Below, one piece after another: positions 1-64,000 of a stretch of DNA of 64,000 bases; the first letter of the stretch is position 1, and every line of letters starts with the position of its first letter. The stretch covers positions 2,134,001 through 2,198,000 of the forward strand of contig CP085710.1 in assembly GCA_023823795.1 (NCBI GenBank), written 5' to 3'. This stretch comes from Bacillus sp. F19 (lineage in GTDB: Bacteria; Bacillota; Bacilli; Bacillales; Bacillaceae). The notes under the pieces were generated by a model that was given only the letters and a program-made list of their open reading frames with translations, did no database searches and was not told the DNA's origin. The translations under genes and the position numbers were made by a program.

Positions 1-41
1 AGAAAGCCTTGTTAAATTGAAATTAGTATAAGCAGGATCGA

Positions 42-72
42 AGAGAGCGAGGGTATATTTTACCTGCTCTCT
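42..72 (+). other. inverted repeat upstream of dapG
   Basis: AGAGAGC at 42-48 pairs with GCTCTCT at 66-72, with further partial pairing inside. No T-run follows directly, so this is not a clear terminator. It lies between the presumed upstream asd gene (outside the window) and dapG and may be a processing or attenuation hairpin. Confidence 0.4.
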
Positions 73-101
73 TCTCTTACGTATAGAGTCGGGGTGTAAG
101 G

Positions 102-1316
102 ATGAAAATAATCGTTCAAAAGTTCGGCGGAACATCTGTTAAAGATGATCACGGCCGGAAGATGGCATTAAAACATATTAGAGATGCATTAAAAGAGCAG
201 TATAAAGTGGTAGTAGTCGTCTCAGCAATGGGCAGAAACGGAGACCCGTACGCGACAGATTCCTTTTTAAATCTTCTATACGGCGGAACAGCTTCGATTT
301 CAAAGCGGGAACAGGATTTGCTGTTATCCTGCGGAGAAACCATCTCTTCCGTAGTTTTCACAAGCATGCTGAAGTCAGAAGGAATTGAAGCATCTTCACT
401 GAGCGGAGCGCAGGCAGGATTTTTAACAAATAACGATTATACAAATGCAAAAATCCTTGATATGAGGTGCGAACGTCTCAGAAGAGAGCTTGAACACAAT
501 GACGTAGTTGTAGTAGCAGGCTTCCAGGGAGCAACAAAGAGCGGAGATATAACAACCATCGGCAGGGGCGGAAGCGATACGTCGGCAGCAGCGCTTGGAG
601 CGGCCCTTGAAGCACAGTTTATTGATATTTTCACAGATGTAGAAGGTGTCATGACCGCAGATCCAAGAATTGTTGAAAAAGCAAAGCCTCTTACAACTGT
701 AACGTATACTGAGATTTGCAACTTGGCTTATCAGGGTGCAAAAGTTATTCACCCGAGAGCTGTTGAAATTGCCATGCAGGCAAAAGTTCCAATCAGAATC
801 CGCTCAACCTATTCCGAAGGTCTTGGTACACTTGTTACATCCCATCATTCGGAAAATTTGGGCAGTGATATAAATGATAGGCTGATCACCGGCATCGCCA
901 ATGTGTCGAATGTCACACAGATCCATGTATCTGCCAAAGAAGGTCAATACGAGGTGCAGACTGAGGTATTTAAATCAATGGCTCGTGCAGGAATCAGCGT
1001 GGATTTCTTCAATATTACGCCAAGGTCAGTTATTTATACAGTTGCTGAAGAAGTAACGGACTATGCCATTGAAATTTTAAGAGGCATGGATTATGAACCA
1101 TCCGTCAAAAGACATTGTGCAAAAGTTTCTACAGTTGGAGCGGGAATAGCCGGAGTGCCCGGTGTAACTGCAAAAATTGTAACGGCATTGTCTGAACAGG
1201 GAATTCAAATTCTTCAATCCGCAGATAGTCATACGACAATTTGGGTATTGGTAAAAGAAGAGGATATGATCAATGCAGTAAACGCTCTGCATGATGCGTT
1301 TGAACTCTCGAATTAG
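102..1316 (+). CDS. dapG: aspartate kinase I (DapG)
   Basis: Phosphorylates L-aspartate to 4-phosphoaspartate, the first step of the aspartate pathway feeding diaminopimelate, lysine and dipicolinate in the cytoplasm. The amino-acid kinase motif KFGGTS is at residues 7-12, a GRGGSDTSA motif lies near 150-158, and the C-terminal part (about 265-404) looks like paired ACT regulatory domains. The 404-residue length equals B. subtilis DapG. The ATG follows a GTAAGG Shine-Dalgarno. dapA starts 36 bp downstream on the same strand, as in the B. subtilis spoVF-asd-dapG-dapA operon. In the family this isozyme is inhibited by meso-diaminopimelate; that is inferred from orthology. Confidence 0.95.
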   Translation: MKIIVQKFGGTSVKDDHGRKMALKHIRDALKEQYKVVVVVSAMGRNGDPYATDSFLNLLYGGTASISKREQDLLLSCGETISSVVFTSMLKSEGIEASSLSGAQAGFLTNNDYTNAKILDMRCERLRRELEHNDVVVVAGFQGATKSGDITTIGRGGSDTSAAALGAALEAQFIDIFTDVEGVMTADPRIVEKAKPLTTVTYTEICNLAYQGAKVIHPRAVEIAMQAKVPIRIRSTYSEGLGTLVTSHHSENLGSDINDRLITGIANVSNVTQIHVSAKEGQYEVQTEVFKSMARAGISVDFFNITPRSVIYTVAEEVTDYAIEILRGMDYEPSVKRHCAKVSTVGAGIAGVPGVTAKIVTALSEQGIQILQSADSHTTIWVLVKEEDMINAVNALHDAFELSN

Positions 1317-1352
1317 CAGAAAGTCTCAAGAGGATAAAAAAGGAGTGTCACA

Positions 1353-2225
1353 ATGATTGACTTTGGTAAGATATCTACAGCCATGGTAACACCATTTGAT
1401 AAAAATGGAAACATCGATTTTGCTAAAACATCACAGCTTGTAAATTTTTTAATTAAGAATGGGTCGGATTCATTAGTTGTGGCAGGAACAACTGGAGAAT
1501 CTCCTACACTTACATCAGAAGAAAAGATTGCATTATTCAAGCATGTTGTCTCTGAAGTGAACGGCAGAGTACCTGTTATTGCCGGTACGGGAAGCAATAA
1601 CACAAAAGCATCAATCGGCCTGACAAAAAAAGCAGAAGCTGCAGGAGTTGACGCAGTTATGCTTGTAGCACCTTACTACAATAAACCAAATCAAGAAGGG
1701 CTTTACCTGCATTTTAAAACCATTGCAGAGGCAACTGAGCTTCCGGTAATGATTTACAATGTCCCGGGACGCACTGCAATAAGCATTTCTCCTGATACCA
1801 TCGCCCGCCTTGCTGAGCTTCCAAATGTGGTCGCTGTAAAAGAAGCGAGCGGTGATTTGGATGCAATGTCTGAAATTATCTCAAAAACTCCCGAGGATTT
1901 TGCTTTATATTCTGGAGATGACGGCTTAACACTTCCTGTTCTTTCAATCGGGGGTGCGGGGATTGTTTCTGTAGCATCACATGTAATCGGCAATGAAATG
2001 CAGGAAATGATCACAGCTTTTAACGCGGGTGAAAATATAAGAGCAGGCGCCATTCACCGTCAGCTGCTTCCCATTATGAAACAGCTTTTCAAAGCTCCTA
2101 ATCCGGTACCGGTTAAAACGGCCCTTCAGTTTAAAGGGCTAGACGTCGGACCTGTAAGATTGCCGCTCGTCTCATTAACTGAAACGGAAAGAAATGAATT
2201 GACGAAAGTCATCACTTCCATCTAA
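1353..2225 (+). CDS. dapA: 4-hydroxy-tetrahydrodipicolinate synthase (DapA)
   Basis: Condenses pyruvate with aspartate semialdehyde to give 4-hydroxy-tetrahydrodipicolinate, the committed step to diaminopimelate and lysine. It is a class I aldolase TIM barrel: TTGES at 46-50, catalytic Tyr135 in an IYNVPGR context and Schiff-base Lys163 in AVKEASGD. Its 290 residues match the B. subtilis protein. The start follows AAGGAGTG. It is the last gene of the dapG-dapA unit and is followed within 10 bp by a strong terminator. Confidence 0.96.
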   Translation: MIDFGKISTAMVTPFDKNGNIDFAKTSQLVNFLIKNGSDSLVVAGTTGESPTLTSEEKIALFKHVVSEVNGRVPVIAGTGSNNTKASIGLTKKAEAAGVDAVMLVAPYYNKPNQEGLYLHFKTIAEATELPVMIYNVPGRTAISISPDTIARLAELPNVVAVKEASGDLDAMSEIISKTPEDFALYSGDDGLTLPVLSIGGAGIVSVASHVIGNEMQEMITAFNAGENIRAGAIHRQLLPIMKQLFKAPNPVPVKTALQFKGLDVGPVRLPLVSLTETERNELTKVITSI

Positions 2226-2232
2226 AACCAGA

Positions 2233-2260
2233 GGACCAATCACAGGATTGGTCCTTTTTC
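2233..2260 (+). terminator. intrinsic terminator after dapA
   Basis: GGACCAATC (2233-2241) pairs perfectly with GATTGGTCC (2246-2254) across a 4-nt loop and is followed by five T residues. Confidence 0.9.
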
Positions 2261-2404
2261 ACCTCAATATATGAAAATGTCCTCACTTTCTTTTCATTTC
2301 CTGCTTAGATTTCAGCCCCAAGAGATTATTTCCTTGTATTCCATTTCTTTCATCAGTTATAATAAGCATTAGTTGTATTGGACGGGTTCAGGGAGGATTA
2401 CCAA

Positions 2405-4069
2405 TTGAATAAACAGACAGAAAACATCAAGATTATTGCCCTAGGCGGAGTTGGAGAAATTGGCAAGAATTTGTATGTCATTGAAATCGATCATAACATC
2501 TTTATCGTTGATGCTGGATTAATGTATCCAGAAGCCGGGATGTTAGGGATTGATATGGTCATTCCTGACATTACATACTTGCGGGAGAATGCAGATCGGG
2601 TGAAGGGCATCTTTTTAACACATGGTCACGAAGAGAACATTGGCGGCGTTTTCTATGTGCTGAGACATCTGTCCATTCCGGTTTTTGGAACAAAACTGAC
2701 TCTTGCTTTAGTGTCCCAAAAAGTAAAAGAACTAAATCCGAAACAAAAAGCAGATTATCAGGAAGTTGATTCTGCCACTGTTTTAGATTTTGATGGCGTG
2801 AATGTATCTTTCTTCAGAACGATTCACAGCATCCCTGATTCAGTCGGAGTATGCTTCCATACATCACTAGGAGCGATTGTGCACACAGGGGATTTTAAAT
2901 TTGATACAACTCCTGTGCTCAATACGAGCTCTGATTTAGGCAAAATGGCCATGATCGGAGAGCGAGGTGTCCTTTGCCTTCTGTCTGACAGTACAAATGC
3001 CGAACGGCCAGGCTTTACAGCTTCTGAAACCGTTGTGGGGCATGAGATTTCAGATGCTATGTACAATGCAAATGGAAGAACGATTGTAGCGATTTATGCA
3101 TCAAACATCAACCGCATCGTCCAGGTGATTGAAGCTGCATCTGATAATAAGAGAAAACTAGTCCTGCTTGGAAATTCAATAAAAAATGTTTATGAAATTG
3201 CAAAAAATTTAGGATACATCACTGAAAGTGAAAATTTAATCATACCCGTCCAAGATATCGATAAATATCCTAAAAATGAAGTAGCGATTCTGACAACAGG
3301 TCATCAGGGAGAACCACTCACTGTATTAACCCGTATGGCAAAAGGCGCACATAAACAAATCCGAATTGAAAAAGATGATACAGTTATTATCTCTGCGACA
3401 CCTGTTCCAGGAAATGAGCTTCATTTTTCTAAGACAGTTGATTTACTCTACCGCGCTGGTGCCAATGTCATTTTCGGACAAAAGCAAATCCATGTATCAG
3501 GGCACGGCAGCCAGGAAGAATTAAAATTGATGCTGAATATGATGAAGCCAAAATACTTTATTCCGATTAACGGCGAGTACAAAATGCAAAAAGCTCATGC
3601 TAAACTTGCTAAATCCGCCGGAATAGAGACCGAGAATATTTTCGTTGTTGAAAAAGGCGACGTGATTGAGTTCTCTCAGAATAAAGTTAAATCGATATCT
3701 AAAGTGCCTTCAGGGAATGTTCTGATAGACGGTTTGGGCGTTGGCGATATTGGAAACATTGTGCTGAGAGACCGGAGACTTCTTTCTCAAGACGGCATTC
3801 TCATTGTCGTAGTTACACTGGATCGCTCTAAAAAAGTAATGATTTCCGGACCTGAGATCATATCTAGAGGATTTGTCTATGTCAGGGAATCGGAAGAACT
3901 TATTTTAAAAGCTTCTGAAATGGTAACTGATATTGTTGAAAAAAGCATGCAGGGTCATGGAATTGAATGGTCTGCATTAAAATTAAATATCCGCGAGGCG
4001 CTGAATCGTTTCTTATTTGAACAAACGAAACGCAGACCGATGATTTTACCGATCATCATGGAAATCTAA
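2405..4069 (+). CDS. rnjB: ribonuclease J2 (RnjB)
   Basis: Metallo-beta-lactamase/beta-CASP RNase J family, acting with RNase J1 in mRNA decay and 5' end processing. The zinc-motif region reads HGHEEN instead of the HGHEDH of fully active J1 enzymes, the degeneration typical of J2. Start choice: an upstream in-frame TTG at 2378 has no ribosome site, whereas TTG at 2405 sits 7 nt after GGGAGGA (2391-2397). This gives 554 residues, close to the B. subtilis length. It is a single-gene unit with terminators on both sides. Confidence 0.93.
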   Translation: MNKQTENIKIIALGGVGEIGKNLYVIEIDHNIFIVDAGLMYPEAGMLGIDMVIPDITYLRENADRVKGIFLTHGHEENIGGVFYVLRHLSIPVFGTKLTLALVSQKVKELNPKQKADYQEVDSATVLDFDGVNVSFFRTIHSIPDSVGVCFHTSLGAIVHTGDFKFDTTPVLNTSSDLGKMAMIGERGVLCLLSDSTNAERPGFTASETVVGHEISDAMYNANGRTIVAIYASNINRIVQVIEAASDNKRKLVLLGNSIKNVYEIAKNLGYITESENLIIPVQDIDKYPKNEVAILTTGHQGEPLTVLTRMAKGAHKQIRIEKDDTVIISATPVPGNELHFSKTVDLLYRAGANVIFGQKQIHVSGHGSQEELKLMLNMMKPKYFIPINGEYKMQKAHAKLAKSAGIETENIFVVEKGDVIEFSQNKVKSISKVPSGNVLIDGLGVGDIGNIVLRDRRLLSQDGILIVVVTLDRSKKVMISGPEIISRGFVYVRESEELILKASEMVTDIVEKSMQGHGIEWSALKLNIREALNRFLFEQTKRRPMILPIIMEI

Positions 4070-4071
4070 AC

Positions 4072-4102
4072 AAAAGGAGCCTTTTTAATGGCTCCTTTTT
4101 TA
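4072..4102 (+). terminator. intrinsic terminator after rnjB
   Basis: GGAGCC (4076-4081), preceded by A residues, pairs with GGCTCC (4090-4095) and is followed by six T residues. Confidence 0.9.
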
Positions 4103-4194
4103 ACTTGAAAAGGACCTAATTTTTACCCCTTTCGAATGTTTTCAGGCAGACCTGCGAATAATAAAAACATTGATGAAAGGAAGGGTGAAGCAAC

Positions 4195-4947
4195 ATGAGC
4201 AAAGATTCCCGCTACCTGCAGGAAAATTCAGAACAGAATGGGGATAAACAAGAGGGGAAGGAACCTTCTCTAGTTGAAAAAATTCAGCAGCTTGGACAGA
4301 CAAATGTTCCGCAATTATCCCAGGATGCAAGAATACATTGCCTGACAATCATCGGGCAAATAGAAGGACATATTCAGCTTCCTCCTCAAAATAAAACGAC
4401 TAAATATGAGCATGTCATCCCGCAAATCGTTGCCATTGAGCAAAATCCAAAAATAGAAGGACTCCTTATTGTGCTGAATACTGTTGGCGGAGACGTTGAA
4501 GCAGGTCTTGCAATAGCTGAAATGCTTGCATCCTTATCAAAGCCTACTGTTTCAATTGTTTTAGGCGGAGGCCATTCAATTGGCGTGCCAATTGCGGTTT
4601 CTTGCGACTACTCTTTTATAGCAGAAACAGCAACTATGACGATACATCCAGTCAGATTAACTGGTTTAGTCATCGGAGTGCCGCAGACGTTTGAGTATTT
4701 GGACAAAATGCAGGATCGAGTTGTTAATTTTGTAACAAAACACTCAAATATTACGGAAGAAAAGTTTAAAGAACTCATGTTTTCAAAAGGCAATTTAACC
4801 CGGGATATTGGGACGAATGTTGTCGGCAATGACGCAGTAGATTACGGGCTGATTGACGGAGTCGGCGGTGTAGGGCAGGCGATCATGAAGTTAAATGAAA
4901 TGATTGGCAAGAAAGACGAATCCGGTGAGGAGCAAATGCTGCAATGA
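4195..4947 (+). CDS. tepA: ClpP-like translocation-enhancing protease TepA
   Basis: ClpP/crotonase-fold cytoplasmic serine protease. In B. subtilis it is linked to protein export and to degradation of small acid-soluble spore proteins at germination. The probable nucleophile is Ser128 in a GGGHSIG context and the probable catalytic histidine is His151 in TIHPVR. The first 40 or so residues are polar and likely flexible. There are 250 residues, close to the B. subtilis protein. The ATG follows GGAAGGG. The stop overlaps the ylzJ start (ATGA), indicating translational coupling. Confidence 0.9.
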
Positions 4948-5171
4948 TTTTATACACATCCATGCCTGAAGAGCTCATATTCCCTGTACAAACAGCTGAT
5001 TTTGAGAGTGTTTCAACCATCGAAATGAATGGACTGCAAATGGTTGTCCGACAGACCGAACAGAATCAATATGAAATTGTCCGGCTTTTAAGTACAGATC
5101 CGCAGGATTTTCTAAACGGGCAGTACTCTCCGGGACAAAAAATTTCTATGACATTCTCGTTTTCCTCATAA
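4944..5171 (+). CDS. ylzJ: YlzJ-like small protein
   Basis: A 75-residue protein of the YlzJ family, with no known function. It overlaps the tepA stop by 4 nt (ATGA), so it is probably translated by coupling. It has no signal peptide or membrane segment. Identification rests on size, on the [13 protein letters not shown]-type N-terminus and on the invariant position between tepA and spoIIIE. Confidence 0.8.
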
Positions 5172-5202
5172 TATGCTATACTAATTTTACACAAACATGT
5201 CC

Positions 5203-5230
5203 GCAGCCTGCATTTGGCTGCTTTCTTTGT
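5203..5230 (+). terminator. intrinsic terminator after ylzJ
   Basis: GCAGCC (5203-5208) pairs with GGCTGC (5216-5221) and is followed by a T-rich tract interrupted by one C and one G. The rest of the gap to spoIIIE (to 5424) shows no coding potential. Confidence 0.75.
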
Positions 5231-5424
5231 TTATAAAGGCTTTTTTCGTGAAATTTTGCTGTTTTTAGTCTTATGTTAAAAACCGGCTTCTGGATTTTTT
5301 ATAGTCATAATTATTTCTCTGCTATTTATGCAAAGAGCTCGACATTAACCGAAATGCTGGGACTGATTCACAGCAATTTATGCGAAATCAGCCATTAGCA
5401 AATTTAATACATAGGTGATAACTA

Positions 5425-7770
5425 ATGGCAAAACAAAAACGGAGACAAAAGAAAAAAACGGATGATTGGCGGCATACTTTGAAGTTTGAATTAATAGGAT
5501 TAGTTCTTCTGGCTATTTCCCTGATTGCGATTTCAAATTTAGGCTTTGTCGGAAAAACGTTCGTTTACTTGTTCAGATTTTTTATTGGTGAATGGTATAT
5601 GGCAGCCTTAATTGGCATGCTTGTTCTTTCTGGTTATGTAATGTGGAACAGAAGATGGCCGTCTTTATTTTCAAGACAGATAGTCGGTTTGTATTGCATC
5701 CTTTCTGCAATCTTGCTTCTCAGTCATGTCACTCTGTTTCAGATGCTTACAAAAAAAGGGGCGCTGTCTTCACCGAGCGTCATAACCAACACGTGGGAAC
5801 TATTTTTTATGGAGGTTAACGGGCAGATAAGAACGCCTGATCTTGGGGGCGGGATGATTGGAGCCATTCTTTTTGCAGCATCTTATTACTTATTTGCTGC
5901 AGCGGGATCACGAATCATTTCATTTATTCTGATCTTAATAGGAATTGTCCTTATTACTGGGAGATCTCTCGGTTCAACACTCGGCAAAATCATTGCGCCA
6001 TTTCTGCGTTTTATGAAAACGCAGGCCATTGCCTTTTACGAAGATATGAAAAACCTCCCTCAATCGATAAAGAATGCAAAAAAAGCAGAAACCTCCAAAC
6101 CTAAAAAAGCTAAAAAAGAGCGAAAGTATAAAGAGGAACCTGATGAAGAAGAAGCAGAAATCGTTCATATTGAGCCGATTATTTCAAGTTTTGCAGACCG
6201 GGATGACCTTGAAATTAAGGCATTTGATCAGGAACAGGATAAGCCTGAGCCCCCTGTCAGAACTCCAAAAAAGAAGGCTGAAACTGAAACTGCCGATGAG
6301 CCGGCAGTCCCGCCGATTACTTTCACTGAAGTAGAGAATAAATCGTATCTGCTGCCATCCCTTGATCTTTTATCACAGCCAAAGGTCAACAGTCAGCAAA
6401 CGGATAAAAAGAACATTTATGAAAATGCACGCAAGCTTGAAAAAACGTTTCAGAGCTTTGGGGTAAAAGCGAAAGTGACACAGGTTCATCTAGGTCCCGC
6501 TGTAACGAAATATGAAGTTTATCCTGATGTGGGCGTAAAGGTAAGTAAAATTGTGAATCTTAGTGATGATTTAGCACTTGCACTTGCTGCCAAAGACATT
6601 CGGATAGAAGCGCCTATACCAGGAAAGTCAGCAATTGGAATTGAAGTTCCTAATTCTGAGATTGCTATGGTATCACTGCGCGAAGTGCTTGAATCGAAAG
6701 CAAATGACCGTCCGGAGGCTAAGCTTCTCATGGGACTCGGCAGAGATATATCGGGGGATGCAGTTCTTGCCGAAATGAACAAAATGCCTCATCTTCTTGT
6801 TGCCGGATCTACAGGAAGCGGGAAAAGTGTATGCATCAACGGCATCATTACGAGCATACTGATGAGAGCAAAGCCTCATGAAGTGAAAATGATGATGATT
6901 GATCCCAAGATGGTAGAACTGAATGTGTATAACGGAATCCCGCATTTATTAGCGCCAGTCGTTACAGATCCGAAAAAAGCATCTCAGGCATTAAAAAAGG
7001 TAGTAAATGAAATGGAGAGAAGATATGAACTTTTCTCTCATACAGGGACAAGAAATATTGAAGGCTACAATGAGTATATTAGAAGATCAAATTTAGAAGA
7101 AGGAACGAAAAATCCGGAGTTTCCCTATATCGTTGTGATTGTGGATGAGCTCGCAGACTTGATGATGGTAGCCTCTTCAGATGTGGAAGATTCCATCACG
7201 CGCCTGTCACAAATGGCGCGGGCAGCGGGCATTCATTTAATTATTGCCACGCAGCGTCCTTCTGTTGATGTTATCACGGGTGTGATTAAAGCAAATATTC
7301 CATCAAGAATTGCCTTCAGCGTTTCGTCCCAGACAGATTCCAGAACGATTCTTGACATGGGCGGGGCAGAGAAGCTGCTTGGACGCGGGGATATGCTGTT
7401 TCTTCCGGTAGGGGCATCAAAACCAGTAAGGGTACAGGGAGCATTTTTATCAGATGAAGAGGTCGAGCACGTTGTATCATATGTGATTTCTCAGCAAAGA
7501 GCTCAATATCAGGAGGAAATGATACCGAGCGAGACAGCTGAAGTAAAGGAAGAGGTCAATGATGATCTTTATGATGATGCTGTTCAGTTAGTTCTGGAGA
7601 TGCAGACAGCTTCTGTATCGATGCTGCAAAGACGCTTCAGAGTAGGTTATACGAGAGCTGCAAGATTGATTGATGCAATGGAAGACCGGGGCGTAGTTGG
7701 TCCATACGAAGGAAGCAAGCCTAGAGAAGTTCTGCTTTCAAAAGATCATTATGATGAAGTAAGTTCGTAA
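5425..7770 (+). CDS. spoIIIE: DNA translocase SpoIIIE/FtsK
   Basis: Septal ATP-driven DNA pump that moves the chromosome into the forespore and clears trapped DNA at division. Layout: hydrophobic N-terminal region (about residues 20-180) with several membrane segments, charged linker (about 185-320), then the RecA-like motor with Walker A GSTGSGKS at 461-468 and Walker [13 protein letters not shown], and a C-terminal winged-helix gamma domain (about 715-775) that reads SRS/KOPS-type sequences in the family. Its 781 residues compare with about 787 in B. subtilis. It is monocistronic, with a terminator immediately after the stop. Confidence 0.96.
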
Positions 7771-7800
7771 AGAAAGGTGCTGCGTGCCTTTCTTTTTTTG
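7771..7800 (+). terminator. intrinsic terminator after spoIIIE
   Basis: AGAAAGG (7771-7777) pairs with CCTTTCT (7787-7793), followed by seven T residues. Confidence 0.85.
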
Positions 7801-7908
7801 TCCAATGAAGAATAAAAACTGAAAATAGTAAATATTGAATAGAATAAACCTGTTTTTTTTGTGAAGAATTCTCTATAAATAAATAAGCTCTAGTGAGAAA
7901 GGGCTATC

Positions 7909-7923
7909 AATTTTCGACAAATT
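7909..7923 (+). promoter_or_regulatory. candidate CodY box upstream of ymfC-nup unit
   Basis: AATTTTCGACAAATT matches the CodY consensus AATTTTCWGAAAATT at 12 of 15 positions. B. subtilis nupNOPQ (yufNOPQ) is a known CodY target, which makes the site plausible. A TATATT at 7960-7965 could be the downstream -10. Match strength alone is modest in AT-rich DNA. Confidence 0.35.
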
Positions 7924-7991
7924 TAATAAATTCCTATTTATTTATTTCAGAATACATGGTATATTATTTTCGATTAGAGAAAGGGTATAAC

Positions 7992-8005
7992 ATCAGATGT
8001 CTGAT
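7992..8005 (+). promoter_or_regulatory. candidate YmfC (GntR/HutC) operator
   Basis: ATCAGA-TG-TCTGAT is a perfect 6-bp inverted repeat with a 2-bp spacer, 34 bp before the ymfC start and about 27 bp after a possible -10 (7960-7965). GntR/HutC regulators often bind such dyads and repress their own operon. No second copy of the same dyad was noticed. Confidence 0.45.
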
Positions 8006-8038
8006 CTCTGGATTGAATCGATTAGACGGAGGAATAAT

Positions 8039-8764
8039 ATGACTATTAAAACAGATAACCGTCATTTATATTTGCAAGTCATTGATAGAATTAAAGAAGA
8101 TATTGAAAACGGCACGTATGTTGAAAAAGAAAAACTTCCCTCAGAGTTTGAGCTTTCAAAGAAACTCGGAGTCAGCCGCGCGACGCTGAGAGAAGCACTT
8201 CGCATTCTTGAAGAAGAAAACGTTATCATTCGACGCCATGGCGTTGGCACGTTCATAAACTCAAAACCGCTGTTCACCTCTGGTATCGAACAATTAAATA
8301 GTGTGACAAAGATGATTGAACAGGCAAACATGGTTCCCGGAACGATCTTCCTATCTTCTCAAGTAAACAGTCCTACAGAAGAAGATGTTAAGCGCTTTAA
8401 ATGCAGAACAAGTGATGATATCTTTCTCCTGGAACGCGTCAGAACGGCAAATGGAAAGCCTGTTGTGTATTGCCTTGACAAAATTCCAAGAAACATCCTT
8501 CCCCAGTCGTTCATTCACGAGCAGGAATCACTTTTTGAATTGCTTCATGAAGAGGCTGGGCGCTATATTTCTTATGCAATAACTCACATAGAACCAATTG
8601 GATACCACGAAAAGATTTCCCCAATTCTTGAATGTGATCCTGAAACCGCACTTTTATGTTTAAAACAAATGCATTTTGATGAAAACGATCAACCCGTTTT
8701 ATTTTCACTGAATTACTTCCGCGCTGATCAATTTAGCTTCCATGTGGTAAGAAAGCGCTTATAA
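8039..8764 (+). CDS. ymfC: GntR/HutC-family transcriptional regulator YmfC
   Basis: N-terminal winged-helix GntR domain (about residues 5-72; [22 protein letters not shown] is cut here to [15 protein letters not shown]) and a C-terminal UTRA effector domain (about 90-235). The start at 8039 lies 5-6 nt after GGAGGA and gives 241 residues, the B. subtilis length; an upstream ATG at 7997 lies inside the palindrome and lacks a ribosome site. It sits directly upstream of the nupNOPQ transporter, so it may regulate uptake of that ligand, which is an inference from position. Confidence 0.88.
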
Positions 8765-8862
8765 TAATGCTTGCAGCTATAAGGAGGTGGTTCCAAGGAC
8801 GAAGGTGTTTTGGACTTAGGCTCTTATTAAACAATTGTTTCAAACTAATATTTAGGGGGAAA

Positions 8863-9915
8863 ATGAACGTGAAAAAACGATTAGGATTAACATTGTCACT
8901 TGTTCTTGCTGCGGGTACTTTGCTTAGCGCGTGCGGATCATCTGAAGATAAAGATAAAGCAGGTGGAGACAAAAAAGAAGGCTTCTCTGTTGCAATGGTT
9001 ACAGATACAGGCGGAGTTGACGACAAATCATTTAACCAATCTGCATGGGAAGGCATTCAGTCTTTCGGTGAGGACAATGGCCTTGAAAAAGGGACAGGCG
9101 GATTTGATTACCTTCAATCTCAAAGTGACGCAGATTATGAAACAAACTTAAACAAATTAGTTCGTCAACAATTCGATTTAGTTTATGGAATCGGCTACTT
9201 AATGACAGATGCCGTTACAAAAATCGCTGATCAGCAAAAGGATGCTAACTTTGCAATCGTTGACAGCGTAGTAGACAAGCCTAACGTAGCAAGCATCACT
9301 TTTAAAGAGCATGAGGGCTCTTACCTTGTGGGTGTTGCTGCCGGACTTTCAACAAAATCAAACAAAGTAGGATTTGTTGGCGGAATGGAAGGCTCATTAA
9401 TCAAAAAGTTTGAAGTTGGATTTGTAGAAGGCGTTAAAGCAGCTAATCCTGACGCAGAAGTAATCGTTCAGTATGCTGGTACGTTCAGTGATGCAGCTAA
9501 AGGGCAGCAAGTTGCTGAAATCATGTACGGACAAGGCGCAGACGTTATTTATCACGCAGCAGGCGGAGCTGGAAACGGCGTATTCACGGCAGCAGTTGAT
9601 TTGAAAACGAAAAACCCTGACAAAGACGCGTGGGTTATTGGAGTTGACCGCGATCAGCATGAGCTTGGCCAAGGCGACGGCTTCAACGTAACTCTTACTT
9701 CCATGGTTAAAGGCGTTGACGTTGCTGTTAAAGACTTAGCTGAAAAATCTAAGAACGGCGACTTCCCTGGAGGAGAGATCATTGAATACGGTCTTAAAGA
9801 AAACGGTGTAGGAATTGCTCCGACACAGGATAACCTATCTGAAGAAGTTATTGCTAAAGTTGATGAATACAAGCAAAAAATCATTGACGGTGAAATTAAA
9901 GTTCCTTTTGAATAA
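8863..9915 (+). CDS. nupN: BMP-family nucleoside-binding lipoprotein (NupN-like)
   Basis: Substrate-binding lipoprotein of a BMP/Med-type ABC importer, predicted to bind nucleosides. The start at 8863 follows TAGGGGG. The signal peptide has a KKR n-region and ends in the lipobox LLSAC with lipidated Cys24, then a Ser/Asp/Lys-rich linker. The mature part carries the family-typical [19 protein letters not shown]-like N-terminus (shortened: [15 protein letters not shown]). It has 350 residues. A terminator follows before the ATPase gene, probably giving more binding protein than transporter. Ligand identity is inferred from NupNOPQ orthology. Confidence 0.87.
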
Positions 9916-9935
9916 GCATTAAACAATATTACTGA

Positions 9936-9967
9936 TAAAAAGGCTAGGAACAAACTAGCCTTTTTAT
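9936..9967 (+). terminator. intrinsic (possibly leaky) terminator between nupN and nupO
   Basis: GGCTAG (9942-9947), with preceding A residues, pairs with CTAGCC (9955-9960), followed by TTTTTATTA. It lies inside the transporter cluster. The remaining gap to nupO (9968-10164) holds no gene; a TATAAT-like hexamer near 10001 lacks a good -35. Confidence 0.8.
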
Positions 9968-10164
9968 TAGCCTGAAAAGTCGCCTGACTAAAAGTCTATA
10001 ATAAAAAAACAGTTCGATCTGCACAGCATTTATTGAGGGGATTATAGATTTTTAGTTGGTGATTTTAAAAGGGAGTCAATAAAACTATTAATACAAGGGT
10101 AAACATAAATTTCCTAACATCTATCATCTTAATCATCAATGAGCTTCAGGAAAAAGGAGTGATC

Positions 10165-11697
10165 ATGTTGGAATATGTAATTGAAATGCTTGGAATTCGC
10201 AAAGAATTTCCGGGGATCGTCGCAAACGATAATATCAATTTACAGGTAAAAAAGGGCGAAATTCACGCGCTTTTGGGAGAAAACGGCGCAGGGAAATCTA
10301 CTTTAATGAACGTTCTATTCGGTCTATATCAGCCTGAAAAAGGCGAGATAAGAGTAAAAGGCAAGACTGTCAATATTACCAACCCTAACATTGCAAATGA
10401 TCTGGGAATAGGTATGGTACACCAACATTTCATGCTTGTCAATAATTTTTCAGTTACTGAAAATATTATTCTCGGAAATGAGCCTACTAAAACAGGAAAA
10501 ATCAATTTGAAGGATGCAGAAAAGCAGGTAAAAGATATCTCAGAGAAATATGGACTTGCTGTTAATCCTTCTGCAAAAATAAGTGATATTTCTGTTGGAA
10601 TGCAGCAGCGTGTGGAGATTTTAAAAACACTTTACCGCGGAGCTGAGATTTTAATTTTTGATGAGCCGACAGCAGTGCTTACTCCACAGGAAATCAAAGA
10701 ATTGATCGGCATCATGAAAACACTCATCAAAGAAGGCAAATCAATCATATTGATTACTCATAAATTGAAAGAAATAATGGAAGTGTGTGACCGTGTTACC
10801 GTTATTCGAAAAGGTGAAGGAATCGGTACAGTGAATGTAGCCGAGACAAATCCGAACGAACTCGCAGCTCTGATGGTAGGAAGAGAGGTTCTCTTTACTA
10901 CACAAAAAAAAGAAGCTGTTCCAGCAGAAGAAGTGCTGAAAATTGAAGACCTTGTCGTCAAAGACAGCCGGAATGTAACCGTTATCGATTCTTTGAATTT
11001 ATCTGTAAAAGCCGGGGAAATTGTCGGAATCGCAGGAGTGGACGGCAACGGTCAATCAGAATTGATAGAAGCCATCACCGGATTAATGACGTCAGATTCT
11101 GGCTCCATCCTATTAAATGGAAAAGATATCCGAAATCAGCGTCCGCGTCAGGTAACTGAAGCAGGTGTTGGACATATCCCGCAGGATCGCCACAAGCATG
11201 GATTGGTGCTGGATTTTCCGGTCGGTGAAAATATGGTCCTGCAAACCTATTATCAGAAGCCTTATTCAAAAAAAGGCGTGCTGAATTTTAAAGCGATTTA
11301 TGACAAAGCCGAAAAGCTGATCAAAGAGTTTGATGTCAGAACTCCAAGCAGTTCAACACTTGCACGTGCACTATCAGGAGGAAATCAGCAAAAAGCCATC
11401 ATTGGCCGTGAAGTAGACAGAGATCCTGATTTGCTGATTGCAGCACAGCCAACAAGGGGACTTGATGTCGGTGCAATTGAATTCATTCATAGACGATTAA
11501 TTGAGCAAAGAGATAAAGGAAAAGCTGTCCTTCTCATCTCCTTTGAACTTGAGGAAATCATGAATGTAAGCGACAGGATCGCTGTTATATATGAAGGGAA
11601 AATCGTTGCGATTGTAAATCCAAAGGAGACAACTGAGCAGGAGCTAGGTTTGCTCATGGCAGGAAGCAGCCGCAGGGAAGCAGGTGCATCATCATGA
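10165..11697 (+). CDS. nupO: ABC transporter ATP-binding protein, nucleoside type (NupO-like)
   Basis: Double ATPase of a carbohydrate/nucleoside-uptake (CUT2-like) ABC importer. Domain 1 has a canonical Walker A GENGAGKST and Walker B ILIFDEPT, with a less typical SVGMQQR signature. Domain 2 has a degenerate Walker A (GVDGNGQSE), signature LSGGNQQK and AAQPTRGLD in place of Walker B, the usual asymmetry of this family. ATG 10165 lies 5 nt after AAGGAG; GTG 10159 overlaps the ribosome site. It has 510 residues and overlaps nupP by ATGA. Confidence 0.92.
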   Translation: MLEYVIEMLGIRKEFPGIVANDNINLQVKKGEIHALLGENGAGKSTLMNVLFGLYQPEKGEIRVKGKTVNITNPNIANDLGIGMVHQHFMLVNNFSVTENIILGNEPTKTGKINLKDAEKQVKDISEKYGLAVNPSAKISDISVGMQQRVEILKTLYRGAEILIFDEPTAVLTPQEIKELIGIMKTLIKEGKSIILITHKLKEIMEVCDRVTVIRKGEGIGTVNVAETNPNELAALMVGREVLFTTQKKEAVPAEEVLKIEDLVVKDSRNVTVIDSLNLSVKAGEIVGIAGVDGNGQSELIEAITGLMTSDSGSILLNGKDIRNQRPRQVTEAGVGHIPQDRHKHGLVLDFPVGENMVLQTYYQKPYSKKGVLNFKAIYDKAEKLIKEFDVRTPSSSTLARALSGGNQQKAIIGREVDRDPDLLIAAQPTRGLDVGAIEFIHRRLIEQRDKGKAVLLISFELEEIMNVSDRIAVIYEGKIVAIVNPKETTEQELGLLMAGSSRREAGASS

Positions 11698-12740
11698 ATA
11701 TAGCACGCTATTTTAATATTCTTGTACCCGTTATTGCTGTTTTGCTTGGATTGATCTGCGGAGCGATTATCATGCTCGTTACCGGATATGACCCAGTAGC
11801 CGGCTACACAGCATTATGGAACGGAATCTTCGGAGATACCTACTATATCGGGGAAACCATTCGCCAGTTAACTCCATATATTTTTGCCGGACTTGCTGTA
11901 GCTTTTGCATTCCGCACAGGTTTATTCAATATCGGAGTTGAAGGACAGCTAATTGTAGGCTGGTTTGCAGCTGTATGGGTTGGGGTAGCATTTGAACTTC
12001 CAAAAATCATTCATTTGCCGCTTGCAATTATTGTTGCTGCCTTGGCTGGAGCGTTATGGGGATTCATACCCGGCCTATTGAAAGCGAAATTCAAAGTTCA
12101 TGAAGTAATCGTGACGATCATGATGAACTATATTGCCTTATATTTAACAAACCATTTAATTCAGTATGTTTTATCTGATAAAGGGGATAAATCAGAAAAT
12201 ATTTTCCCTTCTGCTTCATTAAGCTCTGAATTCTTCCAGACAATGACAGACTATTCAAGAATGCACTATGGAATATTCCTTGCGTTAATTGGAGCTCTAG
12301 TCATGTGGTTCCTGCTTGAGAAGACAACTAAAGGATATGAACTCAGATCAGTAGGATTTAATCAGGATGCTGCACAATATGCAGGTATGAATGTAAGCCG
12401 CAACATTATCCTTTCAATGGTCATTTCAGGGGCATTTGCAGGAATTGCCGGTGCCATGGAAGGGCTTGGAACATTCCAGTATGTTTCAGTTAAAGGAGGA
12501 TTTACAGGTGTCGGATTTGATGGAATCGCTGTAGCCCTTTTGGGAGGAAACACAGCCCTTGGCATCATCTTCGCAGCTGCTTTATTTGGCGGTTTAAAAG
12601 TAGGGGCACTTAACATGCCGTCTGAAGCCGGAGTACCTTATGAGCTTGTTGAAATTGTTATAGCCCTAATTATTCTTTTCGTTGCTTCAAGCTATTTCAT
12701 ACGTTGGATTTTACTGCGTTTCAAGAAGGAGGGGAAATAA
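11694..12740 (+). CDS. nupP: ABC transporter permease (NupP-like)
   Basis: Membrane subunit of the nucleoside-type importer, 348 residues, with about eight to ten hydrophobic segments starting at residues 7-28. It contains the BPD_transp_2-type motif region GIAGAMEGLG and the FNIGVEGQLI loop typical of BMP-linked permeases. It overlaps nupO by 4 nt and abuts nupQ with no gap, consistent with a coupled operon. Confidence 0.92.
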   Translation: MNIARYFNILVPVIAVLLGLICGAIIMLVTGYDPVAGYTALWNGIFGDTYYIGETIRQLTPYIFAGLAVAFAFRTGLFNIGVEGQLIVGWFAAVWVGVAFELPKIIHLPLAIIVAALAGALWGFIPGLLKAKFKVHEVIVTIMMNYIALYLTNHLIQYVLSDKGDKSENIFPSASLSSEFFQTMTDYSRMHYGIFLALIGALVMWFLLEKTTKGYELRSVGFNQDAAQYAGMNVSRNIILSMVISGAFAGIAGAMEGLGTFQYVSVKGGFTGVGFDGIAVALLGGNTALGIIFAAALFGGLKVGALNMPSEAGVPYELVEIVIALIILFVASSYFIRWILLRFKKEGK

Positions 12741-13700
12741 GTGAGCATTCTGCAAATGCTAGAACTCATCATCCCTACAGCGTTATTCGTTGCCGCTCCG
12801 CTTATTTTCACTGCACTTGGAGGCATGTTCAGTGAGCGATCCGGAGTAGTTAATATAGGGCTTGAAGGATTAATGGTTATTGGAGCCTTCGTTGCCATCG
12901 TTTTTAACCTGACATACGCCGACGTATTCGGAGATGCAACCCCGTGGCTTTCCATATTAGTTGCGATGTGTGCAGGAGCGCTGCTCTCCATTCTTCATGC
13001 GGTAGCGTCGATTACATTCCGTGCCGACCAGGTTGTAAGCGGAGTAGCCATTAATTTTCTTGCCATTGGTTTATCGCTTTTCCTTGTAAAATTGTTTTAC
13101 GGAAAAGGACAAACAGATCGCATTACAGAAAGTTTCAGCAAAATTGATATACCGCTGCTGAGCGATATACCTGTAATCGGACCGCTATTTTTCTCAAATG
13201 GATATATAACAACTTACATTGCGATTATTACAGCGTTTGCTGTTTGGTTTGTCATGTATAAAACACCATTTGGTCTTCGCTTGCGTTCAGTCGGAGAACA
13301 TCCGATGGCAGCAGATACAATGGGTATTAATGTTGTAAAAATGCGTTATATCGGCGTTATTTTAAGCGGAGCTTTCGCTGGTGTCGGCGGTGCTGTTTAT
13401 GCGACAATCATTGCTCGTGATTTCAGCCATGCAACAATCAGCGGACAGGGATTCATGGCTCTTGCTGCTCTTATCTTCGGTAAATGGCATCCTCTTGGTG
13501 CTATGGGAGCTGCCATTTTCTTTGGACTGGCCCAGGGTCTGAGCGTAATCGGCGGTCAGCTGCCATTGCTTGAAGGCATACCGACAATGTACTTGTTAAT
13601 TACTCCTTACGTTTTAACAATCCTCGCATTAACTGGATTCATTGGACGTGCAGATGCACCAAAAGCGCTTGGAACTCCTTACGAAAAAGGAAAACGCTAA
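12741..13700 (+). CDS. nupQ: ABC transporter permease (NupQ-like)
   Basis: Second permease of the importer, 319 residues, GTG start after GGAGGGG. It shows the SGVVNIGLEGLM loop and GAFAGVGGAVYA segment that mirror those in NupP, so the two form the heterodimeric channel. Last gene of the cluster, followed at once by a very strong terminator. Confidence 0.92.
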   Translation: MSILQMLELIIPTALFVAAPLIFTALGGMFSERSGVVNIGLEGLMVIGAFVAIVFNLTYADVFGDATPWLSILVAMCAGALLSILHAVASITFRADQVVSGVAINFLAIGLSLFLVKLFYGKGQTDRITESFSKIDIPLLSDIPVIGPLFFSNGYITTYIAIITAFAVWFVMYKTPFGLRLRSVGEHPMAADTMGINVVKMRYIGVILSGAFAGVGGAVYATIIARDFSHATISGQGFMALAALIFGKWHPLGAMGAAIFFGLAQGLSVIGGQLPLLEGIPTMYLLITPYVLTILALTGFIGRADAPKALGTPYEKGKR

Positions 13701-13706
13701 AAAGAC

Positions 13707-13747
13707 AAAAGCGGCCTGGCCTCATTTATTGAGGCCAGGCCGCTTTA
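13707..13747 (+). terminator. strong intrinsic terminator after nupQ
   Basis: A perfect 16-17 bp stem: 13708-13723 pairs with 13731-13746 (core GCGGCCTGGCCTC / GAGGCCAGGCCGC) across a 7-nt loop, ending in TTTATATTTT. Confidence 0.92.
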
Positions 13748-13856
13748 TATTTTCTGAAATCCCTGAGGGCAGTTATTTCGGTGCCTTGAGTATAGTTTTT
13801 TCAATTAGAGGCAAAATCTAAACAATGCAATAAACTACGAAACAAAGGTGAAAAGA

Positions 13857-14157
13857 ATGGGAGCGAAAAAGAAGCTTGATCTTATTGTCATCTGTTCCGC
13901 TTGTGATGACACTTGGCAATTCAATGTTAATTCCGGTTTTGCCCTTAATCGAGAAACAATTAGGCATCTCATCCTTCCAAGTGTCTCTCATAATAAAGGT
14001 CGATTTACAGTTCAATGAGGTTTACAGGAGTAGCAGCAGGACCTCCTATATATGCCTATATTATGTCTGTTGGAGATTTTGGGTTTATTACGTTTCTGCA
14101 AGTGTAAGCTTGTTTGCTGTTTTAATTGTCCTATTCTTTATCAAACCTTCAAAATAA
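13857..14157 (+). pseudogene. decayed MFS exporter, ymfD remnant
   Basis: Only the two ends of an MFS transporter remain. The N-terminal piece (VMTLGNSMLIPVLPLIEKQL) is out of frame with the ATG at 13857, which has a good ribosome site (AAAGGTG), so one frameshift is present. It is followed within about 35 codons, in another frame, by a C-terminal piece (RFTGVAAGPPIYAYIMSVGD) and then a hydrophobic tail. About 300 codons of the middle are missing. Position between the ymfC region and ymfF matches B. subtilis ymfD, the bacillibactin exporter. A palindrome AAACCTGC/GCAGGTTT (14161-14182) follows. Confidence 0.75.
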
Positions 14158-14342
14158 TCAAAACCTGCTTTAAAGCAGGTTTAGGACGCAAATTGGCTGC
14201 CTTGCGTCTTCTTTATTTATTGATTCATGGTTAACATTTCCTTAATTATCCTAAAGTTGATATAATTACTAGAATGAATCCATACGCTAATTTATAAAAC
14301 AGGAAAAAATAAAATGGAATCTGTCACGCAAGGAGGGTTACA

Positions 14343-15626
14343 ATGGATTTTTTAAAAGAACAAATTGAAACAATTAATGGGTTAACACTTCACACCGTTC
14401 AAACGAATAAATTTAAAACAAATTCACTTGTATTTAAAATGCTGGCACCGCTGAACGAAGAGGATGTCACATTCAGAGCGCTGCTGCCTTATGTGCTGCA
14501 GCGGGGCACGAAATCTTTTCCGACCAGCACGGAGCTCAGAAAGCATCTTGATGAGCTTTACGGGGCGACTTTATTTGTGGATTTATCAAAAAAAGGCGAT
14601 CATCATATCATATCGATCCGGATTGAAGTTGCAAATGAACGCTTTTTATCAGATCAGACACCCCTGCTGGAAAAGGCGCTTCAGCTGCTGTCTGAAATCA
14701 TCCTGTCTCCAGTTGTAAAGGAAGAGTCATTCCCAGATGAAATCATAAATCAGGAAAAACGGACCATGAAACAGCGCATTCAGGCTGTATATGATGACAA
14801 AATGAGATATTCCAATTTAAGACTTGTTCAAGAGATGTGCAAGGATGAACCTTATCGCCTGCATGTAAATGGGGAAATTGATCATCTTGAACAAATTACA
14901 TCTGCAAGTCTGTATGAGTATTATAAAAAAGCCTTAAAAGAAGATAAAATGGATTTGTATGTTGTTGGCGATGTTTCAGCAGAAGAGGTCAGCGAATATA
15001 CAAAAAGATTCTTTACATTCAGCGAAAATGCTCACCAATCTGTAGAAAAATCCATCACTGAAAAAGAGATTTCAGAGCCAAATGAAGTGATTGAAAATCA
15101 GGATGTTAAACAAGGAAAATTGAACATCGGCTATCGCACAAACTGCACATATGGAGATCAATCCTACTATGCTCTGCAAGTGTTCAATGGCATTTTTGGC
15201 GGATTTTCGCATTCAAAGCTTTTCATAAATGTCCGTGAAAAAGAAAGCCTTGCTTACTATGCCGCTTCAAGAGTTGAGAGTCACAAAGGACTCTTAATGG
15301 TTATGTCAGGAATAGAATTTGCCAATTATGAGCGTGCGGTAACAATTATTAAAGAACAGCTCGAAGCGATGAAAAATGGAGATTTTGAAGAAAAAGATAT
15401 TGAACAGACTAAAGCAGTCATTAAAAATCAGCTCCTTGAAACGATTGATACTTCATACGGGTCTATTGAAGTTCTCTATCATAACGTGATTTCCAATATA
15501 AATGAACCTTTTGATAAATATCTGCAGGGAATTGAAAAGGCAACAAAAGAGGAAATCATCGCAGCAGCTAAAAAGATCCAGCTTGATACGATCTATTTCT
15601 TAAAAGGAATGGAGGGTGCACAATGA
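14343..15626 (+). CDS. ymfF: M16-family zinc-peptidase-like protein YmfF
   Basis: Insulinase/processing-peptidase (M16) fold protein, 427 residues, close to B. subtilis YmfF. I see no HxxEH zinc motif in its N-terminal half, so it is probably the inactive partner of YmfH, like the alpha subunit in paired M16 peptidases. The start follows AAGGAGGG and it overlaps ymfH by 4 nt. A TATAAT at 14261-14266 may be its -10, although the matching -35 is poor. The substrate is unknown. Confidence 0.88.
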   Translation: MDFLKEQIETINGLTLHTVQTNKFKTNSLVFKMLAPLNEEDVTFRALLPYVLQRGTKSFPTSTELRKHLDELYGATLFVDLSKKGDHHIISIRIEVANERFLSDQTPLLEKALQLLSEIILSPVVKEESFPDEIINQEKRTMKQRIQAVYDDKMRYSNLRLVQEMCKDEPYRLHVNGEIDHLEQITSASLYEYYKKALKEDKMDLYVVGDVSAEEVSEYTKRFFTFSENAHQSVEKSITEKEISEPNEVIENQDVKQGKLNIGYRTNCTYGDQSYYALQVFNGIFGGFSHSKLFINVREKESLAYYAASRVESHKGLLMVMSGIEFANYERAVTIIKEQLEAMKNGDFEEKDIEQTKAVIKNQLLETIDTSYGSIEVLYHNVISNINEPFDKYLQGIEKATKEEIIAAAKKIQLDTIYFLKGMEGAQ

Positions 15627-16909
15627 CAAAATCCATAAAGTTTGATCAGCTTCAAGAAGAGCTCTTTTATGAAAAAATGAAAAATGGACTTGATGTATAT
15701 GTCCTTCCTAAAAAAGGTTTTAATAAGACCTATGCAACATTTACAACAAAATACGGTTCAATCGATAATCAATTTGTGCCTCTTGACCAAAATGAAATGA
15801 AATTAGTTCCAGATGGGATCGCTCATTTTTTAGAGCATAAGCTGTTTGAAAAAGAAGACGGTGACGTTTTTCAAGATTTCAGCAAGCAGGGTGCGTCTTC
15901 TAATGCCTTTACATCGTTTACACGAACGGCTTACCTTTTTTCAAGCACGTCAAATGTCGAGAAGAATTTAGAAACACTCATCGATTTCGTTCAGGAGCCT
16001 TATTTTACTGAAAAATCGGTTGAGAAAGAAAAAGGCATCATCGGACAGGAGATTAATATGTACGATGACAATCCTGACTGGAGACTCTATTTTGGATTAA
16101 TTCAGAATATGTTTCATAAACATCCAGTAGGAATTGATATTGCTGGAACCGTTGAATCTATTTCAAAAATTACGAAAGACCTGCTCTACGAATGCTACAA
16201 TACGTTTTACCATCCAAGCAATATGCTGCTTTTTGTCGTTGGTCCGATCGATCCAGAGCAAATTCTTTCCCAAATCCGTGAAAATCAGGATAAGAAAGAA
16301 TTTAAACCACAATCCGAAATCAAACGTGCTGAAGTTGATGAACCGGATACTGTAGCAAAACCATTAGAAAAACTAAAAATGAACGTTCAATCTTCTAAGT
16401 GTTTAGTTGGGTTGAAGGCAAAACAGGCTGATCGGTCCGGTGAGGAGCTTTTAAAACACGAACTGTCTATGAACCTGATTCTTGATATGGTTTTTGGAAA
16501 AAGCACTGACACCTATACCCAGCTCTATGAGAATGGTCTTATTGATGACACATTCAGTTTTGATTACACGGAAGAGAACGGTTTTGGCTTTGCGATGATA
16601 GGCGGAGATACAGATCAGCCCGATCAGCTTGCTGAAGAAATTAAGAATACGCTGCTTAAGGCAAAACAGGAAGGCATTCCTGCAGAACGTCTCGAGAATG
16701 CCAAGAAAAAGAAAATCGGTTCTTTTCTAAGAGCGATTAATTCACCGGAATATATTGCGAACCAATTTACCCGCTATTCCTTTAATGAAATGAATTTGTT
16801 TGATGTTGTCCCGACGCTTGAACAATTGACAAATGATGATATTCATCATACGCTGAATGAAGTGATTGATGAAAAATTGTTTTCAGTTTGTCAAGTAGTA
16901 CCGAAGTAA
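15623..16909 (+). CDS. ymfH: M16-family zinc peptidase YmfH
   Basis: The catalytic member of the YmfF/YmfH pair: HFLEH (an HxxEH inverted zinc motif) followed by a conserved downstream Glu in EKEKGIIGQEI. It has 428 residues, equal to B. subtilis YmfH. It overlaps ymfF (ATGA) and ends at a terminator. AlbE/AlbF of subtilosin synthesis are the closest known functional parallel, but no bacteriocin gene is nearby. Confidence 0.9.
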   Translation: MTKSIKFDQLQEELFYEKMKNGLDVYVLPKKGFNKTYATFTTKYGSIDNQFVPLDQNEMKLVPDGIAHFLEHKLFEKEDGDVFQDFSKQGASSNAFTSFTRTAYLFSSTSNVEKNLETLIDFVQEPYFTEKSVEKEKGIIGQEINMYDDNPDWRLYFGLIQNMFHKHPVGIDIAGTVESISKITKDLLYECYNTFYHPSNMLLFVVGPIDPEQILSQIRENQDKKEFKPQSEIKRAEVDEPDTVAKPLEKLKMNVQSSKCLVGLKAKQADRSGEELLKHELSMNLILDMVFGKSTDTYTQLYENGLIDDTFSFDYTEENGFGFAMIGGDTDQPDQLAEEIKNTLLKAKQEGIPAERLENAKKKKIGSFLRAINSPEYIANQFTRYSFNEMNLFDVVPTLEQLTNDDIHHTLNEVIDEKLFSVCQVVPK

Positions 16910-16936
16910 AGCATCCTTTCAAAGGATGCTTTTTTA
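16908..16936 (+). terminator. intrinsic terminator after ymfH
   Basis: AAAGCATCC (16908-16916) pairs with GGATGCTTT (16924-16932), followed by more T residues; it overlaps the ymfH stop. Confidence 0.88.
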
Positions 16937-16977
16937 TCTTGAACAGGTATAGCCTTAAGTCTAAAAGGAGAAATAAA

Positions 16978-17694
16978 ATGAAAAAAACAGCTTTAATTAC
17001 AGGTGCAAGCGGCGGAATCGGAAAAGCAATTGCCAAAAAGCTTGCAGGGGAAGGATATAAATTATATCTCCATTATCACAAAAATGAAGAAAGCATACTA
17101 ACTCTTATAAAAGAACTGCAGGCTGACTGCACGATGGTAAAAACAGATCTTTCAATGGCGGATGGGCCAGGTCAGCTTGTGAAGCAGCTTGCGGAACCTA
17201 TTGATTTGCTCGTATTAAATAGCGGCAAAAGTTTCTTTGGATTAATGACAGATATGAAGTATGAAGAAATTCAGCAAATGGTGCAGCTGCAAATAACAAG
17301 TCCCTATATGATTTCAAAGGAATTGATTCCTTCCATGGTAAGTAGAAAAAGCGGGAACATTGTTGTGATATCCTCCATTTGGGGAGAAATCGGCGCTTCT
17401 TGTGAAGTCCTTTACAGCATGGTTAAAGGCGGACAGAATACATTTGTAAAGGCACTGGCAAAAGAATTGGCCCCATCAGGCATCAGAGTCAATGCGATAG
17501 CGCCGGGAGCGGTTGCTACTGACATGCTTCGATCTTTTTCTGAGGATGATCTGGCTGGTCTTGAGGATGAAATTCCATTAGGGAGGATTGGCAAGCCTGA
17601 AGAGATTGCGGACGCTGTTTTGTTTTTATCCTCAAATCATGCAAGCTATATAACAGGTCAAGTGATTTCAGTAAACGGCGGCTGGCATACTTAA
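16978..17694 (+). CDS. ymfI: short-chain dehydrogenase YmfI (FabG-like)
   Basis: Classical SDR of 238 residues with TGASGGIG dinucleotide motif near the N-terminus, catalytic Ser in VISSIWG and YSMVK (YxxxK). The NNAG motif reads NSG. It resembles 3-oxoacyl-ACP reductases but the true substrate is unknown. ATG 16978 lies after AAAAGGAG; the longer upstream frame runs back through the ymfH terminator and is rejected. Confidence 0.88.
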   Translation: MKKTALITGASGGIGKAIAKKLAGEGYKLYLHYHKNEESILTLIKELQADCTMVKTDLSMADGPGQLVKQLAEPIDLLVLNSGKSFFGLMTDMKYEEIQQMVQLQITSPYMISKELIPSMVSRKSGNIVVISSIWGEIGASCEVLYSMVKGGQNTFVKALAKELAPSGIRVNAIAPGAVATDMLRSFSEDDLAGLEDEIPLGRIGKPEEIADAVLFLSSNHASYITGQVISVNGGWHT

Positions 17695-17774
17695 ATTTTT
17701 CTGCAGCTATCCGTATAAATCAGGTCAGGCAAGACAAACTAACATTGTATTCCACTTAATTAGGAGGGGTTATA

Positions 17775-18032
17775 ATGTCTGTTTTAGAAAACTGGGATTC
17801 ATGGAAAAATTTCCTCGGCGACCGTCTGCATCATGCTGAAGGAGATGGAATGAAAACAGAAGCTGTAAATGACTTAGCTTACGAAATCGGTGATTACTTA
17901 GCAAAACAAGTTGATCCAAAAAATGATCAGGAAAGAGTTCTGGCTGATCTTTGGAGCGTGGCTTCTAAAGAAGAACAGCACGCCATTGCAAACATGATGG
18001 TTAAACTAGTGCAAAATAACGCTACAAGATAA
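17775..18032 (+). CDS. ymfJ: DUF3243 protein YmfJ
   Basis: An 85-residue acidic, probably all-helical cytoplasmic protein with the DUF3243 pattern (LENWDSWKNFLGDRL near the start, WSVASKEEQHAIANMM near the end). Start after TAGGAGGGG. Its function is unknown. Between ymfI and ymfK as in B. subtilis, with its own terminator. Confidence 0.85.
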   Translation: MSVLENWDSWKNFLGDRLHHAEGDGMKTEAVNDLAYEIGDYLAKQVDPKNDQERVLADLWSVASKEEQHAIANMMVKLVQNNATR

Positions 18033-18060
18033 AGAGGGGACGCAGGTCCTCTCTTTTTTA
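18033..18060 (+). terminator. intrinsic terminator after ymfJ
   Basis: AGAGGGGAC (18033-18041) pairs with GGTCCTCTCT (18045-18054, one G-T pair) across GCA, followed by six T residues. Confidence 0.88.
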
Positions 18061-18290
18061 TGAAAAAAAAACGGAAATCAGTGATTAAGGATCCCTCTGA
18101 AAGTTCAATTTTCTCAAGACTTGTTTTAATATAATGAATGAGTCTCGCAAAAGAATGAAAAAGGAACCGTGCATTCTAGGTCCACATACCCCCTTTTATA
18201 TTGTCAAGGAATTATTCTTTCCTCTTTCATCAAAATGCTATATGATAAGGATATAGGTGTTATAGACCTGGTTTTGAAGGGGGTCCTTTT

Positions 18291-19082
18291 TTGGAGATGC
18301 AGGAATGGTATTTAGAGTATGAAATTCAAAAAAACCGTCCCGGACTTCTTGGCGATATTTCTTCGCTGCTCGGGATGCTTTCTATAAATATTGTCACTAT
18401 TAACGGTGTGGATGACAGCCGCAGGGGGCTGCTGCTTAAGTGCTCAAATAATGAGCAAATCCAGCGTCTTGAATCGATTTTAAATACAATGGATCATATA
18501 AAAGTAACGAAATTGCGCAAGCCTAAATTAAGAGATACACTTGCTGTCCGGCACGGAAGATACATACAGCGTGATGCAGATGATAAAAAGACATTCCGGT
18601 TTGTAAGAGATGAGCTTGGACTGCTTGTGGACTTTTTGGCTGAATTATATAAGCAGGAAGGCCACAAGCTGATCGGCATAAGAGGCATGCCCCGCGTCGG
18701 CAAAACAGAATCAATTGTCGCTTCGAGTGTTTGTGCAAACAAAAGATGGCTTTTTGTGTCTTCAACTTTATTAAAACAGACAATCAGAAGCCAGCTGATT
18801 GCAGATGAGTACAGTATTGATAATGTATTTATTATTGATGGGATTGTTTCCACAAGAAGAGGTTCTGAAAAGCATTTGCAGCTTGTGAGAGAAATAATGA
18901 GGCTGCCTGCTACAAAAGTTGTCGAGCATCCGGACATGTTTGTGCAAAATACAGAGTATACACTCGATGATTTTGACTATATAATTGAACTTCGAAACGA
19001 TCCGGATGAAAAGATTACATATGAGGAAGCATCTGGACCTCAAATGTTTGATGAATCGAGTTTTTCCGGATTTGATTTTTAG
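18291..19082 (+). CDS. ymfK: DUF3388 protein YmfK
   Basis: 263 residues. The N-terminal 70 residues have an ACT-like pattern (EYEIQKNRPGLLGDISSLLG). The middle holds a P-loop-like GMPRVGKTES (about residues 129-138), suggesting nucleotide binding. TTG at 18291 lies 7 nt after GAAGGGGG and is preferred; an in-frame ATG at 18297 is the alternative. Function unknown. The gap 18061-18290 holds no gene. Followed closely by ymfM. Confidence 0.82.
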   Translation: MEMQEWYLEYEIQKNRPGLLGDISSLLGMLSINIVTINGVDDSRRGLLLKCSNNEQIQRLESILNTMDHIKVTKLRKPKLRDTLAVRHGRYIQRDADDKKTFRFVRDELGLLVDFLAELYKQEGHKLIGIRGMPRVGKTESIVASSVCANKRWLFVSSTLLKQTIRSQLIADEYSIDNVFIIDGIVSTRRGSEKHLQLVREIMRLPATKVVEHPDMFVQNTEYTLDDFDYIIELRNDPDEKITYEEASGPQMFDESSFSGFDF

Positions 19083-19100
19083 ATATGGAAGGTGTTACGG

Positions 19101-19994
19101 TTGAGTGAACTAGGAAATCGACTAAAACAGGCGAGAGAAGAGCGGAAATTAAGTCTTGACGATCTCCAGGCAATGACAAAAATTCAAAAGCGGTATCTTA
19201 TCGGAATTGAAGAAGGCAATTACGGCATTATGCCGGGGAATTTTTATGTGCGGGCTTTTATTAAACAGTATGCAGAAACAGTAGGGCTGGATCCAGATCG
19301 GATTTTCGAGGAGTATAAAAACGAAATACCGGTTGTTTATTCAGATGATACTCCTGAGCTTTCGAGGGTGAAAACACATAAAGAGCTTCCGAAGTCAGCA
19401 TCAAAGGCCTTGGAAATATTGCCTAGGATCTTAATAATCGTATTGGTTTTACTAGTAGCGGTCGTTATCTGGATTTTTGTACAGAAGGACAAGCCGGACG
19501 GTGCAAAAAACACAGAAGACCAGACTAAGCAAATTTCAAGCGGCGAAAATGAATATGATTCCATTGAAAATGACGAAAATGCATCAGATTCTAAAGAGCC
19601 TGAAGAGAAAGATGCAGCTGATGAAAAAGTCAAAGAAGAAAAGCCGGAAGATGAAAAACCTGAAGAGCAGGCTTCAGAACTCACATTCAAAGAAAAAACA
19701 GACAGAAAAGCGGTATATGAGCTGAAAAAAGCAAAAGAATTTAAGCTTGAGGTCAGCTCTAAGGGACAGACTTGGATTGAGATCCGAAATGCATCAGGAA
19801 AAAAATTCTTCAGCGGCATGCTGAAAAAGGGTCAAACCGAGGCGCATGACTTTACAAATGAAACAGAAGCCTTTATTGTCATTGGAAATGCTTCAGCTGC
19901 TGAAGTGAAGGTAAATGGGCAGCCTGTAGAATATCAGATTGATCCTAAAAAAACAGTAAGACAAGATATGCAGATTGTATATACTAAGGAGTAA
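19101..19994 (+). CDS. ymfM: RodZ-like cell-shape protein YmfM
   Basis: Cytoplasmic N-terminal helix-turn-helix (HTH_25; residues about 1-75), one membrane segment (about 112-135: ILIIVLVLLVAVVIWIF), a Lys/Glu/Asp-rich linker, and an extracellular DUF4115 beta domain (about 195-290). This is the RodZ architecture that links MreB to elongation. Start is TTG 19101, 6-7 nt after GGAAGGTG; the upstream GTG 19092 lies in the ribosome site. It is 18 bp after ymfK. Confidence 0.87.
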   Translation: MSELGNRLKQAREERKLSLDDLQAMTKIQKRYLIGIEEGNYGIMPGNFYVRAFIKQYAETVGLDPDRIFEEYKNEIPVVYSDDTPELSRVKTHKELPKSASKALEILPRILIIVLVLLVAVVIWIFVQKDKPDGAKNTEDQTKQISSGENEYDSIENDENASDSKEPEEKDAADEKVKEEKPEDEKPEEQASELTFKEKTDRKAVYELKKAKEFKLEVSSKGQTWIEIRNASGKKFFSGMLKKGQTEAHDFTNETEAFIVIGNASAAEVKVNGQPVEYQIDPKKTVRQDMQIVYTKE

Positions 19995-20020
19995 AGTCAT
20001 CTTCAAGATGGCTTTTCTTT
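19994..20020 (+). terminator. intrinsic terminator after ymfM
   Basis: AGTCATCTT (19995-20003) pairs with AAGATGGCT (20005-20013, one wobble) and is followed by TTTCTTTCTTTT. It has a very small loop, so it may be partial. Confidence 0.65.
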
Positions 20021-20067
20021 CTTTTATATTTTCTGATACATACTTTTTACACTCTGGAGGAAAAAAC

Positions 20068-20646
20068 ATGAATTTACCGAATCGCATTACCATCTCAAGA
20101 ATTCTATTAATCCCAGTATTTATGGTGATTATGCTTGCTCCCTTTGACTGGGGCAACCTGTATATAGGGGACGCTCCCATTCCCGTCACGCATCTCGCCG
20201 GGGCAATATTATTCATTATAGCGTCTACTACTGACTGGATTGACGGCTATTATGCGCGAAAGCTGAATATGGTTACGAATTTAGGGAAATTTTTAGATCC
20301 GCTTGCAGATAAATTGCTTGTTTCTGCAGCCTTAATTATTTTAGTTGAGCTTGGACTTGCCCCATCTTGGATCGTGATTATCATTATCAGCCGTGAATTC
20401 GCTGTAACAGGTTTGCGTCTTGTGCTTGCCGGCGAAGGGGAAGTGGTTGCAGCAAACATGCTTGGAAAAATTAAAACATGGGCACAAATTATCGCCATTT
20501 CAGCCTTGCTTTTACATAACATTCCATTTGTTTTCATTTCATTCCCGTTTGCTGATATCGCATTATGGGTAGCATTATTCTTTACGGTTTATTCAGGATG
20601 GGACTATTTTGCGAAAAATAAAGCCGCATTACTGAATTCCAAGTAA
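20068..20646 (+). CDS. pgsA: CDP-diacylglycerol-glycerol-3-phosphate 3-phosphatidyltransferase
   Basis: Makes phosphatidylglycerol phosphate from CDP-diacylglycerol and glycerol-3-phosphate in the membrane. The full CDP-alcohol phosphotransferase motif is present: D56, D59-G60, A63-R64, G73, D77 and D81 with the exact family spacing. It has 192 residues with about five membrane segments. ATG 20068 follows CTGGAGG; the longer in-frame extension would cross the upstream terminator and is rejected. Confidence 0.94.
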
Positions 20647-20671
20647 TTCTTTATTCAGAGGGGGAGTTCAT

Positions 20672-21928
20672 ATGACGTCAAAAACAGAAATTATTGCAGT
20701 AGGTTCCGAATTGCTACTTGGGCAAATAGTTAACTCTAATGCCCAGTTTTTATCTCAGCAGCTGGCTGAAAATGGTCTTAATGTCTATTATCACACGGTT
20801 GTAGGTGATAATCCTGCAAGACTTGAGCAGGCAGTAAAGATTGCCAAAGAGCGTTCGAACATTATCATTTTCACAGGCGGCCTTGGACCTACTAAAGATG
20901 ATTTAACTAAAGAAACAATCGCAAATATTCTGGGCAAGAAGCTTGTGACTGATGAAGAAGCCCTTCGCAGCATTGAAGAATATTTTGTCAAAGTTAAAAG
21001 AAGCATGTCTGAAAACAATAAAAAACAAGCTCTTGTCATTGAGGATTCTCACGTCTTAAAAAATGAGCACGGAATGGCGCCTGGAATGGCAATAGATGCG
21101 GATGAGCGGATTTATATGCTGCTGCCCGGCCCTCCCAGCGAAATGAAACCGATGTTTTTGAAGTTCGGACTCCCATACTTTAGAGAGAAGCTTGGCCAGA
21201 ATGACAAAATTATTTCGAGGGTTCTTCGATACTTTGGCATAGGCGAATCGCAGCTTGAGACGGATATTCAGGATTTGATTGATGCCCAAACCAATCCTAC
21301 GATTGCACCGCTTGCGGGTGACGGGGAAGTTACGCTCAGATTGACGGCGCGCCATCAAAATGAATCTGAAGCTGTCCGCCTGATTAATGAAATGGAGAAA
21401 ACAATAAACAGCAGAGTTGGAGCTTTTTTCTACGGTTACGACCAGACAACCCTCGCTGATGAATTGCTCAGACATCTCAGACAAAGAGACATGACGATTT
21501 CAGCTGCAGAGAGTTTAACCGGTGGCCTTTTTTCAGATCAGCTGACAGCAGTTAAAGGAACTTCTGATGTCTTTAAAGGTACAATTGTCTGCTACACAAA
21601 TGAAGTAAAGCAATCCATCTTAAACGTATCTGAAGAAACACTTGATCAGCATGGGGCTGTCAGTGAACAATGTGCTAAAGAAATGGCTGAACAAATCAGA
21701 AAGCTTGCAAATAGTGATATCGGAATCAGCTTTACCGGCATCGCAGGGGAAGATCCTGTTGAAGGGAAAAAACCTGGAACCGTCTATATCGGGCTGGCAT
21801 TTAAAGATCAGCCGGTAAGAACCGTTCTCCTTCATCTTGCAGGCAGCCGCAACAGTATTCGCAGGCGTACAGTGAAATACGGCTGTTACTTGATTATTAA
21901 AGCATTGATGGAAAATACAGCAGAATAA
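20672..21928 (+). CDS. cinA: competence/damage-inducible protein CinA
   Basis: 418 residues: N-terminal molybdopterin-binding (COG1058) domain with the [10 protein letters not shown] motif near residues 67-76, and a C-terminal NMN-amidase-type CinA domain (about 260-415) with SAAESLTGG and TGIAGEDP. Start after GAGGGGG. Located before recA as in most Firmicutes; in competent species the two are co-transcribed, but here a terminator separates them. Confidence 0.93.
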
Positions 21929-21947
21929 GCTGTATTTTTCTTTTTTA
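21912..21947 (+). terminator. intrinsic terminator overlapping cinA stop
   Basis: AAAATACAGC (21912-21921) pairs with GCTGTATTTT (21929-21938), with a T-rich tail; the cinA TAA lies in the loop. Confidence 0.82.
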
Positions 21948-22076
21948 ATAGATAATCCGCGTTTGAAACTCAGGCAAAAAATGCAATTTAGTATTTTAGC
22001 TGATTAAGAGGCATAAATTTCTTATTTTCATAAAGAGAAAAGAGAATTTTCAGTCTGTTATCACACTTAAAAAAAC

Positions 22077-22090
22077 CGAATAAATGTTCG
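22077..22090 (+). promoter_or_regulatory. LexA (SOS) box upstream of recA
   Basis: CGAATAAATGTTCG matches the Gram-positive LexA consensus CGAAC-N4-GTTCG except for T instead of C at position 5. It ends 8 bp before the -35 of the recA promoter, the position of the SOS box in Bacillus recA. Confidence 0.85.
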
Positions 22091-22098
22091 TTTTTTGC

Positions 22099-22127
22099 TT
22101 GTCAAACGTTCGAATAAAAGGTATATT
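22099..22127 (+). promoter_or_regulatory. sigma-A promoter of recA
   Basis: TTGTCA (22099-22104), 17-bp spacer, TATATT (22122-22127). It starts 9 bp downstream of the LexA box. Confidence 0.85.
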
Positions 22128-22160
22128 ATTAATAGGTTGATAACTAAAGGAGGAAACTCA

Positions 22161-23198
22161 GTGAGCGATCGTCAAGCTGCCTTAGATATGGCACTGAAAC
22201 AAATAGAAAAGCAATTTGGTAAAGGTTCAATTATGAAACTCGGTGAACAGACTGACCGGAAGATCTCTACATCTCCAAGCGGTTCACTTGCACTTGATAC
22301 AGCACTTGGGGTTGGCGGATATCCGCGTGGAAGAATTATAGAAATATATGGACCTGAGAGCTCAGGTAAAACGACAGTTGCCCTTCATGCGATAGCAGAA
22401 GTACAGCAAAAGGGAGGACAGGCTGCATTTATAGATGCAGAACATGCCCTTGACCCTGTATATGCTCAAAAGCTTGGTGTAAATATAGATGAACTTCTTC
22501 TCTCACAGCCGGATACAGGAGAGCAGGCGCTTGAAATTGCTGAAGCGCTGGTTCGAAGCGGAGCAGTGGATATTCTAGTCATTGACTCTGTAGCAGCTTT
22601 AGTTCCAAAAGCTGAAATCGAAGGGGAAATGGGAGATGCTCACGTAGGCTTGCAGGCTCGTCTTATGTCTCAGGCATTGCGTAAATTATCCGGAGCAATC
22701 AGCAAATCAAAAACAATTGCAATTTTCATTAACCAGATCCGTGAAAAAGTAGGAGTTATGTTCGGTAATCCTGAAACAACTCCAGGCGGACGCGCACTGA
22801 AGTTTTATTCTTCGGTACGTTTAGAGGTTCGCCGTGCTGAAACGCTGAAACAGGGCAATGAGATGGTCGGCAATAAAACCAAAATCAAAGTTGTCAAAAA
22901 CAAAGTTGCACCTCCTTTCCGCGTTGCAGAGGTTGACATTATGTACGGGGAAGGCATCTCTAAAGAAGGCGAAATCATTGATCTTGGAACAGAAATTGAT
23001 ATTGTTCAAAAGAGCGGTTCATGGTATTCGTACAATGAGGAGCGTTTAGGACAGGGAAGAGAAAACGCAAAAATCTTCCTGAAGGAGAATCCTAGCATCC
23101 GCTTAGAGATTCAGGAAAAAATCCGCAGCCACTACGGCTTGGATGAAGCGGCGGTTGCTCCAGATGGACAAGAAGAATTAGATTTACTGGAAGATTAA
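22161..23198 (+). CDS. recA: recombinase RecA
   Basis: Strand-exchange ATPase of homologous recombination and co-protease of the SOS response. Walker A GPESSGKT at residues 64-71, Walker B-type ILVIDSV, and the L2 region with [12 protein letters not shown] and [13 protein letters not shown] 22161 follows AAAGGAGG and gives 345 residues; an upstream in-frame extension would begin within the LexA/promoter region. The usual B. subtilis neighbour pbpX is missing and rny follows. Confidence 0.97.
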
Positions 23199-23223
23199 AG
23201 AGGCGATTATCGCCTCTTTTTTG
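23198..23223 (+). terminator. intrinsic terminator after recA
   Basis: AAGAGGCGA pairs with TCGCCTCTT across a very short loop, followed by T residues to 23222. Confidence 0.85.
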
Positions 23224-23342
23224 TATGTGAAAAGTGAAAATATACCAAATAAAGAAGAGACAACCCTGACTTTTCCTGTTCAAGAAATGAAAGGCAATGC
23301 CTGAAAATTCTTAATTGCTTTAGAAACGCCAGAATGACAGGC

Positions 23343-23371
23343 TTGACAAGAAAATTTCACACATTTACAAT
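23343..23371 (+). promoter_or_regulatory. sigma-A promoter of rny
   Basis: TTGACA (23343-23348), 17-bp spacer, TACAAT (23366-23371). It implies a 5' leader of roughly 190 nt before rny. The stretch 23224-23342 before it shows nothing recognisable. Confidence 0.8.
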
Positions 23372-23413
23372 TAGGGTGTATTATTATTTTGTTAGAACTT
23401 TTAGCGAGGCACT

Positions 23414-23464
23414 ATGAAAGCAAATGTTGATCTGTGCAGCAGGATTGCTGCAAGGTCTCCATGA
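23414..23464 (+). CDS. possible upstream ORF 1 in rny leader (16 aa)
   Basis: ATG 23414, 5 nt after AGCGAGG, reads 16 codons to TGA 23462-23464. Its stop overlaps the start of the second short frame by 4 nt (ATGA at 23461). There is no similarity I recognise; support is only geometry and position in a transcribed leader. Confidence 0.25.
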   Translation: MKANVDLCSRIAARSP

Positions 23465-23562
23465 AACCCTTAAGCTTTGTGCTGTATGTTGAAGAACGTT
23501 ATGCAATATACATGCCGACACTTAAATCTAGCAAGAAACAAGTTCATAGCAAGAGGAGGTGA
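23461..23562 (+). CDS. possible upstream ORF 2 in rny leader (33 aa)
   Basis: ATG 23461 opens 33 codons of a basic peptide ending at TGA 23560-23562, inside and just after the AGGAGG ribosome site of rny, so ribosomes finishing it would be placed on the rny start. A weak AAGG lies 5 nt before its ATG. It could equally be chance. Confidence 0.3.
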
Positions 23563-23566
23563 AATG

Positions 23567-25129
23567 ATGGATCCCATTACAATGATCATCTCCATTTTGC
23601 TTGGCCTAATCGTCGGTGCAGTTGTTGGCTATTTTGTTCGTAAATCCATTGCAGAAGCGAAAATTGCCGGTGCGAAAGGAACTGCTGAGCAAATTCTTGA
23701 AGATGCGAAGCGTGATGCTGAAGCGACGAAGAAAGAAGCGTTGCTTGAGGCAAAGGATGACATTCACAAGCTTCGGACAGAAGCAGAGCAAGAAATTCGT
23801 GAACGACGAAATGAGCTGCAAAAACAAGAAAATCGCTTATTACAAAAAGAAGAGAATCTTGATCGTAAGGATGAATCTTTAGACAAGCGCGAGAACATGC
23901 TTGAGAAAAAAGAAGATTCTCTAAATGAGAGACAACAGCATATTGAAGAGATGGAAAGCAAAGTGGACGAGATGGTGCGTAAACAGCAATCAGAGCTTGA
24001 GCGTATTTCTAGCTTGACTCGTGAAGAGGCAAAGCAGATCATTCTCGAAAAGGTTGAAAATGAGCTTTCGCATGATATCGCTGTAACTGTTAAAGAAAGC
24101 GAAAACCGTGCGAAAGAAGAAGCGGATAAACGAGCGAAAGAAATACTTTCCCTTGCAATCCAGCGTTGTGCAGCAGATCATGTAGCTGAAACAACGGTAT
24201 CTGTCGTTAACCTTCCAAATGATGAAATGAAAGGCCGCATCATTGGACGTGAAGGGCGCAACATTAGAACGCTTGAAACATTAACTGGTATTGACCTCAT
24301 TATTGATGATACTCCAGAAGCAGTTATTTTATCTGGATTTGACCCAATTCGCAGGGAAACAGCCAGAATTGCCCTAGACAAGCTTGTTCAAGATGGACGC
24401 ATCCATCCAGCACGTATTGAAGAAATGGTTGAAAAATCACGCCGTGAAGTTGATGAGTACATCCGCGAGGTTGGTGAGCAAACAACATTTGAAGTTGGTG
24501 TTCACGGACTGCATCCAGATTTAATCAAGATTATGGGCCGTTTAAAGTTCAGAACGAGCTATGGTCAAAATGTATTAAAGCATTCCATGGAGGTCGCTTA
24601 TTTATCAGGACTCATGGCTGCAGAACTGGGTGAAGATGTTACTCTTGCCAAACGCGCAGGATTACTGCACGATATCGGTAAGGCGATTGATCATGAAGTA
24701 GAAGGAAGCCATGTTGAAATTGGAGTCGAACTTGCTACGAAGTACAAGGAACACCCGGTTGTTATCAACAGTATTGCTTCCCATCATGGCGATCAGGAGC
24801 CAACTTCGGTTATTGCCGTTCTGGTCGCGGCAGCAGATGCTTTATCTGCAGCACGTCCCGGCGCAAGAAGCGAAACACTCGAAAACTATATTCGCCGCTT
24901 AGAAAAGCTTGAAGAGATTTCCGAATCTTATGAAGGAGTTGAAAAATCCTTCGCTATTCAGGCAGGCCGTGAAGTGCGCATCATGGTAAAACCGGATACG
25001 ATCGACGATCTTCAGGCACACCGTTTAGCACGGGATATCCGCAAGCGGATTGAAGAAGAATTAGACTACCCAGGTCATATTAAAGTAACAGTTATCCGTG
25101 AAACGAGAGCTGTGGAATATGCGAAATAA
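23567..25129 (+). CDS. rny: ribonuclease Y
   Basis: Membrane-anchored endoribonuclease that starts bulk mRNA turnover. N-terminal membrane segment (about residues 4-25), long charged coiled coil (about 30-200), KH domain (about 210-275), HD domain with His368-Asp369 as the metal pair. ATG 23567 lies 6 nt after AGGAGGT and gives 520 residues, the B. subtilis length; ATG 23564 is too close to the ribosome site. ricA, whose product modulates RNase Y, lies 10 kb downstream. Confidence 0.95.
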
Positions 25130-25160
25130 AGCGATGCCTTTTGCATCGCTTTATTTTTTT
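25125..25160 (+). terminator. intrinsic terminator after rny
   Basis: AAATAAAGCGATGC (25125-25138) pairs with GCATCGCTTTATTT (25143-25156), followed by more T residues; it overlaps the rny stop. Confidence 0.88.
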
Positions 25161-25221
25161 TGCAATCTGTGCAAAACTTAAGGGTAAACATACACCATTT
25201 GAGAGAAGGTATAAGCGAAGC

Positions 25222-26016
25222 ATGAAACTATTATTTGTAGGAGATGTAGTCGGATCTCCAGGTAGAGATATGATAAAAGAATATTTGCCAAAGCTAAAAC
25301 GTAAATACAGACCGTCCCTGACGATTGTAAACGGAGAGAATGCAGCACACGGAAAAGGGATTACTGAAAAGATTTATCATGAGCTGAATCAGGCTGGCGC
25401 ACAGGTGGTGACGATGGGAAACCATACATGGGATAAGCGGGAAATCTTTGAATTCATTGATAATTATCCAAATCTAATCCGTCCTGCGAATTTTCCTGAA
25501 GGCACTCCGGGTAATGGCATTACATATATAACTTGCGACGGCAAAGAAATTGCTGTGATTAACTTACAGGGACGCACGTTCTTGGCGCCAATCGATTGTC
25601 CATTTAAAAAAGCGGATGAGCTGATTGAAGAAGCTAAAAAAAGAACGTCCATTATTTTTGTGGATTTTCATGCTGAAGCAACGAGTGAGAAGCAGGCAAT
25701 GGGCTGGTATTTGGATGGAAAAGTGACGGCCGTTGTCGGAACACATACTCACGTTCAAACGGCAGATGAGAGGATTCTTGATCAGGGGACTGCTTTCATC
25801 ACAGATGTGGGCATGACAGGTCCTTATGATGGCATCCTGGGAGTCGAGAGAGAGGCGGTCATAAAACGCTTCCTGACTAGCCTCCCTGTACGATTTGAGG
25901 TAACTGAAGGCAAGGCGCAGCTGAGCGCGGTGGTAATCGATGTTCAAGAAAAAACAGGAAAAGCCTTGAAAATTGACCGCATTTTAATTAATGACGATCA
26001 TATGTTTTTTGAATAG
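25222..26016 (+). CDS. ymdB: YmdB metallophosphodiesterase
   Basis: Calcineurin-like phosphodiesterase of the YmdB family, shown in B. subtilis to hydrolyse 2',3'-cyclic nucleotides and to influence biofilm and motility choices. Metal-site motifs are all present: GDVVGSPGR, NGENAAHGKGI, GNHTWD, DFHAEATSEK and GTHTHVQTAD. ATG 25222 gives 264 residues, the B. subtilis length. Lies between rny and spoVS as in B. subtilis. Confidence 0.93.
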   Translation: MKLLFVGDVVGSPGRDMIKEYLPKLKRKYRPSLTIVNGENAAHGKGITEKIYHELNQAGAQVVTMGNHTWDKREIFEFIDNYPNLIRPANFPEGTPGNGITYITCDGKEIAVINLQGRTFLAPIDCPFKKADELIEEAKKRTSIIFVDFHAEATSEKQAMGWYLDGKVTAVVGTHTHVQTADERILDQGTAFITDVGMTGPYDGILGVEREAVIKRFLTSLPVRFEVTEGKAQLSAVVIDVQEKTGKALKIDRILINDDHMFFE

Positions 26017-26055
26017 AATATATATTTAGAAATTTTAGAAAAAATAGTAAAACAA

Positions 26056-26083
26056 GCAGGAATACTAGTTCTCTCTAGTGAAT
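26056..26083 (+). promoter_or_regulatory. sigma-H promoter of spoVS
   Basis: GCAGGAATA (26056-26064) matches RnAGGAWWW in full and, after a 12-bp spacer, AGTGAAT (26077-26083) matches RnnGAAT in full. spoVS is a known sigma-H gene in B. subtilis. It lies 133 bp before the start codon, so the leader is fairly long. Confidence 0.82.
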
Positions 26084-26215
26084 ATAGTAACAATGGAATG
26101 GCTGTGAAAGAGGTTCAGAAGGCTTCATAAAGGGGATGGGCCCTCCGAACAGATCTAATAAGGCATGATCCAATGTACATTCACGATCTTTTGAAAAATA
26201 AGGGGGATACTAGAA

Positions 26216-26476
26216 ATGGAAATATTAAAAGTTTCAGCAAAGTCCAATCCTAACTCTGTAGCGGGAGCACTAGCAGGTGTCCTGCGTGAAAGAGGCGCTG
26301 CCGAAATCCAGGCAATTGGAGCCGGAGCACTTAATCAGGCTGTAAAAGCAGTAGCTATTGCCAGAGGGTTTGTTGCCCCGAGCGGTGTTGATTTAATCTG
26401 TATTCCTGCCTTTACGGATATTCTCATTGATGGAGAAGAGCGTACGGCCATTAAATTAATTATTGAGCCTCGTTAA
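26216..26476 (+). CDS. spoVS: stage V sporulation protein S
   Basis: 86-residue Alba-like small protein, near-identical in pattern to SpoVS of bacilli (MEILKVSAKSNPNSVAGA). Needed for spore coat assembly and core dehydration in B. subtilis; exact molecular role unresolved. Start after AAGGGGG. Expressed from the sigma-H promoter at 26056. Confidence 0.95.
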   Translation: MEILKVSAKSNPNSVAGALAGVLRERGAAEIQAIGAGALNQAVKAVAIARGFVAPSGVDLICIPAFTDILIDGEERTAIKLIIEPR

Positions 26477-26489
26477 ATAGACAAAATGA

Positions 26490-26527
26490 TCAACCTGTTT
26501 GCGGGTCACGCAAACAGGTTTGTTTTT
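26490..26527 (+). terminator. intrinsic terminator after spoVS
   Basis: AACCTGTTTGCG (26492-26503) pairs perfectly with CGCAAACAGGTT (26509-26520), followed by TGTTTTT. Confidence 0.9.
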
Positions 26528-26725
26528 ATTTCACTCTTTTCATATCCTTTTTTTCCATCATAGATCGCTAAAAAATTGGCTTTTGGATTTTTTTTAGCAT
26601 AAAAGGGGATATTCCGTATCAGTTTTTCCGGGAAAGAGCACCATATAAAGATTAATACGTGAACGAATTTCATACAGAAAACATTCCTTTTTACGAACTT
26701 ATTTATCTTTAGGAGAGATGATGAC

Positions 26726-27643
26726 GTGCGTATTTTTGATGCTCATTGTGATTTGCTCTATCAATTATGGCGCAGGCCTGAAATTAGTGAATGGAATGAC
26801 CTGAATCTGCATGTCACCATTGAAAAGCTATTTCAGTTTGGAGCAAAAGTCCAGTGCTTTGCCATCTTTATACCAGTGGATGCCACGAATAAATTAGAAG
26901 CCGCCTTTGCACAGGCTTCCATCTTTTATGATCGGATTATTAATGGATTTGAAAAGATCATACATATAAGGACAAAACAGGATCTTCTTGCGTTAAAGGA
27001 TGATGAAATTGGAGCCATCTTGACACTGGAAGGCTGTGACCCGATTGGCCATGATTTAAGCCTTCTTTCCATTTTTCAGCAGCTTGGAGTTAGATCCGCG
27101 GGACTGACCTGGAACTTTGCTAATTTACTTGCTGATGGGGCGCTCGAAACAAGAAATGCAGGTCTATCTTTTTATGGTAGACATGTAGTCGGGAAATTAA
27201 ATCATTATCACATGTGGACAGACGTATCTCACCTTTCCGAACGAAGCTTTTGGGATGTCATTCAGCTTGCAGACCATCCGATTGCCAGTCATTCAAATTC
27301 GTATGCACTGTGTCCACATCCAAGAAATTTAAAAGACGATCAAATTAAAGCCATCGTTGCAAAAAATGGTTTGATTGGCATAACGTTCGTGCCTCAATTT
27401 ACTTCATCCCGCTCGAGGGCTTCAATGAAGCATCTTCTTAATCACTTAGATTACGTATGTGGTCTTGCAGGAGAAAATGCTGTAGGATTTGGATCTGATT
27501 TTGACGGGATAGATGAAACAATTGAAGGGCTTGAAGGCTATGAACAGTACCCTTACTTACTGAATACACTCTCGAAGCATTATTCAGAAAGCCAGGTTGA
27601 AAAATTTATGTATAATAATTTTGCTGATTCCATTCCTTTTTAG
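26726..27643 (+). CDS. membrane dipeptidase (peptidase family M19)
   Basis: 305-residue zinc dipeptidase of the renal-dipeptidase family. Expected metal ligands are visible: HCD at the N-terminus (His8, Asp10), Glu in LTLEGCD, His in the TDVSHLS and SHSN segments, Asp in GFGSDFDG. No signal peptide, so cytoplasmic. GTG 26726 lies 8 nt after AGGAGAG; the two ATGs just upstream are out of frame. B. subtilis lacks the gene at this site. The substrate is unknown. Confidence 0.85.
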   Translation: MRIFDAHCDLLYQLWRRPEISEWNDLNLHVTIEKLFQFGAKVQCFAIFIPVDATNKLEAAFAQASIFYDRIINGFEKIIHIRTKQDLLALKDDEIGAILTLEGCDPIGHDLSLLSIFQQLGVRSAGLTWNFANLLADGALETRNAGLSFYGRHVVGKLNHYHMWTDVSHLSERSFWDVIQLADHPIASHSNSYALCPHPRNLKDDQIKAIVAKNGLIGITFVPQFTSSRSRASMKHLLNHLDYVCGLAGENAVGFGSDFDGIDETIEGLEGYEQYPYLLNTLSKHYSESQVEKFMYNNFADSIPF

Positions 27644-27777
27644 ACAAAGGTTTCGGGTTGCATAATAACGTAACCGGAATGAATGAATATAAGATTTGAA
27701 AAAATCAAAAAAATAAACAGTAAAAGCATGTTTATTTCCCTGAAACGCTTGTTTTTTTCTTATGTTCGTTCTACAAT

Positions 27778-27791
27778 TGTAAACGTTTAGT
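27778..27791 (+). promoter_or_regulatory. candidate CcpA cre site upstream of korA
   Basis: TGTAAACGTTTAGT fits the cre consensus TGWAANCGNTNWCA except at the last two positions. It lies 92 bp before korA in the 27644-27882 gap, which otherwise shows no gene. Confidence 0.35.
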
Positions 27792-27882
27792 ACATATTCT
27801 AACAATATTTAATTACGTGTGTAAGAGCTCTTAAATAGGGCGAAAAATATATGAGTGTTTCTTAAGAAGGGGTGTAGGGCAC

Positions 27883-29622
27883 ATGATCAGTCAACTTTCA
27901 TGGAAAGTTGGAGGACAGCAAGGTGAAGGTATCGAAAGTACCGGAGAAGTGTTTTCAATCGCATTAAACAGACTGGGCTATTATTTATATGGCTACCGTC
28001 ATTTCTCATCTCGAATTAAAGGCGGTCATACAAATAATAAAATCCGCGTCAGCACAACTCAAGTTCGTGCTATTTCGGATGATCTTGATATATTAGTAGC
28101 TTTTGATCAGGAAACAATCGATGTGAACGTATATGAGCTTCGCAAGGGCGGCCTTGTTCTTGCAGATTCAAAGTTTAATCCAGTGATTCCTGATGACTGC
28201 AACGCTGTTTTGTATTCTGTGCCATTTACAGAGATTGCCACAGAGTTAGGCACTTCATTAATGAAAAATATGGTTGCAATTGGTGCGACAAGTGCTGTGC
28301 TTGATCTTGGAACATCACAATTCCAAAATGTCGTGCAGGAAATTTACGGAAAAAAAGGGCAGCAGATTGTTGAAAAGAATCTTGAAGCCATTGAAAAAGG
28401 CTCAACTTATATGAAACAAGAACTGAACTTTGACCGTGTTGATATGTATCTTGAAAAAGCGGACGGGCAAAAACGCATGTTCATGATCGGCAACGATGCG
28501 ATAGCATTAGGCGCAGTTTCCGGCGGAGCACGTTTCATGGCTGCCTACCCAATTACACCAGCTTCTGAAATCATGGAATATCTCATTAAGAAGCTGCCTG
28601 ATTTCGGCGGAACAGTTATTCAAACAGAAGATGAAATTGCCGCTTGTACGATGGCCATCGGTGCAAACTATGCCGGAACCCGCACATTGACGGCTTCTGC
28701 AGGACCGGGATTGTCATTGATGATGGAAGCAATCGGGCTCTCAGGCATTACAGAGCAGCCGCTGGTGATCATTGATACTCAGCGCGGCGGACCAAGTACA
28801 GGACTTCCGACGAAACAGGAGCAATCCGATTTAATGGCGATGATTTACGGAACGCATGGAGAAATTCCGAAAATCGTCATGGCGCCAAGCACAGTACAAG
28901 AAGCATTTTATGATACAATTGAAGCTTTCAATTTAGCGGAGGAATATCAATGTCCTGTTATTTTGCTGACAGATCTTCAGCTGTCACTTGGTAAACAGTC
29001 TGTAGAACCGCTTCAATATGATAAAATCCAAATTCGAAGAGGCAAGCTAGTACAGGGCGAGGAGCTGCCTGAGATAGAAAATAAAGGATACTTTAAACGA
29101 TTTGAAGTAACAGAAGATGGCGTATCGCCGCGTGTAGTGCCAGGAATGAAGAATGGCATTCACCATGTTACAGGTGTTGAACATGATGAGACCGGCAAAC
29201 CTTCCGAGGTTGCAACAAACCGTAAAGCCCAAATGGACAAACGTATGCGTAAGCTGTCAGACATCAAGTTTGACACGCCTGTCCATCAAAATCTGACTCA
29301 TCCTGAGCCGGATGTATTATTCGTTGGATTTAACTCTACAAGAGGCACAATTGAAGAAGCGATGATCCGCCTTGAAAATGACGGTGTAAAAGTGAATCAT
29401 GCACACGTCCGTCTGCTTCATCCATTCCCGGCTGATGAGTTGCTTCCGCTTGTTAAAGCAGCTAAAAAGGTTGTAGTTGTAGAAAATAATGCAACTGGAC
29501 AGCTTGCTAGTCTTATAAAAATGAATGTTGGTCATGCAGAGAAAATTTCCAGTATTCTTAAATATGATGGAAATCCGTTCTTGCCGCATGAAGTTCATTC
29601 AAAATGCAAGGAGTTGTTCTAA
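27883..29622 (+). CDS. korA: 2-oxoacid:ferredoxin oxidoreductase, gamma/alpha subunit (KorA-type)
   Basis: 579 residues. The N-terminal ~190 residues are the gamma domain (GGQQGEGIESTGEVF), followed by the alpha pyrimidine-binding domain with AAYPITPASEIMEY and TEDEIA, and a C-terminal transketolase-like domain. With KorB it oxidatively decarboxylates a 2-oxoacid (2-oxoglutarate or pyruvate) to the acyl-CoA, reducing ferredoxin. ATG start after AAGGGGTG; korB starts the next base after the stop. Absent from this position in B. subtilis. Confidence 0.9.
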   Translation: MISQLSWKVGGQQGEGIESTGEVFSIALNRLGYYLYGYRHFSSRIKGGHTNNKIRVSTTQVRAISDDLDILVAFDQETIDVNVYELRKGGLVLADSKFNPVIPDDCNAVLYSVPFTEIATELGTSLMKNMVAIGATSAVLDLGTSQFQNVVQEIYGKKGQQIVEKNLEAIEKGSTYMKQELNFDRVDMYLEKADGQKRMFMIGNDAIALGAVSGGARFMAAYPITPASEIMEYLIKKLPDFGGTVIQTEDEIAACTMAIGANYAGTRTLTASAGPGLSLMMEAIGLSGITEQPLVIIDTQRGGPSTGLPTKQEQSDLMAMIYGTHGEIPKIVMAPSTVQEAFYDTIEAFNLAEEYQCPVILLTDLQLSLGKQSVEPLQYDKIQIRRGKLVQGEELPEIENKGYFKRFEVTEDGVSPRVVPGMKNGIHHVTGVEHDETGKPSEVATNRKAQMDKRMRKLSDIKFDTPVHQNLTHPEPDVLFVGFNSTRGTIEEAMIRLENDGVKVNHAHVRLLHPFPADELLPLVKAAKKVVVVENNATGQLASLIKMNVGHAEKISSILKYDGNPFLPHEVHSKCKELF

Positions 29623-30489
29623 ATGGCGACGTTTAAAGAATTTAGAAACAATGTAAAGCCTAACTGGTGCCCCGGCTGCGGAGACTTCTCTGTACAAGCG
29701 GCCATTCAGCGTGCTGCTGCAAATGCAGGCCTCGAACCTGATCAGCTTGCTGTAGTTTCTGGAATCGGATGTTCAGGACGTATTTCGGGCTATATCAACG
29801 CTTACGGTTTCCATGGCATTCACGGCCGTTCCCTTCCAATCGCGCAAGGTGTAAAAATGGCAAATAAAGATTTAACCGTAATTGCATCAGGCGGCGACGG
29901 TGACGGATTTGCCATCGGAATGGGCCATACGATTCATGCCATCAGAAGAAATATTGATGTCACCTATATTGTAATGGACAATCAAATTTATGGTTTGACA
30001 AAAGGCCAGACATCTCCGCGAAGTGATGTTGGCTTCAAAACAAAGAGCACGCCGAAAGGTTCAATTGAATCTTCCTTATCAGTCATGGAAATGGCACTTA
30101 CGGCAGGAGCAACATTTGTAGCACAAAGCTTCTCAACTGATTTAAAAGATTTGACTTCAATCATTGAAGCAGGGATCAATCATAAAGGATTTTCTTTAAT
30201 CAACGTCTTCAGTCCATGTGTCACTTACAATAAAATTAACACATATGACTGGTTTAAAGAAAATCTTACAAAGCTAAGTGATATTGAAGGATATGACCCA
30301 TCAAACCGCATGACTGCCATGCAGACTCTGATGGAGAAAAACGGACTTGTAACGGGTTTGATTTATCAAAACAAGAAGCAGCCATCATATCAGGAGCTTG
30401 TCTACAACTACAGCGAAACTCCTTTGTCACAGGCTGATCTGCAAATCAGCGAAGAGAAATTCAACGAATTGCTCTCAGAATTTATGTAA
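29623..30489 (+). CDS. korB: 2-oxoacid:ferredoxin oxidoreductase, beta subunit (KorB-type)
   Basis: 288 residues; binds thiamine diphosphate through GDGDG (91-95) and Asn120, and one [4Fe-4S] cluster through Cys16, Cys19 (WCPGCG), Cys50 and Cys199. Abuts korA without a gap, and a strong terminator follows. Substrate preference cannot be read reliably; KorAB of bacilli is usually called 2-oxoglutarate-specific. Confidence 0.9.
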   Translation: MATFKEFRNNVKPNWCPGCGDFSVQAAIQRAAANAGLEPDQLAVVSGIGCSGRISGYINAYGFHGIHGRSLPIAQGVKMANKDLTVIASGGDGDGFAIGMGHTIHAIRRNIDVTYIVMDNQIYGLTKGQTSPRSDVGFKTKSTPKGSIESSLSVMEMALTAGATFVAQSFSTDLKDLTSIIEAGINHKGFSLINVFSPCVTYNKINTYDWFKENLTKLSDIEGYDPSNRMTAMQTLMEKNGLVTGLIYQNKKQPSYQELVYNYSETPLSQADLQISEEKFNELLSEFM

Positions 30490-30499
30490 TGAGAAAAAT

Positions 30500-30529
30500 G
30501 TCTATCCTGGGGATAGGCGTTTTTTTTTA
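30500..30529 (+). terminator. intrinsic terminator after korB
   Basis: CTATCC (30502-30507) pairs with GGATAG (30511-30516), followed by GCG and nine T residues. Confidence 0.78.
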
Positions 30530-30687
30530 TTGATTTTAAGTTTTATAAAAAAAAAAGCGAGTTTTTTTCTCATGTGTTCAAATGTCTGCACAGGGTGGAC
30601 AGCCTCCTTTACACCACTATTTATGGATGATAGAATTTCATATATACTCATAAAAATAGATGGTTTCTGGAGCGAGGAGTGTTCATA

Positions 30688-31728
30688 GTGAATGGAAAAA
30701 TGAAAGCGATCGTTAAGCACCACAAAGGATTTGGTGCTGAACTGCAGATGGTAGACATCCCTCAGATTAAAGAAAATGAAGTGCTGATCAAAGTAAAAGC
30801 TACTTCGATCTGCGGAACAGATGTTCATATATATACATGGGATGCATGGTCGGAAAGCAGAGTGAATCCGCCGTATGTATTTGGCCATGAATTTTCTGGT
30901 GAAGTTGTTGAAATAGGAAGTAAAGTAACAAGTGTTGAAATCGGAGATTTTGTTTCCGCTGAAACACATTTAGTATGCTATGAATGTCCGCAATGTTTAA
31001 CAGGTCAGTATCATATTTGTAAAAACACAAAAATTATTGGTGTCGATACAGACGGATGCTTTGCAGAGTATGTGGCTTTGCCGGCAGTGAACCTTTGGAA
31101 AAATCCAAAAGAAATGCCTTTTGATGTAGCATCTATTCAAGAACCGATGGGAAATGCGGTGCACACAGTTTTAGCAGGAGATGTTGCAGGAAAAAGTGTT
31201 GCTGTCATTGGATGCGGCCCTATTGGGATTATGGCTGTTGGAGTTGCAAAAGCAGCAGGAGCATCTCAGGTCATTGCCCTTGATTTGAACGACTACCGTT
31301 TAAATTTAGCAAAAGAAATGGGCGCAACAACGGTCGTCAATTCAAAAAATGAAGATCCTTTGGCGAAGATTAATGAATTAACAGGCGGCAACGGTGTAGA
31401 TGTTGTCTGTGAAATGTCAGGGCATCCAATTGCGATGGATCAAGGTTTTAAAATGGTAACAAATGGCGGACGCGTTTCGATCCTGAGTCTTCCTGTCCGT
31501 CCAGTTGAAATAGATATCACCAATGATGTCGTTTTTAAAGGAATCACGGTACAGGGAATTACAGGCAGAAAAATGTATGAAACGTGGCAGCAGGTTTCAA
31601 GACTTCTAAAATCAGGGCAAGTAGATGTAACCCCGCTGATTACTCATCACTTTTCTTTAGAAGAATTTAAAAAAGGCTTCGATTTAATGATCGAAGGTAA
31701 ATGTGGTAAAGTCGTATTACACCCATAA
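30688..31728 (+). CDS. tdh: L-threonine 3-dehydrogenase
   Basis: Oxidises L-threonine to 2-amino-3-oxobutyrate with NAD. Zinc medium-chain dehydrogenase: catalytic Cys42, His67, Glu68; structural zinc Cys97, Cys100, Cys103, Cys111; Rossmann motif GCGPIG. GTG 30688 lies 8 nt after GAGGAG (346 residues); GTG 30679 overlaps the ribosome site and ATG 30700 has none. Its product is the substrate of Kbl encoded next. Confidence 0.94.
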   Translation: MNGKMKAIVKHHKGFGAELQMVDIPQIKENEVLIKVKATSICGTDVHIYTWDAWSESRVNPPYVFGHEFSGEVVEIGSKVTSVEIGDFVSAETHLVCYECPQCLTGQYHICKNTKIIGVDTDGCFAEYVALPAVNLWKNPKEMPFDVASIQEPMGNAVHTVLAGDVAGKSVAVIGCGPIGIMAVGVAKAAGASQVIALDLNDYRLNLAKEMGATTVVNSKNEDPLAKINELTGGNGVDVVCEMSGHPIAMDQGFKMVTNGGRVSILSLPVRPVEIDITNDVVFKGITVQGITGRKMYETWQQVSRLLKSGQVDVTPLITHHFSLEEFKKGFDLMIEGKCGKVVLHP

Positions 31729-31738
31729 AGTGAAACTT

Positions 31739-31769
31739 CATTCAACGGGGGCTTCTCCCCCCTTGAATG
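31739..31769 (+). other. hairpin after tdh
   Basis: CATTCAAcGGGGG (31739-31751) pairs with CCCCCcTTGAATG (31757-31769). It is a very stable stem without a T-run, so it may protect or pause rather than terminate. Confidence 0.7.
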
Positions 31770-31773
31770 TTAG

Positions 31774-31914
31774 TTAAGGCCCGCAGATTTGCAGGTACAC
31801 AGACGTTGCCGCAGGGAGTGGAGCTATTAGAATGTGTTCAAAGCTCGGGCTATTACTGGCAGTAAATCCAGCCTTAATTTTCTAGAATACAACATACAAT
31901 ACATACCTTAAGGC
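31774..31914 (+). promoter_or_regulatory. candidate switching leader RNA upstream of kbl
   Basis: TTAAGGC (31774-31780) can pair with GCCTTAA (31871-31877) to close a domain of about 100 nt that holds smaller stems: GAGCT/AGCTC near 31820-31845 and TTACT/AGTAA near 31850-31864. The same GCCTTAA can instead pair with a second TTAAGGC (31908-31914), just before GGAGGA (31915-31920). The two pairings exclude each other. No known riboswitch motif is recognised. A CATACAAT at 31893-31900 could alternatively be a sporulation -10 element. Confidence 0.4.
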
Positions 31915-31969
31915 GGAGGAATTACTGTCCATTAATGCGTGATAAAAGAATGAAAATGGAGGGGCTATG

Positions 31970-33148
31970 ATGAAAGGTTTTGAATATTTGCAGGCAGAAC
32001 TTGATGAAATGAAACAGCAAGGAACATTCCGGACGCTGATTCCGCTCGAATCAGACCAGGCATCAAAAGTTGTCATCGATGGAAAAGAATTAATTCAATT
32101 ATCATCTAATAACTATTTAGGATTAACAACTCATCCAAGACTGGTAGAAGCAGCAATCAAGGCTGCAGAGAAATTTGGAGCAGGAACCGGATCTGTAAGG
32201 ACGATTGCCGGTACTTTTACAATGCATGAAGAACTTGAAACAAAGCTTGCTGAATTTAAGCATACAGAAGCAGCACTAGTGTTTCAGTCAGGTTTTACAA
32301 CAAACCAGGGCGTTCTTTCTTCTATTCTGACAAAAGAAGACGTTGTGATCTCAGATTCTCTGAATCATGCTTCAATCATCGACGGAATCCGGTTAACAAA
32401 GGCTGCGCGCAAAGTGTATAACCATGTTGATATGGCAGATTTAGAAAGAGCACTAAAAGAATCAGCAGACTATAGAGTCCGTCTAATTGTTACGGATGGA
32501 GTCTTCTCTATGGATGGAAATATTGCTCCGCTTCCGGAAATTGTTGAGCTTGCTGAAAAATACAATGCACTTGTCATGGTTGATGATGCACATGCTTCAG
32601 GTGTACTTGGACAAAATGGCCGCGGAACCGTTAATCACTTTGGACTTGATGGACGTGTACATATCCAAGTTGGAACATTAAGCAAAGCGGTTGGTGTATT
32701 AGGAGGATATGTAGCAAGCACACGTACTCTAATTGATTATCTTATTCAAAAAGGACGTCCATTTTTATTCAGTACGTCCCACCCTCCAGCTGTAACAGCA
32801 GCCTGTATAGAAGCGATCAACGTACTTATAGAAGAGCCTGAACTGATTGAAAAGCTTTGGGATAACGCAAAGTTCTTCAAAAAAGGCCTTGAAGATCTCG
32901 GTTTTGATACAGGTAAAAGCGAAACACCTGTAACACCTGTCATAGTTGGCGATGAAGCCTTGTCTCATCAATTCTCTGATAAACTTAGAGAATATGGCGT
33001 CTTTGCACAGGGAATTGCATTCCCGACAGTAGCAAAAGGACAGGCTCGCGTCCGTACAATCGTAACGGCAGAGCATTCAAAAGAAGAGCTTCAGAAAGCT
33101 TTGGATATCTTTGAAAAAGCTGCAAAAGAGTTAAATATTCTGAAGTAA
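31970..33148 (+). CDS. kbl: glycine C-acetyltransferase (2-amino-3-ketobutyrate CoA ligase)
   Basis: PLP enzyme cleaving 2-amino-3-oxobutyrate with CoA to glycine and acetyl-CoA, the second step of threonine breakdown after Tdh. Motifs: [19 protein letters not shown] and the PLP lysine in GTLSK (about residue 239). ATG 31970 lies 6 nt after GGAGGGG and gives 392 residues, the B. subtilis length; ATG 31967 is too close. An 11-codon frame (31935-31970) ends on the kbl start and could be a leader peptide, but its ribosome site is poorly spaced. Confidence 0.94.
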
Positions 33149-33150
33149 TG

Positions 33151-33180
33151 GAAAGGGGAGGCTGATGCCTCTCTTTTTTT
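33151..33180 (+). terminator. intrinsic terminator after kbl
   Basis: GGGGAGGC (33155-33162) pairs with GCCTCTCT (33167-33174), followed by seven T residues. Confidence 0.85.
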
Positions 33181-33587
33181 GCAGCTTTGATAATAACCAA
33201 TAAGGATTGAATAGCCGTTTCCTGCGATTAAAGCAGAACCGCGCTAGTGAATCTAAAAGTGAAGAATCGGTCCGCTATAAACTTTGAAAGATTGGCTATA
33301 AAAAATATAAAATTTGCTGAATGAAGGAAGGAAACAGCTAGTAAAATTACTGCATTTGCTAAAATCATTTTACAGAATGAACAGTAATGTTTTGGGGAGA
33401 TCTACATCTGTCTGACGGAGCTAAACGGGAGGCATCGCTTTTCTTTTTTCACCGTTTCATTTACTATAGATATATGTCCTTTCTTGATTTCTATATTGTT
33501 TTGTCCATTAAGAACATATATACTATAAAATTGGTATACCCTCACTCGGGAGTAGGGTTAGAAGGGATTGAAAGGAGACTGTTTTAC
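33181..33587 (+). promoter_or_regulatory. gap before miaB with sigma-A promoter
   Basis: A gap of about 400 bp without a gene. A promoter is visible at its end: TTGTCC (33501-33506), 17-bp spacer, TATAAA (33524-33529). The remainder (33181-33500) shows no coding pattern; the segment near 33420-33450 ends in a T-rich tract but I do not find a convincing stem. Confidence 0.6.
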
Positions 33588-35117
33588 ATGAATGAAAAGC
33601 AGCGTTTGGAAAATACACAGGTAAATCCTGCGGACAAAAAATCCGAAAAGGATTACAGTAAGTATTTCCAAGCCGTTTATATGCCTCCTTCCTTAAAGGA
33701 TGCAAAAAAGCGCGGCAAAGAGGAAGTGAAATACCAAAATGATTTCAGCATTTCAGAAGAGTTCAGAGGTCTTGGGAATGGGAAGAAATTTCTGATTCGC
33801 ACATACGGATGCCAAATGAACGAACATGATACTGAAGTCATGGCTGGAATTTTCATGGCACTCGGCTATGAAGCTACGAACACAACAGAAGATGCAGATG
33901 TAATTCTCCTGAATACATGTGCCATCCGTGAAAATGCAGAAAACAAAGTATTCGGTGAAATCGGCCATCTGAAGTCCCTTAAAAGAGAAAAACCTGGTTT
34001 ATTGATCGGTGTTTGCGGATGTATGTCGCAGGAAGAATCCGTTGTCACAAGAATCATGAAAAAACATCAGCATGTTGACATGATCTTTGGAACGCATAAC
34101 ATTCACCGCTTGCCTAATATTCTTAAAGACGCCTACATGTCGAAAGAAATGGTCATCGAAGTTTGGTCTAAAGAAGGCGATGTCATAGAAAACCTTCCAA
34201 GAGAGCGTAAAGGAAATGTCAAAGCATGGGTTAATATCATGTTTGGCTGCGATAAATTCTGTACGTACTGCATCGTTCCTTATACCCGCGGAAAAGAAAG
34301 AAGCAGACGCCCTGAGGAAATCATTCAGGAAGTGCGTCAGCTTGCTGCAAGCGGATATAAGGAAATTACTTTGCTTGGCCAGAATGTAAACGCATATGGG
34401 AAAGATTTTGAAGACATTTCATACGGCCTCGGCGATTTAATGGATGAAATCCGTAAAATTGATGTTGCCCGTGTCCGCTTTACAACGAGTCACCCTCGTG
34501 ATTTTGATGATCATCTGATTGAGGTGCTTGCTAAAGGCGGGAACCTGCTTGATCATATTCATCTGCCTGTTCAATCAGGAAGCTCTGAGATCTTAAAGCT
34601 GATGGCACGCAAATACGACCGGGAAAAATATATGACATTAGTGAAAAAAATTAAGGAAGCGATTCCAACGGCTTCTTTGACGACTGATATTATTGTAGGT
34701 TTCCCAAATGAAACAGATGAGCAATTTGAAGAAACGCTGTCTATGTACCGTGAAGTTGAATTCGACAGTGCTTATACGTTCATTTACTCTCCTCGTGAAG
34801 GGACGCCTGCAGCAAAAATGCAGGATAACGTTCCAATGGAAGTAAAGAAAGCTCGTCTGCAAAAACTGAATGATCTTGTTAAAGAAATTTCAGCTAAAAA
34901 AATGATGGAATACGAAGGTCAGGTTGTAGAAGTGCTTGTTGAAGGGGAAAGCAAAAATAACCCTGAAGTACTTGCAGGTTATACAACGAAAAGCAAGCTT
35001 GTAAACTTTAAAGGTCCAAAGTCTGCTGTCGGCCAAATTGTAAAAGTGAAAATAAACAAAGCAAAAACTTGGTCTTTAGATGGGGAAATGGTAGAAGAAG
35101 CGATAGAGGTGAAATAG
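33588..35117 (+). CDS. miaB: tRNA-2-methylthio-N6-dimethylallyladenosine synthase MiaB
   Basis: Radical-SAM methylthiotransferase acting on i6A37 of tRNAs. First cluster ligands Cys75, Cys111 and Cys145 (UPF0004 domain); radical-SAM CxxxCxxC at Cys221, Cys225, Cys228; C-terminal TRAM domain (about 440-505). ATG 33588 after AAAGGAG gives 509 residues, the B. subtilis length; longer in-frame starts upstream would include the promoter. The next gene, ricA, starts 3 nt after the stop. Confidence 0.95.
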
Positions 35118-35120
35118 GGG

Positions 35121-35552
35121 ATGTCATTATATACTAAAGAAGAAATTGTAGCAAAAGCACGTGAATTAGCACAAATGGTTGCTGATACCAAAGAAGTTGA
35201 GTTTTTCAAAAAAGCGGAAGCTCAAATCAATGAGAATCAAAAAATCCGTGAAAAAGTAGCAAGTATTAAAAGTCTTCAAAAACAGGCTGTTAACTTCCAG
35301 CATTACAGCAAGCAGGAAGCATTAAAGCAGGTAGAAGATAAAATTGATAAAATTCAGGAAGAATTGGATGAACTTCCAATCATTCAGGAATTTAAAGAAT
35401 CTCAAATTGAAGTGAACGATTTGCTTCAATTGATTGCAGTCACGATCTCAAACCATGTGACAGACGAAATTATCCGCACAACCGGCGGAGATCTGTTAAG
35501 CGGTGAAACGGGTTCAAAACTAAATAATTCTCCAGGGTCAGCATGTCACTAA
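35121..35552 (+). CDS. ricA: RicA (YmcA), RicAFT complex subunit
   Basis: 143-residue helical YlbF/YmcA-family protein, the B. subtilis length. RicA forms with RicF and RicT an Fe-S-bearing complex that works with RNase Y in RNA processing and affects biofilm, competence and sporulation. A single Cys (Cys142) stands next to the C-terminus and may be a cluster ligand, an inference. Start 3 nt after miaB with GGGG as ribosome site, so probably coupled. Confidence 0.92.
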   Translation: MSLYTKEEIVAKARELAQMVADTKEVEFFKKAEAQINENQKIREKVASIKSLQKQAVNFQHYSKQEALKQVEDKIDKIQEELDELPIIQEFKESQIEVNDLLQLIAVTISNHVTDEIIRTTGGDLLSGETGSKLNNSPGSACH

Positions 35553-35556
35553 TAGA

Positions 35557-35588
35557 GAAGCGCACTGTTCAGAGCAGTGCGCTTTTTT
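35557..35588 (+). terminator. intrinsic terminator after ricA
   Basis: GCGCACTG (35560-35567) pairs with CAGTGCGC (35575-35582), flanked by AA upstream and six T downstream. Confidence 0.92.
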
Positions 35589-35626
35589 ATTTTCTTAATA
35601 CAGCAGAGCCTTTCAACAAAAGATGT

Positions 35627-35776
35627 TCCTGATAAACTTCGCATAGAGCCCGATAAAAAAGTAATAGTGTCTGATAAAAGTGCATGTTGCGGATAACTAT
35701 TGGAAAAAGCCCGGTAAATTTCTAAGAGAGCATGATAAAAAAGTAATAGTCCCTGATAATAGAGCCCGATAAAATT
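35627..35776. repeat. imperfect tandem GATAA-type repeats
   Basis: Two long copies, 35645-35678 and 35727-35760, share an AGAGCnnGATAAAAAAGTAATAGT core and a following CTGATAA. Shorter relatives are AGAGCCCGATAAAA at 35761-35774, AAGCCCGGTAAATT at 35707-35720 and CCTGATAA near 35627. The spacing between the long copies is 82 bp. No coding potential is seen. It fits a small dispersed intergenic repeat of bacilli, but I cannot name it. Confidence 0.7.
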
Positions 35777-35895
35777 TACTGCTACTCCACCCTAGATCCA
35801 ACAACATTAAAAATTACTGCAGAAAACCCCGCCGCTTCATCAAATAAATATCTAATTAAACTATGTTCTAAATAATCATAGTTACTTATACTGCC

Positions 35896-35926
35896 GGCAG
35901 GAAAGGCAAAAAGCGCCTTTCCTGCC
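35896..35926. other. 12-bp perfect hairpin between ricA and cotE
   Basis: GGCAGGAAAGGC (35896-35907) pairs with GCCTTTCCTGCC (35915-35926). There is no T-run on either strand, so it is not an obvious terminator. Confidence 0.65.
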
Positions 35927-35985
35927 AAAACCTTTGTGTTCAACTGACCCCACTTTGCAATTCCGCTTTTCTTTTCAAAATTTTA

Positions 35986-36015
35986 GGCACATATCTGGGC
36001 GTCCACGCATACAAT
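35986..36015 (+). promoter_or_regulatory. candidate sigma-E (or E/K) promoter of cotE
   Basis: CATACAAT (36008-36015) is an exact sigma-E -10. GCACATA (about 35987-35993) is a partial sigma-E -35 with a 14-bp spacer. B. subtilis cotE has a sigma-E promoter upstream of a sigma-K one. Confidence 0.55.
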
Positions 36016-36072
36016 GAACTATACCGATTCATGTATTGGTGGAACATATTATTTATTCCTTTATTTTAGTAG

Positions 36073-36100
36073 CACAAACTATACTAGCCCAGCATAGGAT
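36073..36100 (+). promoter_or_regulatory. candidate sigma-K promoter of cotE
   Basis: CACA (36073-36076) as -35, a 16-bp spacer, and CATAGGAT (36093-36100) as -10 fit mACm-N16-CATAnnnT. It lies 33 bp before the cotE start. Confidence 0.55.
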
Positions 36101-36133
36101 TAAATGATGATTGATTGAGGAGGGTATGTACGA

Positions 36134-36679
36134 ATGGCTGAATACAGAGAAATAATCACCAAAGCGGTAGTTGCGAAAGGCAAGAAGTTTACTCAATCCA
36201 CGCACAGCATTGCTCCTTCGCAAAAACCAACAAGCATTCTAGGCGGCTGGTTGATCAACCATAAATATGATGCAAAAAAGGTTGGGAAAACAGTCGAGGT
36301 TGAAGGTACTTACGACATCAACGTATGGTATTCGTATGCTGATAATACGAAAACAGAAGTTGTCACTGAAAAAGTTTCATATGTGGACGTCATTAAGTTG
36401 AAATATAAAGATAACAACTTTTTGGACGATGAGCATGAAGTCATTGCAAAGGTGATGCAGCAGCCAAACTGCATGGAGGTCAATATTTCTCCAAATGGAA
36501 GCAAGGTTGTTGTTTCAGCTGAGCGTGAGTTTTTGGCGGAAGTTGTCGGGGAGACAAAGGTGGTTGTCTCAATTAACACAGAAGCCTTTGCTGAAGCGGA
36601 TGAAGACTGGGAAGAAGATCTTGATGATGAGTTTGAAGATCTGAATCCGGAATTTTTAGTCGGCGGAGATGAAGAATAA
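36134..36679 (+). CDS. cotE: spore coat morphogenetic protein CotE
   Basis: 181 residues, the same length as B. subtilis CotE. Nucleates the outer spore coat in the mother cell. N-terminal multimerisation region with the [18 protein letters not shown]-type start (shown to 18 residues) and the family's acidic C-terminal tail ([15 protein letters not shown]). Start after GAGGAGGG. Expressed in sporulation from the promoters above. Confidence 0.95.
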
Positions 36680-36683
36680 GAGG

Positions 36684-36720
36684 AAACTAGGGAGAATTAT
36701 CTTCCTGGTTTTTCTTTTTT
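36684..36720 (+). terminator. intrinsic terminator after cotE
   Basis: AACTAGGGAGA pairs with TCTTCCTGGTT (two G-T pairs) across 36685-36710, followed by TTTCTTTTTT. Confidence 0.8.
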
Positions 36721-36867
36721 TATGGAACTCAAAAATTTTGCACCTTTCGTATCTTTAATAGACTATTCCTGGGACAACCTTCCGGGATTCGCTGAAGCAA
36801 AAAATCCCCCATGTATGTTATAATAAAGTTTGTTTTGAAACGTACGCAAAAGCAATGGGGGATTACA

Positions 36868-39456
36868 ATGGCTACATATACGCCGATGATACAGCAATAT
36901 TTAAAAATAAAGGCAGAGTATCAGGATGCCTTTTTATTTTTTCGTTTAGGCGACTTTTATGAAATGTTTTTTGAAGATGCAAAAAGAGCATCTGCTGAAC
37001 TTGAAATTACATTAACAAGCAGAGATGGAGGAGGCGCCGAACGAATTCCAATGTGCGGTGTACCGTATCATTCTGCTCCTGGATATATAGAATCTTTAAT
37101 AGAAAAAGGCTACAAGGTAGCCATATGTGAACAAACTGAAGATCCAAAACAGGCAAAAGGTGTTGTCCGCCGCGAAGTTGTGCAGCTGATCACACCAGGT
37201 ACGGTTATGAATGGAAAAGGTCTGCAGGAGCGGGAAAATAACTATTTAGCGTCTGTAACTGCCTTTCCTTCTAAGTTTGGTTTTGCAGTTACAGATCTAT
37301 CGACTGGTGAAAATCAAGTGACCTTATTAAATCATATTGATGAAATCATAAATGAAATGTATTCTCTTGGTGCAAAGGAATTAGTTGTACATCCTGACTT
37401 TCCTGGATCATATATTAAAAAAATTGCTGAAAAATCAAGAGTGACTGTTTCGTTTGAAATGGATGCGGGCACAGAGAAATTTGAAGCGATTATCGACCAT
37501 CTTGAAGATGTGAGATTAAAAGAAACCTTCGGCAGACTGCATAACTATTTGCAGAAAACGCAAAAGAGAAGCCTTGATCATCTTCAAAAAGTAAAAGTCT
37601 ATCAGCTGCAGGATTTTATGAAAATTGATTTATACTCCAAGCGGAATTTGGAGCTGACGGAAACGATCCGTTCTAAAGGCAAAAAAGGCTCGCTCCTTTG
37701 GCTGCTTGACGAGACAAAGACAGCAATGGGCGCGAGAATGCTCAAGCAGTGGATCGATCGGCCATTGCTGTCTAAAAATGAAATCAGAAGCCGCCTTCAA
37801 ATGGTCCAATCCTTGCTTGATCACTATTTTGAACGTGAAGATCTCAGAGAACGGTTAAAGGAAGTCTATGATCTTGAAAGACTTGCGGGGAGAGTGGCAT
37901 TCGGAAATGTCAATGCAAGAGACTTAATCCAGCTGAAGAAATCATTGCAGCAGGTGCCTGCGATCAAAGAAGTATTAACATCTGTAAAGGATAATCAAAT
38001 AAATGAAATGGCAGAACAAATTGACCCTTGTACAGAACTGACAGACTTACTTGATTCTGCTTTAGTAGCGAATCCGCCGCTGTCTATTAAAGACGGCAAT
38101 ATCATGAAAGACGGCTATCATGAACAGCTCGATCAATTCAGAGATGCAAGCAGAAACGGCAAATCATGGATAGCAGAGCTTGAACAGCAGGAGAGGGTGC
38201 GTACAGGCATCAGATCACTGAAAATAGGGTTTAACAGGGTATTCGGCTACTATATTGAAGTGACAAGAGCAAATGTACACTTGCTTGAAGAAGGCAGGTA
38301 CACACGGAAGCAAACACTGACAAACGCTGAAAGATATATAACACCGGAGCTTAAAGAAAAAGAAACACTCATTCTTGAAGCAGAAGAAAAAATGGTAGAC
38401 ATCGAATATGAATTGTTTGTCGAGCTACGTGAACAAGTGAAGAAGTTTATTCCAAGACTTCAATCCTTATCTAAATGCATCAGTGAATTAGATGTGCTTC
38501 AGTGTTTTGCTGTCATCAGTGAAAAAAGACATTATTCTAAACCCTCTTTTTCAGATCAGGAGCTGTTCATTAAGGACGGCAGACATCCAGTTGTTGAAAA
38601 AGTAATGAATTCTCAAGAATATGTTCCAAACGATTGTTATTTCTCAAATGAACGCGGAATGCTGCTGATTACAGGACCTAACATGTCCGGAAAAAGCACG
38701 TATATGAGACAAGTTGCTTTAACAGCCATCCTCGCTCAAATCGGCTGTTTTGTTCCTGCTTCAGAAGCTGTTCTTCCGATCTTTGATCAAATTTTCACCC
38801 GAATAGGAGCAGCGGATGACCTAATATCAGGGCAAAGTACCTTTATGGTTGAAATGCTGGAAGCGAGGAATGCAATTGTCAATGCTACGGAAAGAAGTTT
38901 AATTCTATTTGATGAAATCGGGCGGGGGACTTCAACGTATGATGGAATGGCACTCGCTCAGGCCATTATTGAACATATTCACCATCATATCGGAGCTAAA
39001 ACTTTGTTCTCCACTCATTATCATGAGCTGACTAGTCTTGCTGACGGATTGCCGCAGCTTCAGAATGTCCATGTATCAGCTGTAGAAGAAAACGGCAAGG
39101 TTGTGTTCCTTCACAAAATCGAGGAAGGTCCGGCAGATAAAAGTTATGGAATCCATGTCGCCGAGCTTGCCGAGCTGCCAAATGAGCTGATCTGCAGAGC
39201 AAAAGAAATTTTAGAAAGTCTTGAAGCCGAACAGACGGTAAAAGTCCCTGCATCTATCATGGAAAAGACGGAAACATTTAAAAGCGATGAGGCTCAGCTC
39301 TCCTTTTTTAATGAACAGCCTGCAAAGAAGGAAAGCAGACAGGTTCCGAAAAAAGACATACTGGTCCTAGAACAGATACGGGCAATTAATCTGCTTGAAA
39401 TGACGCCGCTTGATGCAATGAATGAACTCTATCAAATTCAGAAAAAATTAAAATAA
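36868..39456 (+). CDS. mutS: DNA mismatch repair protein MutS
   Basis: Recognises mismatches and recruits MutL. FYE mismatch-wedge motif at residues 30-32, ATPase Walker A GPNMSGKS at 603-610, Walker [12 protein letters not shown] and STHYHEL. It has 862 residues. ATG 36868 follows GGGGGA. A TATAAT at 36819-36824 is probably its -10. Followed 16 bp later by mutL. Confidence 0.96.
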
Positions 39457-39472
39457 TGAAGAGGTGAACAGC

Positions 39473-41311
39473 ATGGGGAAAATTATTCGCCTTGACGATT
39501 CACTATCAAATAAGATAGCTGCAGGAGAAGTTGTCGAACGTCCGGCTTCTGTTGTAAAAGAGTTAACGGAAAATAGTATAGACGCCGGCAGCACTGTCAT
39601 AGAAATTCATATAGAAGAAGCGGGTTTAAGCAAAATCCGCATCATTGACAATGGAGACGGCATTCTGCCTGAAGATTGTCTGAACGCTTTTCACAGGCAT
39701 GCGACAAGCAAAATCAAAGATGAAAACGATCTTTTCCGGATCCGGACTCTTGGCTTCAGGGGAGAGGCCCTGCCGAGTATCGCATCAGTTTCACATGTTG
39801 AATTAAAAACAAGCACAGGGTCTGGTGCAGGCACGAGAATGGTACTTTCAGGTGGAAAGGTAGATATCCATGAAGCTGCTTCAAGCAGAAAAGGCAGCGA
39901 CCTTACTGTTACGAATTTATTTTTCAACACACCAGCCCGTTTAAAATACGTCAAAACAGTTCATACCGAGCTTGGCAACATTACAGATGTTGTCAATCGC
40001 CTGGCATTGTCCAATCCATCTATTTCTTTCAAGCTGACTCATAACGGAAAGCAAATGCTGCATACGAGCGGGAACGGCGATGTGCGTCAAGTCATAGCGG
40101 GCATTTATGGACTTGGCATTGCAAAGAAAATGATCCCTATTAACTTACAGTCTCTTGATTTTGAAGTGAAAGGCTATATGTCTCTTCCTGAAATCACTAG
40201 AGCGTCCAGAAACTATATTTCAACAATTGTAAATGGCAGATTTATTAAAAACTATCCGCTTGTAAAAGCCATTCAGCAAGGCTATCATACCCTGCTTCCA
40301 ATCGGCCGGTTTCCAATTGTCTTCCTGGAAATTAATATGGATTCTATTTTAGTCGACGTAAACGTTCACCCAGCCAAAATGGAAGTCCGGCTAAGCAAAG
40401 AGGCTGAATTGAATGAACTGATTACTTCAGGCATTAAAGACGCATTTTCGCATCAAAAGCTGATTCCCGAAGCCATTTTGCCGAAGCGGAAAGAAAAAAG
40501 CTATGATGAACAGCAGACATTTACGTTCAGTCATGCTGAGAAAAAACCACTATCAGCAACATCTCTTCCGCAAGTAATGGAAAAGCCAGAGATTGAAGCG
40601 GCTGAAGCTCCAGAACCAGAAGAAAAAATCATCGAACAAAGTTCTCCAGTTATTGAGGAGGAACTTGAAATTTATGATGAACAGCCAGCTGATGATCATG
40701 AAGTACTGTTAGCGACAGAATCTGAACCGAGAGTGCCTGTTCTTTATCCAATAGGCCAAATGCACGGAACGTATATTCTCGCTCAAAATGAGACTGGATT
40801 ATACATTATCGATCAGCACGCTGCTCAGGAGAGAATCAATTATGAATACTTTAAAGAAAAAGTAGGACAAGTTGCTACGGAAGTTCAAGAGCTCCTAGTC
40901 CCGATTACCATCCACTATTCAGCAGATGAAGCCCTGATCATCAATGAGAAAATGCATGCATTGACTGAAGTCGGAATTTTCCTTGAGCCATTTGGCGGAA
41001 ATAGTTTTATCGTGCGGTCTCACCCTCAATGGTTTCCGCGCGGGGACGAACGGGAGTTAATTGAAGAAATTATCCAGGAAGTGCTCGATCATAAACAGGC
41101 AGATATTAAAAAGCTCCGTGAAGAAGCTGCGATTATGATGAGCTGCAAGGCTGCTATAAAAGCAAATCATCATCTGCGCAATGATGAAATGTTTGCTTTG
41201 CTTGAAACGCTGAGGAAAACAACAGATCCTTTTACATGTCCTCACGGAAGACCGATAATTATTCATTATTCGACGTATGAAATGGAAAAGATGTTTAAGC
41301 GCGTTATGTAG
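39473..41311 (+). CDS. mutL: DNA mismatch repair protein MutL
   Basis: GHKL ATPase N-terminus ([23 protein letters not shown]), acidic linker (about 350-420), C-terminal endonuclease domain with [12 protein letters not shown] starting at residue 447. That is the nicking site found in bacteria that lack MutH. 612 residues. ATG 39473 lies 5 nt after GAGGTG. It is the last backbone gene in the window; conserved gene order stops at its 3' end. Confidence 0.96.
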
Positions 41312-41397
41312 GGGGTTTTAACGAGGGAAGTAAGGATTTGCCCACTTTTTGCCTACCTAGTTTGTTAAATACTTTTCAAACTTTTTAACGTTTTCTT

Positions 41398-41683
41398 CTA
41401 TTTCTTTGTGATTTGAGCATAAACATCGGCTGTCATATTTACTGTGCTATGACCTAATCTGTCACTGACAAATTTTATATCTGCACCACTTTCCAAAAGC
41501 ATTATGGCATGTGTCTTAATCCATGAGGGATATGTGGTGCAGATTTGTTTTTTCTAAAATGTTATCGATAACTTTATTAATGCCAAATGGACCTAGCTCT
41601 TTTCCATTAGGTGAAGTAATTAAAAACTCAGAATTTAGAGTTTGATCCGTATCTAATCTTATTTTTCTTTTGCCATACATTTA
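41398..41683 (-). pseudogene. tyrosine recombinase (phage integrase) C-terminal remnant
   Basis: On the minus strand about 95 codons of an integrase catalytic domain are readable: a stretch with LITSPNGKELGPFGINKVID, then HGLR, a frameshift, then THAIMLLESGADIKFVSDRLGHS and TADVYAQITKK before a stop at 41398 (quoted in parts: LLESGADIKFVSDRLGHS). The catalytic Arg (HGLR), His (LGHS) and Tyr (VYAQ) are recognisable. The N-terminal half is missing. It ends 86 bp from mutL, pointing away from it at its start. Confidence 0.8.
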
Positions 41684-41800
41684 ATGTTACAAATGCGGAT
41701 TTAATAATCCACGTGCTTCTTTGTCTATCGTTAGTTAGAGAAAATTAATTTTTTTACTTAGAAACTATGCAAAATTTCAAATATGAAGAAACAAAAAAAA

Positions 41801-41830
41801 CAAAGGACTGATTTTAGTCCTTTTTTTTAT
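41801..41830 (+). terminator. intrinsic terminator in decayed zone
   Basis: AAAGGACT (41802-41809) pairs with AGTCC(TTT) (41816-41823) and ends in a run of T. The gene it served is no longer recognisable. The rest of 41690-42043 has no gene. Confidence 0.75.
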
Positions 41831-42043
41831 GGAGTTCTTCCGGATATTATTAAATGACTTTGGGACCGAAGGGGGAAGATTGAAAGAACACACGGGTCGC
41901 GCATGTGCCCCCTTGTTTGAGGAGGGCTTTTTATGTTTTACAAAACAAATCTTCGTTATTGATTTCGAATAATACGCCTCTATAAATTGTCAAAAAAATC
42001 AAGTAAAATATTACAATTTCGAGAAAATCTGAGCGTTTGTCCA

Positions 42044-42071
42044 AACAATCTTAACTTTTCCACATAATGTA
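42044..42071 (+). promoter_or_regulatory. candidate sigma-K promoter of small spore protein
   Basis: AACA (42044-42047), 15-bp spacer, CATAATGTA (42063-42071). The -10 fits CATAnnnTA exactly; the spacer is 1 bp short. Confidence 0.4.
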
Positions 42072-42103
42072 TTAATAGCTTATTTAGGGAGGAGGAATTT
42101 TAA

Positions 42104-42214
42104 ATGAGTGATTATCAAGGTGGTTCTTTTAGAGACAACAATTTTGCGTTAGTCGTTGTGTTGTTTGTATTATTGATTATTGTAGGCGCTTCTTTCATGA
42201 GAGGCTTCTACTAA
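42104..42214 (+). CDS. YjcZ-family small sporulation membrane protein
   Basis: 36 residues: short polar N-terminus with Gly/Ser/Asn, one hydrophobic helix (about residues 14-30, FALVVVLFVLLIIVGASF) and C-terminal RGFY. This is the YjcZ/YhdX pattern of tiny spore-associated proteins in bacilli. Strong ribosome site AGGGAGGAGG. Followed by its own terminator. It appears intact amid decayed DNA. Confidence 0.85.
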   Translation: MSDYQGGSFRDNNFALVVVLFVLLIIVGASFMRGFY

Positions 42215-42329
42215 AAACTATTTAGCCGACATAATACAGTTTTTGTTTAAAGACAAATACACTTCTTTCTATCCATCAGTGTTGTGGCGTTTGTACTGGG
42301 GATATACCACCAGATATCTCATTTTTTTA

Positions 42330-42360
42330 GGCTGCTGATAAAGTATCGGCAGCTTTTTTC
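42330..42360 (+). terminator. intrinsic terminator after yjcZ-like gene
   Basis: GCTGCTGATA (42332-42341) pairs with TATCGGCAGC (42344-42353) with one wobble, followed by six T residues. Confidence 0.88.
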
Positions 42361-42428
42361 TAAATCTTATGCCTTATAGGACTTTCATCTATTTATGTCC
42401 TTTATAATCACTTTTAAGGTGACAATTA

Positions 42429-42554
42429 CTAATATCCGCCATATCCATACTCTTGATAATAAGGATAGTAATATGGGAAAGGTATGAAAAATGGCAGTGA
42501 AAATAAAAATATGGGTACCGTCGCCATGGTATCGACGACTTCTTCGACGTCCAT
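42429..42554 (-). CDS. possible 41-aa Tyr-rich small ORF
   Basis: Minus-strand frame from ATG 42554 to TAG 42429: an acidic start (MDVEEVVDTM), a hydrophobic Phe/Pro segment and a Tyr/Gly-rich end (YYYPYYQEYGYGGY). That composition recalls small spore-coat peptides. The ribosome site is poor (GAAGG immediately before ATG), so it may be a remnant or a chance frame. Confidence 0.3.
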   Translation of the reverse strand: MDVEEVVDTMATVPIFLFSLPFFIPFPYYYPYYQEYGYGGY

Positions 42555-42679
42555 CCTTCATTTACATCGTTAAGATATTCATCGGGTTTGGAATTGATTA
42601 AGGATTTTTGAATATATCACTGTAACATAATGACTTTTTGCAGCATAAAAGCCCTTCTAACAAAGAATATCGTAATGTT

Positions 42680-42974
42680 AGAAAATCTCAGACATTCTCC
42701 ATGTTACAGAATGGTACTACTATAAGGCTATTCAAACATTAGAAGAAGTCATGGAAGACAAGGAGCCTCTTAAAGCAGTAGAGTATCGGCATCTAAAACT
42801 GTTTTGGAAATGGCATTTAAAGCTTATGAACTTGAAGAATTAGCTTCATAAATGGATGAATTTGACCTTGTAATTCGAAATTATATGACCTACTATAACA
42901 ATTTCAGATATCAATGGAATTTAAAGAAGATGACCCCTGTTGAATACAGAAATCATCATCTCCATGTGGCATAA
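42680..42974 (+). pseudogene. IS3-family transposase (OrfB) C-terminal remnant
   Basis: Several short pieces in different frames of an IS3-type DDE transposase C-terminus. The clearest is the end: YMTYYNNFRYQWNLKKMTPVEYRN up to a stop at 42972-42974 (quoted: YYNNFRYQWNLKKMTP). Internal stops and frameshifts show it is dead. No terminal inverted repeats could be paired. Confidence 0.75.
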
Positions 42975-43133
42975 CCTTTTTTGAAATGTCCTTTACAACG
43001 GGTACACTTTAAATTTTGGTACCCCCCTTTTAATACAAAGGCTGGTTAATTTTGCTTTTTTACTTGTTGTCTGTTTGATAGGGGACTTCACAAATGAGAC
43101 GTTGTTTTTTGTTGTTATTATAAGATCTTTAAG

Positions 43134-44174
43134 TTAAATAGTATAAAACGTTAGTAAAGTTAAAAGAAAAGATGTAATGATAATGGCAATAAGCGGACGC
43201 ATTGCTTTAGTTCGTAATTCTTTTAAGCTAATATTTAATCCTAAGCCGGTCATAGACATCGTTAAAATAAATGATGTGAAACCTTCGATATCAGACATAA
43301 TTGTTTTTGAAACTAAAACATCATGACTCATGATATAGGTCCCCACAAAACTCATAACAATAAAACCGATTAAAAACCATGGAAACTCGAATTTTGCTTC
43401 TCCCTCTATTTTTCCTTTCTTTTTCATCCAAAGCATAAGGATAAAGCAAAGCGGAATTAATAGAAATACTCGTGCAAGTTTGGCGAGTAATGCGTGAGCA
43501 AGAACATCCTGGCCTGCAGGAGCCGCCGCTAAAGCAACATGACCTATTTCATGAAGGCTAATTCCAACCCAAGTTCCGTAGTCAATAGAACTAATAGGCA
43601 ATAAAGGAAATATTAACGTATAGATAATTGAAAAAACCGTGCCTACTAATGCTATGATGCCGACCCCCATAGCTGTATCTTCATCCTTTGCTTTAATAAT
43701 TGGCGATACGGCTGCGATGGCAGCAGCACCACAAACTCCGGTGCCAACACTTAGTAATAAAGAAAGATTAAAATCTGCTTTAAGCAATTTTGCAATGAAC
43801 ATAAGAACAACAATCGAAAAAATAATTGTTACGGCTCCTCTTAGCAAAAGTGGAAAGCCCTGATGGAATATTACGATCATGTTAAGCTTTAATCCATAAA
43901 GTATGATGGCAAATCTTAAAAGATTTTTTGATGAAAATTGAATACCGGTTCGTATTCTTTCTGGATATCCAAAAACCTGTCTATAAATCACAGCAAGTAA
44001 AATGGCACAAGCAAGTGGTCCTATTTGCTTTAGTCCTGGCAATGCTGCCAATAAAAAACCAAACGTGGCTATGATCAATGTGAATCCTATTCCAAATATT
44101 AAAGAAACATTTAGGTTTTTTTTAGCTTTTTTTTGACTATTCGGACTGGACAATATTAACGCTTTTTGTTCCAA
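43134..44174 (-). CDS. YeiH-family (UPF0324) putative transporter
   Basis: 346 residues with about ten hydrophobic segments, of the YeiH/'putative sulfate exporter' family. The N-terminus is short and polar; conserved glycine-rich GLKLNM and GTGVCGAAAIAAVSPI segments are seen. The start is TTG 44174, 8 nt after AAGGGAT; an overlapping ATG just upstream is out of frame. It faces a divergent LysR gene 119 bp away, the usual yeiH-yeiE/cysL-like arrangement, so that regulator probably controls it. Family substrate is unproven. Confidence 0.85.
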   Translation of the reverse strand: MEQKALILSSPNSQKKAKKNLNVSLIFGIGFTLIIATFGFLLAALPGLKQIGPLACAILLAVIYRQVFGYPERIRTGIQFSSKNLLRFAIILYGLKLNMIVIFHQGFPLLLRGAVTIIFSIVVLMFIAKLLKADFNLSLLLSVGTGVCGAAAIAAVSPIIKAKDEDTAMGVGIIALVGTVFSIIYTLIFPLLPISSIDYGTWVGISLHEIGHVALAAAPAGQDVLAHALLAKLARVFLLIPLCFILMLWMKKKGKIEGEAKFEFPWFLIGFIVMSFVGTYIMSHDVLVSKTIMSDIEGFTSFILTMSMTGLGLNISLKELRTKAMRPLIAIIITSFLLTLLTFYTI

Positions 44175-44293
44175 TTTTTTTCATCCCTTCAATTGCATTA
44201 TTTATAATTTATCGTAACGAATGATTTACAATAAGGAAAATAAATGATTATTATAGTTATAATAAGTAAATACGATATAAAGAAGGTGAACAT

Positions 44294-45184
44294 ATGGATC
44301 AACTATTATCTGTATTTATATCTGTAGCTGATAGAAGAAACTTTTCCAGAGCGGCGGAAGATCTTCATATGACTCAGCCAGCAGTTAGCCAGCAAATACA
44401 ACAATTAGAAAAATATATAGGTGCAAAACTGCTTCTACGGACAAACAAAAGTGTGAAGCTCACTAAAGCAGGTGAGATTGTCTATTTACATGCTAAAGAA
44501 ATAACAGGTTTATATAAACGAATGTCTATGTTAGTGAACGAATTAAATAACGAGCCAACCGGACTATTAAAAATTGGTGCCAGCTATACTTTTGGTGAAT
44601 ATGTATTACCGCATATACTTGCAAAAATGAAGAATCTTTTTCCTAAAATCATTCCTTCAGTTCAGATTGGAAACACAAGAGATATTGCCAATGCAATCAT
44701 AAGTCATGAGATTGATGTAGGGATTGTTGAAGGGGAAATAGCTCATTGCAATATATACATTAAAACAGTTTCCACAGACCCAATGTATATCGTGGCAGGT
44801 GGTAAATATCCAATTTATTATAACAAGGAAGTTACACGAAAACAGGTGGAACAAGAGAATTGGATTGTCCGTGAAGAAGGCTCTGGAACAAGAGATGCAA
44901 CAGAAAAATTATTTCAATCTTTGCAAATACGTCCTACTAGGTTAATGGAGTTCGGCAGCACGCAACTAATTAAAGAAGCAGTTGAAGCGGGGCTTGGTAT
45001 TAGTTACTTATCTGAACTTACTGTTAAAAAAGAAAGGCTGCTTGGCACAATTCAAGTATTAAATGTAAAAGGGACTCCGATAAAGAGAAACTTTTCAGTT
45101 ATAACAGAATCTCGTGAGTTACATACGAAATCTATTAACTTATTTATTGAGTTAATCGAAAATTATCTGAAGAATCGATATTAA
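44294..45184 (+). CDS. LysR-family regulator next to yeiH-like gene
   Basis: 296 residues; N-terminal winged helix (about 1-60: FSRAAEDLHMTQPAVSQQIQQLE in short form AAEDLHMTQPAVSQQI) and a C-terminal periplasmic-binding-like effector domain (about 90-290). It resembles CysL/YeiE-type LysR proteins. ATG after AGAAGGTG. The divergent gap (44175-44293) is AT-rich and contains TTAT-AGTT-ATAA dyads that could be its site. I do not see the island's 59-bp element there. Confidence 0.88.
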   Translation: MDQLLSVFISVADRRNFSRAAEDLHMTQPAVSQQIQQLEKYIGAKLLLRTNKSVKLTKAGEIVYLHAKEITGLYKRMSMLVNELNNEPTGLLKIGASYTFGEYVLPHILAKMKNLFPKIIPSVQIGNTRDIANAIISHEIDVGIVEGEIAHCNIYIKTVSTDPMYIVAGGKYPIYYNKEVTRKQVEQENWIVREEGSGTRDATEKLFQSLQIRPTRLMEFGSTQLIKEAVEAGLGISYLSELTVKKERLLGTIQVLNVKGTPIKRNFSVITESRELHTKSINLFIELIENYLKNRY

Positions 45185-45202
45185 ATAATTAATCAATAAA
45201 GT

Positions 45203-45243
45203 AAAAAGACAAAGCTTTCTTTAACTGGGCTTTGTCTTTTTTA
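45203..45243 (+). terminator. intrinsic terminator after lysR
   Basis: AAAAGACAAAGC (45205-45216) pairs with GCTTTGTCTTTT (45229-45240), ending in a T-run. Confidence 0.87.
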
Positions 45244-45309
45244 TTTAGAAGTGGTTCTCGGGGATTAAGGAAGTAGACACTCTTTTATGCTGAACTGCTT
45301 TTTATTAAA

Positions 45310-45368
45310 AATACTTATATATAAATTAAAATATTTAATTTTATATAAGTATTTTTTATGATTATACT
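45310..45368 (+). promoter_or_regulatory. LysR-type regulon element, copy 1 (acyl-CoA ligase)
   Basis: AATACTTA box at 45310-45317, 17-bp palindrome TAAAATATTTAATTTTA at 45327-45343, TATACT at 45363-45368. Here the palindrome lies inside a wider dyad (AATACTTATAT ... ATATAAGTATT). It lies 80 bp before the ligase start. Confidence 0.72.
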
Positions 45369-45448
45369 TAATTTATAAATATTTTAAAAATTCACAATAT
45401 TAAGCATCCAAAATGCTTCTAGGTGAGTAGAAGGGTGGTGAACATGAT

Positions 45449-46963
45449 TTGAGTAATAATTTAGACGAAAATCTGAAAAGAAGTGCAAGTAATTTCCCAG
45501 AAAGTATCGCTTATATCTATAGAGATAAAAGTGTTACTTACAAAGAACTAAATATGCAGGTAGATAGCTTGGCTGCTGGTTTGTCTGCACAAAGCATTGG
45601 GAAAGGTGATGGAGTGGCTTTAATATTAGGAAACAGCCCTGAATTTCTCATTGCGTACTACGGCATTTTACGACTAGGTGCATTTGTAGTTCCGATCAAT
45701 CCTTTGTTTACCAAAGATGAAATCAACTACATATTAGGCAATAGTCAAGCCAAAGCTGTCATTGCTCACGTTTCTGCAGAACCGAAGTTATCAGAAGTGA
45801 AGAAACAATTGGAAAATCTAAAGCTGGTCGTTTATACCGAAGCAGAGAATCAAGAATGGACATGGGAGCATCTCTTGGGAACAAGCATAAATGTTTGTGA
45901 AAACCCTTACATCGATAAGGAAGACCTAGCAGTCATTCTATACACATCAGGAACAACAGGTAAACCAAAGGGTGCGATGTTATCACATCGGAACTTAGTT
46001 TCAAATTCAGATTCCATTTCAAAATTACTTGAACTCCATGATAATGATCGTGTAGTTGCTGTCCTGCCAATGTTTCATGTTTTCTGTATGACAGTTTGTA
46101 TGAATGCACCAATTGCATGCGGGGCAACTGTCCTAATCCAGCGTAAATTCAGTCCTTCTGACGTGGTCAGTACCATTCGAGAAAAAAAGGCAACCGTGTT
46201 TGCTGGCGTTCCTACGATGTACAGTTTTATCTATCAATTGCCTGAAGCGACTGCGGAAGATTTCCAATCTATTCGCATGTGTATCTCTGGAGGTGCCTCG
46301 ATTCCTGTCGAGATGCTGCATAAATTTGAAAACAAGTATAACGTTAGTATCTTAGAAGGCTATGGACTTTCTGAAACTGCTCCTCTCGTCGCTATTAATC
46401 CTTTAAAAGGAACTCGCAAGCCAGGCTCTATCGGTCTGAACATCCCTGCTGTCAAAAGCAAAGTGGTAGATGAGAACAGAAAAGAATTGCCGAGAGGAGA
46501 AGTGGGAGAATTAGTAGTTCAAGGGCCAAATGTAATGAAGGGATACCTCGGTATGCCTGAAGCTACAACAGCTGCATTAATCGATGGATGGATTTACACT
46601 GGTGATCTGGCAACAATGGATGAAGAAGGGTACATCTACATTGTTGACCGAAAGAAAGACATGATTATTGTTGGCGGATACAATGTTTATCCACGTGAAG
46701 TGGAAGAAGTCCTGTATCAACATCCAGCCGTGGTAGAGGCCGCAGTGATCGGAATTCCTGATGGAGAATACGGAGAAAGCGTAAAAGCTTTTGTAGTCGT
46801 CAGGGATGAGCAAATCACTATGAATGATATTATCCGATTCTGTCAGGAAAAGCTGGTGAAGTACAAGCTTCCTAAACAAGTAGAATTTTTTAAAGAGCTG
46901 CCAAAGAACTCAACAGGGAAGATTTTGCGCAGAGAGTTAAGAGAATTGACTGAAGTAAAGTAA
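45449..46963 (+). CDS. acyl-CoA ligase (class I adenylate-forming enzyme)
   Basis: 504 residues; activates a carboxylic acid as acyl-AMP and then CoA thioester. Motifs in order: P-loop YTSGTTGKPKGAM (165-177), EGYGLSET, YTGDLATMDEEGYIYIVDR (19 residues) with the hinge, GGYNVYPREVE, and catalytic Lys in NSTGKILRREL near the C-terminus. It resembles long/medium-chain FadD-type ligases, but an aromatic or terpenoid acid is possible. TTG 45449 lies 8 nt after GGTGGTG; the ATG 6 nt upstream is followed by a stop. First gene of the island unit, driven by regulon element copy 1. Confidence 0.88.
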   Translation: MSNNLDENLKRSASNFPESIAYIYRDKSVTYKELNMQVDSLAAGLSAQSIGKGDGVALILGNSPEFLIAYYGILRLGAFVVPINPLFTKDEINYILGNSQAKAVIAHVSAEPKLSEVKKQLENLKLVVYTEAENQEWTWEHLLGTSINVCENPYIDKEDLAVILYTSGTTGKPKGAMLSHRNLVSNSDSISKLLELHDNDRVVAVLPMFHVFCMTVCMNAPIACGATVLIQRKFSPSDVVSTIREKKATVFAGVPTMYSFIYQLPEATAEDFQSIRMCISGGASIPVEMLHKFENKYNVSILEGYGLSETAPLVAINPLKGTRKPGSIGLNIPAVKSKVVDENRKELPRGEVGELVVQGPNVMKGYLGMPEATTAALIDGWIYTGDLATMDEEGYIYIVDRKKDMIIVGGYNVYPREVEEVLYQHPAVVEAAVIGIPDGEYGESVKAFVVVRDEQITMNDIIRFCQEKLVKYKLPKQVEFFKELPKNSTGKILRRELRELTEVK

Positions 46964-46996
46964 GAAAATAACCAAATTATTAAAGGGGGATTACTT

Positions 46997-48052
46997 ATGT
47001 CAACCATTTTAAAGGAAAAAGTTAAAGGGCCAGTAGCTTGGAAAGGCACTGACCTGGCTAATGATGAATCATGGGTTTATTATTTGTCCGAGAAAACGAT
47101 TGCGTCTCTTGAGAACGCTTTATTACATGTCAAACAAAAGGGTTTAAAAGCACCGGATTTTAACAAGGAGGACTTCCCGATTTCTGATCTCTCTGACGAA
47201 ATAGCTTACTTTGTTGAAGAATTGGAGAATGGAAGAGGGTTCCTATTAATTCGCGGATTACCAATGGAAAGATATAGCGACGAGGAAGTGAGCATCATTT
47301 ACTGGGGTCTCGGACTTCACATGGGCATTCCGGTATCGCAAAACGCAAATGGTGACCTTTTAGGGCACGTAAAGGATCAAGGTCTTAGCTTAGAAAATTC
47401 AAATGTACGTGGTTACCAAACAAAACTGCATCTTCCTTTTCACGCTGATGGATCTGATGTAGTCGGATTGTTAAGCCTTCGAAAAGGGAAATCCGGCGGG
47501 CACAGCAGTATCATAAGTTCGATGACTGTTTATAATGAAATTCTGGAGAAATACCCAGAATATATAGGAATTCTCTGCCGCCCATTCAACTTTGATCGTC
47601 GTGGAGAAGAAGCTCCTGGAGAATCTCCAGTATTTACATCACCAATCTTTAATTTTTATGATGGCAAATTGAGCTGCAGATATGTCCGTTTATTTATCGA
47701 ATCAGCACAAGCAAAAACAGGTACCCAGCTGTCGACAGTTGAAATTGAAGCATTAGACGTACTGGATTCCCTCCTTCATGATGAAAAGTTACATTATAAT
47801 ATGATGCTGGAGCCAGGTGATATTCAATTTGTCAATAATTATACGATTCTTCACTCACGTACTCAATATGAAGACTATGAAGAACAGGAACGAAAACGTC
47901 ATTTATTAAGATTGTGGCTCACAATGCCAAATAGCCGGGAAATTTCACCAGAATTCGCGATGTTTATTGATGAGAATACGGGTAAACCGGGTCGCGGCGG
48001 TGTACCCGTGCGTAGTAAAACATCTGGCGGTGTTGTAGAAACCTTGAAATAG
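46997..48052 (+). CDS. TauD/TfdA-type 2-oxoglutarate dioxygenase, copy 1
   Basis: 351 residues. Fe(II) ligands His149 and Asp151 (FHADGSD) and distal His286 (LHSRTQ), with 2-oxoglutarate-binding Arg305 in HLLRLW. Such enzymes hydroxylate or oxidatively cleave small molecules. ATG after AAAGGGGG, 33 bp downstream of the ligase. The MFS gene follows. A full paralogue lies at 49501 and a deleted one at 52817. The substrate is unknown. Confidence 0.87.
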   Translation: MSTILKEKVKGPVAWKGTDLANDESWVYYLSEKTIASLENALLHVKQKGLKAPDFNKEDFPISDLSDEIAYFVEELENGRGFLLIRGLPMERYSDEEVSIIYWGLGLHMGIPVSQNANGDLLGHVKDQGLSLENSNVRGYQTKLHLPFHADGSDVVGLLSLRKGKSGGHSSIISSMTVYNEILEKYPEYIGILCRPFNFDRRGEEAPGESPVFTSPIFNFYDGKLSCRYVRLFIESAQAKTGTQLSTVEIEALDVLDSLLHDEKLHYNMMLEPGDIQFVNNYTILHSRTQYEDYEEQERKRHLLRLWLTMPNSREISPEFAMFIDENTGKPGRGGVPVRSKTSGGVVETLK

Positions 48053-48079
48053 TTTTGTTTGAACCGTTTCATAAGTACT

Positions 48080-48120
48080 AAGGGAACACCTTTTCAGATT
48101 TCAAGAGAGGGTGTTCCTTA
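48080..48120 (+). other. hairpin between dioxygenase and MFS genes
   Basis: GGAACACC (48083-48090) pairs with GGTGTTCC (48110-48117), with flanking A/T pairs; it has only a short T-tail. It may attenuate transcription or protect mRNA between the two genes. Confidence 0.55.
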
Positions 48121-48145
48121 TATAGTAAATAGTGGGGAGATTTAT

Positions 48146-49438
48146 ATGTCAAGGACACCAAAATATTCTTGGATTATCTTATTATTTCTAATTCTGACCG
48201 GTATGATCAACCAAGTAGATAAAATTATCATTGGGTTGGCTTCCGTTCCTTTAATGAAAGAGTTAAGTTTAAGTCCTTCCCAATGGGGAGTTGTAGGAAG
48301 TTCGTTCTTTTGGTTCTTTACCTTCTCCTCTATCTTTCTTGGCGGCATGGCCGATTCCAAAAACACGAAAAAAATGTTAACGTGGATGTCGCTTGTATGG
48401 TTGATGGTACAATTTGCCACGCCATTCGTTTCCAGTTTGTCTCTGCTAGTGTTAACAAGAATGATTTTGGGAGCAGGTGAAGGTCCAGCCCCAGCTTTAT
48501 CTACGGCAATCATAGGAAAGTGGTTTCCGAAACATAGACACGGAATAGGCTTTGGTGCTGTTCTGTTAGGAACCACAGGGGGATCAGCGATTGCGTCGCC
48601 ATTACTAATCTCTTTAATCGATCATTATGGATGGAGATCTGCATTTATAGCCATGGGCATTCTTGGACTGATTGTGCTGGTTTTATGGATGATTTTAGGT
48701 AAAGAAAATCCACAAGAAATCGGGTTGCCTTCCATCCATCGAGAGGTGCATCCGTCTTCAACGCTCTCTAAGGTTTCTTGGCGTCAGTTTCTTCCGCACC
48801 TTTTATCTAAAAATTTTATTTTGACCGTTTTATGCGGAGGGTGTGCCTATTGGTTATTGTCCGTTCAAGCCGTATGGTTTCCAGCCTACTTCACCAAAAT
48901 TCAACAGTTTAATGGTCAAACATTAAAACTGGCTGTTTCTTTACCTTTTCTTTTCGCAGCCATATGTCAAGTTGGATTTGCCTTGCTATCAGATCGGATT
49001 TATCGTAAATCAGGAGATATTCGTAAAGCGCGAATCAATCTTGCCGGTTTCATGATGATGCTATCAGCTCTATGCATCTATCTGGCAAATGCAGCGAGTT
49101 CAACGGCGATTTCCATATTGTTCTTCACTCTTGCTCCCGGTTTTGCGTATGTCATTCTATCACTCGCACCGGCTATATTGATGGAGTTTTATTCTCCCCA
49201 AAATATTGGAAAGGCACAAGGGACGTTCATTGCTCTTGCAAGTATTGCAAGTATTATTGCTCCACTCGCATTTGGGAATCTTATTCAAAATGCAGCGACT
49301 GAAGCTATTGGTTATGGATTTGCTTTTCAAGCCTCTTCTTTTGGGATGCTCATAATCGGATTATTGTTTTGGATTGGTGTTCGCCCCGTAAAGCAAAGTA
49401 ATTCAATGATAGAAGCAGAAGAGCCAATGAGTGTTTAA
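48146..49438 (+). CDS. MFS transporter, copy 1
   Basis: 430 residues with about 12 membrane segments, resembling the anion:cation symporter (ACS/phthalate-hexuronate) branch: GGMADSKNTKK loop between segments 2 and 3 and RMILGAGEGPAPALST in segment 4. The start is ATG 48146 after GTGGGGAG; the 29 upstream in-frame codons cross the hairpin and have no ribosome site. Presumed importer of the acid handled by the neighbouring enzymes. A close paralogue lies at 53329. Confidence 0.88.
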   Translation: MSRTPKYSWIILLFLILTGMINQVDKIIIGLASVPLMKELSLSPSQWGVVGSSFFWFFTFSSIFLGGMADSKNTKKMLTWMSLVWLMVQFATPFVSSLSLLVLTRMILGAGEGPAPALSTAIIGKWFPKHRHGIGFGAVLLGTTGGSAIASPLLISLIDHYGWRSAFIAMGILGLIVLVLWMILGKENPQEIGLPSIHREVHPSSTLSKVSWRQFLPHLLSKNFILTVLCGGCAYWLLSVQAVWFPAYFTKIQQFNGQTLKLAVSLPFLFAAICQVGFALLSDRIYRKSGDIRKARINLAGFMMMLSALCIYLANAASSTAISILFFTLAPGFAYVILSLAPAILMEFYSPQNIGKAQGTFIALASIASIIAPLAFGNLIQNAATEAIGYGFAFQASSFGMLIIGLLFWIGVRPVKQSNSMIEAEEPMSV

Positions 49439-49500
49439 AGAGTATACAATTATAGTCCATCAGAATACCAGTGTACGAAAATAATAAGGGAGGGTTAATT

Positions 49501-50499
49501 ATGTCAATTATTTTAAAGGAAAAAATTCAAGGACGATCAGCGTGGAAAGGGATTGAACTAGCTAAGAATAATTCCTGGATTTACTATTTGTCCGAGAACA
49601 CGATTGCTGCTCTTGAGAAGGCTGTATTACATGTTCAGCAAAAGGGATTAACTGCACCTGATTTTAAAAAGGAGGATTTCCCGATTCCTGAACTCGCTGA
49701 CGAAATCACTTACTTTGTTGACGAGCTGGAGAATGGAAGAGGGTTTCTATTAATTCGTGGATTGCCATTGGATCAGTTTACTGATGAAGAAGCGAGCATC
49801 ATTTACTGGGGTCTCGGACTTCACTTGGGGCTGCCGATAATCCAAAGCAAAAACGGGGAGCTCCTAGGGCATATAAAAAACGTAGGTAAAGACTTTAATG
49901 ATAATACAAAAGTACGTGGTTACCAAACGAATGTACATCTTGACTATCACACTGATCTCGCTGATGTAGTCGGATTACTATGTCTTCGCAAAGCGAAATC
50001 TGGCGGTTTAAGTAGTATCGCAAGTGCGATGACTATCTATAATGAAATTTTGGATAAGCATCCAGAGTACCTTGAAATTCTCTATCGTCCCTTCGCCCAT
50101 GACCTTCGAGGGGAAGAATCAGAAGGTCAATCTCCAGTAGTTCAATCACCGGTCTTTAGCTATTACGATGGTAAATTAAGCTGCAGATATATTCGTCAAT
50201 ATGTCCAATCAGCGCAAACGAAAACAGGTATCTTTTTGTCGAAAGAGGAAATCGAAGCATTTGATTATATAGATTCCCTTACACATGATAAAAACATGCA
50301 TATTGATATGATGATGGAACCGGGTGATATGCAATTCGTTAATAATTATGCGGTTTTTCATTCACGGACTCATTTTGAAGATTACGAAGAAGATGACAAG
50401 AAACGCCATTTATTAAGATTATGGCTCATGATCCCAAATGGCAGGAAAATTGCCCCAGATTTTGAGTTTTATATCGGAGGAGCACCAGTAATTAGATAA
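49501..50499 (+). CDS. TauD/TfdA-type 2-oxoglutarate dioxygenase, copy 2
   Basis: 332 residues, clearly homologous along its length to copy 1. Iron ligands His150 and Asp152 (YHTDLAD), distal His287 (FHSRTH), and the HLLRLW arginine are kept. The metal-site neighbourhood differs from copy 1 (FHADGSD versus YHTDLAD), so substrate or regiochemistry may differ. The C-terminus is about 20 residues shorter. ATG 49501 after AGGGAGGG. Two hairpins follow. Confidence 0.87.
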   Translation: MSIILKEKIQGRSAWKGIELAKNNSWIYYLSENTIAALEKAVLHVQQKGLTAPDFKKEDFPIPELADEITYFVDELENGRGFLLIRGLPLDQFTDEEASIIYWGLGLHLGLPIIQSKNGELLGHIKNVGKDFNDNTKVRGYQTNVHLDYHTDLADVVGLLCLRKAKSGGLSSIASAMTIYNEILDKHPEYLEILYRPFAHDLRGEESEGQSPVVQSPVFSYYDGKLSCRYIRQYVQSAQTKTGIFLSKEEIEAFDYIDSLTHDKNMHIDMMMEPGDMQFVNNYAVFHSRTHFEDYEEDDKKRHLLRLWLMIPNGRKIAPDFEFYIGGAPVIR

Positions 50500-50502
50500 A
50501 AA

Positions 50503-50598
50503 ACTGATGGTAATTAAACTTACCATTTTTCTTATATCAAGTGATATGGTGATTTTATTCATCAAATAACGTGAATAAGATCACCATTTTATTTTTAA
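50503..50598 (+). terminator. double terminator after dioxygenase copy 2
   Basis: First stem ATGGTAA (50507-50513)/TTACCAT (50520-50526) with a T-run. Second, longer stem starts with GGTGATTTTATTC near 50549 and closes with GAATAAGATCACC near 50574-50586, followed by ATTTTATTTTT. Confidence 0.75.
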
Positions 50599-50653
50599 AT
50601 GTCGGATGAAGCTGAATTAATTTTGAAATAAAATGAAGAGAGGATGATGCATC

Positions 50654-51601
50654 TTGGTAAATTTAGATCCGCAAGCAGAAAAATATTTACAAGCATTTAA
50701 TCAAATGCCGCCTATTCATAAAATGGATCCTAAGACAGTAAGAGAGAGGCTTTCGAAGGCACCACGCCCTGCTGTTAATTTGGATCCGCTTTCAAAGGTA
50801 GAGGATTTTATGATTCCGTTAGGCCAAGATGAAGAAATTAAATGCAGGGTTTACATACCGGAAGGACAAGGTCCTTTCCCTCTATTTATTTACTACCATG
50901 GTGGAGGCTGGGTACTGGGAGACATCGAATCAACGGATGCAAGCTGCCGAATGATAGCTAATAGAACGGATAGTATTGTTGTATCCGTAAACTATCGTCT
51001 AGCACCAGAGTATAAGTTCCCGACTGCAGTCGAAGACGCATATGCAGCATTGGAATGGGTTTATGAAAAAGGGAATTCCTTTAACGGAAATGTTTCTCGA
51101 ATGGTAATCGGAGGGGATAGCGTTGGTGGAAATCTAGCGACAGTAGTTACTATGATGGCGAGAGACAGAAAAGGTCCTGCCATCACTGCACAGGTCTTGA
51201 TCTACCCTGCGACAAATCTTGAGTTCAATTCGGAATCCCATCAAACCTTTGCAAAAGGATTTGGTCTGGATCGCGAACAGTTGATTTGGTTCCGTGATCA
51301 TTATTTAAGGAATGAAGAGGACAGGTTTAATGAGTACGCTTCCCCCTTGGTTGCTGAAGAATTAAGTGGACTCCCTCCAGCAATCGTGATTACAGCGGAA
51401 AATGACGTACTCCGTGATGAAGGAAGGGCTTATGCTGAACGTCTGAAAAAATTTGGTGTGCAGGTTGAATATGCATGTGAACCCGGAATGGTCCACGGTT
51501 ATTTTGGACACATGGCTATTTTTTCTAAGAACATTGAATCGACTGTTTCCAGAATCGATAAGTTCTTGAGACCCGCTAATTATACAATAGGGATAGATTA
51601 G
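50654..51601 (+). CDS. alpha/beta hydrolase, HSL (Aes/lipase) family
   Basis: 315-residue serine esterase. Oxyanion-hole motif HGGGW (82-86), nucleophile Ser156 in GDSVG (154-158), probable acid Asp251 or Asp255 and His281 (HGYFG). Cytoplasmic. Could hydrolyse an ester or lactone intermediate. The start is TTG 50654 after GAGAGG; two nearby ATGs are out of frame. Single-gene unit between terminators. Confidence 0.88.
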   Translation: MVNLDPQAEKYLQAFNQMPPIHKMDPKTVRERLSKAPRPAVNLDPLSKVEDFMIPLGQDEEIKCRVYIPEGQGPFPLFIYYHGGGWVLGDIESTDASCRMIANRTDSIVVSVNYRLAPEYKFPTAVEDAYAALEWVYEKGNSFNGNVSRMVIGGDSVGGNLATVVTMMARDRKGPAITAQVLIYPATNLEFNSESHQTFAKGFGLDREQLIWFRDHYLRNEEDRFNEYASPLVAEELSGLPPAIVITAENDVLRDEGRAYAERLKKFGVQVEYACEPGMVHGYFGHMAIFSKNIESTVSRIDKFLRPANYTIGID

Positions 51602-51618
51602 AATTAATACATTCTAAA

Positions 51619-51654
51619 TTAAACGAGCCTCACTATAGTGAGGCTCGTTTTTAA
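51619..51654. terminator. bidirectional terminator
   Basis: AAACGAGCCTCAC pairs with GTGAGGCTCGTTT around TATA (51621-51650), with A/T tails on both sides. It serves the hydrolase gene and the convergent SDR gene. Confidence 0.9.
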
Positions 51655-51718
51655 ATTAATCTTATTTTTACTCTATTATTGGTAATCTGCGATACAGTTA
51701 TAATATCAACCTAGCCTT

Positions 51719-52492
51719 TTAGTAATAAACGGTATTACCAATGCCTCCAGTTACTGAAATAACATCGCCAGTAATCGATGCCGCCAAAGGCGAAGCCAGG
51801 AAGGTAACGACATAAGCAATTTCCTCTGCAGTTATCAAGCGGCCGAGGGAATTCAGTGATTCTGCCTGGCGTATAGCTTCCTCATTGGTGACCCGGCCTC
51901 TAAACATTTCCGTATCGACAATCCCTGGATAAACAGCATTAACGTTAATTCCGTGCTTTCCTAATTCCAATGAGGCGGATTTTGTCATATGGACAACAGA
52001 TGCATTACGCGGACCGGAACTAAAATAATTGCCGCCAATTCTGGCAGCCAGACCACTTATATTTATTATACGGCCCCATTTATTTTCTATCATATAAGGT
52101 GCAACAGCTCGGATACAGCGAAAATAGCCCATGTACTTTTCTTCAAAATCTTTCAAAATAAGTTCATCTTTAATACTATTAAAATCCTCTGGCTCATGGC
52201 CGCCAACACGCGCTCCGCTGTTGATTAAAATATCAATGCTCCCCATCGCTGCTGCTGATTTTTCAACTAAATTTAGGATGGAGTCAGGATCATTTGTATC
52301 TGCCACGATCGGATAGATATTTCTATTTGTTTCATCGGCTAGTTCCTCTGCTGCAATCTTTAGAGAGGATTCGTTTCTTGAACAAATCGTACAATCTGCA
52401 CCTTCAAGAGCCAACTGGCGGGCAATAGCTTTACCAATCCCCCGGCTTCCTCCAACTATAAGTGCTTTTTTTCCGGATAACTTTAAGTCCAT
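51719..52492 (-). CDS. SDR-family oxidoreductase lacking the YxxxK motif
   Basis: 257 residues. NAD(P) motif GGSRGIG near the N-terminus, the NAG-like motif reads LINSGAR, and the catalytic-Ser region is NISG. Where classical SDRs have YxxxK the sequence reads SGPRN (before ASVVHMTKS), so both Tyr and Lys are replaced. A C-terminal GDVISVTGG strand is normal. The start lies after TAGGAGG on the minus strand. It is the only minus-strand enzyme gene in this part. It may use another residue or a different chemistry. Confidence 0.83.
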   Translation of the reverse strand: MDLKLSGKKALIVGGSRGIGKAIARQLALEGADCTICSRNESSLKIAAEELADETNRNIYPIVADTNDPDSILNLVEKSAAAMGSIDILINSGARVGGHEPEDFNSIKDELILKDFEEKYMGYFRCIRAVAPYMIENKWGRIINISGLAARIGGNYFSSGPRNASVVHMTKSASLELGKHGINVNAVYPGIVDTEMFRGRVTNEEAIRQAESLNSLGRLITAEEIAYVVTFLASPLAASITGDVISVTGGIGNTVYY

Positions 52493-52816
52493 AATACATC
52501 CTCCTAATTCTATTTAACCACTCGAAAGAAGATTTTTTTGAATTTTAACTCATTTCTATATTTGATTCTACCTATAAATTAGATTTATATAAAGTTAAAA
52601 ATTTTAATTTGTAATTAAGTTGTACTAATATCATTTTGAGTTGGAAATTTTCCAAAATACAAGGGTGTATTGCTTCATGTATATTAATATTACCTATGTG
52701 TAAATTAAAATCTTTAATTTTATTTAACTGAAAATTATGAATATAATTAATATTAACAATTTAAACAGTCAGAAATTTATTTAAAGCGCTTCCCAAAGGG
52801 GGGGGGATATCATCCA
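52493..52816. promoter_or_regulatory. AT-rich gap with regulon element copy 2
   Basis: Element at 52689-52747: ATTACCTA box at 52689-52696, palindrome TAAAATCTTTAATTTTA at 52706-52722, TATAAT at 52742-52747. It directs transcription toward the deleted dioxygenase copy and MFS copy 2. The stretch 52493-52688 shows no gene. A run of nine G lies near 52799-52807. Confidence 0.72.
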
Positions 52817-53227
52817 ATGGTATTAATTGTATAAAGAAGACCAGCAGCGTGGAAAGGTATTGATCTAGCTAAAGATGATACATGGATTTATTATTTGTCA
52901 GAGAAAACGATCGCAACTCTTGAAACCGCTTTATTTCATGTGAAACAAAAAGGTTTGCAAGCACCGAATTTTAACAAGGAAGACTTCCTAATTCCTGAAC
53001 TCTCTGATGAAACCGCTTACTTTATTGACGAACTGGAATATGGGAGAGGATTTCTGTTAATTCGTGGATTACCAATGGAAAGGTATACGGATGAAGAAGC
53101 AAGCATTATTTACTGGGGTCTTGGAGCTGATTTCGCTATGTTTATTGATGAGAAAACAGCTAAAGCGGATCGCGGCGGTATTACCGTGAAAAAACAGCTG
53201 GCGATATTGAAGAACACATGTGGTTAA
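52817..53227 (+). pseudogene. TauD-type dioxygenase copy 3, internally deleted
   Basis: From the ATG at 52817 the frame hits a stop after five codons and then continues as the normal N-terminus (PAAWKGIDLAKDD) through IIYWGLG. It jumps without a frame change to the C-terminal DFAMFIDEKTAKADRGG and a stop. About 210 residues with all iron ligands are gone. The remaining sequence is closest to copy 1. It keeps an intact promoter element and is followed by an intact MFS gene. Confidence 0.85.
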
Positions 53228-53328
53228 CCTTTTTATAAAAATTCCAACTGCTTCATGTTCTGGAAATACCTTGCAGATTTTACGGAAAAATTTCATTAAA
53301 TGGTAGATAAGAAGGAGAGATTATAACA

Positions 53329-54618
53329 TTGAACACACCAAAACATTCTTGGATTATATTATTAATTCTAGTTGCGGCTGGTATGGTCAACCAAGTTGAT
53401 AAAGTTATCATAGGTTTGGTTTCCGTTCCCTTAATGAAAGAGTTACAGTTAAGTCCTTCACAATGGGGAGTTGTTGGAAGCTCATTCTTTTGGTTCTTTA
53501 CCTTATCCTCTTTCATTCTTGGCGGTATGGCCGATTCCAAAAACACGAAAAAAATGTTTACTTGGGTCATGTTTGTATGGTTGGCTGTTCAATTTACCAC
53601 ACCTTTTGTTTCCAGTCTGACTCTATTAATGTTTTCAAGAATGATCTTGGGAGCAGGAGAAGGTCCAGCCGTTGCTATATCAACTTCCATAATAGGAAAA
53701 TGGTTGCCTAAACACAGACATGGTATAGGCGCTGGCGCTATTTTCTTTGGAGCAACAATCGGTCCTGCGATTGCTTCTCCATTATTAATCTCCTTGATCA
53801 ATCAATATGGATGGAGATCAGCTTTTATAGCAATGGGGATTGTTGGACTTATTGTTTTAGTATTATGGATGATTTTCGGAAAAGAAAGCCCTAAAGAAAT
53901 CGGGTTGCCCACATTTGAACAAGAGGATAAGAACGGATTAATCTCTTCTAAGGTTTCTTGGCGTCAATTTCTTCCATACCTTTTTTCTAAAAATTTTATT
54001 TTTACCGTTTTGTGTGCAGGTTGTGCCTATTGGTTATTGTCTGTTCAAGCGGTTTGGTTTCCAGCATACTTTACCAAAATTCAACATTTTGATGGAAAAA
54101 CATTAAAAATGGCAGTGTCTTTGCCTTTTCTCTTCGCTGCCATTTGCCAAATTGGATTTGCATTGATATCAGATCGGCTTTATCGCAAAACAGGAGATAT
54201 TCGTAAAGCACGAGTAAATCTTGCAGGTATTTCAATGGTACTATCCGCTATTTGTATATATCTTGGAAGTGTCGTGAATTCAAGTGTTATCTCCATCCTG
54301 TTCTTCATCCTTGCTCCAGGTTTTGGGATTGTTATTCTTACACTCGCACCCGCTATGTTGATGGAATTCTTTTCTCCCAAAAACATTGGAAAAGCACAAG
54401 GGACATATGTTGCTCTTTCAAGTTCAACAAGTATTATTGCTCCAGTTGTATTCGGGAACTTTATCGAAAATTCAGGAACTGAGGCTATTGGATATGGTTA
54501 TGGGTTCCTAGTAACTTCATTGGTTATGCTTGTTTTAGGATTATTGTTTTGGACCAATGTACGTCCTGCGAAGCAACCTAACACAACGATAAAAGCAGAG
54601 GAACAAGTGATTATTTAA
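53329..54618 (+). CDS. MFS transporter, copy 2
   Basis: 429 residues, 12 predicted membrane segments, a close paralogue of the protein at 48146 throughout (same GGMADSKNTKK and GAGEGPA motifs). The start is TTG 53329 after AAGGAGAG. Its position behind the third, dead dioxygenase copy mirrors the dioxygenase-MFS order of the first unit. Probably expressed from element copy 2. Confidence 0.88.
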   Translation: MNTPKHSWIILLILVAAGMVNQVDKVIIGLVSVPLMKELQLSPSQWGVVGSSFFWFFTLSSFILGGMADSKNTKKMFTWVMFVWLAVQFTTPFVSSLTLLMFSRMILGAGEGPAVAISTSIIGKWLPKHRHGIGAGAIFFGATIGPAIASPLLISLINQYGWRSAFIAMGIVGLIVLVLWMIFGKESPKEIGLPTFEQEDKNGLISSKVSWRQFLPYLFSKNFIFTVLCAGCAYWLLSVQAVWFPAYFTKIQHFDGKTLKMAVSLPFLFAAICQIGFALISDRLYRKTGDIRKARVNLAGISMVLSAICIYLGSVVNSSVISILFFILAPGFGIVILTLAPAMLMEFFSPKNIGKAQGTYVALSSSTSIIAPVVFGNFIENSGTEAIGYGYGFLVTSLVMLVLGLLFWTNVRPAKQPNTTIKAEEQVII

Positions 54619-54650
54619 AAATTATGATTGAATCAAGGAGGGAAAGAAAT

Positions 54651-54845
54651 ATGTGTAACAATAATAAGGCCGTTGATGGAATTGATTGTTGTGTAGATGG
54701 TCATGAAGAATTAGCCATTATAAAGCAAAATCGCAGTAAATGCTATAATTGTCAGTATAAGACATCTGAGACTTATGCTGATGATCATATGGATGTGGAA
54801 GTTGAGGTAAAAGGTTGTAAAACAGAACAGAAAATGAATTTATGA
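54651..54845 (+). CDS. small Cys-rich protein, unknown
   Basis: 64 residues with six cysteines: Cys2, a CC pair near 13-14, a CYNC motif near 35-38, and one near 57. I do not recognise the family. The cysteine pattern suggests metal binding or a redox role. The start at 54651 has an excellent ribosome site (AAGGAGGG), which argues for real translation. 32 bp after MFS copy 2, so likely in the same transcript. Confidence 0.6.
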   Translation: MCNNNKAVDGIDCCVDGHEELAIIKQNRSKCYNCQYKTSETYADDHMDVEVEVKGCKTEQKMNL

Positions 54846-55038
54846 TATTTAGCAGCAAATTCTATATTATGTACCGACTAATTACATATTGTTGGTGTGT
54901 GTAGAAAAGGAATAATAAAAAGGATTATGCCTTGGCGAATGGCTGCACGATTAAAAGGGCCCCCAATAATGATATTATCCCCTCATTGTAGACAATAAAA
55001 AGAAAGGTTGTACTGTCTACTTTGGAAGGGATTTTTTT

Positions 55039-55450
55039 ATGGGGAAAATTAGAAGAACTTATTCAAAAGAGTTCAAACTTAAAGCGATAGATATGTATGT
55101 GAAAAATCATATGGGTTCTACTCAATTGCCAAAGAATTAGGAATCTCAAAGTCAATTGTGCAACGTTGGATATTTCACTATAATCGAGAAGGGTTTCAAG
55201 GGTTAGATGAAAAGAGAGGAAAATCAGATAATCCACTGCAGGGAAGACCAAAAAATTAAATGAAAGCGAGGCAGAAAAAATCAGCCGATTAGAAGCTGAG
55301 AACGCATATTTAAAAAAGCTCTTAGCTGCGAAAAGAAGGATGATCCAGGAAAAGAAAAATCAGTAGAATACAGTATAATTCATGAACTTAAGAATCAATT
55401 TACGATTGTTATTTTATATAAGATAGCAGGTGTTTCAAAAAAATGAAGTA
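55039..55450 (+). pseudogene. IS3-family OrfA (and start of OrfB) remnant
   Basis: ATG 55039 starts KIRRTYSKEFKLKAIDMYV, a typical IS3 OrfA N-terminus with helix-turn-helix. It is frameshifted after about 30 codons, continues as AKELGISKSIVQRWIFHYN, shifts again before the coiled-coil RLEAENAYLKKLLA and ends. A short OrfB-like start follows. GTAGACA/TGTCTAC near 54988-55020 may be part of the left end. 54846-54986 shows nothing else. Confidence 0.8.
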
Positions 55451-55539
55451 ATTGAGAAGACGGAGGCTTCCTTTACAATAAGTCCCAATCTTGCTTGTGA
55501 TAAGAGTGATTTCCAAAAAATCCAATAATAACCTGACAC

Positions 55540-55597
55540 GAGATAATAAAAAGAGAAACTTCTGCGTCACTTGGACGAAGTGGCTTCTCTTTTTTCT
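55540..55597. terminator. bidirectional terminator downstream of minus-strand lysR
   Basis: AAAGAGAA...CGTC(acttg)GACG...CTTCTCTTTT stem with A/T tails on both strands. It ends 3 bp from the stop of the minus-strand lysR gene. A close relative occurs at 58108-58155. Confidence 0.75.
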
Positions 55598-55599
55598 AC

Positions 55600-56505
55600 T
55601 TAACTTTTAATCATTTCGGATTTTAGATATTGAATATATTTGTTGGCAAAAGCCGATAAATGCTTATTCTCTGATCGAACTAACCCTAAAGAAATATTTA
55701 CAGTTGGATGATTTACGAGATCAATTGGAATTATATCACCATTAATCACAGGGGGATAATTTTTCATTACGAAATCAGGAGCAAACGTAATGGCCAAATT
55801 TTCTTTGACGGCCTGGAGAACACCATCCATATTATTTGATATAAATAGTATTTTCAAGGGCTTATATTTGTTAAAGAAATCTTGTACAAAATACTGCATA
55901 AATTCCCCTTTATAAGTGACGAGAGTTTGATCCAGTATATCATGCGGAGATATGGTACCTAAGAATGCTAAAGGTGAATGCTTTGAAACATATACTTTCT
56001 GCTTCCCTTCAATCAGTGCTTCAAAAGCTATTCCTTCCATGTTTACGTTCAAATAAGTTGAATATGTAATCATACCGAAATCAGTTTTATGTTGTCGGAC
56101 ATCTTCAATTACAGTAGAGCCACTTTTTTCTGCAACCTCCAAATTCACGTGTGGATAATCATGTTTAAACGCAGCGATAGCTTTTACCAGGAACGTCATC
56201 AATCCAGGTAAGGAAGATATTTTTAGTTCCCCAAGTTCAGTCGAATTAAATAAATTGGCTGTCTCTTTTATTTCATCAAGTTTTTTCTGTACTTCATAGG
56301 CAAGTTTTAGGATAATTCTACCTTCTTCGGTTGGTACAGCACCGTGTCCCCGCGAACGTTTAAGAACTTTAATCCCTAACTCGTTTTCAAAGTTGGTAAT
56401 AGACTGGCTGATAGTGGATTGAGTTACATGTAGATTCTGTGCCGCAATAGACAGAGAACTGTATTTAGCGACTTCAACGATATATAGTAATTGTTCAATG
56501 TTCAT
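55600..56505 (-). CDS. LysR-family regulator, probable regulator of the catabolic island
   Basis: 301 residues; N-terminal winged helix (about 1-60, with IAAQNLHVTQSTISQSI) and an effector domain (about 90-295). ATG 56505 follows AAAGGGG; the in-frame TTG 18 nt upstream overlaps that site. Divergent from the SDR gene at 56645; the shared gap contains one of five copies of the 59-bp element (56531-56589), 26 bp from its start. LysR proteins usually bind T-N11-A dyads and control divergent genes, so it is the best candidate regulator. This is inference. Confidence 0.88.
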   Translation of the reverse strand: MNIEQLLYIVEVAKYSSLSIAAQNLHVTQSTISQSITNFENELGIKVLKRSRGHGAVPTEEGRIILKLAYEVQKKLDEIKETANLFNSTELGELKISSLPGLMTFLVKAIAAFKHDYPHVNLEVAEKSGSTVIEDVRQHKTDFGMITYSTYLNVNMEGIAFEALIEGKQKVYVSKHSPLAFLGTISPHDILDQTLVTYKGEFMQYFVQDFFNKYKPLKILFISNNMDGVLQAVKENLAITFAPDFVMKNYPPVINGDIIPIDLVNHPTVNISLGLVRSENKHLSAFANKYIQYLKSEMIKS

Positions 56506-56530
56506 AGCTGTACCCCTTTTCAATATTAGT

Positions 56531-56589
56531 AATACTTACTTACATATTAAAATCTTTAATTTTATTTCATTTTAATTTATTAGTATAAT
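56531..56589 (+). promoter_or_regulatory. LysR-type regulon element, copy 3 (divergent lysR/SDR)
   Basis: AATACTTA box at 56531-56538 (within a TATTA-g-TAATA dyad 56524-56534), palindrome TAAAATCTTTAATTTTA at 56548-56564, TATAAT at 56584-56589. It lies 55 bp before the SDR start. Confidence 0.78.
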
Positions 56590-56644
56590 CAAAATCAATA
56601 AGATTTTGAAATCTTAGAATATTCTTAATTTATGGGGGATTAAA

Positions 56645-57433
56645 ATGTCATTAAAACAATTGTTTGATTTAACCGGACAGACAGCAATCGTTACCGGAGG
56701 CGGCAGCGGTCTAGGGCGTGTAATGGCACTTGCTTTGGCAGAGGCAGGTGCAAACGTTGTAGTATGTTCTCGTCGTTTAGTGGTTTGTGAAGAAGTTGTG
56801 AAAGAAATAGAGGCATTAGGAAGTCAAGCACTTGCTCTAGCTGTTGATGTAACAAATCCTGAATCTGTCGTACAAGGTTTGGAGAAAGCTGTTTCTCATT
56901 TTGGAAAAATCGAAATTTTAGTCAACAGCAGCGGAACGGTTTTTGAATCGCCTGCTGCGGAAATGCCTTTAAAACAATGGCAAGCTATGCTTGATACAAA
57001 TGTGACAGGAACATTCTTGATGTGTCAGGCAGTTGGAAAACATATGATCAATAACGAATACGGTAAAATCATTAACATTTCTTCTAGTATAGGCTTTAAA
57101 GGTGTTGACCCTGAAGCTGTAGATTCTGTGGGGTATACAACAAGTAAGGGTGCAGTTATGACTTTAACGAAGGATCTTGCAGTTAAGTGGGGGCGTCATG
57201 GAGTGTATGTGAATTCCATCGCTCCTGGAGTTTTCACTACTGGTATGAATAACCCAGAAATACCTGGAACACTTGTACACAAAGCAGGCTCTTTCATTGC
57301 TTCCCAAGTACCAGTTAGAAGGTTAGGCAGTGATAATGATTTAGTAGGTGCACTCCTTTACTTTGCTTCAGCAGCTTCTGATTATTGTACTGGACAAATA
57401 TTGGTTCTTGATGGGGGACTTGGGGCTAAGTAA
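56645..57433 (+). CDS. SDR-family NAD(P) oxidoreductase
   Basis: 262 residues, classical SDR: TGGGSGLG (17-24), NSSG in place of NNAG, catalytic Ser in NISSSIG, Tyr164 and Lys168 (YTTSK). Predicted to oxidise a hydroxyl or reduce a ketone of the pathway intermediate, with a hydroxyacyl-CoA a possible substrate. The start follows ATGGGGG. Transcribed from element copy 3, divergent from lysR. Confidence 0.9.
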   Translation: MSLKQLFDLTGQTAIVTGGGSGLGRVMALALAEAGANVVVCSRRLVVCEEVVKEIEALGSQALALAVDVTNPESVVQGLEKAVSHFGKIEILVNSSGTVFESPAAEMPLKQWQAMLDTNVTGTFLMCQAVGKHMINNEYGKIINISSSIGFKGVDPEAVDSVGYTTSKGAVMTLTKDLAVKWGRHGVYVNSIAPGVFTTGMNNPEIPGTLVHKAGSFIASQVPVRRLGSDNDLVGALLYFASAASDYCTGQILVLDGGLGAK

Positions 57434-57465
57434 TTTCATCAAATAACTTGATTTCGTAAATTAAT

Positions 57466-57524
57466 AATACTTATTTGTAACTTAAAAATGTTAATTTTAC
57501 TTAACTGATGATTATAAATATACT
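57466..57524 (+). promoter_or_regulatory. LysR-type regulon element, copy 4 (cupin)
   Basis: AATACTTA box at 57466-57473, palindrome TAAAAATGTTAATTTTA at 57483-57499, TATACT at 57519-57524; 93 bp before the cupin gene. Confidence 0.72.
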
Positions 57525-57562
57525 GAAATTATCAAATTCAAAAAAGTTAATTAGCTGACTCA

Positions 57563-57575
57563 TGTAAGCGTTACA
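57563..57575 (+). promoter_or_regulatory. cre-like palindrome before cupin gene
   Basis: TGTAAGCGTTACA is a perfect 13-bp dyad resembling a CcpA cre site one base short. It lies about 40 bp downstream of the -10 at 57519, a position where CcpA would block elongation. Tentative. Confidence 0.3.
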
Positions 57576-57617
57576 GCCTGCGAATGTACAAAACACACAT
57601 TGGAAGAGGGGATTTAA

Positions 57618-58094
57618 ATGAGTAATGTAAAAGATGTAAAAGATATAACAGCATTACATGCCGGTAATGTTAGTGTAGATGAATTGCCTTGGATTCCTTA
57701 TTTTGGAGATGCGAAATTTAAATTGCTTAAAGTCAACCCAGTGACAGGGCAGACGATTACTTTATTATATGTTCCTGCGAAAATGCAGCTTCCGGCGCAT
57801 TTCCATCCTGGAACAGTCATTGTATATACTGTCCAAGGGACTTGGAGATATCTCGAGGAGTCTTGGATCTCCAAACCGGGTGACATGGTTTACGAGCCTG
57901 CCGGTTCCAAACATACACCTTCAGCTGTAGGGGATGAAGATGTTATTACTTTCAATATTGTGGAAGCAACATTAGATTATATAGGTGAGAATGGCGAAAT
58001 TCTTGCCAGAGATAATTGGGAATCATTCCTGAAAAAATACTATGACTATTGCGCGGCTGAAGGAATTGAACCTGTTGATGTGACTAAATTTTAA
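57618..58094 (+). CDS. cupin, 2,4'-dihydroxyacetophenone-dioxygenase-like
   Basis: 158 residues, single cupin domain. Metal-ligand candidates His61 and His63 (AHFHPG) and His99 (SKHTP). The LPWIPYFGDAKFKLLKV start and VQGTWRYLEESW strand are typical of the DAD-like cupins, some of which cleave C-C bonds of hydroxyacetophenones with O2. Other members are uncharacterised, so the reaction here is open. Start after AGAGGGG. Single-gene unit with its own element (copy 4) and terminator. Confidence 0.83.
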   Translation: MSNVKDVKDITALHAGNVSVDELPWIPYFGDAKFKLLKVNPVTGQTITLLYVPAKMQLPAHFHPGTVIVYTVQGTWRYLEESWISKPGDMVYEPAGSKHTPSAVGDEDVITFNIVEATLDYIGENGEILARDNWESFLKKYYDYCAAEGIEPVDVTKF

Positions 58095-58107
58095 AAAATA
58101 GATTCGT

Positions 58108-58155
58108 AAAAAAGAGAAGCCCGGGCGTCATGAGACGAAGAGGCTTTTCTTTTTA
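58108..58155. terminator. intrinsic terminator after cupin gene
   Basis: AAGAGAAGCC ... CGTC(atga)GACG ... GGCTTTTCTT stem with A-rich and T-rich flanks. It shares the CGTC/GACG core and outer arms with the terminator at 55540-55597. Confidence 0.85.
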
Positions 58156-58220
58156 TATAATCAACACTTAATAATTTTGAATTTTTTGACAATGAATATT
58201 TTTCACTTTTGTATATTAGT

Positions 58221-58279
58221 AACACTTACTTAAACAATAAAAGTTTTAATTTTATTTAATTATTACTTATGAGTATAAT
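58221..58279 (+). promoter_or_regulatory. LysR-type regulon element, copy 5 (SDR)
   Basis: AACACTTA box at 58221-58228, palindrome TAAAAGTTTTAATTTTA at 58238-58254, TATAAT at 58274-58279; 62 bp before the SDR gene. Confidence 0.75.
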
Positions 58280-58341
58280 CAGTAACATAATAATATTTAT
58301 AAATTTTAGAATATTCAAAATGGGAGGGGCTAAAAAAACAT

Positions 58342-59124
58342 ATGCCAACAGAAACAGTTTTGATTACAGGCGCTACTAAAGGGATCGGTTTGAAATTCGC
58401 AAATGTTTTCGCAGACCATAGCTATAACTTGGTATTAGTTGCCAGAGACGCAAGGTTGTTGGAACAACAAGCCGAGAATTTAAAAAAGGATTATGGAGTG
58501 CAAGTAAATACTTTTGCCGGTGACTTAAGCAGCCATGCAACAGTAGAGAGCTTGCACCGGCACTTGAAAAGCGAAGGAATCAACATCGATATTTTGATTA
58601 ATAATGCCGGGGCTGGCGGATTAGGGCCAATGACGGAATTGGATATTAAGAAAGAATTGGAATGTCTGCAGCTCAATATGATCTCGCTCACGTATTTAAC
58701 CAGACTTATAGTGGATGAAATGGTAAAACGAAAGCAAGGTAAAATTTTAAACGTGGCTTCAACAGCGGCCTTTCAGCCAACTCCATGGATGTCGATGTAT
58801 GGGGCGAGCAAATCGTACGTTTTATCCTTTACGGAAGCGATTGCGGAAGAACTAAAAGGAACCGGAGTTCAAGTTAGTGTATTATGTCCCCCTTCAACCA
58901 AAACGCAGCTCACGGAAGGATTGGCCACAACAGGAACAAAAATTTTCATTAAGAACTTGATGGACCCAGAAGCAGTTGCCAAGTGCGGTTTTGAAGGGTT
59001 AATGAAGAATAAAACAGTGATCATCCCAGGCTTTAAAAATAAATTTATGGCTAAATCTGTGGGACTGCTGCCGAGGAAGTGGGTAACCATCTATATCCGA
59101 AAGCTTATCGAGCAAAAAGTGTAA
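58342..59124 (+). CDS. SDR-family oxidoreductase (DltE/YqjQ-like)
   Basis: 260 residues. TGATKGIG (9-16), NNAGAGG, catalytic Ser in NVASTAA and YGASK (YxxxK). The C-terminal part differs from FabG-like SDRs and matches the group often called ketoacyl or long-chain SDRs. Start after GGAGGGG with a longer than usual spacer. Transcribed from element copy 5; the next 279 bp up to the acyl-CoA dehydrogenase show no gene. Confidence 0.87.
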   Translation: MPTETVLITGATKGIGLKFANVFADHSYNLVLVARDARLLEQQAENLKKDYGVQVNTFAGDLSSHATVESLHRHLKSEGINIDILINNAGAGGLGPMTELDIKKELECLQLNMISLTYLTRLIVDEMVKRKQGKILNVASTAAFQPTPWMSMYGASKSYVLSFTEAIAEELKGTGVQVSVLCPPSTKTQLTEGLATTGTKIFIKNLMDPEAVAKCGFEGLMKNKTVIIPGFKNKFMAKSVGLLPRKWVTIYIRKLIEQKV

Positions 59125-59403
59125 ATAGCCATTAAATTTCAATCCTTGAAAGGGTAGGAGTTTTTACAGCTATCTTCGATTGGATTATAGGACGAATTTT
59201 TGGAGAGGAATTAAATTCCTTACCTGCTCTCAAACCTTTAATAAAATTGTTAAAAGTTTCAGAGGGGCAAAAATTCTTATGTTAGCAGTTCATTAACAAT
59301 CCATAGATGGTTATGAGCATGATTATTGAATGAGCAATCGCTCGCCTCAATTACTCATGGGCGAAATAGGATTCAAAAAAATATATTTAAGAGGGGACTT
59401 ACA

Positions 59404-60543
59404 ATGAACTTTTTATTATCAGATGAACATCAGATGATGCAAAAAATGGTGCGCGAGTTTGCACTGAACGAATGTGAGCCTACTGCAGCACAGCGCGATG
59501 AAGAAGAATACTTTGACATCAAGATTTGGCGAAAGATGGCAGAACTTGGCTTATGCGGAGTCCCTTGGCCGGAGGAATACGGTGGTGCAGGTGCCGATTA
59601 TTTAAGTTATGTGATAGCGGTGGAAGAACTTTCACGGGTAGACGCTTCCATAGGGACAACTCTTTCCGCCCATACATCGTTAGCCGGATGGCCGGTTTTC
59701 AAGTTCGGAGCGGAGGAACAAAAACAAAGATATTTGCAGGCCATGGCAAAGGGAAAAAGCATGGGTGCGTATTGCTTGACAGAACCTGGATCGGGATCTG
59801 ATTCCAGTGGAATGAAAACATCAGCGGTACTAAAGGGCGATGAGTGGATCTTGAACGGTTCGAAGATTTTTATTACCAACGGTGGCTATGCGGATATCTA
59901 TATTGTCTTCGCTCAGACCAATCCGGAATTAAAGCATAAGGGGATTACCGCATTTATTGTGGAAAAGGACTTCCCAGGTTTCTCTGTAGGAAAGAAGGAG
60001 AAAAAAATGGGCATTCGCTCCTCCGCCACGACGGAAGTTATCTTTGAGGATTGCCGCGTGCCAAACGACAATCTTTTGGGGCAAGTGGGTGAAGGATTCA
60101 AGATTGCCATGATGACCCTCGACGGCGGTCGGAATGGAATCGCTGCCCAAGCGTTGGGAATTGCTCAGGGAGCGTTTGATAAAGCAGTCGAATATGCAAA
60201 GGATCGCGTCCAATTTGGCAAACCAATTAGCTCGCTTCAAGCAATACAATTCAAACTAGCCGATATGGCCACAAAAATCGAAGCTTCCCGTTTATTGACC
60301 TACCAGGCTGCCTGGCGTGAAGATCAAGGAATTCCTTACGGACATCAATCGGCGATGTCCAAACTGTTTGCCGGAGACGCTGCAATGGAAGTATCGGTTG
60401 AGGCCGTTCAAGTATTTGGCGGATATGGCTACACAAGGGAATACCCGGTTGAACGGTATATGAGAGATGCCAAAATCACTCAAATTTATGAAGGCACGCA
60501 AGAGATTCAGCGTCTAGTTATAGCAGGAAATCTGTTGAAATAA
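59404..60543 (+). CDS. acyl-CoA dehydrogenase
   Basis: 379 residues, FAD enzyme introducing a 2,3-double bond into an acyl-CoA. Signature regions: [18 protein letters not shown] (18 residues), [16 protein letters not shown], and the catalytic Glu in [10 protein letters not shown] near the C-terminus, the position of short/branched-chain enzymes. ATG 59404 after GAGGGGA; the upstream in-frame extension has no ribosome site. Electrons would pass to EtfAB encoded 0.6 kb downstream. Confidence 0.93.
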
Positions 60544-60654
60544 TAGAGAAAATTCAAAATTTAATCAACCTAAGTAATAAGCTGCTAATTTAAAGAGGTG
60601 GAAGAACAATTCACCGTCATTAAATAGTTGCTGATGATAGGGGAGAAGTAAATC

Positions 60655-61066
60655 ATGTATTTTGAAGATTTTCAGGTGGGAGATTCATTCCCAGTTCTGA
60701 AAAAAGATCCGATAACACGAGTTCAGCTCGTAAGATTTGCCGGAGCATCCGGAGATTTTAATCCACTGCATACCGTTGAAGAGGTTGGGGAGCAAGCTGG
60801 CACAGGGTATTATCGCTCACGGAATGTTAATCATGAGGATGTTATCCCAAGGAGTTACATCATGGAAATCACGAAAAAACATTAAGAGAATACAAGTACG
60901 TTTTAGTAAAATGACGTATCCCGGAGAATCTATCGAAATTGTTGGCAGAGTGATAGAGAAAAAAGCTGACAACCTCGTGTTGGCTGAAGTACTGGCGAAA
61001 AACTGTGAAGGCGATGTAAAAGTTTCAGGGATTTTTGAAGCTCAATTACAATCAAGGGATTTGTAG
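60655..61066 (+). pseudogene. MaoC-like hydratase, frameshifted
   Basis: Starts normally at 60655 after GGGGAGAAG: MYFEDFQVGDSF and the hot-dog motif ASGDFNPLHT. Around 60783-60800 the homology moves to the frame one base over, continuing as GSKLAQGIIAHGMLIM and RFSKMTYPGESIEIVGRV to a stop at 61064-61066. Together the two frames give about 137 residues, a normal single-domain MaoC hydratase. Either a recent inactivating indel or a sequencing error. Lies between acyl-CoA dehydrogenase and etfB, where an enoyl-CoA hydratase is expected. Confidence 0.82.
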
Positions 61067-61108
61067 AGCAATCTTATTCTCCAAACTTACATAAGGGGAT
61101 ACAAAAAA

Positions 61109-61873
61109 ATGAACATATTAGTTTTGATGAAACAAACGATCGATCAGGAAGAGAAAATTGTCCTCAAAATCGGCACCGTAAGTGAAGAAGGGGTAAGCTT
61201 CATTATCAATCCTTACGATGAATATGCGATTGAAGCAGCGATTCAATTGCGTGAAGAACATGGTGGTGAAATAACGGTTATCACTGTAGGACCGACACGT
61301 GCAGAAAATGCGTTGCGTACGGCACTTGCGATGGGTGCGGATAAAGCGATTATTGTTAATAGCGAAGATTTAAATCTTGATGAATACTGTACAGTCAAAA
61401 TTCTTGAGGCCGTTATTAAAAATCGGGAATTTGACATCATATTAGCCGGTAATGTGGCAGTTGATCATGGCAGTGGCCAAATTGGACCACGCCTTGCAGA
61501 TGAACTCAATATTCCACAAGTGACGTCGATTACAAGGCTGGAGATTGATGGAAACGAAGCGGTGATAGAGCGTAACGTTGAAGGAGATATAGAGGTTGTC
61601 TTGGTATCTCTCCCAGTATTGGTTACAGCCCAACAGGGACTAAATGAACCGCGTTATCCTTCCTTGCCCGGCATCATGAAAGCGAAGAAAAAGGCAATTG
61701 AGAAGCTAGAGATTGATGATTTAAATATCCATGACATTCTTGAAGTAAAGACAATAACTACCAAGACATTTTTTCCGCCGGAAAAAGGTGCAGTCCGAAT
61801 GCTGGAAGGAGAAATCAAAGCTCAAGTTTCTGAACTTGCTGTACTTCTTCGCGGTATTGCGAAGGTAATTTAA
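61109..61873 (+). CDS. etfB: electron transfer flavoprotein beta subunit
   Basis: 254 residues; ETF beta domain with the VLMKQTIDQE start, NPYDEYAIEAA and the NVAVDHGSGQIGPRLAD segment. Carries AMP and, with EtfA, moves electrons from acyl-CoA dehydrogenases to the quinone pool. Start after AAGGGGAT. Probably an additional, pathway-dedicated copy, since bacilli usually have etfBA with the fatty-acid oxidation genes; that cannot be checked here. Confidence 0.92.
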   Translation: MNILVLMKQTIDQEEKIVLKIGTVSEEGVSFIINPYDEYAIEAAIQLREEHGGEITVITVGPTRAENALRTALAMGADKAIIVNSEDLNLDEYCTVKILEAVIKNREFDIILAGNVAVDHGSGQIGPRLADELNIPQVTSITRLEIDGNEAVIERNVEGDIEVVLVSLPVLVTAQQGLNEPRYPSLPGIMKAKKKAIEKLEIDDLNIHDILEVKTITTKTFFPPEKGAVRMLEGEIKAQVSELAVLLRGIAKVI

Positions 61874-61894
61874 CACAAAGGGGGACGAACTAAC

Positions 61895-62863
61895 ATGAGA
61901 AAAGTACTTGTAGTGACAGAAGCTAAAGCCGGGAACCTAAGAGGTGTTTCGCTGGAGTCCCTGACAGCAGCGCAGCGCATTTCGGAAGGTGGAGAAATAA
62001 TAGCTGTGGCTTTCGGCAGTAATGCGGTTCATTATGCAAATGTTTTAGGGAAATATGGAGCAAATAAAGTATATACGGTGGAAAACCAAGAACTCGATGT
62101 GTATACAACGGACGCATATTCTAAAAGCTTGAGACAGGTAATTGATGAAGTGGAACCAGATGCTATTTTAATGCCACATACGGCAATTGGGAAAGATCTT
62201 GCACCACGCATTGCAGCGCGTTTGGGGCTGGGACTTGTATCTGACGTCATTGATGTTCAGGTAGAAGATTGTGACGTTATCTTTACACGTCCTATTTTTT
62301 CTGGAAAAGCGTTTGAGAAAAAGAAAGTAATATCTGGCATCCCATTCGCAACTGTTCGTCCGAATAACATCCCGGCTGCAGAAATCAGCGGAACAATTGA
62401 GATTATCCATTTTTATGCTGAAATCAAAGAATTACGGACGGTTGTAAAAGAAGTAGTACGAAAAACAACTAGCGGTGTAGATTTATCAGAAGCTAAAGTT
62501 GTCATCTCTGGAGGACGAGGGGTTAAATCCCCTGAAGGTTTCAAGCCGCTTCAGCAATTGGCGGATGTCCTGGGGGGAGCGGTCGGTGCTTCCCGTGGTG
62601 CATGTGATGCTGATTACTGTGATTATTCACTGCAAATCGGACAGACGGGAAAGGTCGTAACTCCTGATTTGTATATTGCCTGTGGAATTTCAGGTGCCAT
62701 TCAACATTTAGCCGGGATGTCTAACTCAAAAGTTATCGTGGCGATTAACAAAGATCCGGAAGCCCCAATCTTTCAAATAGCCGACTACGGTATTGTGGGT
62801 GATTTGTTTGAGGTGGTTCCTCTACTAGCGGAAGAATTCAATAAAGTACTAGTAAACTCTTAA
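61895..62863 (+). CDS. etfA: electron transfer flavoprotein alpha subunit
   Basis: 322 residues. The N-terminal half mirrors EtfB; the C-terminal FAD domain has VISGGRGVKSPEGFKPLQQL, VGASRGACDADYC and GISGAIQHLAGM. Start after AAGGGGGA, 21 bp after etfB. Forms the ETF heterodimer with EtfB. Confidence 0.93.
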   Translation: MRKVLVVTEAKAGNLRGVSLESLTAAQRISEGGEIIAVAFGSNAVHYANVLGKYGANKVYTVENQELDVYTTDAYSKSLRQVIDEVEPDAILMPHTAIGKDLAPRIAARLGLGLVSDVIDVQVEDCDVIFTRPIFSGKAFEKKKVISGIPFATVRPNNIPAAEISGTIEIIHFYAEIKELRTVVKEVVRKTTSGVDLSEAKVVISGGRGVKSPEGFKPLQQLADVLGGAVGASRGACDADYCDYSLQIGQTGKVVTPDLYIACGISGAIQHLAGMSNSKVIVAINKDPEAPIFQIADYGIVGDLFEVVPLLAEEFNKVLVNS

Positions 62864-63027
62864 AATCATTTTGATAAGTAAACAGGGCATTACTCTTGTA
62901 AAGGAAATTTTTTCTGATTAACAATCTGTATGAATGTATCAATTGATGAAATTCTTGAGGGAGCAGACTCATTATCGAATATGGGCAATCCTTCTATAAA
63001 AAAATTACTATTTGAAAGGAACTTGTA

Positions 63028-64000
63028 CATGTTTAAAAAGGTTCTTATTGCTAATCGAGGAGAAATTGCTGTTCGTGTAATTAGGGCGTGCAAGGAAATG
63101 GGGATATCCACGGTTGCCGTTTATTCTGAAGCAGACCGAGAAGCCCTGCATGTGCAAATGGCGGACGAAGCATATTGTATTGGACCCCCGGCATCGCCAC
63201 AAAGCTATTTAAATATTGAGAATATAATTAGCGTTGCTCAAATTACGAATGCGGAATCGATCCACCCTGGTTATGGTTTTCTGGCAGAAAACGGTACTTT
63301 TGCTGAAATTTGCTCGGATTATGACATTTCATTTATTGGGCCAGAAGCAGAAGCCATTAATAAAATGGGGGATAAAGCGGTCGCGAGAGATACCATGAAA
63401 AGTGTAGGAGTACCTACCGTTCCTGGAACAGATGGTCTAATTGAAGATCTTGAAGAAGCTGTTACGATAGCGAAGGAAATTGGATTCCCCGTCATTGTTA
63501 AGGCAACAGCTGGAGGCGGCGGTAAGGGAATGAGAGTAGCAGAGGATGAAGAGGAATTACGCAAAGCCATCCGTCAAGCCCAAAAAGAAGCAGAAACCGC
63601 ATTTGGAAACGCCGGTGTTTATCTCGAGAAATACATTGAGGAACCACGCCATGTGGAAATTCAAATTATTGGGGATATGCTCGGTAATGTCATTTATTTA
63701 GGGGAAAGAGACTGTTCCATTCAAAGACGCCATCAAAAGCTGGTAGAAGAAGCACCGTCACCAGCCCTTGAGGAAGATATTCGTAAACAGATGGGTGCAG
63801 CAGCAATCGCCGCTGCAAAGGCTGTTAACTATCATGGAGCGGGGACTGTTGAGTTTTTATTAGATAAAAACGGTCATTTCTATTTCATGGAAATGAATAC
63901 CCGAATTCAGGTAGAACACCCTGTTACAGAAATGATTACTGGCATTGACTTAATCAAGGAGCAAATTTCGGTGGCAGCAGGCTACCCTCTCTCTTATAGA
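63028..64000 (+). CDS. biotin carboxylase subunit of an acyl-CoA carboxylase (partial)
   Basis: First 324 residues, running off the window. ATP-grasp biotin carboxylase: [45 protein letters not shown] and [14 protein letters not shown] are all present. Start after AAAGGA. Could be AccC-like or the alpha subunit of a propionyl-, methylcrotonyl- or geranyl-CoA carboxylase. Linkage to acyl-CoA dehydrogenase, MaoC and ETF favours a catabolic CoA-ester carboxylase over the housekeeping accC. Confidence 0.9.

Follow-up and report, generated by a model that had tools for sequence, protein, structure and literature searches.

A shared promoter element and the co-inherited LysR-type protein LysR2 in a gene cluster of Bacillus sp. 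F19

The recurrence of promoter-like elements within 13 kb of the Bacillus sp. F19 genome raises the question of whether they form a single regulon, and of which protein would control it. A preliminary description of this locus, which lies in a 64,000-nucleotide stretch of contig CP085710.1 (the window), listed five 59-bp elements and named as their regulator the LysR-type protein encoded at 55600-56505, here termed LysR2. The cluster genes look like those for the uptake and breakdown, via CoA thioesters, of an organic acid, this being the presumed substrate (Table 1).

Promoter elements and genes of the cluster

All five elements were recovered where they had been placed, with box and dyad starts 17 bp apart and 19 bp between the dyad end and the -10 hexamer, while a sixth, at 52565-52628 on the opposite (minus) strand, had been overlooked and aligns to the other five without a gap. 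Taking the conserved hexamer as the -10 element, a primary T-N11-A site occupies -70 to -58 (centre -64) in 67/67 sites, and the AAYACTTA box described earlier is its right half. A second T-N11-A dyad lies at -49 to -37 (centre -43) in 67 of 68 sites, and it is at this centre that symmetry peaks over the 68 sites (mean complementarity 0.786, seven pairs); the 17-bp dyad previously proposed near -40 does show complementarity (0.702), but the most symmetric centre is 3 bp upstream of it. The centres of the -64 box and the -43 dyad are thus 21 bp, or two helical turns, apart, the dyad sitting just upstream of the -35 position and the conserved -10 element following downstream. In 52 of these 68 the -35 position itself is TTTATT or TTTATA, sequences that match TTGACA poorly, and all sites are very AT-rich. 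The underlying logo was built from 64 of 73 matches in relatives (22.6 bits or more) and the six window sites; one extra base separates the two boxes in 2/64 of the relatives' sites, and these two rows had the inserted base dropped for the logo and were left out of the geometry count.

Table 1. Elements and genes of the cluster, with positions in the window
Feature	Position	Strand	Remarks
Site 1	45305..45368	+	T-N11-A box 45305-45317; second dyad 45326-45338; -10 TATACT 45363-45368; proposed target acyl-CoA ligase
Site 2	52684..52747	+	box 52684-52696; dyad 52705-52717; -10 TATAAT 52742-52747; 5' of decayed dioxygenase copy and second MFS gene
Site 3	56526..56589	+	box 56526-56538; dyad 56547-56559; -10 TATAAT 56584-56589; 5' of SDR2
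Site 4	57461..57524	+	box 57461-57473; dyad 57482-57494; -10 TATACT 57519-57524; 5' of cupin gene
Site 5	58216..58279	+	box 58216-58228; dyad 58237-58249; -10 TATAAT 58274-58279; 5' of SDR3
Site 6	52565..52628	-	box 52616-52628; dyad 52595-52607; -10 TAGAAT 52565-52570; faces SDR1
LysR1	44294-45184		gene end some 120 bp before site 1
Acyl-CoA ligase	45449..46963	+	Pfam AMP-binding; putatively driven by site 1
TauD-type dioxygenase, MFS carrier, second TauD-type dioxygenase, alpha/beta hydrolase	46997..51601	+	proposed read-through from site 1
SDR1	51719..52492	-	proposed target of site 6
Decayed dioxygenase copy	52895-53227		downstream of site 2
Second MFS carrier	53329..54618	+	from ORF and sequence relatives; proposed target of site 2
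LysR2	55600..56505	-	proposed regulator; HTH_1 and LysR_substrate domains; inherited together with the sites
SDR2	56645..57433	+	proposed target of site 3
ChrR-type cupin	57618..58094	+	proposed target of site 4
SDR3	58342..59124	+	proposed target of site 5
Acyl-CoA dehydrogenase, MaoC-like protein, two putative electron-transfer flavoprotein subunits	59326..62863	+	possibly read through from site 5

Site 3 occupies the gap between the divergent LysR2 and SDR2 genes, the arrangement expected of a LysR regulator, and on its other side the start codon of LysR2 is 21 bp from where the box begins. Among the genes that may be reached by read-through, the MaoC match of the MaoC-like protein is under the Pfam cut-off, and two further products in 59326..62863 are, judging by their ORF translations, presumably the subunits of an electron-transfer flavoprotein. 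LysR2 itself is a LysR-type regulator, with an N-terminal HTH_1 match (57.4 bits) and a C-terminal LysR_substrate match (89.9 bits), each of which clears its Pfam cut-off.

Distribution in the genome and in related genomes

Matrices built from four of the five original sites ranked the omitted one fifth, after the four used, among 127,864 window positions on both strands, and the five-site matrix returned site 6 (minus strand, 52623, 50.4 bits). The next three window matches (19.6, 11.6 and 2.5 bits) lie across or next to sites already counted, and the first one away from them scored -4.9. Over the 5.59-Mb genome, a sequence-only profile made from the six window sites (R1) gave six matches of 37-58 bits, all within 13 kb, site 1 being the most divergent (37.4 bits), followed by one of 12.5 bits (E=0.86; best 150 of 3452 candidates). 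Random matching to AT-rich DNA at a similar rate, which the preliminary description had named as grounds for rejecting its reading, was therefore not seen. The same six (31-53 bits) were returned by a second profile, R2, made only from relatives' sites that had themselves been detected with R1, and the next match had 15.6 bits (E=0.106; best 150 of 6333 candidates). Since R2 took in all 73 relatives' matches, weak ones included, its scores for loci L044 and L046 are circular; two non-members, L064 (genome G460) and L057 (G459), scored 28.4 and 23.0 bits. Weak sites could be missed, as the genome scans scored the best 150 candidates and the survey described below 11 per genome with stricter filters.

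The proposed scan of related genomes supports the regulon reading. In a set of 13 loci from genomes with a LysR2 orthologue (75-93% identity), 12 carry strong sites, 64 in all, ahead of the corresponding cluster genes, and 59 of these are no more than 350 bp upstream of a cluster gene on the same strand. Equivalents of site 6 precede SDR1 in 12/12 loci (those with its upstream stretch), of site 3 SDR2 in 12/12, of site 4 the cupin gene in 11/13 and of site 5 SDR3 in 10/10, while the genes equivalent to 46997..51601 lack strong sites of their own there. A site faces the LysR2 start in 11/13 loci, and SDR2 has kept its site even in L044, where it and LysR2 have lost their divergent arrangement. 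The Lysinibacillus locus L046 (LysR2 75% identity) has a single weak match before its cupin gene (R1 11.8 bits, E 0.092).

A survey of 397 genomes of the order found a LysR2 orthologue in 12; all 12 have a match, 11 of them at least four, and 10 have a site facing the LysR2 start. The two sets are not independent, at least three records being apparently the same (L042/G325, L043/G385, L045/G174). One weak match each was found in 7 of the 385 genomes lacking the orthologue, where about four at E<=0.01 would be expected by chance, and the motif and LysR2 co-occur with a Fisher p of 2e-18, relatedness being ignored. The best of these seven off-target matches (G459) is only 12 bp away from where a LysR2 homologue of 38% identity starts; the 3-kb loci around the matches in the other six (G164, G217, G271, G331, G394, G430) contain no cluster homologue. 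Among LysR2 genomes, G159 has two copies, each with a site 12-13 bp away, G260 has its site 243 bp from LysR2, and G460 (69% identity) has one match only (E 0.009) and no site directly upstream of LysR2. This joint inheritance could partly reflect the shared descent of one cluster.

More distant homologues (67 proteins of 33-47% identity, a chosen subset plus the motif-found G459, each with 300 bp upstream scanned) provide weak support for the link to LysR2. Scores of z above 4 near the LysR start were obtained for 14/67 as against 0/20 LysR genes used as controls (threshold set post hoc; Fisher p 0.018), and above 3 for 21/67 as against 2/20; a rank test of the same 67 and 20 was not significant (p 0.11), and the two homologues (45-47% identity) of G050, from the same genus, have no site.

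Proposed control by LysR2 and alternative readings

Based on these findings, it is highly probable that the six elements are promoters to which LysR2 binds and which, most likely, it activates. The regulator named in the preliminary description is supported by the co-inheritance, the site facing the LysR2 gene and the T-N11-A box at -64. We infer both binding and activation, LysR2 being most likely an inducer-dependent activator. A LysR2 tetramer would hold the -64 site and the -43 dyad together, and an inducer, probably a compound of the pathway, would shift the downstream dimer so that RNA polymerase could start. Site 3 covers the stretch immediately 5' of LysR2 as well, a position suggesting that LysR2 may control its own gene.

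The opposite mode of action, LysR2 acting mainly as a repressor that an inducer relieves, is improbable but is the most serious competitor. LysR proteins can repress when inducer is absent, and the second dyad is immediately next to the -35 position; that position, however, matches TTGACA so poorly that a promoter in need of an activator fits better. The placement of the -64 box is likewise the usual one for activation (PMC12016517).

Considerably less likely is an unlinked regulator of the elements, with LysR2 merely carried along in the cluster. Joint inheritance alone does not separate LysR2 from the other cluster genes, but the invariable T-N11-A at -64 and the sites beside both LysR2 copies of G159 and beside the homologue start in G459 point to LysR2.

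LysR1 is a very unlikely regulator, even though it ends so close to site 1 and is near the cluster in several relatives too, for its distribution does not follow that of the motif. LysR1 (E<=1e-85) occurs in 76 genomes of the order, 10 of them with four or more matches and 66 without; five g28 genomes (G281, G304, G366, G405, G424) with LysR1 at 66-71% have neither a LysR2 orthologue at E<=1e-100 nor a match; and for 7 of the 12 genomes with LysR2, the best match to LysR1 sits over 300 kb off or on a different contig.

An origin of the elements as a repeat family, as promoter copies from recent gene duplication or by chance AT-rich similarity has a negligible probability, for while dioxygenase, MFS and SDR genes are duplicated within the cluster and every site is AT-rich, the genome scan (six sites, each upstream of a gene, among the best 150 candidates scored) and the preservation of orthologous sites across genomes that carry the labels Neobacillus, Peribacillus, Gottfriedia and Sporosarcina argue strongly against it, as do the differing downstream genes and a site identity exceeding that of the upstream and downstream flanks, only modestly at two of the three promoters compared (SDR2, 0.88 vs 0.85, the LysR2 coding start, and 0.77; cupin, 0.81 vs 0.75 and 0.70; SDR3, 0.80 vs 0.39 and 0.70).

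Control by LysR2 would tie a cluster found in genomes so labelled to one proposed regulator and a precise promoter code, and would provide a reporter that could be used at once in a search for the inducer and hence the substrate. Sites and genes being gained and lost jointly, the cluster is also a usable example of LysR regulon evolution. More tentatively, and as a possibility to which we give somewhat less than an even chance, this may be an undescribed multi-promoter catabolic regulon of several Bacillales genera, in which LysR2 drives six or seven promoters whose common -64/-43 geometry allows a dimer shift of one helical turn, with a substrate outside the described pathways and with sites gained or lost together with their target genes, such as a CoA-transferase pair.

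Comparison with known systems

No description of a regulon with this element was found in the open-access literature searched. CidR and GltC, LysR regulators of Bacillota like LysR2, are among its best-scoring named models; both identities were rejected, LysR2 falling below the NCBIfam cut-offs (124 vs 415 bits for CidR, 103 vs 350 bits for GltC). NodD and the nod boxes of the rhizobia are likewise a case of a single LysR regulator with a long conserved element ahead of several separate operons, and differ from LysR2 in organisms, box sequence and genes.

The closest likeness is in promoter layout. The LysR recognition site typically has its centre close to -65, another site being found at the -35 box, and BhbR1 of Pigmentiphaga kullae covers -75 to -22 when inducer is absent, a span that shortens to -75 to -33 when it is present; its promoters share with the LysR2 elements a T-N11-A near -65 and, beside the -35 box, a second site (PMC12016517). 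Unlike that of BhbR1, the LysR2 geometry is common to at least six promoters in 13 kb. The proposed control system is of the ordinary LysR kind, of which LysR2 and its element are a new instance.

Promoter elements in the window and the genome

The five 59-bp promoter elements which the preliminary description had proposed as a probable LysR regulon were all found exactly as described, and with a leave-one-out matrix built from the other four the left-out copy ranked fifth, behind the four used, among 127,864 window positions. The total of five did not hold, as scanning the window with the matrix of all five revealed one further copy, site 6, on the minus strand (50.4 bits). It aligns gap-free with the other copies and faces SDR1, so that the gap between this gene and a decayed dioxygenase gene contains two divergent copies. 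Three runner-up places (19.6, 11.6 and 2.5 bits) lie on or next to known sites, while the best place apart from these scored -4.9. The reverse strand of site 1 also attains 19.6 bits owing to a longer inverted repeat within it (AATACTTATATA ... TATATAAGTATT). A nine-G run in AT-rich surroundings was observed downstream of site 2, ahead of the decayed dioxygenase gene.

The proposed scan of the 5.59-Mb genome left the reading unrefuted: R1, a sequence-only profile of the six window sites, yielded six matches of 37-58 bits, all in this region, the seventh scoring 12.5 bits (E 0.86; 150 of 3452 first-look candidates scored). R2, a profile built from relatives' sites, recovered the same six (150 of 6333 scored).

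Co-occurrence of the motif with LysR2

LysR2, the proposed regulator, contains both LysR domains. Searching a single genome for each species identified 13 orthologues sharing 75-93% identity, from records labelled Neobacillus, Peribacillus, Gottfriedia, Sporosarcina globispora, Lysinibacillus xylanilyticus, Bacillus sp. and one Bacillales MAG, and strong R1 matches were present in 12 of these 13 loci. Across the order, 12 of 397 genomes carry an orthologue (E<=1e-100); all 12 possess an R1 match at E<=0.01 and 11 possess four or more (11 candidates scored per genome). Among the 385 genomes lacking an orthologue, seven had one weak match each (best E 1.6e-4) and about four would be expected by chance, these counts treating genomes as independent irrespective of kinship. 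The finding is real and its LysR-regulon reading mainly right, and the predicted assignment of the regulon to LysR2 is well supported by sequence comparison.

The site lies 11-14 bp from LysR2 in 11 of 13 species-labelled loci and 17-20 bp (to the first scored base) in 10 of 12 order-wide loci; in genome G260 the distance is 243 bp. Genome G159 has two LysR2 copies with a site 12-13 bp upstream of each, facing different genes. Genome G460 has a single match, ahead of a cupin orthologue adjoining LysR2 (69%), and no site directly upstream of LysR2. The best of the seven weak matches (G459) has a 38%-identical LysR2 homologue starting 12 bp away. Distant homologues lend the link weak support. 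Site identity clearly exceeded that of the flanks only for SDR3 (0.80 versus 0.39 and 0.70), and modestly for SDR2 and the cupin gene.

Regulation by LysR1, the other local LysR protein, fails the co-occurrence test, as 66 of its 76 carriers (E<=1e-85) lack four or more matches; five of the 66 belong to group g28, which also includes genomes with LysR2 and sites. LysR1 and a YeiH-like gene (Pfam PF03601) are divergently arranged. At E<=1e-60 it occurs in one of eight genomes of the genus, namely the source genome itself, while none of the four further genomes of this genus among those listed had LysR2 (E<=1e-100), whose best match across seven same-genus genomes is 45-47%. The region looks patchy in this genus.

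Anatomy of the predicted LysR2 sites

Numbering takes the conserved hexamer to be the -10 element, ending at -7. In 70 sites (six from the window and 64 of 73 R1 matches in relatives' loci) the conserved block spans about -73 to -4. TTARTAAYACTTA is a T-N11-A motif at -70 to -58 (centre -64) whose right half is the AAYACTTA box; its terminal T and A are retained in 67/67 sites. Symmetry is highest at TTAAAANNTTTAA (-49 to -37, centre -43; T-N11-A in 67/68), 21 bp or two helical turns away. The elements and spacing described previously stand, but the 17-bp dyad near -40 is not the symmetry centre (0.702 versus 0.786 at -43). A weaker third T-N11-A frame at -39 to -27 (57/68), one turn downstream of the -43 dyad, is only suggestive of another position where the dimer could rest, since its symmetry is low (0.44). 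The -10 reads TATAAT, TATACT or TAGAAT in 63/68 sites and the -35 position TTTATT or TTTATA in 52/68. Two of the relatives' 64 sites, both Peribacillus versions of site 3, have an extra base.

Target genes and the putative pathway

Features in the window and strong sites before their orthologues, counted only in loci whose sequence covers the upstream stretch
Feature	Coordinates (strand)	Loci with strong site
LysR1	44294-45184	
LysR1 region	43134-45184	
Site 1 inverted repeat	45310-45353	
Acyl-CoA ligase	45449-46963	4/4
SDR1	51719-52492 (-)	12/12
Site 6	52623 (-)	
Nine-G run	~52806-52814	
Decayed TauD-type gene	52840-53227	
MFS2	53329-54618	3/11, directly before; TauD-type gene intervenes in seven of the rest
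CoA-transferase B remnant	55442-55519	
LysR2	55600-56505 (-)	
SDR2	56645-57433	12/12
Cupin	57618-58094	11/13
SDR3	58342-59124	10/10
Third TauD-type gene		7/7
Acyl-CoA dehydrogenase		0/7
TauD1		0/7
TauD2		0/11
Alpha/beta hydrolase		0/11
MFS1		0/4

For 59 of the 64 strong sites, a listed cluster gene is no more than 350 bp away. Three others precede a CoA-transferase gene pair (L035, L037, L040) and one lies about 390 bp from MFS2 (L034). The fifth, at 9484-9560 of the Sporosarcina globispora record (L044), has no clear target; it is among the strongest (51.3 bits) and is oriented towards a gene for a solute-binding protein (8169-9008), about 480 bp off. In L044, SDR2 and LysR2 have lost their divergent arrangement, yet SDR2 and the cupin gene retain sites. 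L039 likewise has an intact CoA-transferase pair, with a weak match (17.2 bits); in L038 and L041 the pair is in fragments and no site is among the matches listed.

Behind site 2, the TauD-type gene has decayed to an ORF of 110 residues whose TauD match falls below threshold; in seven species-labelled relatives the gene there is full-length. Between MFS2 and LysR2 (54618-55600), a 26-residue CoA-transferase B remnant (69% identity) adjoins what by eye is a putative insertion-sequence transposase remnant; this gene is whole, with a site ahead, in four relatives, and the CoA-transferase seems to be a seventh target lost in the window.

The cluster encodes the acyl-CoA ligase, TauD-type dioxygenases (FrbJ being the best relative in the PDB), MFS carriers, SDRs, the cupin (its nearest relative is the uncharacterised 3ebr, with 2,4'-dihydroxyacetophenone dioxygenase more distant), an alpha/beta hydrolase, an acyl-CoA dehydrogenase, a MaoC-like protein matching under Pfam's cut-off, and two proteins which we take to be electron-transfer flavoprotein subunits. 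Since the targets and their neighbours are such genes, the cluster suggests a pathway by which an organic acid is taken up, activated with CoA and oxidised. The novelty lies in the members of the regulon, while the mechanism is already known in kind.
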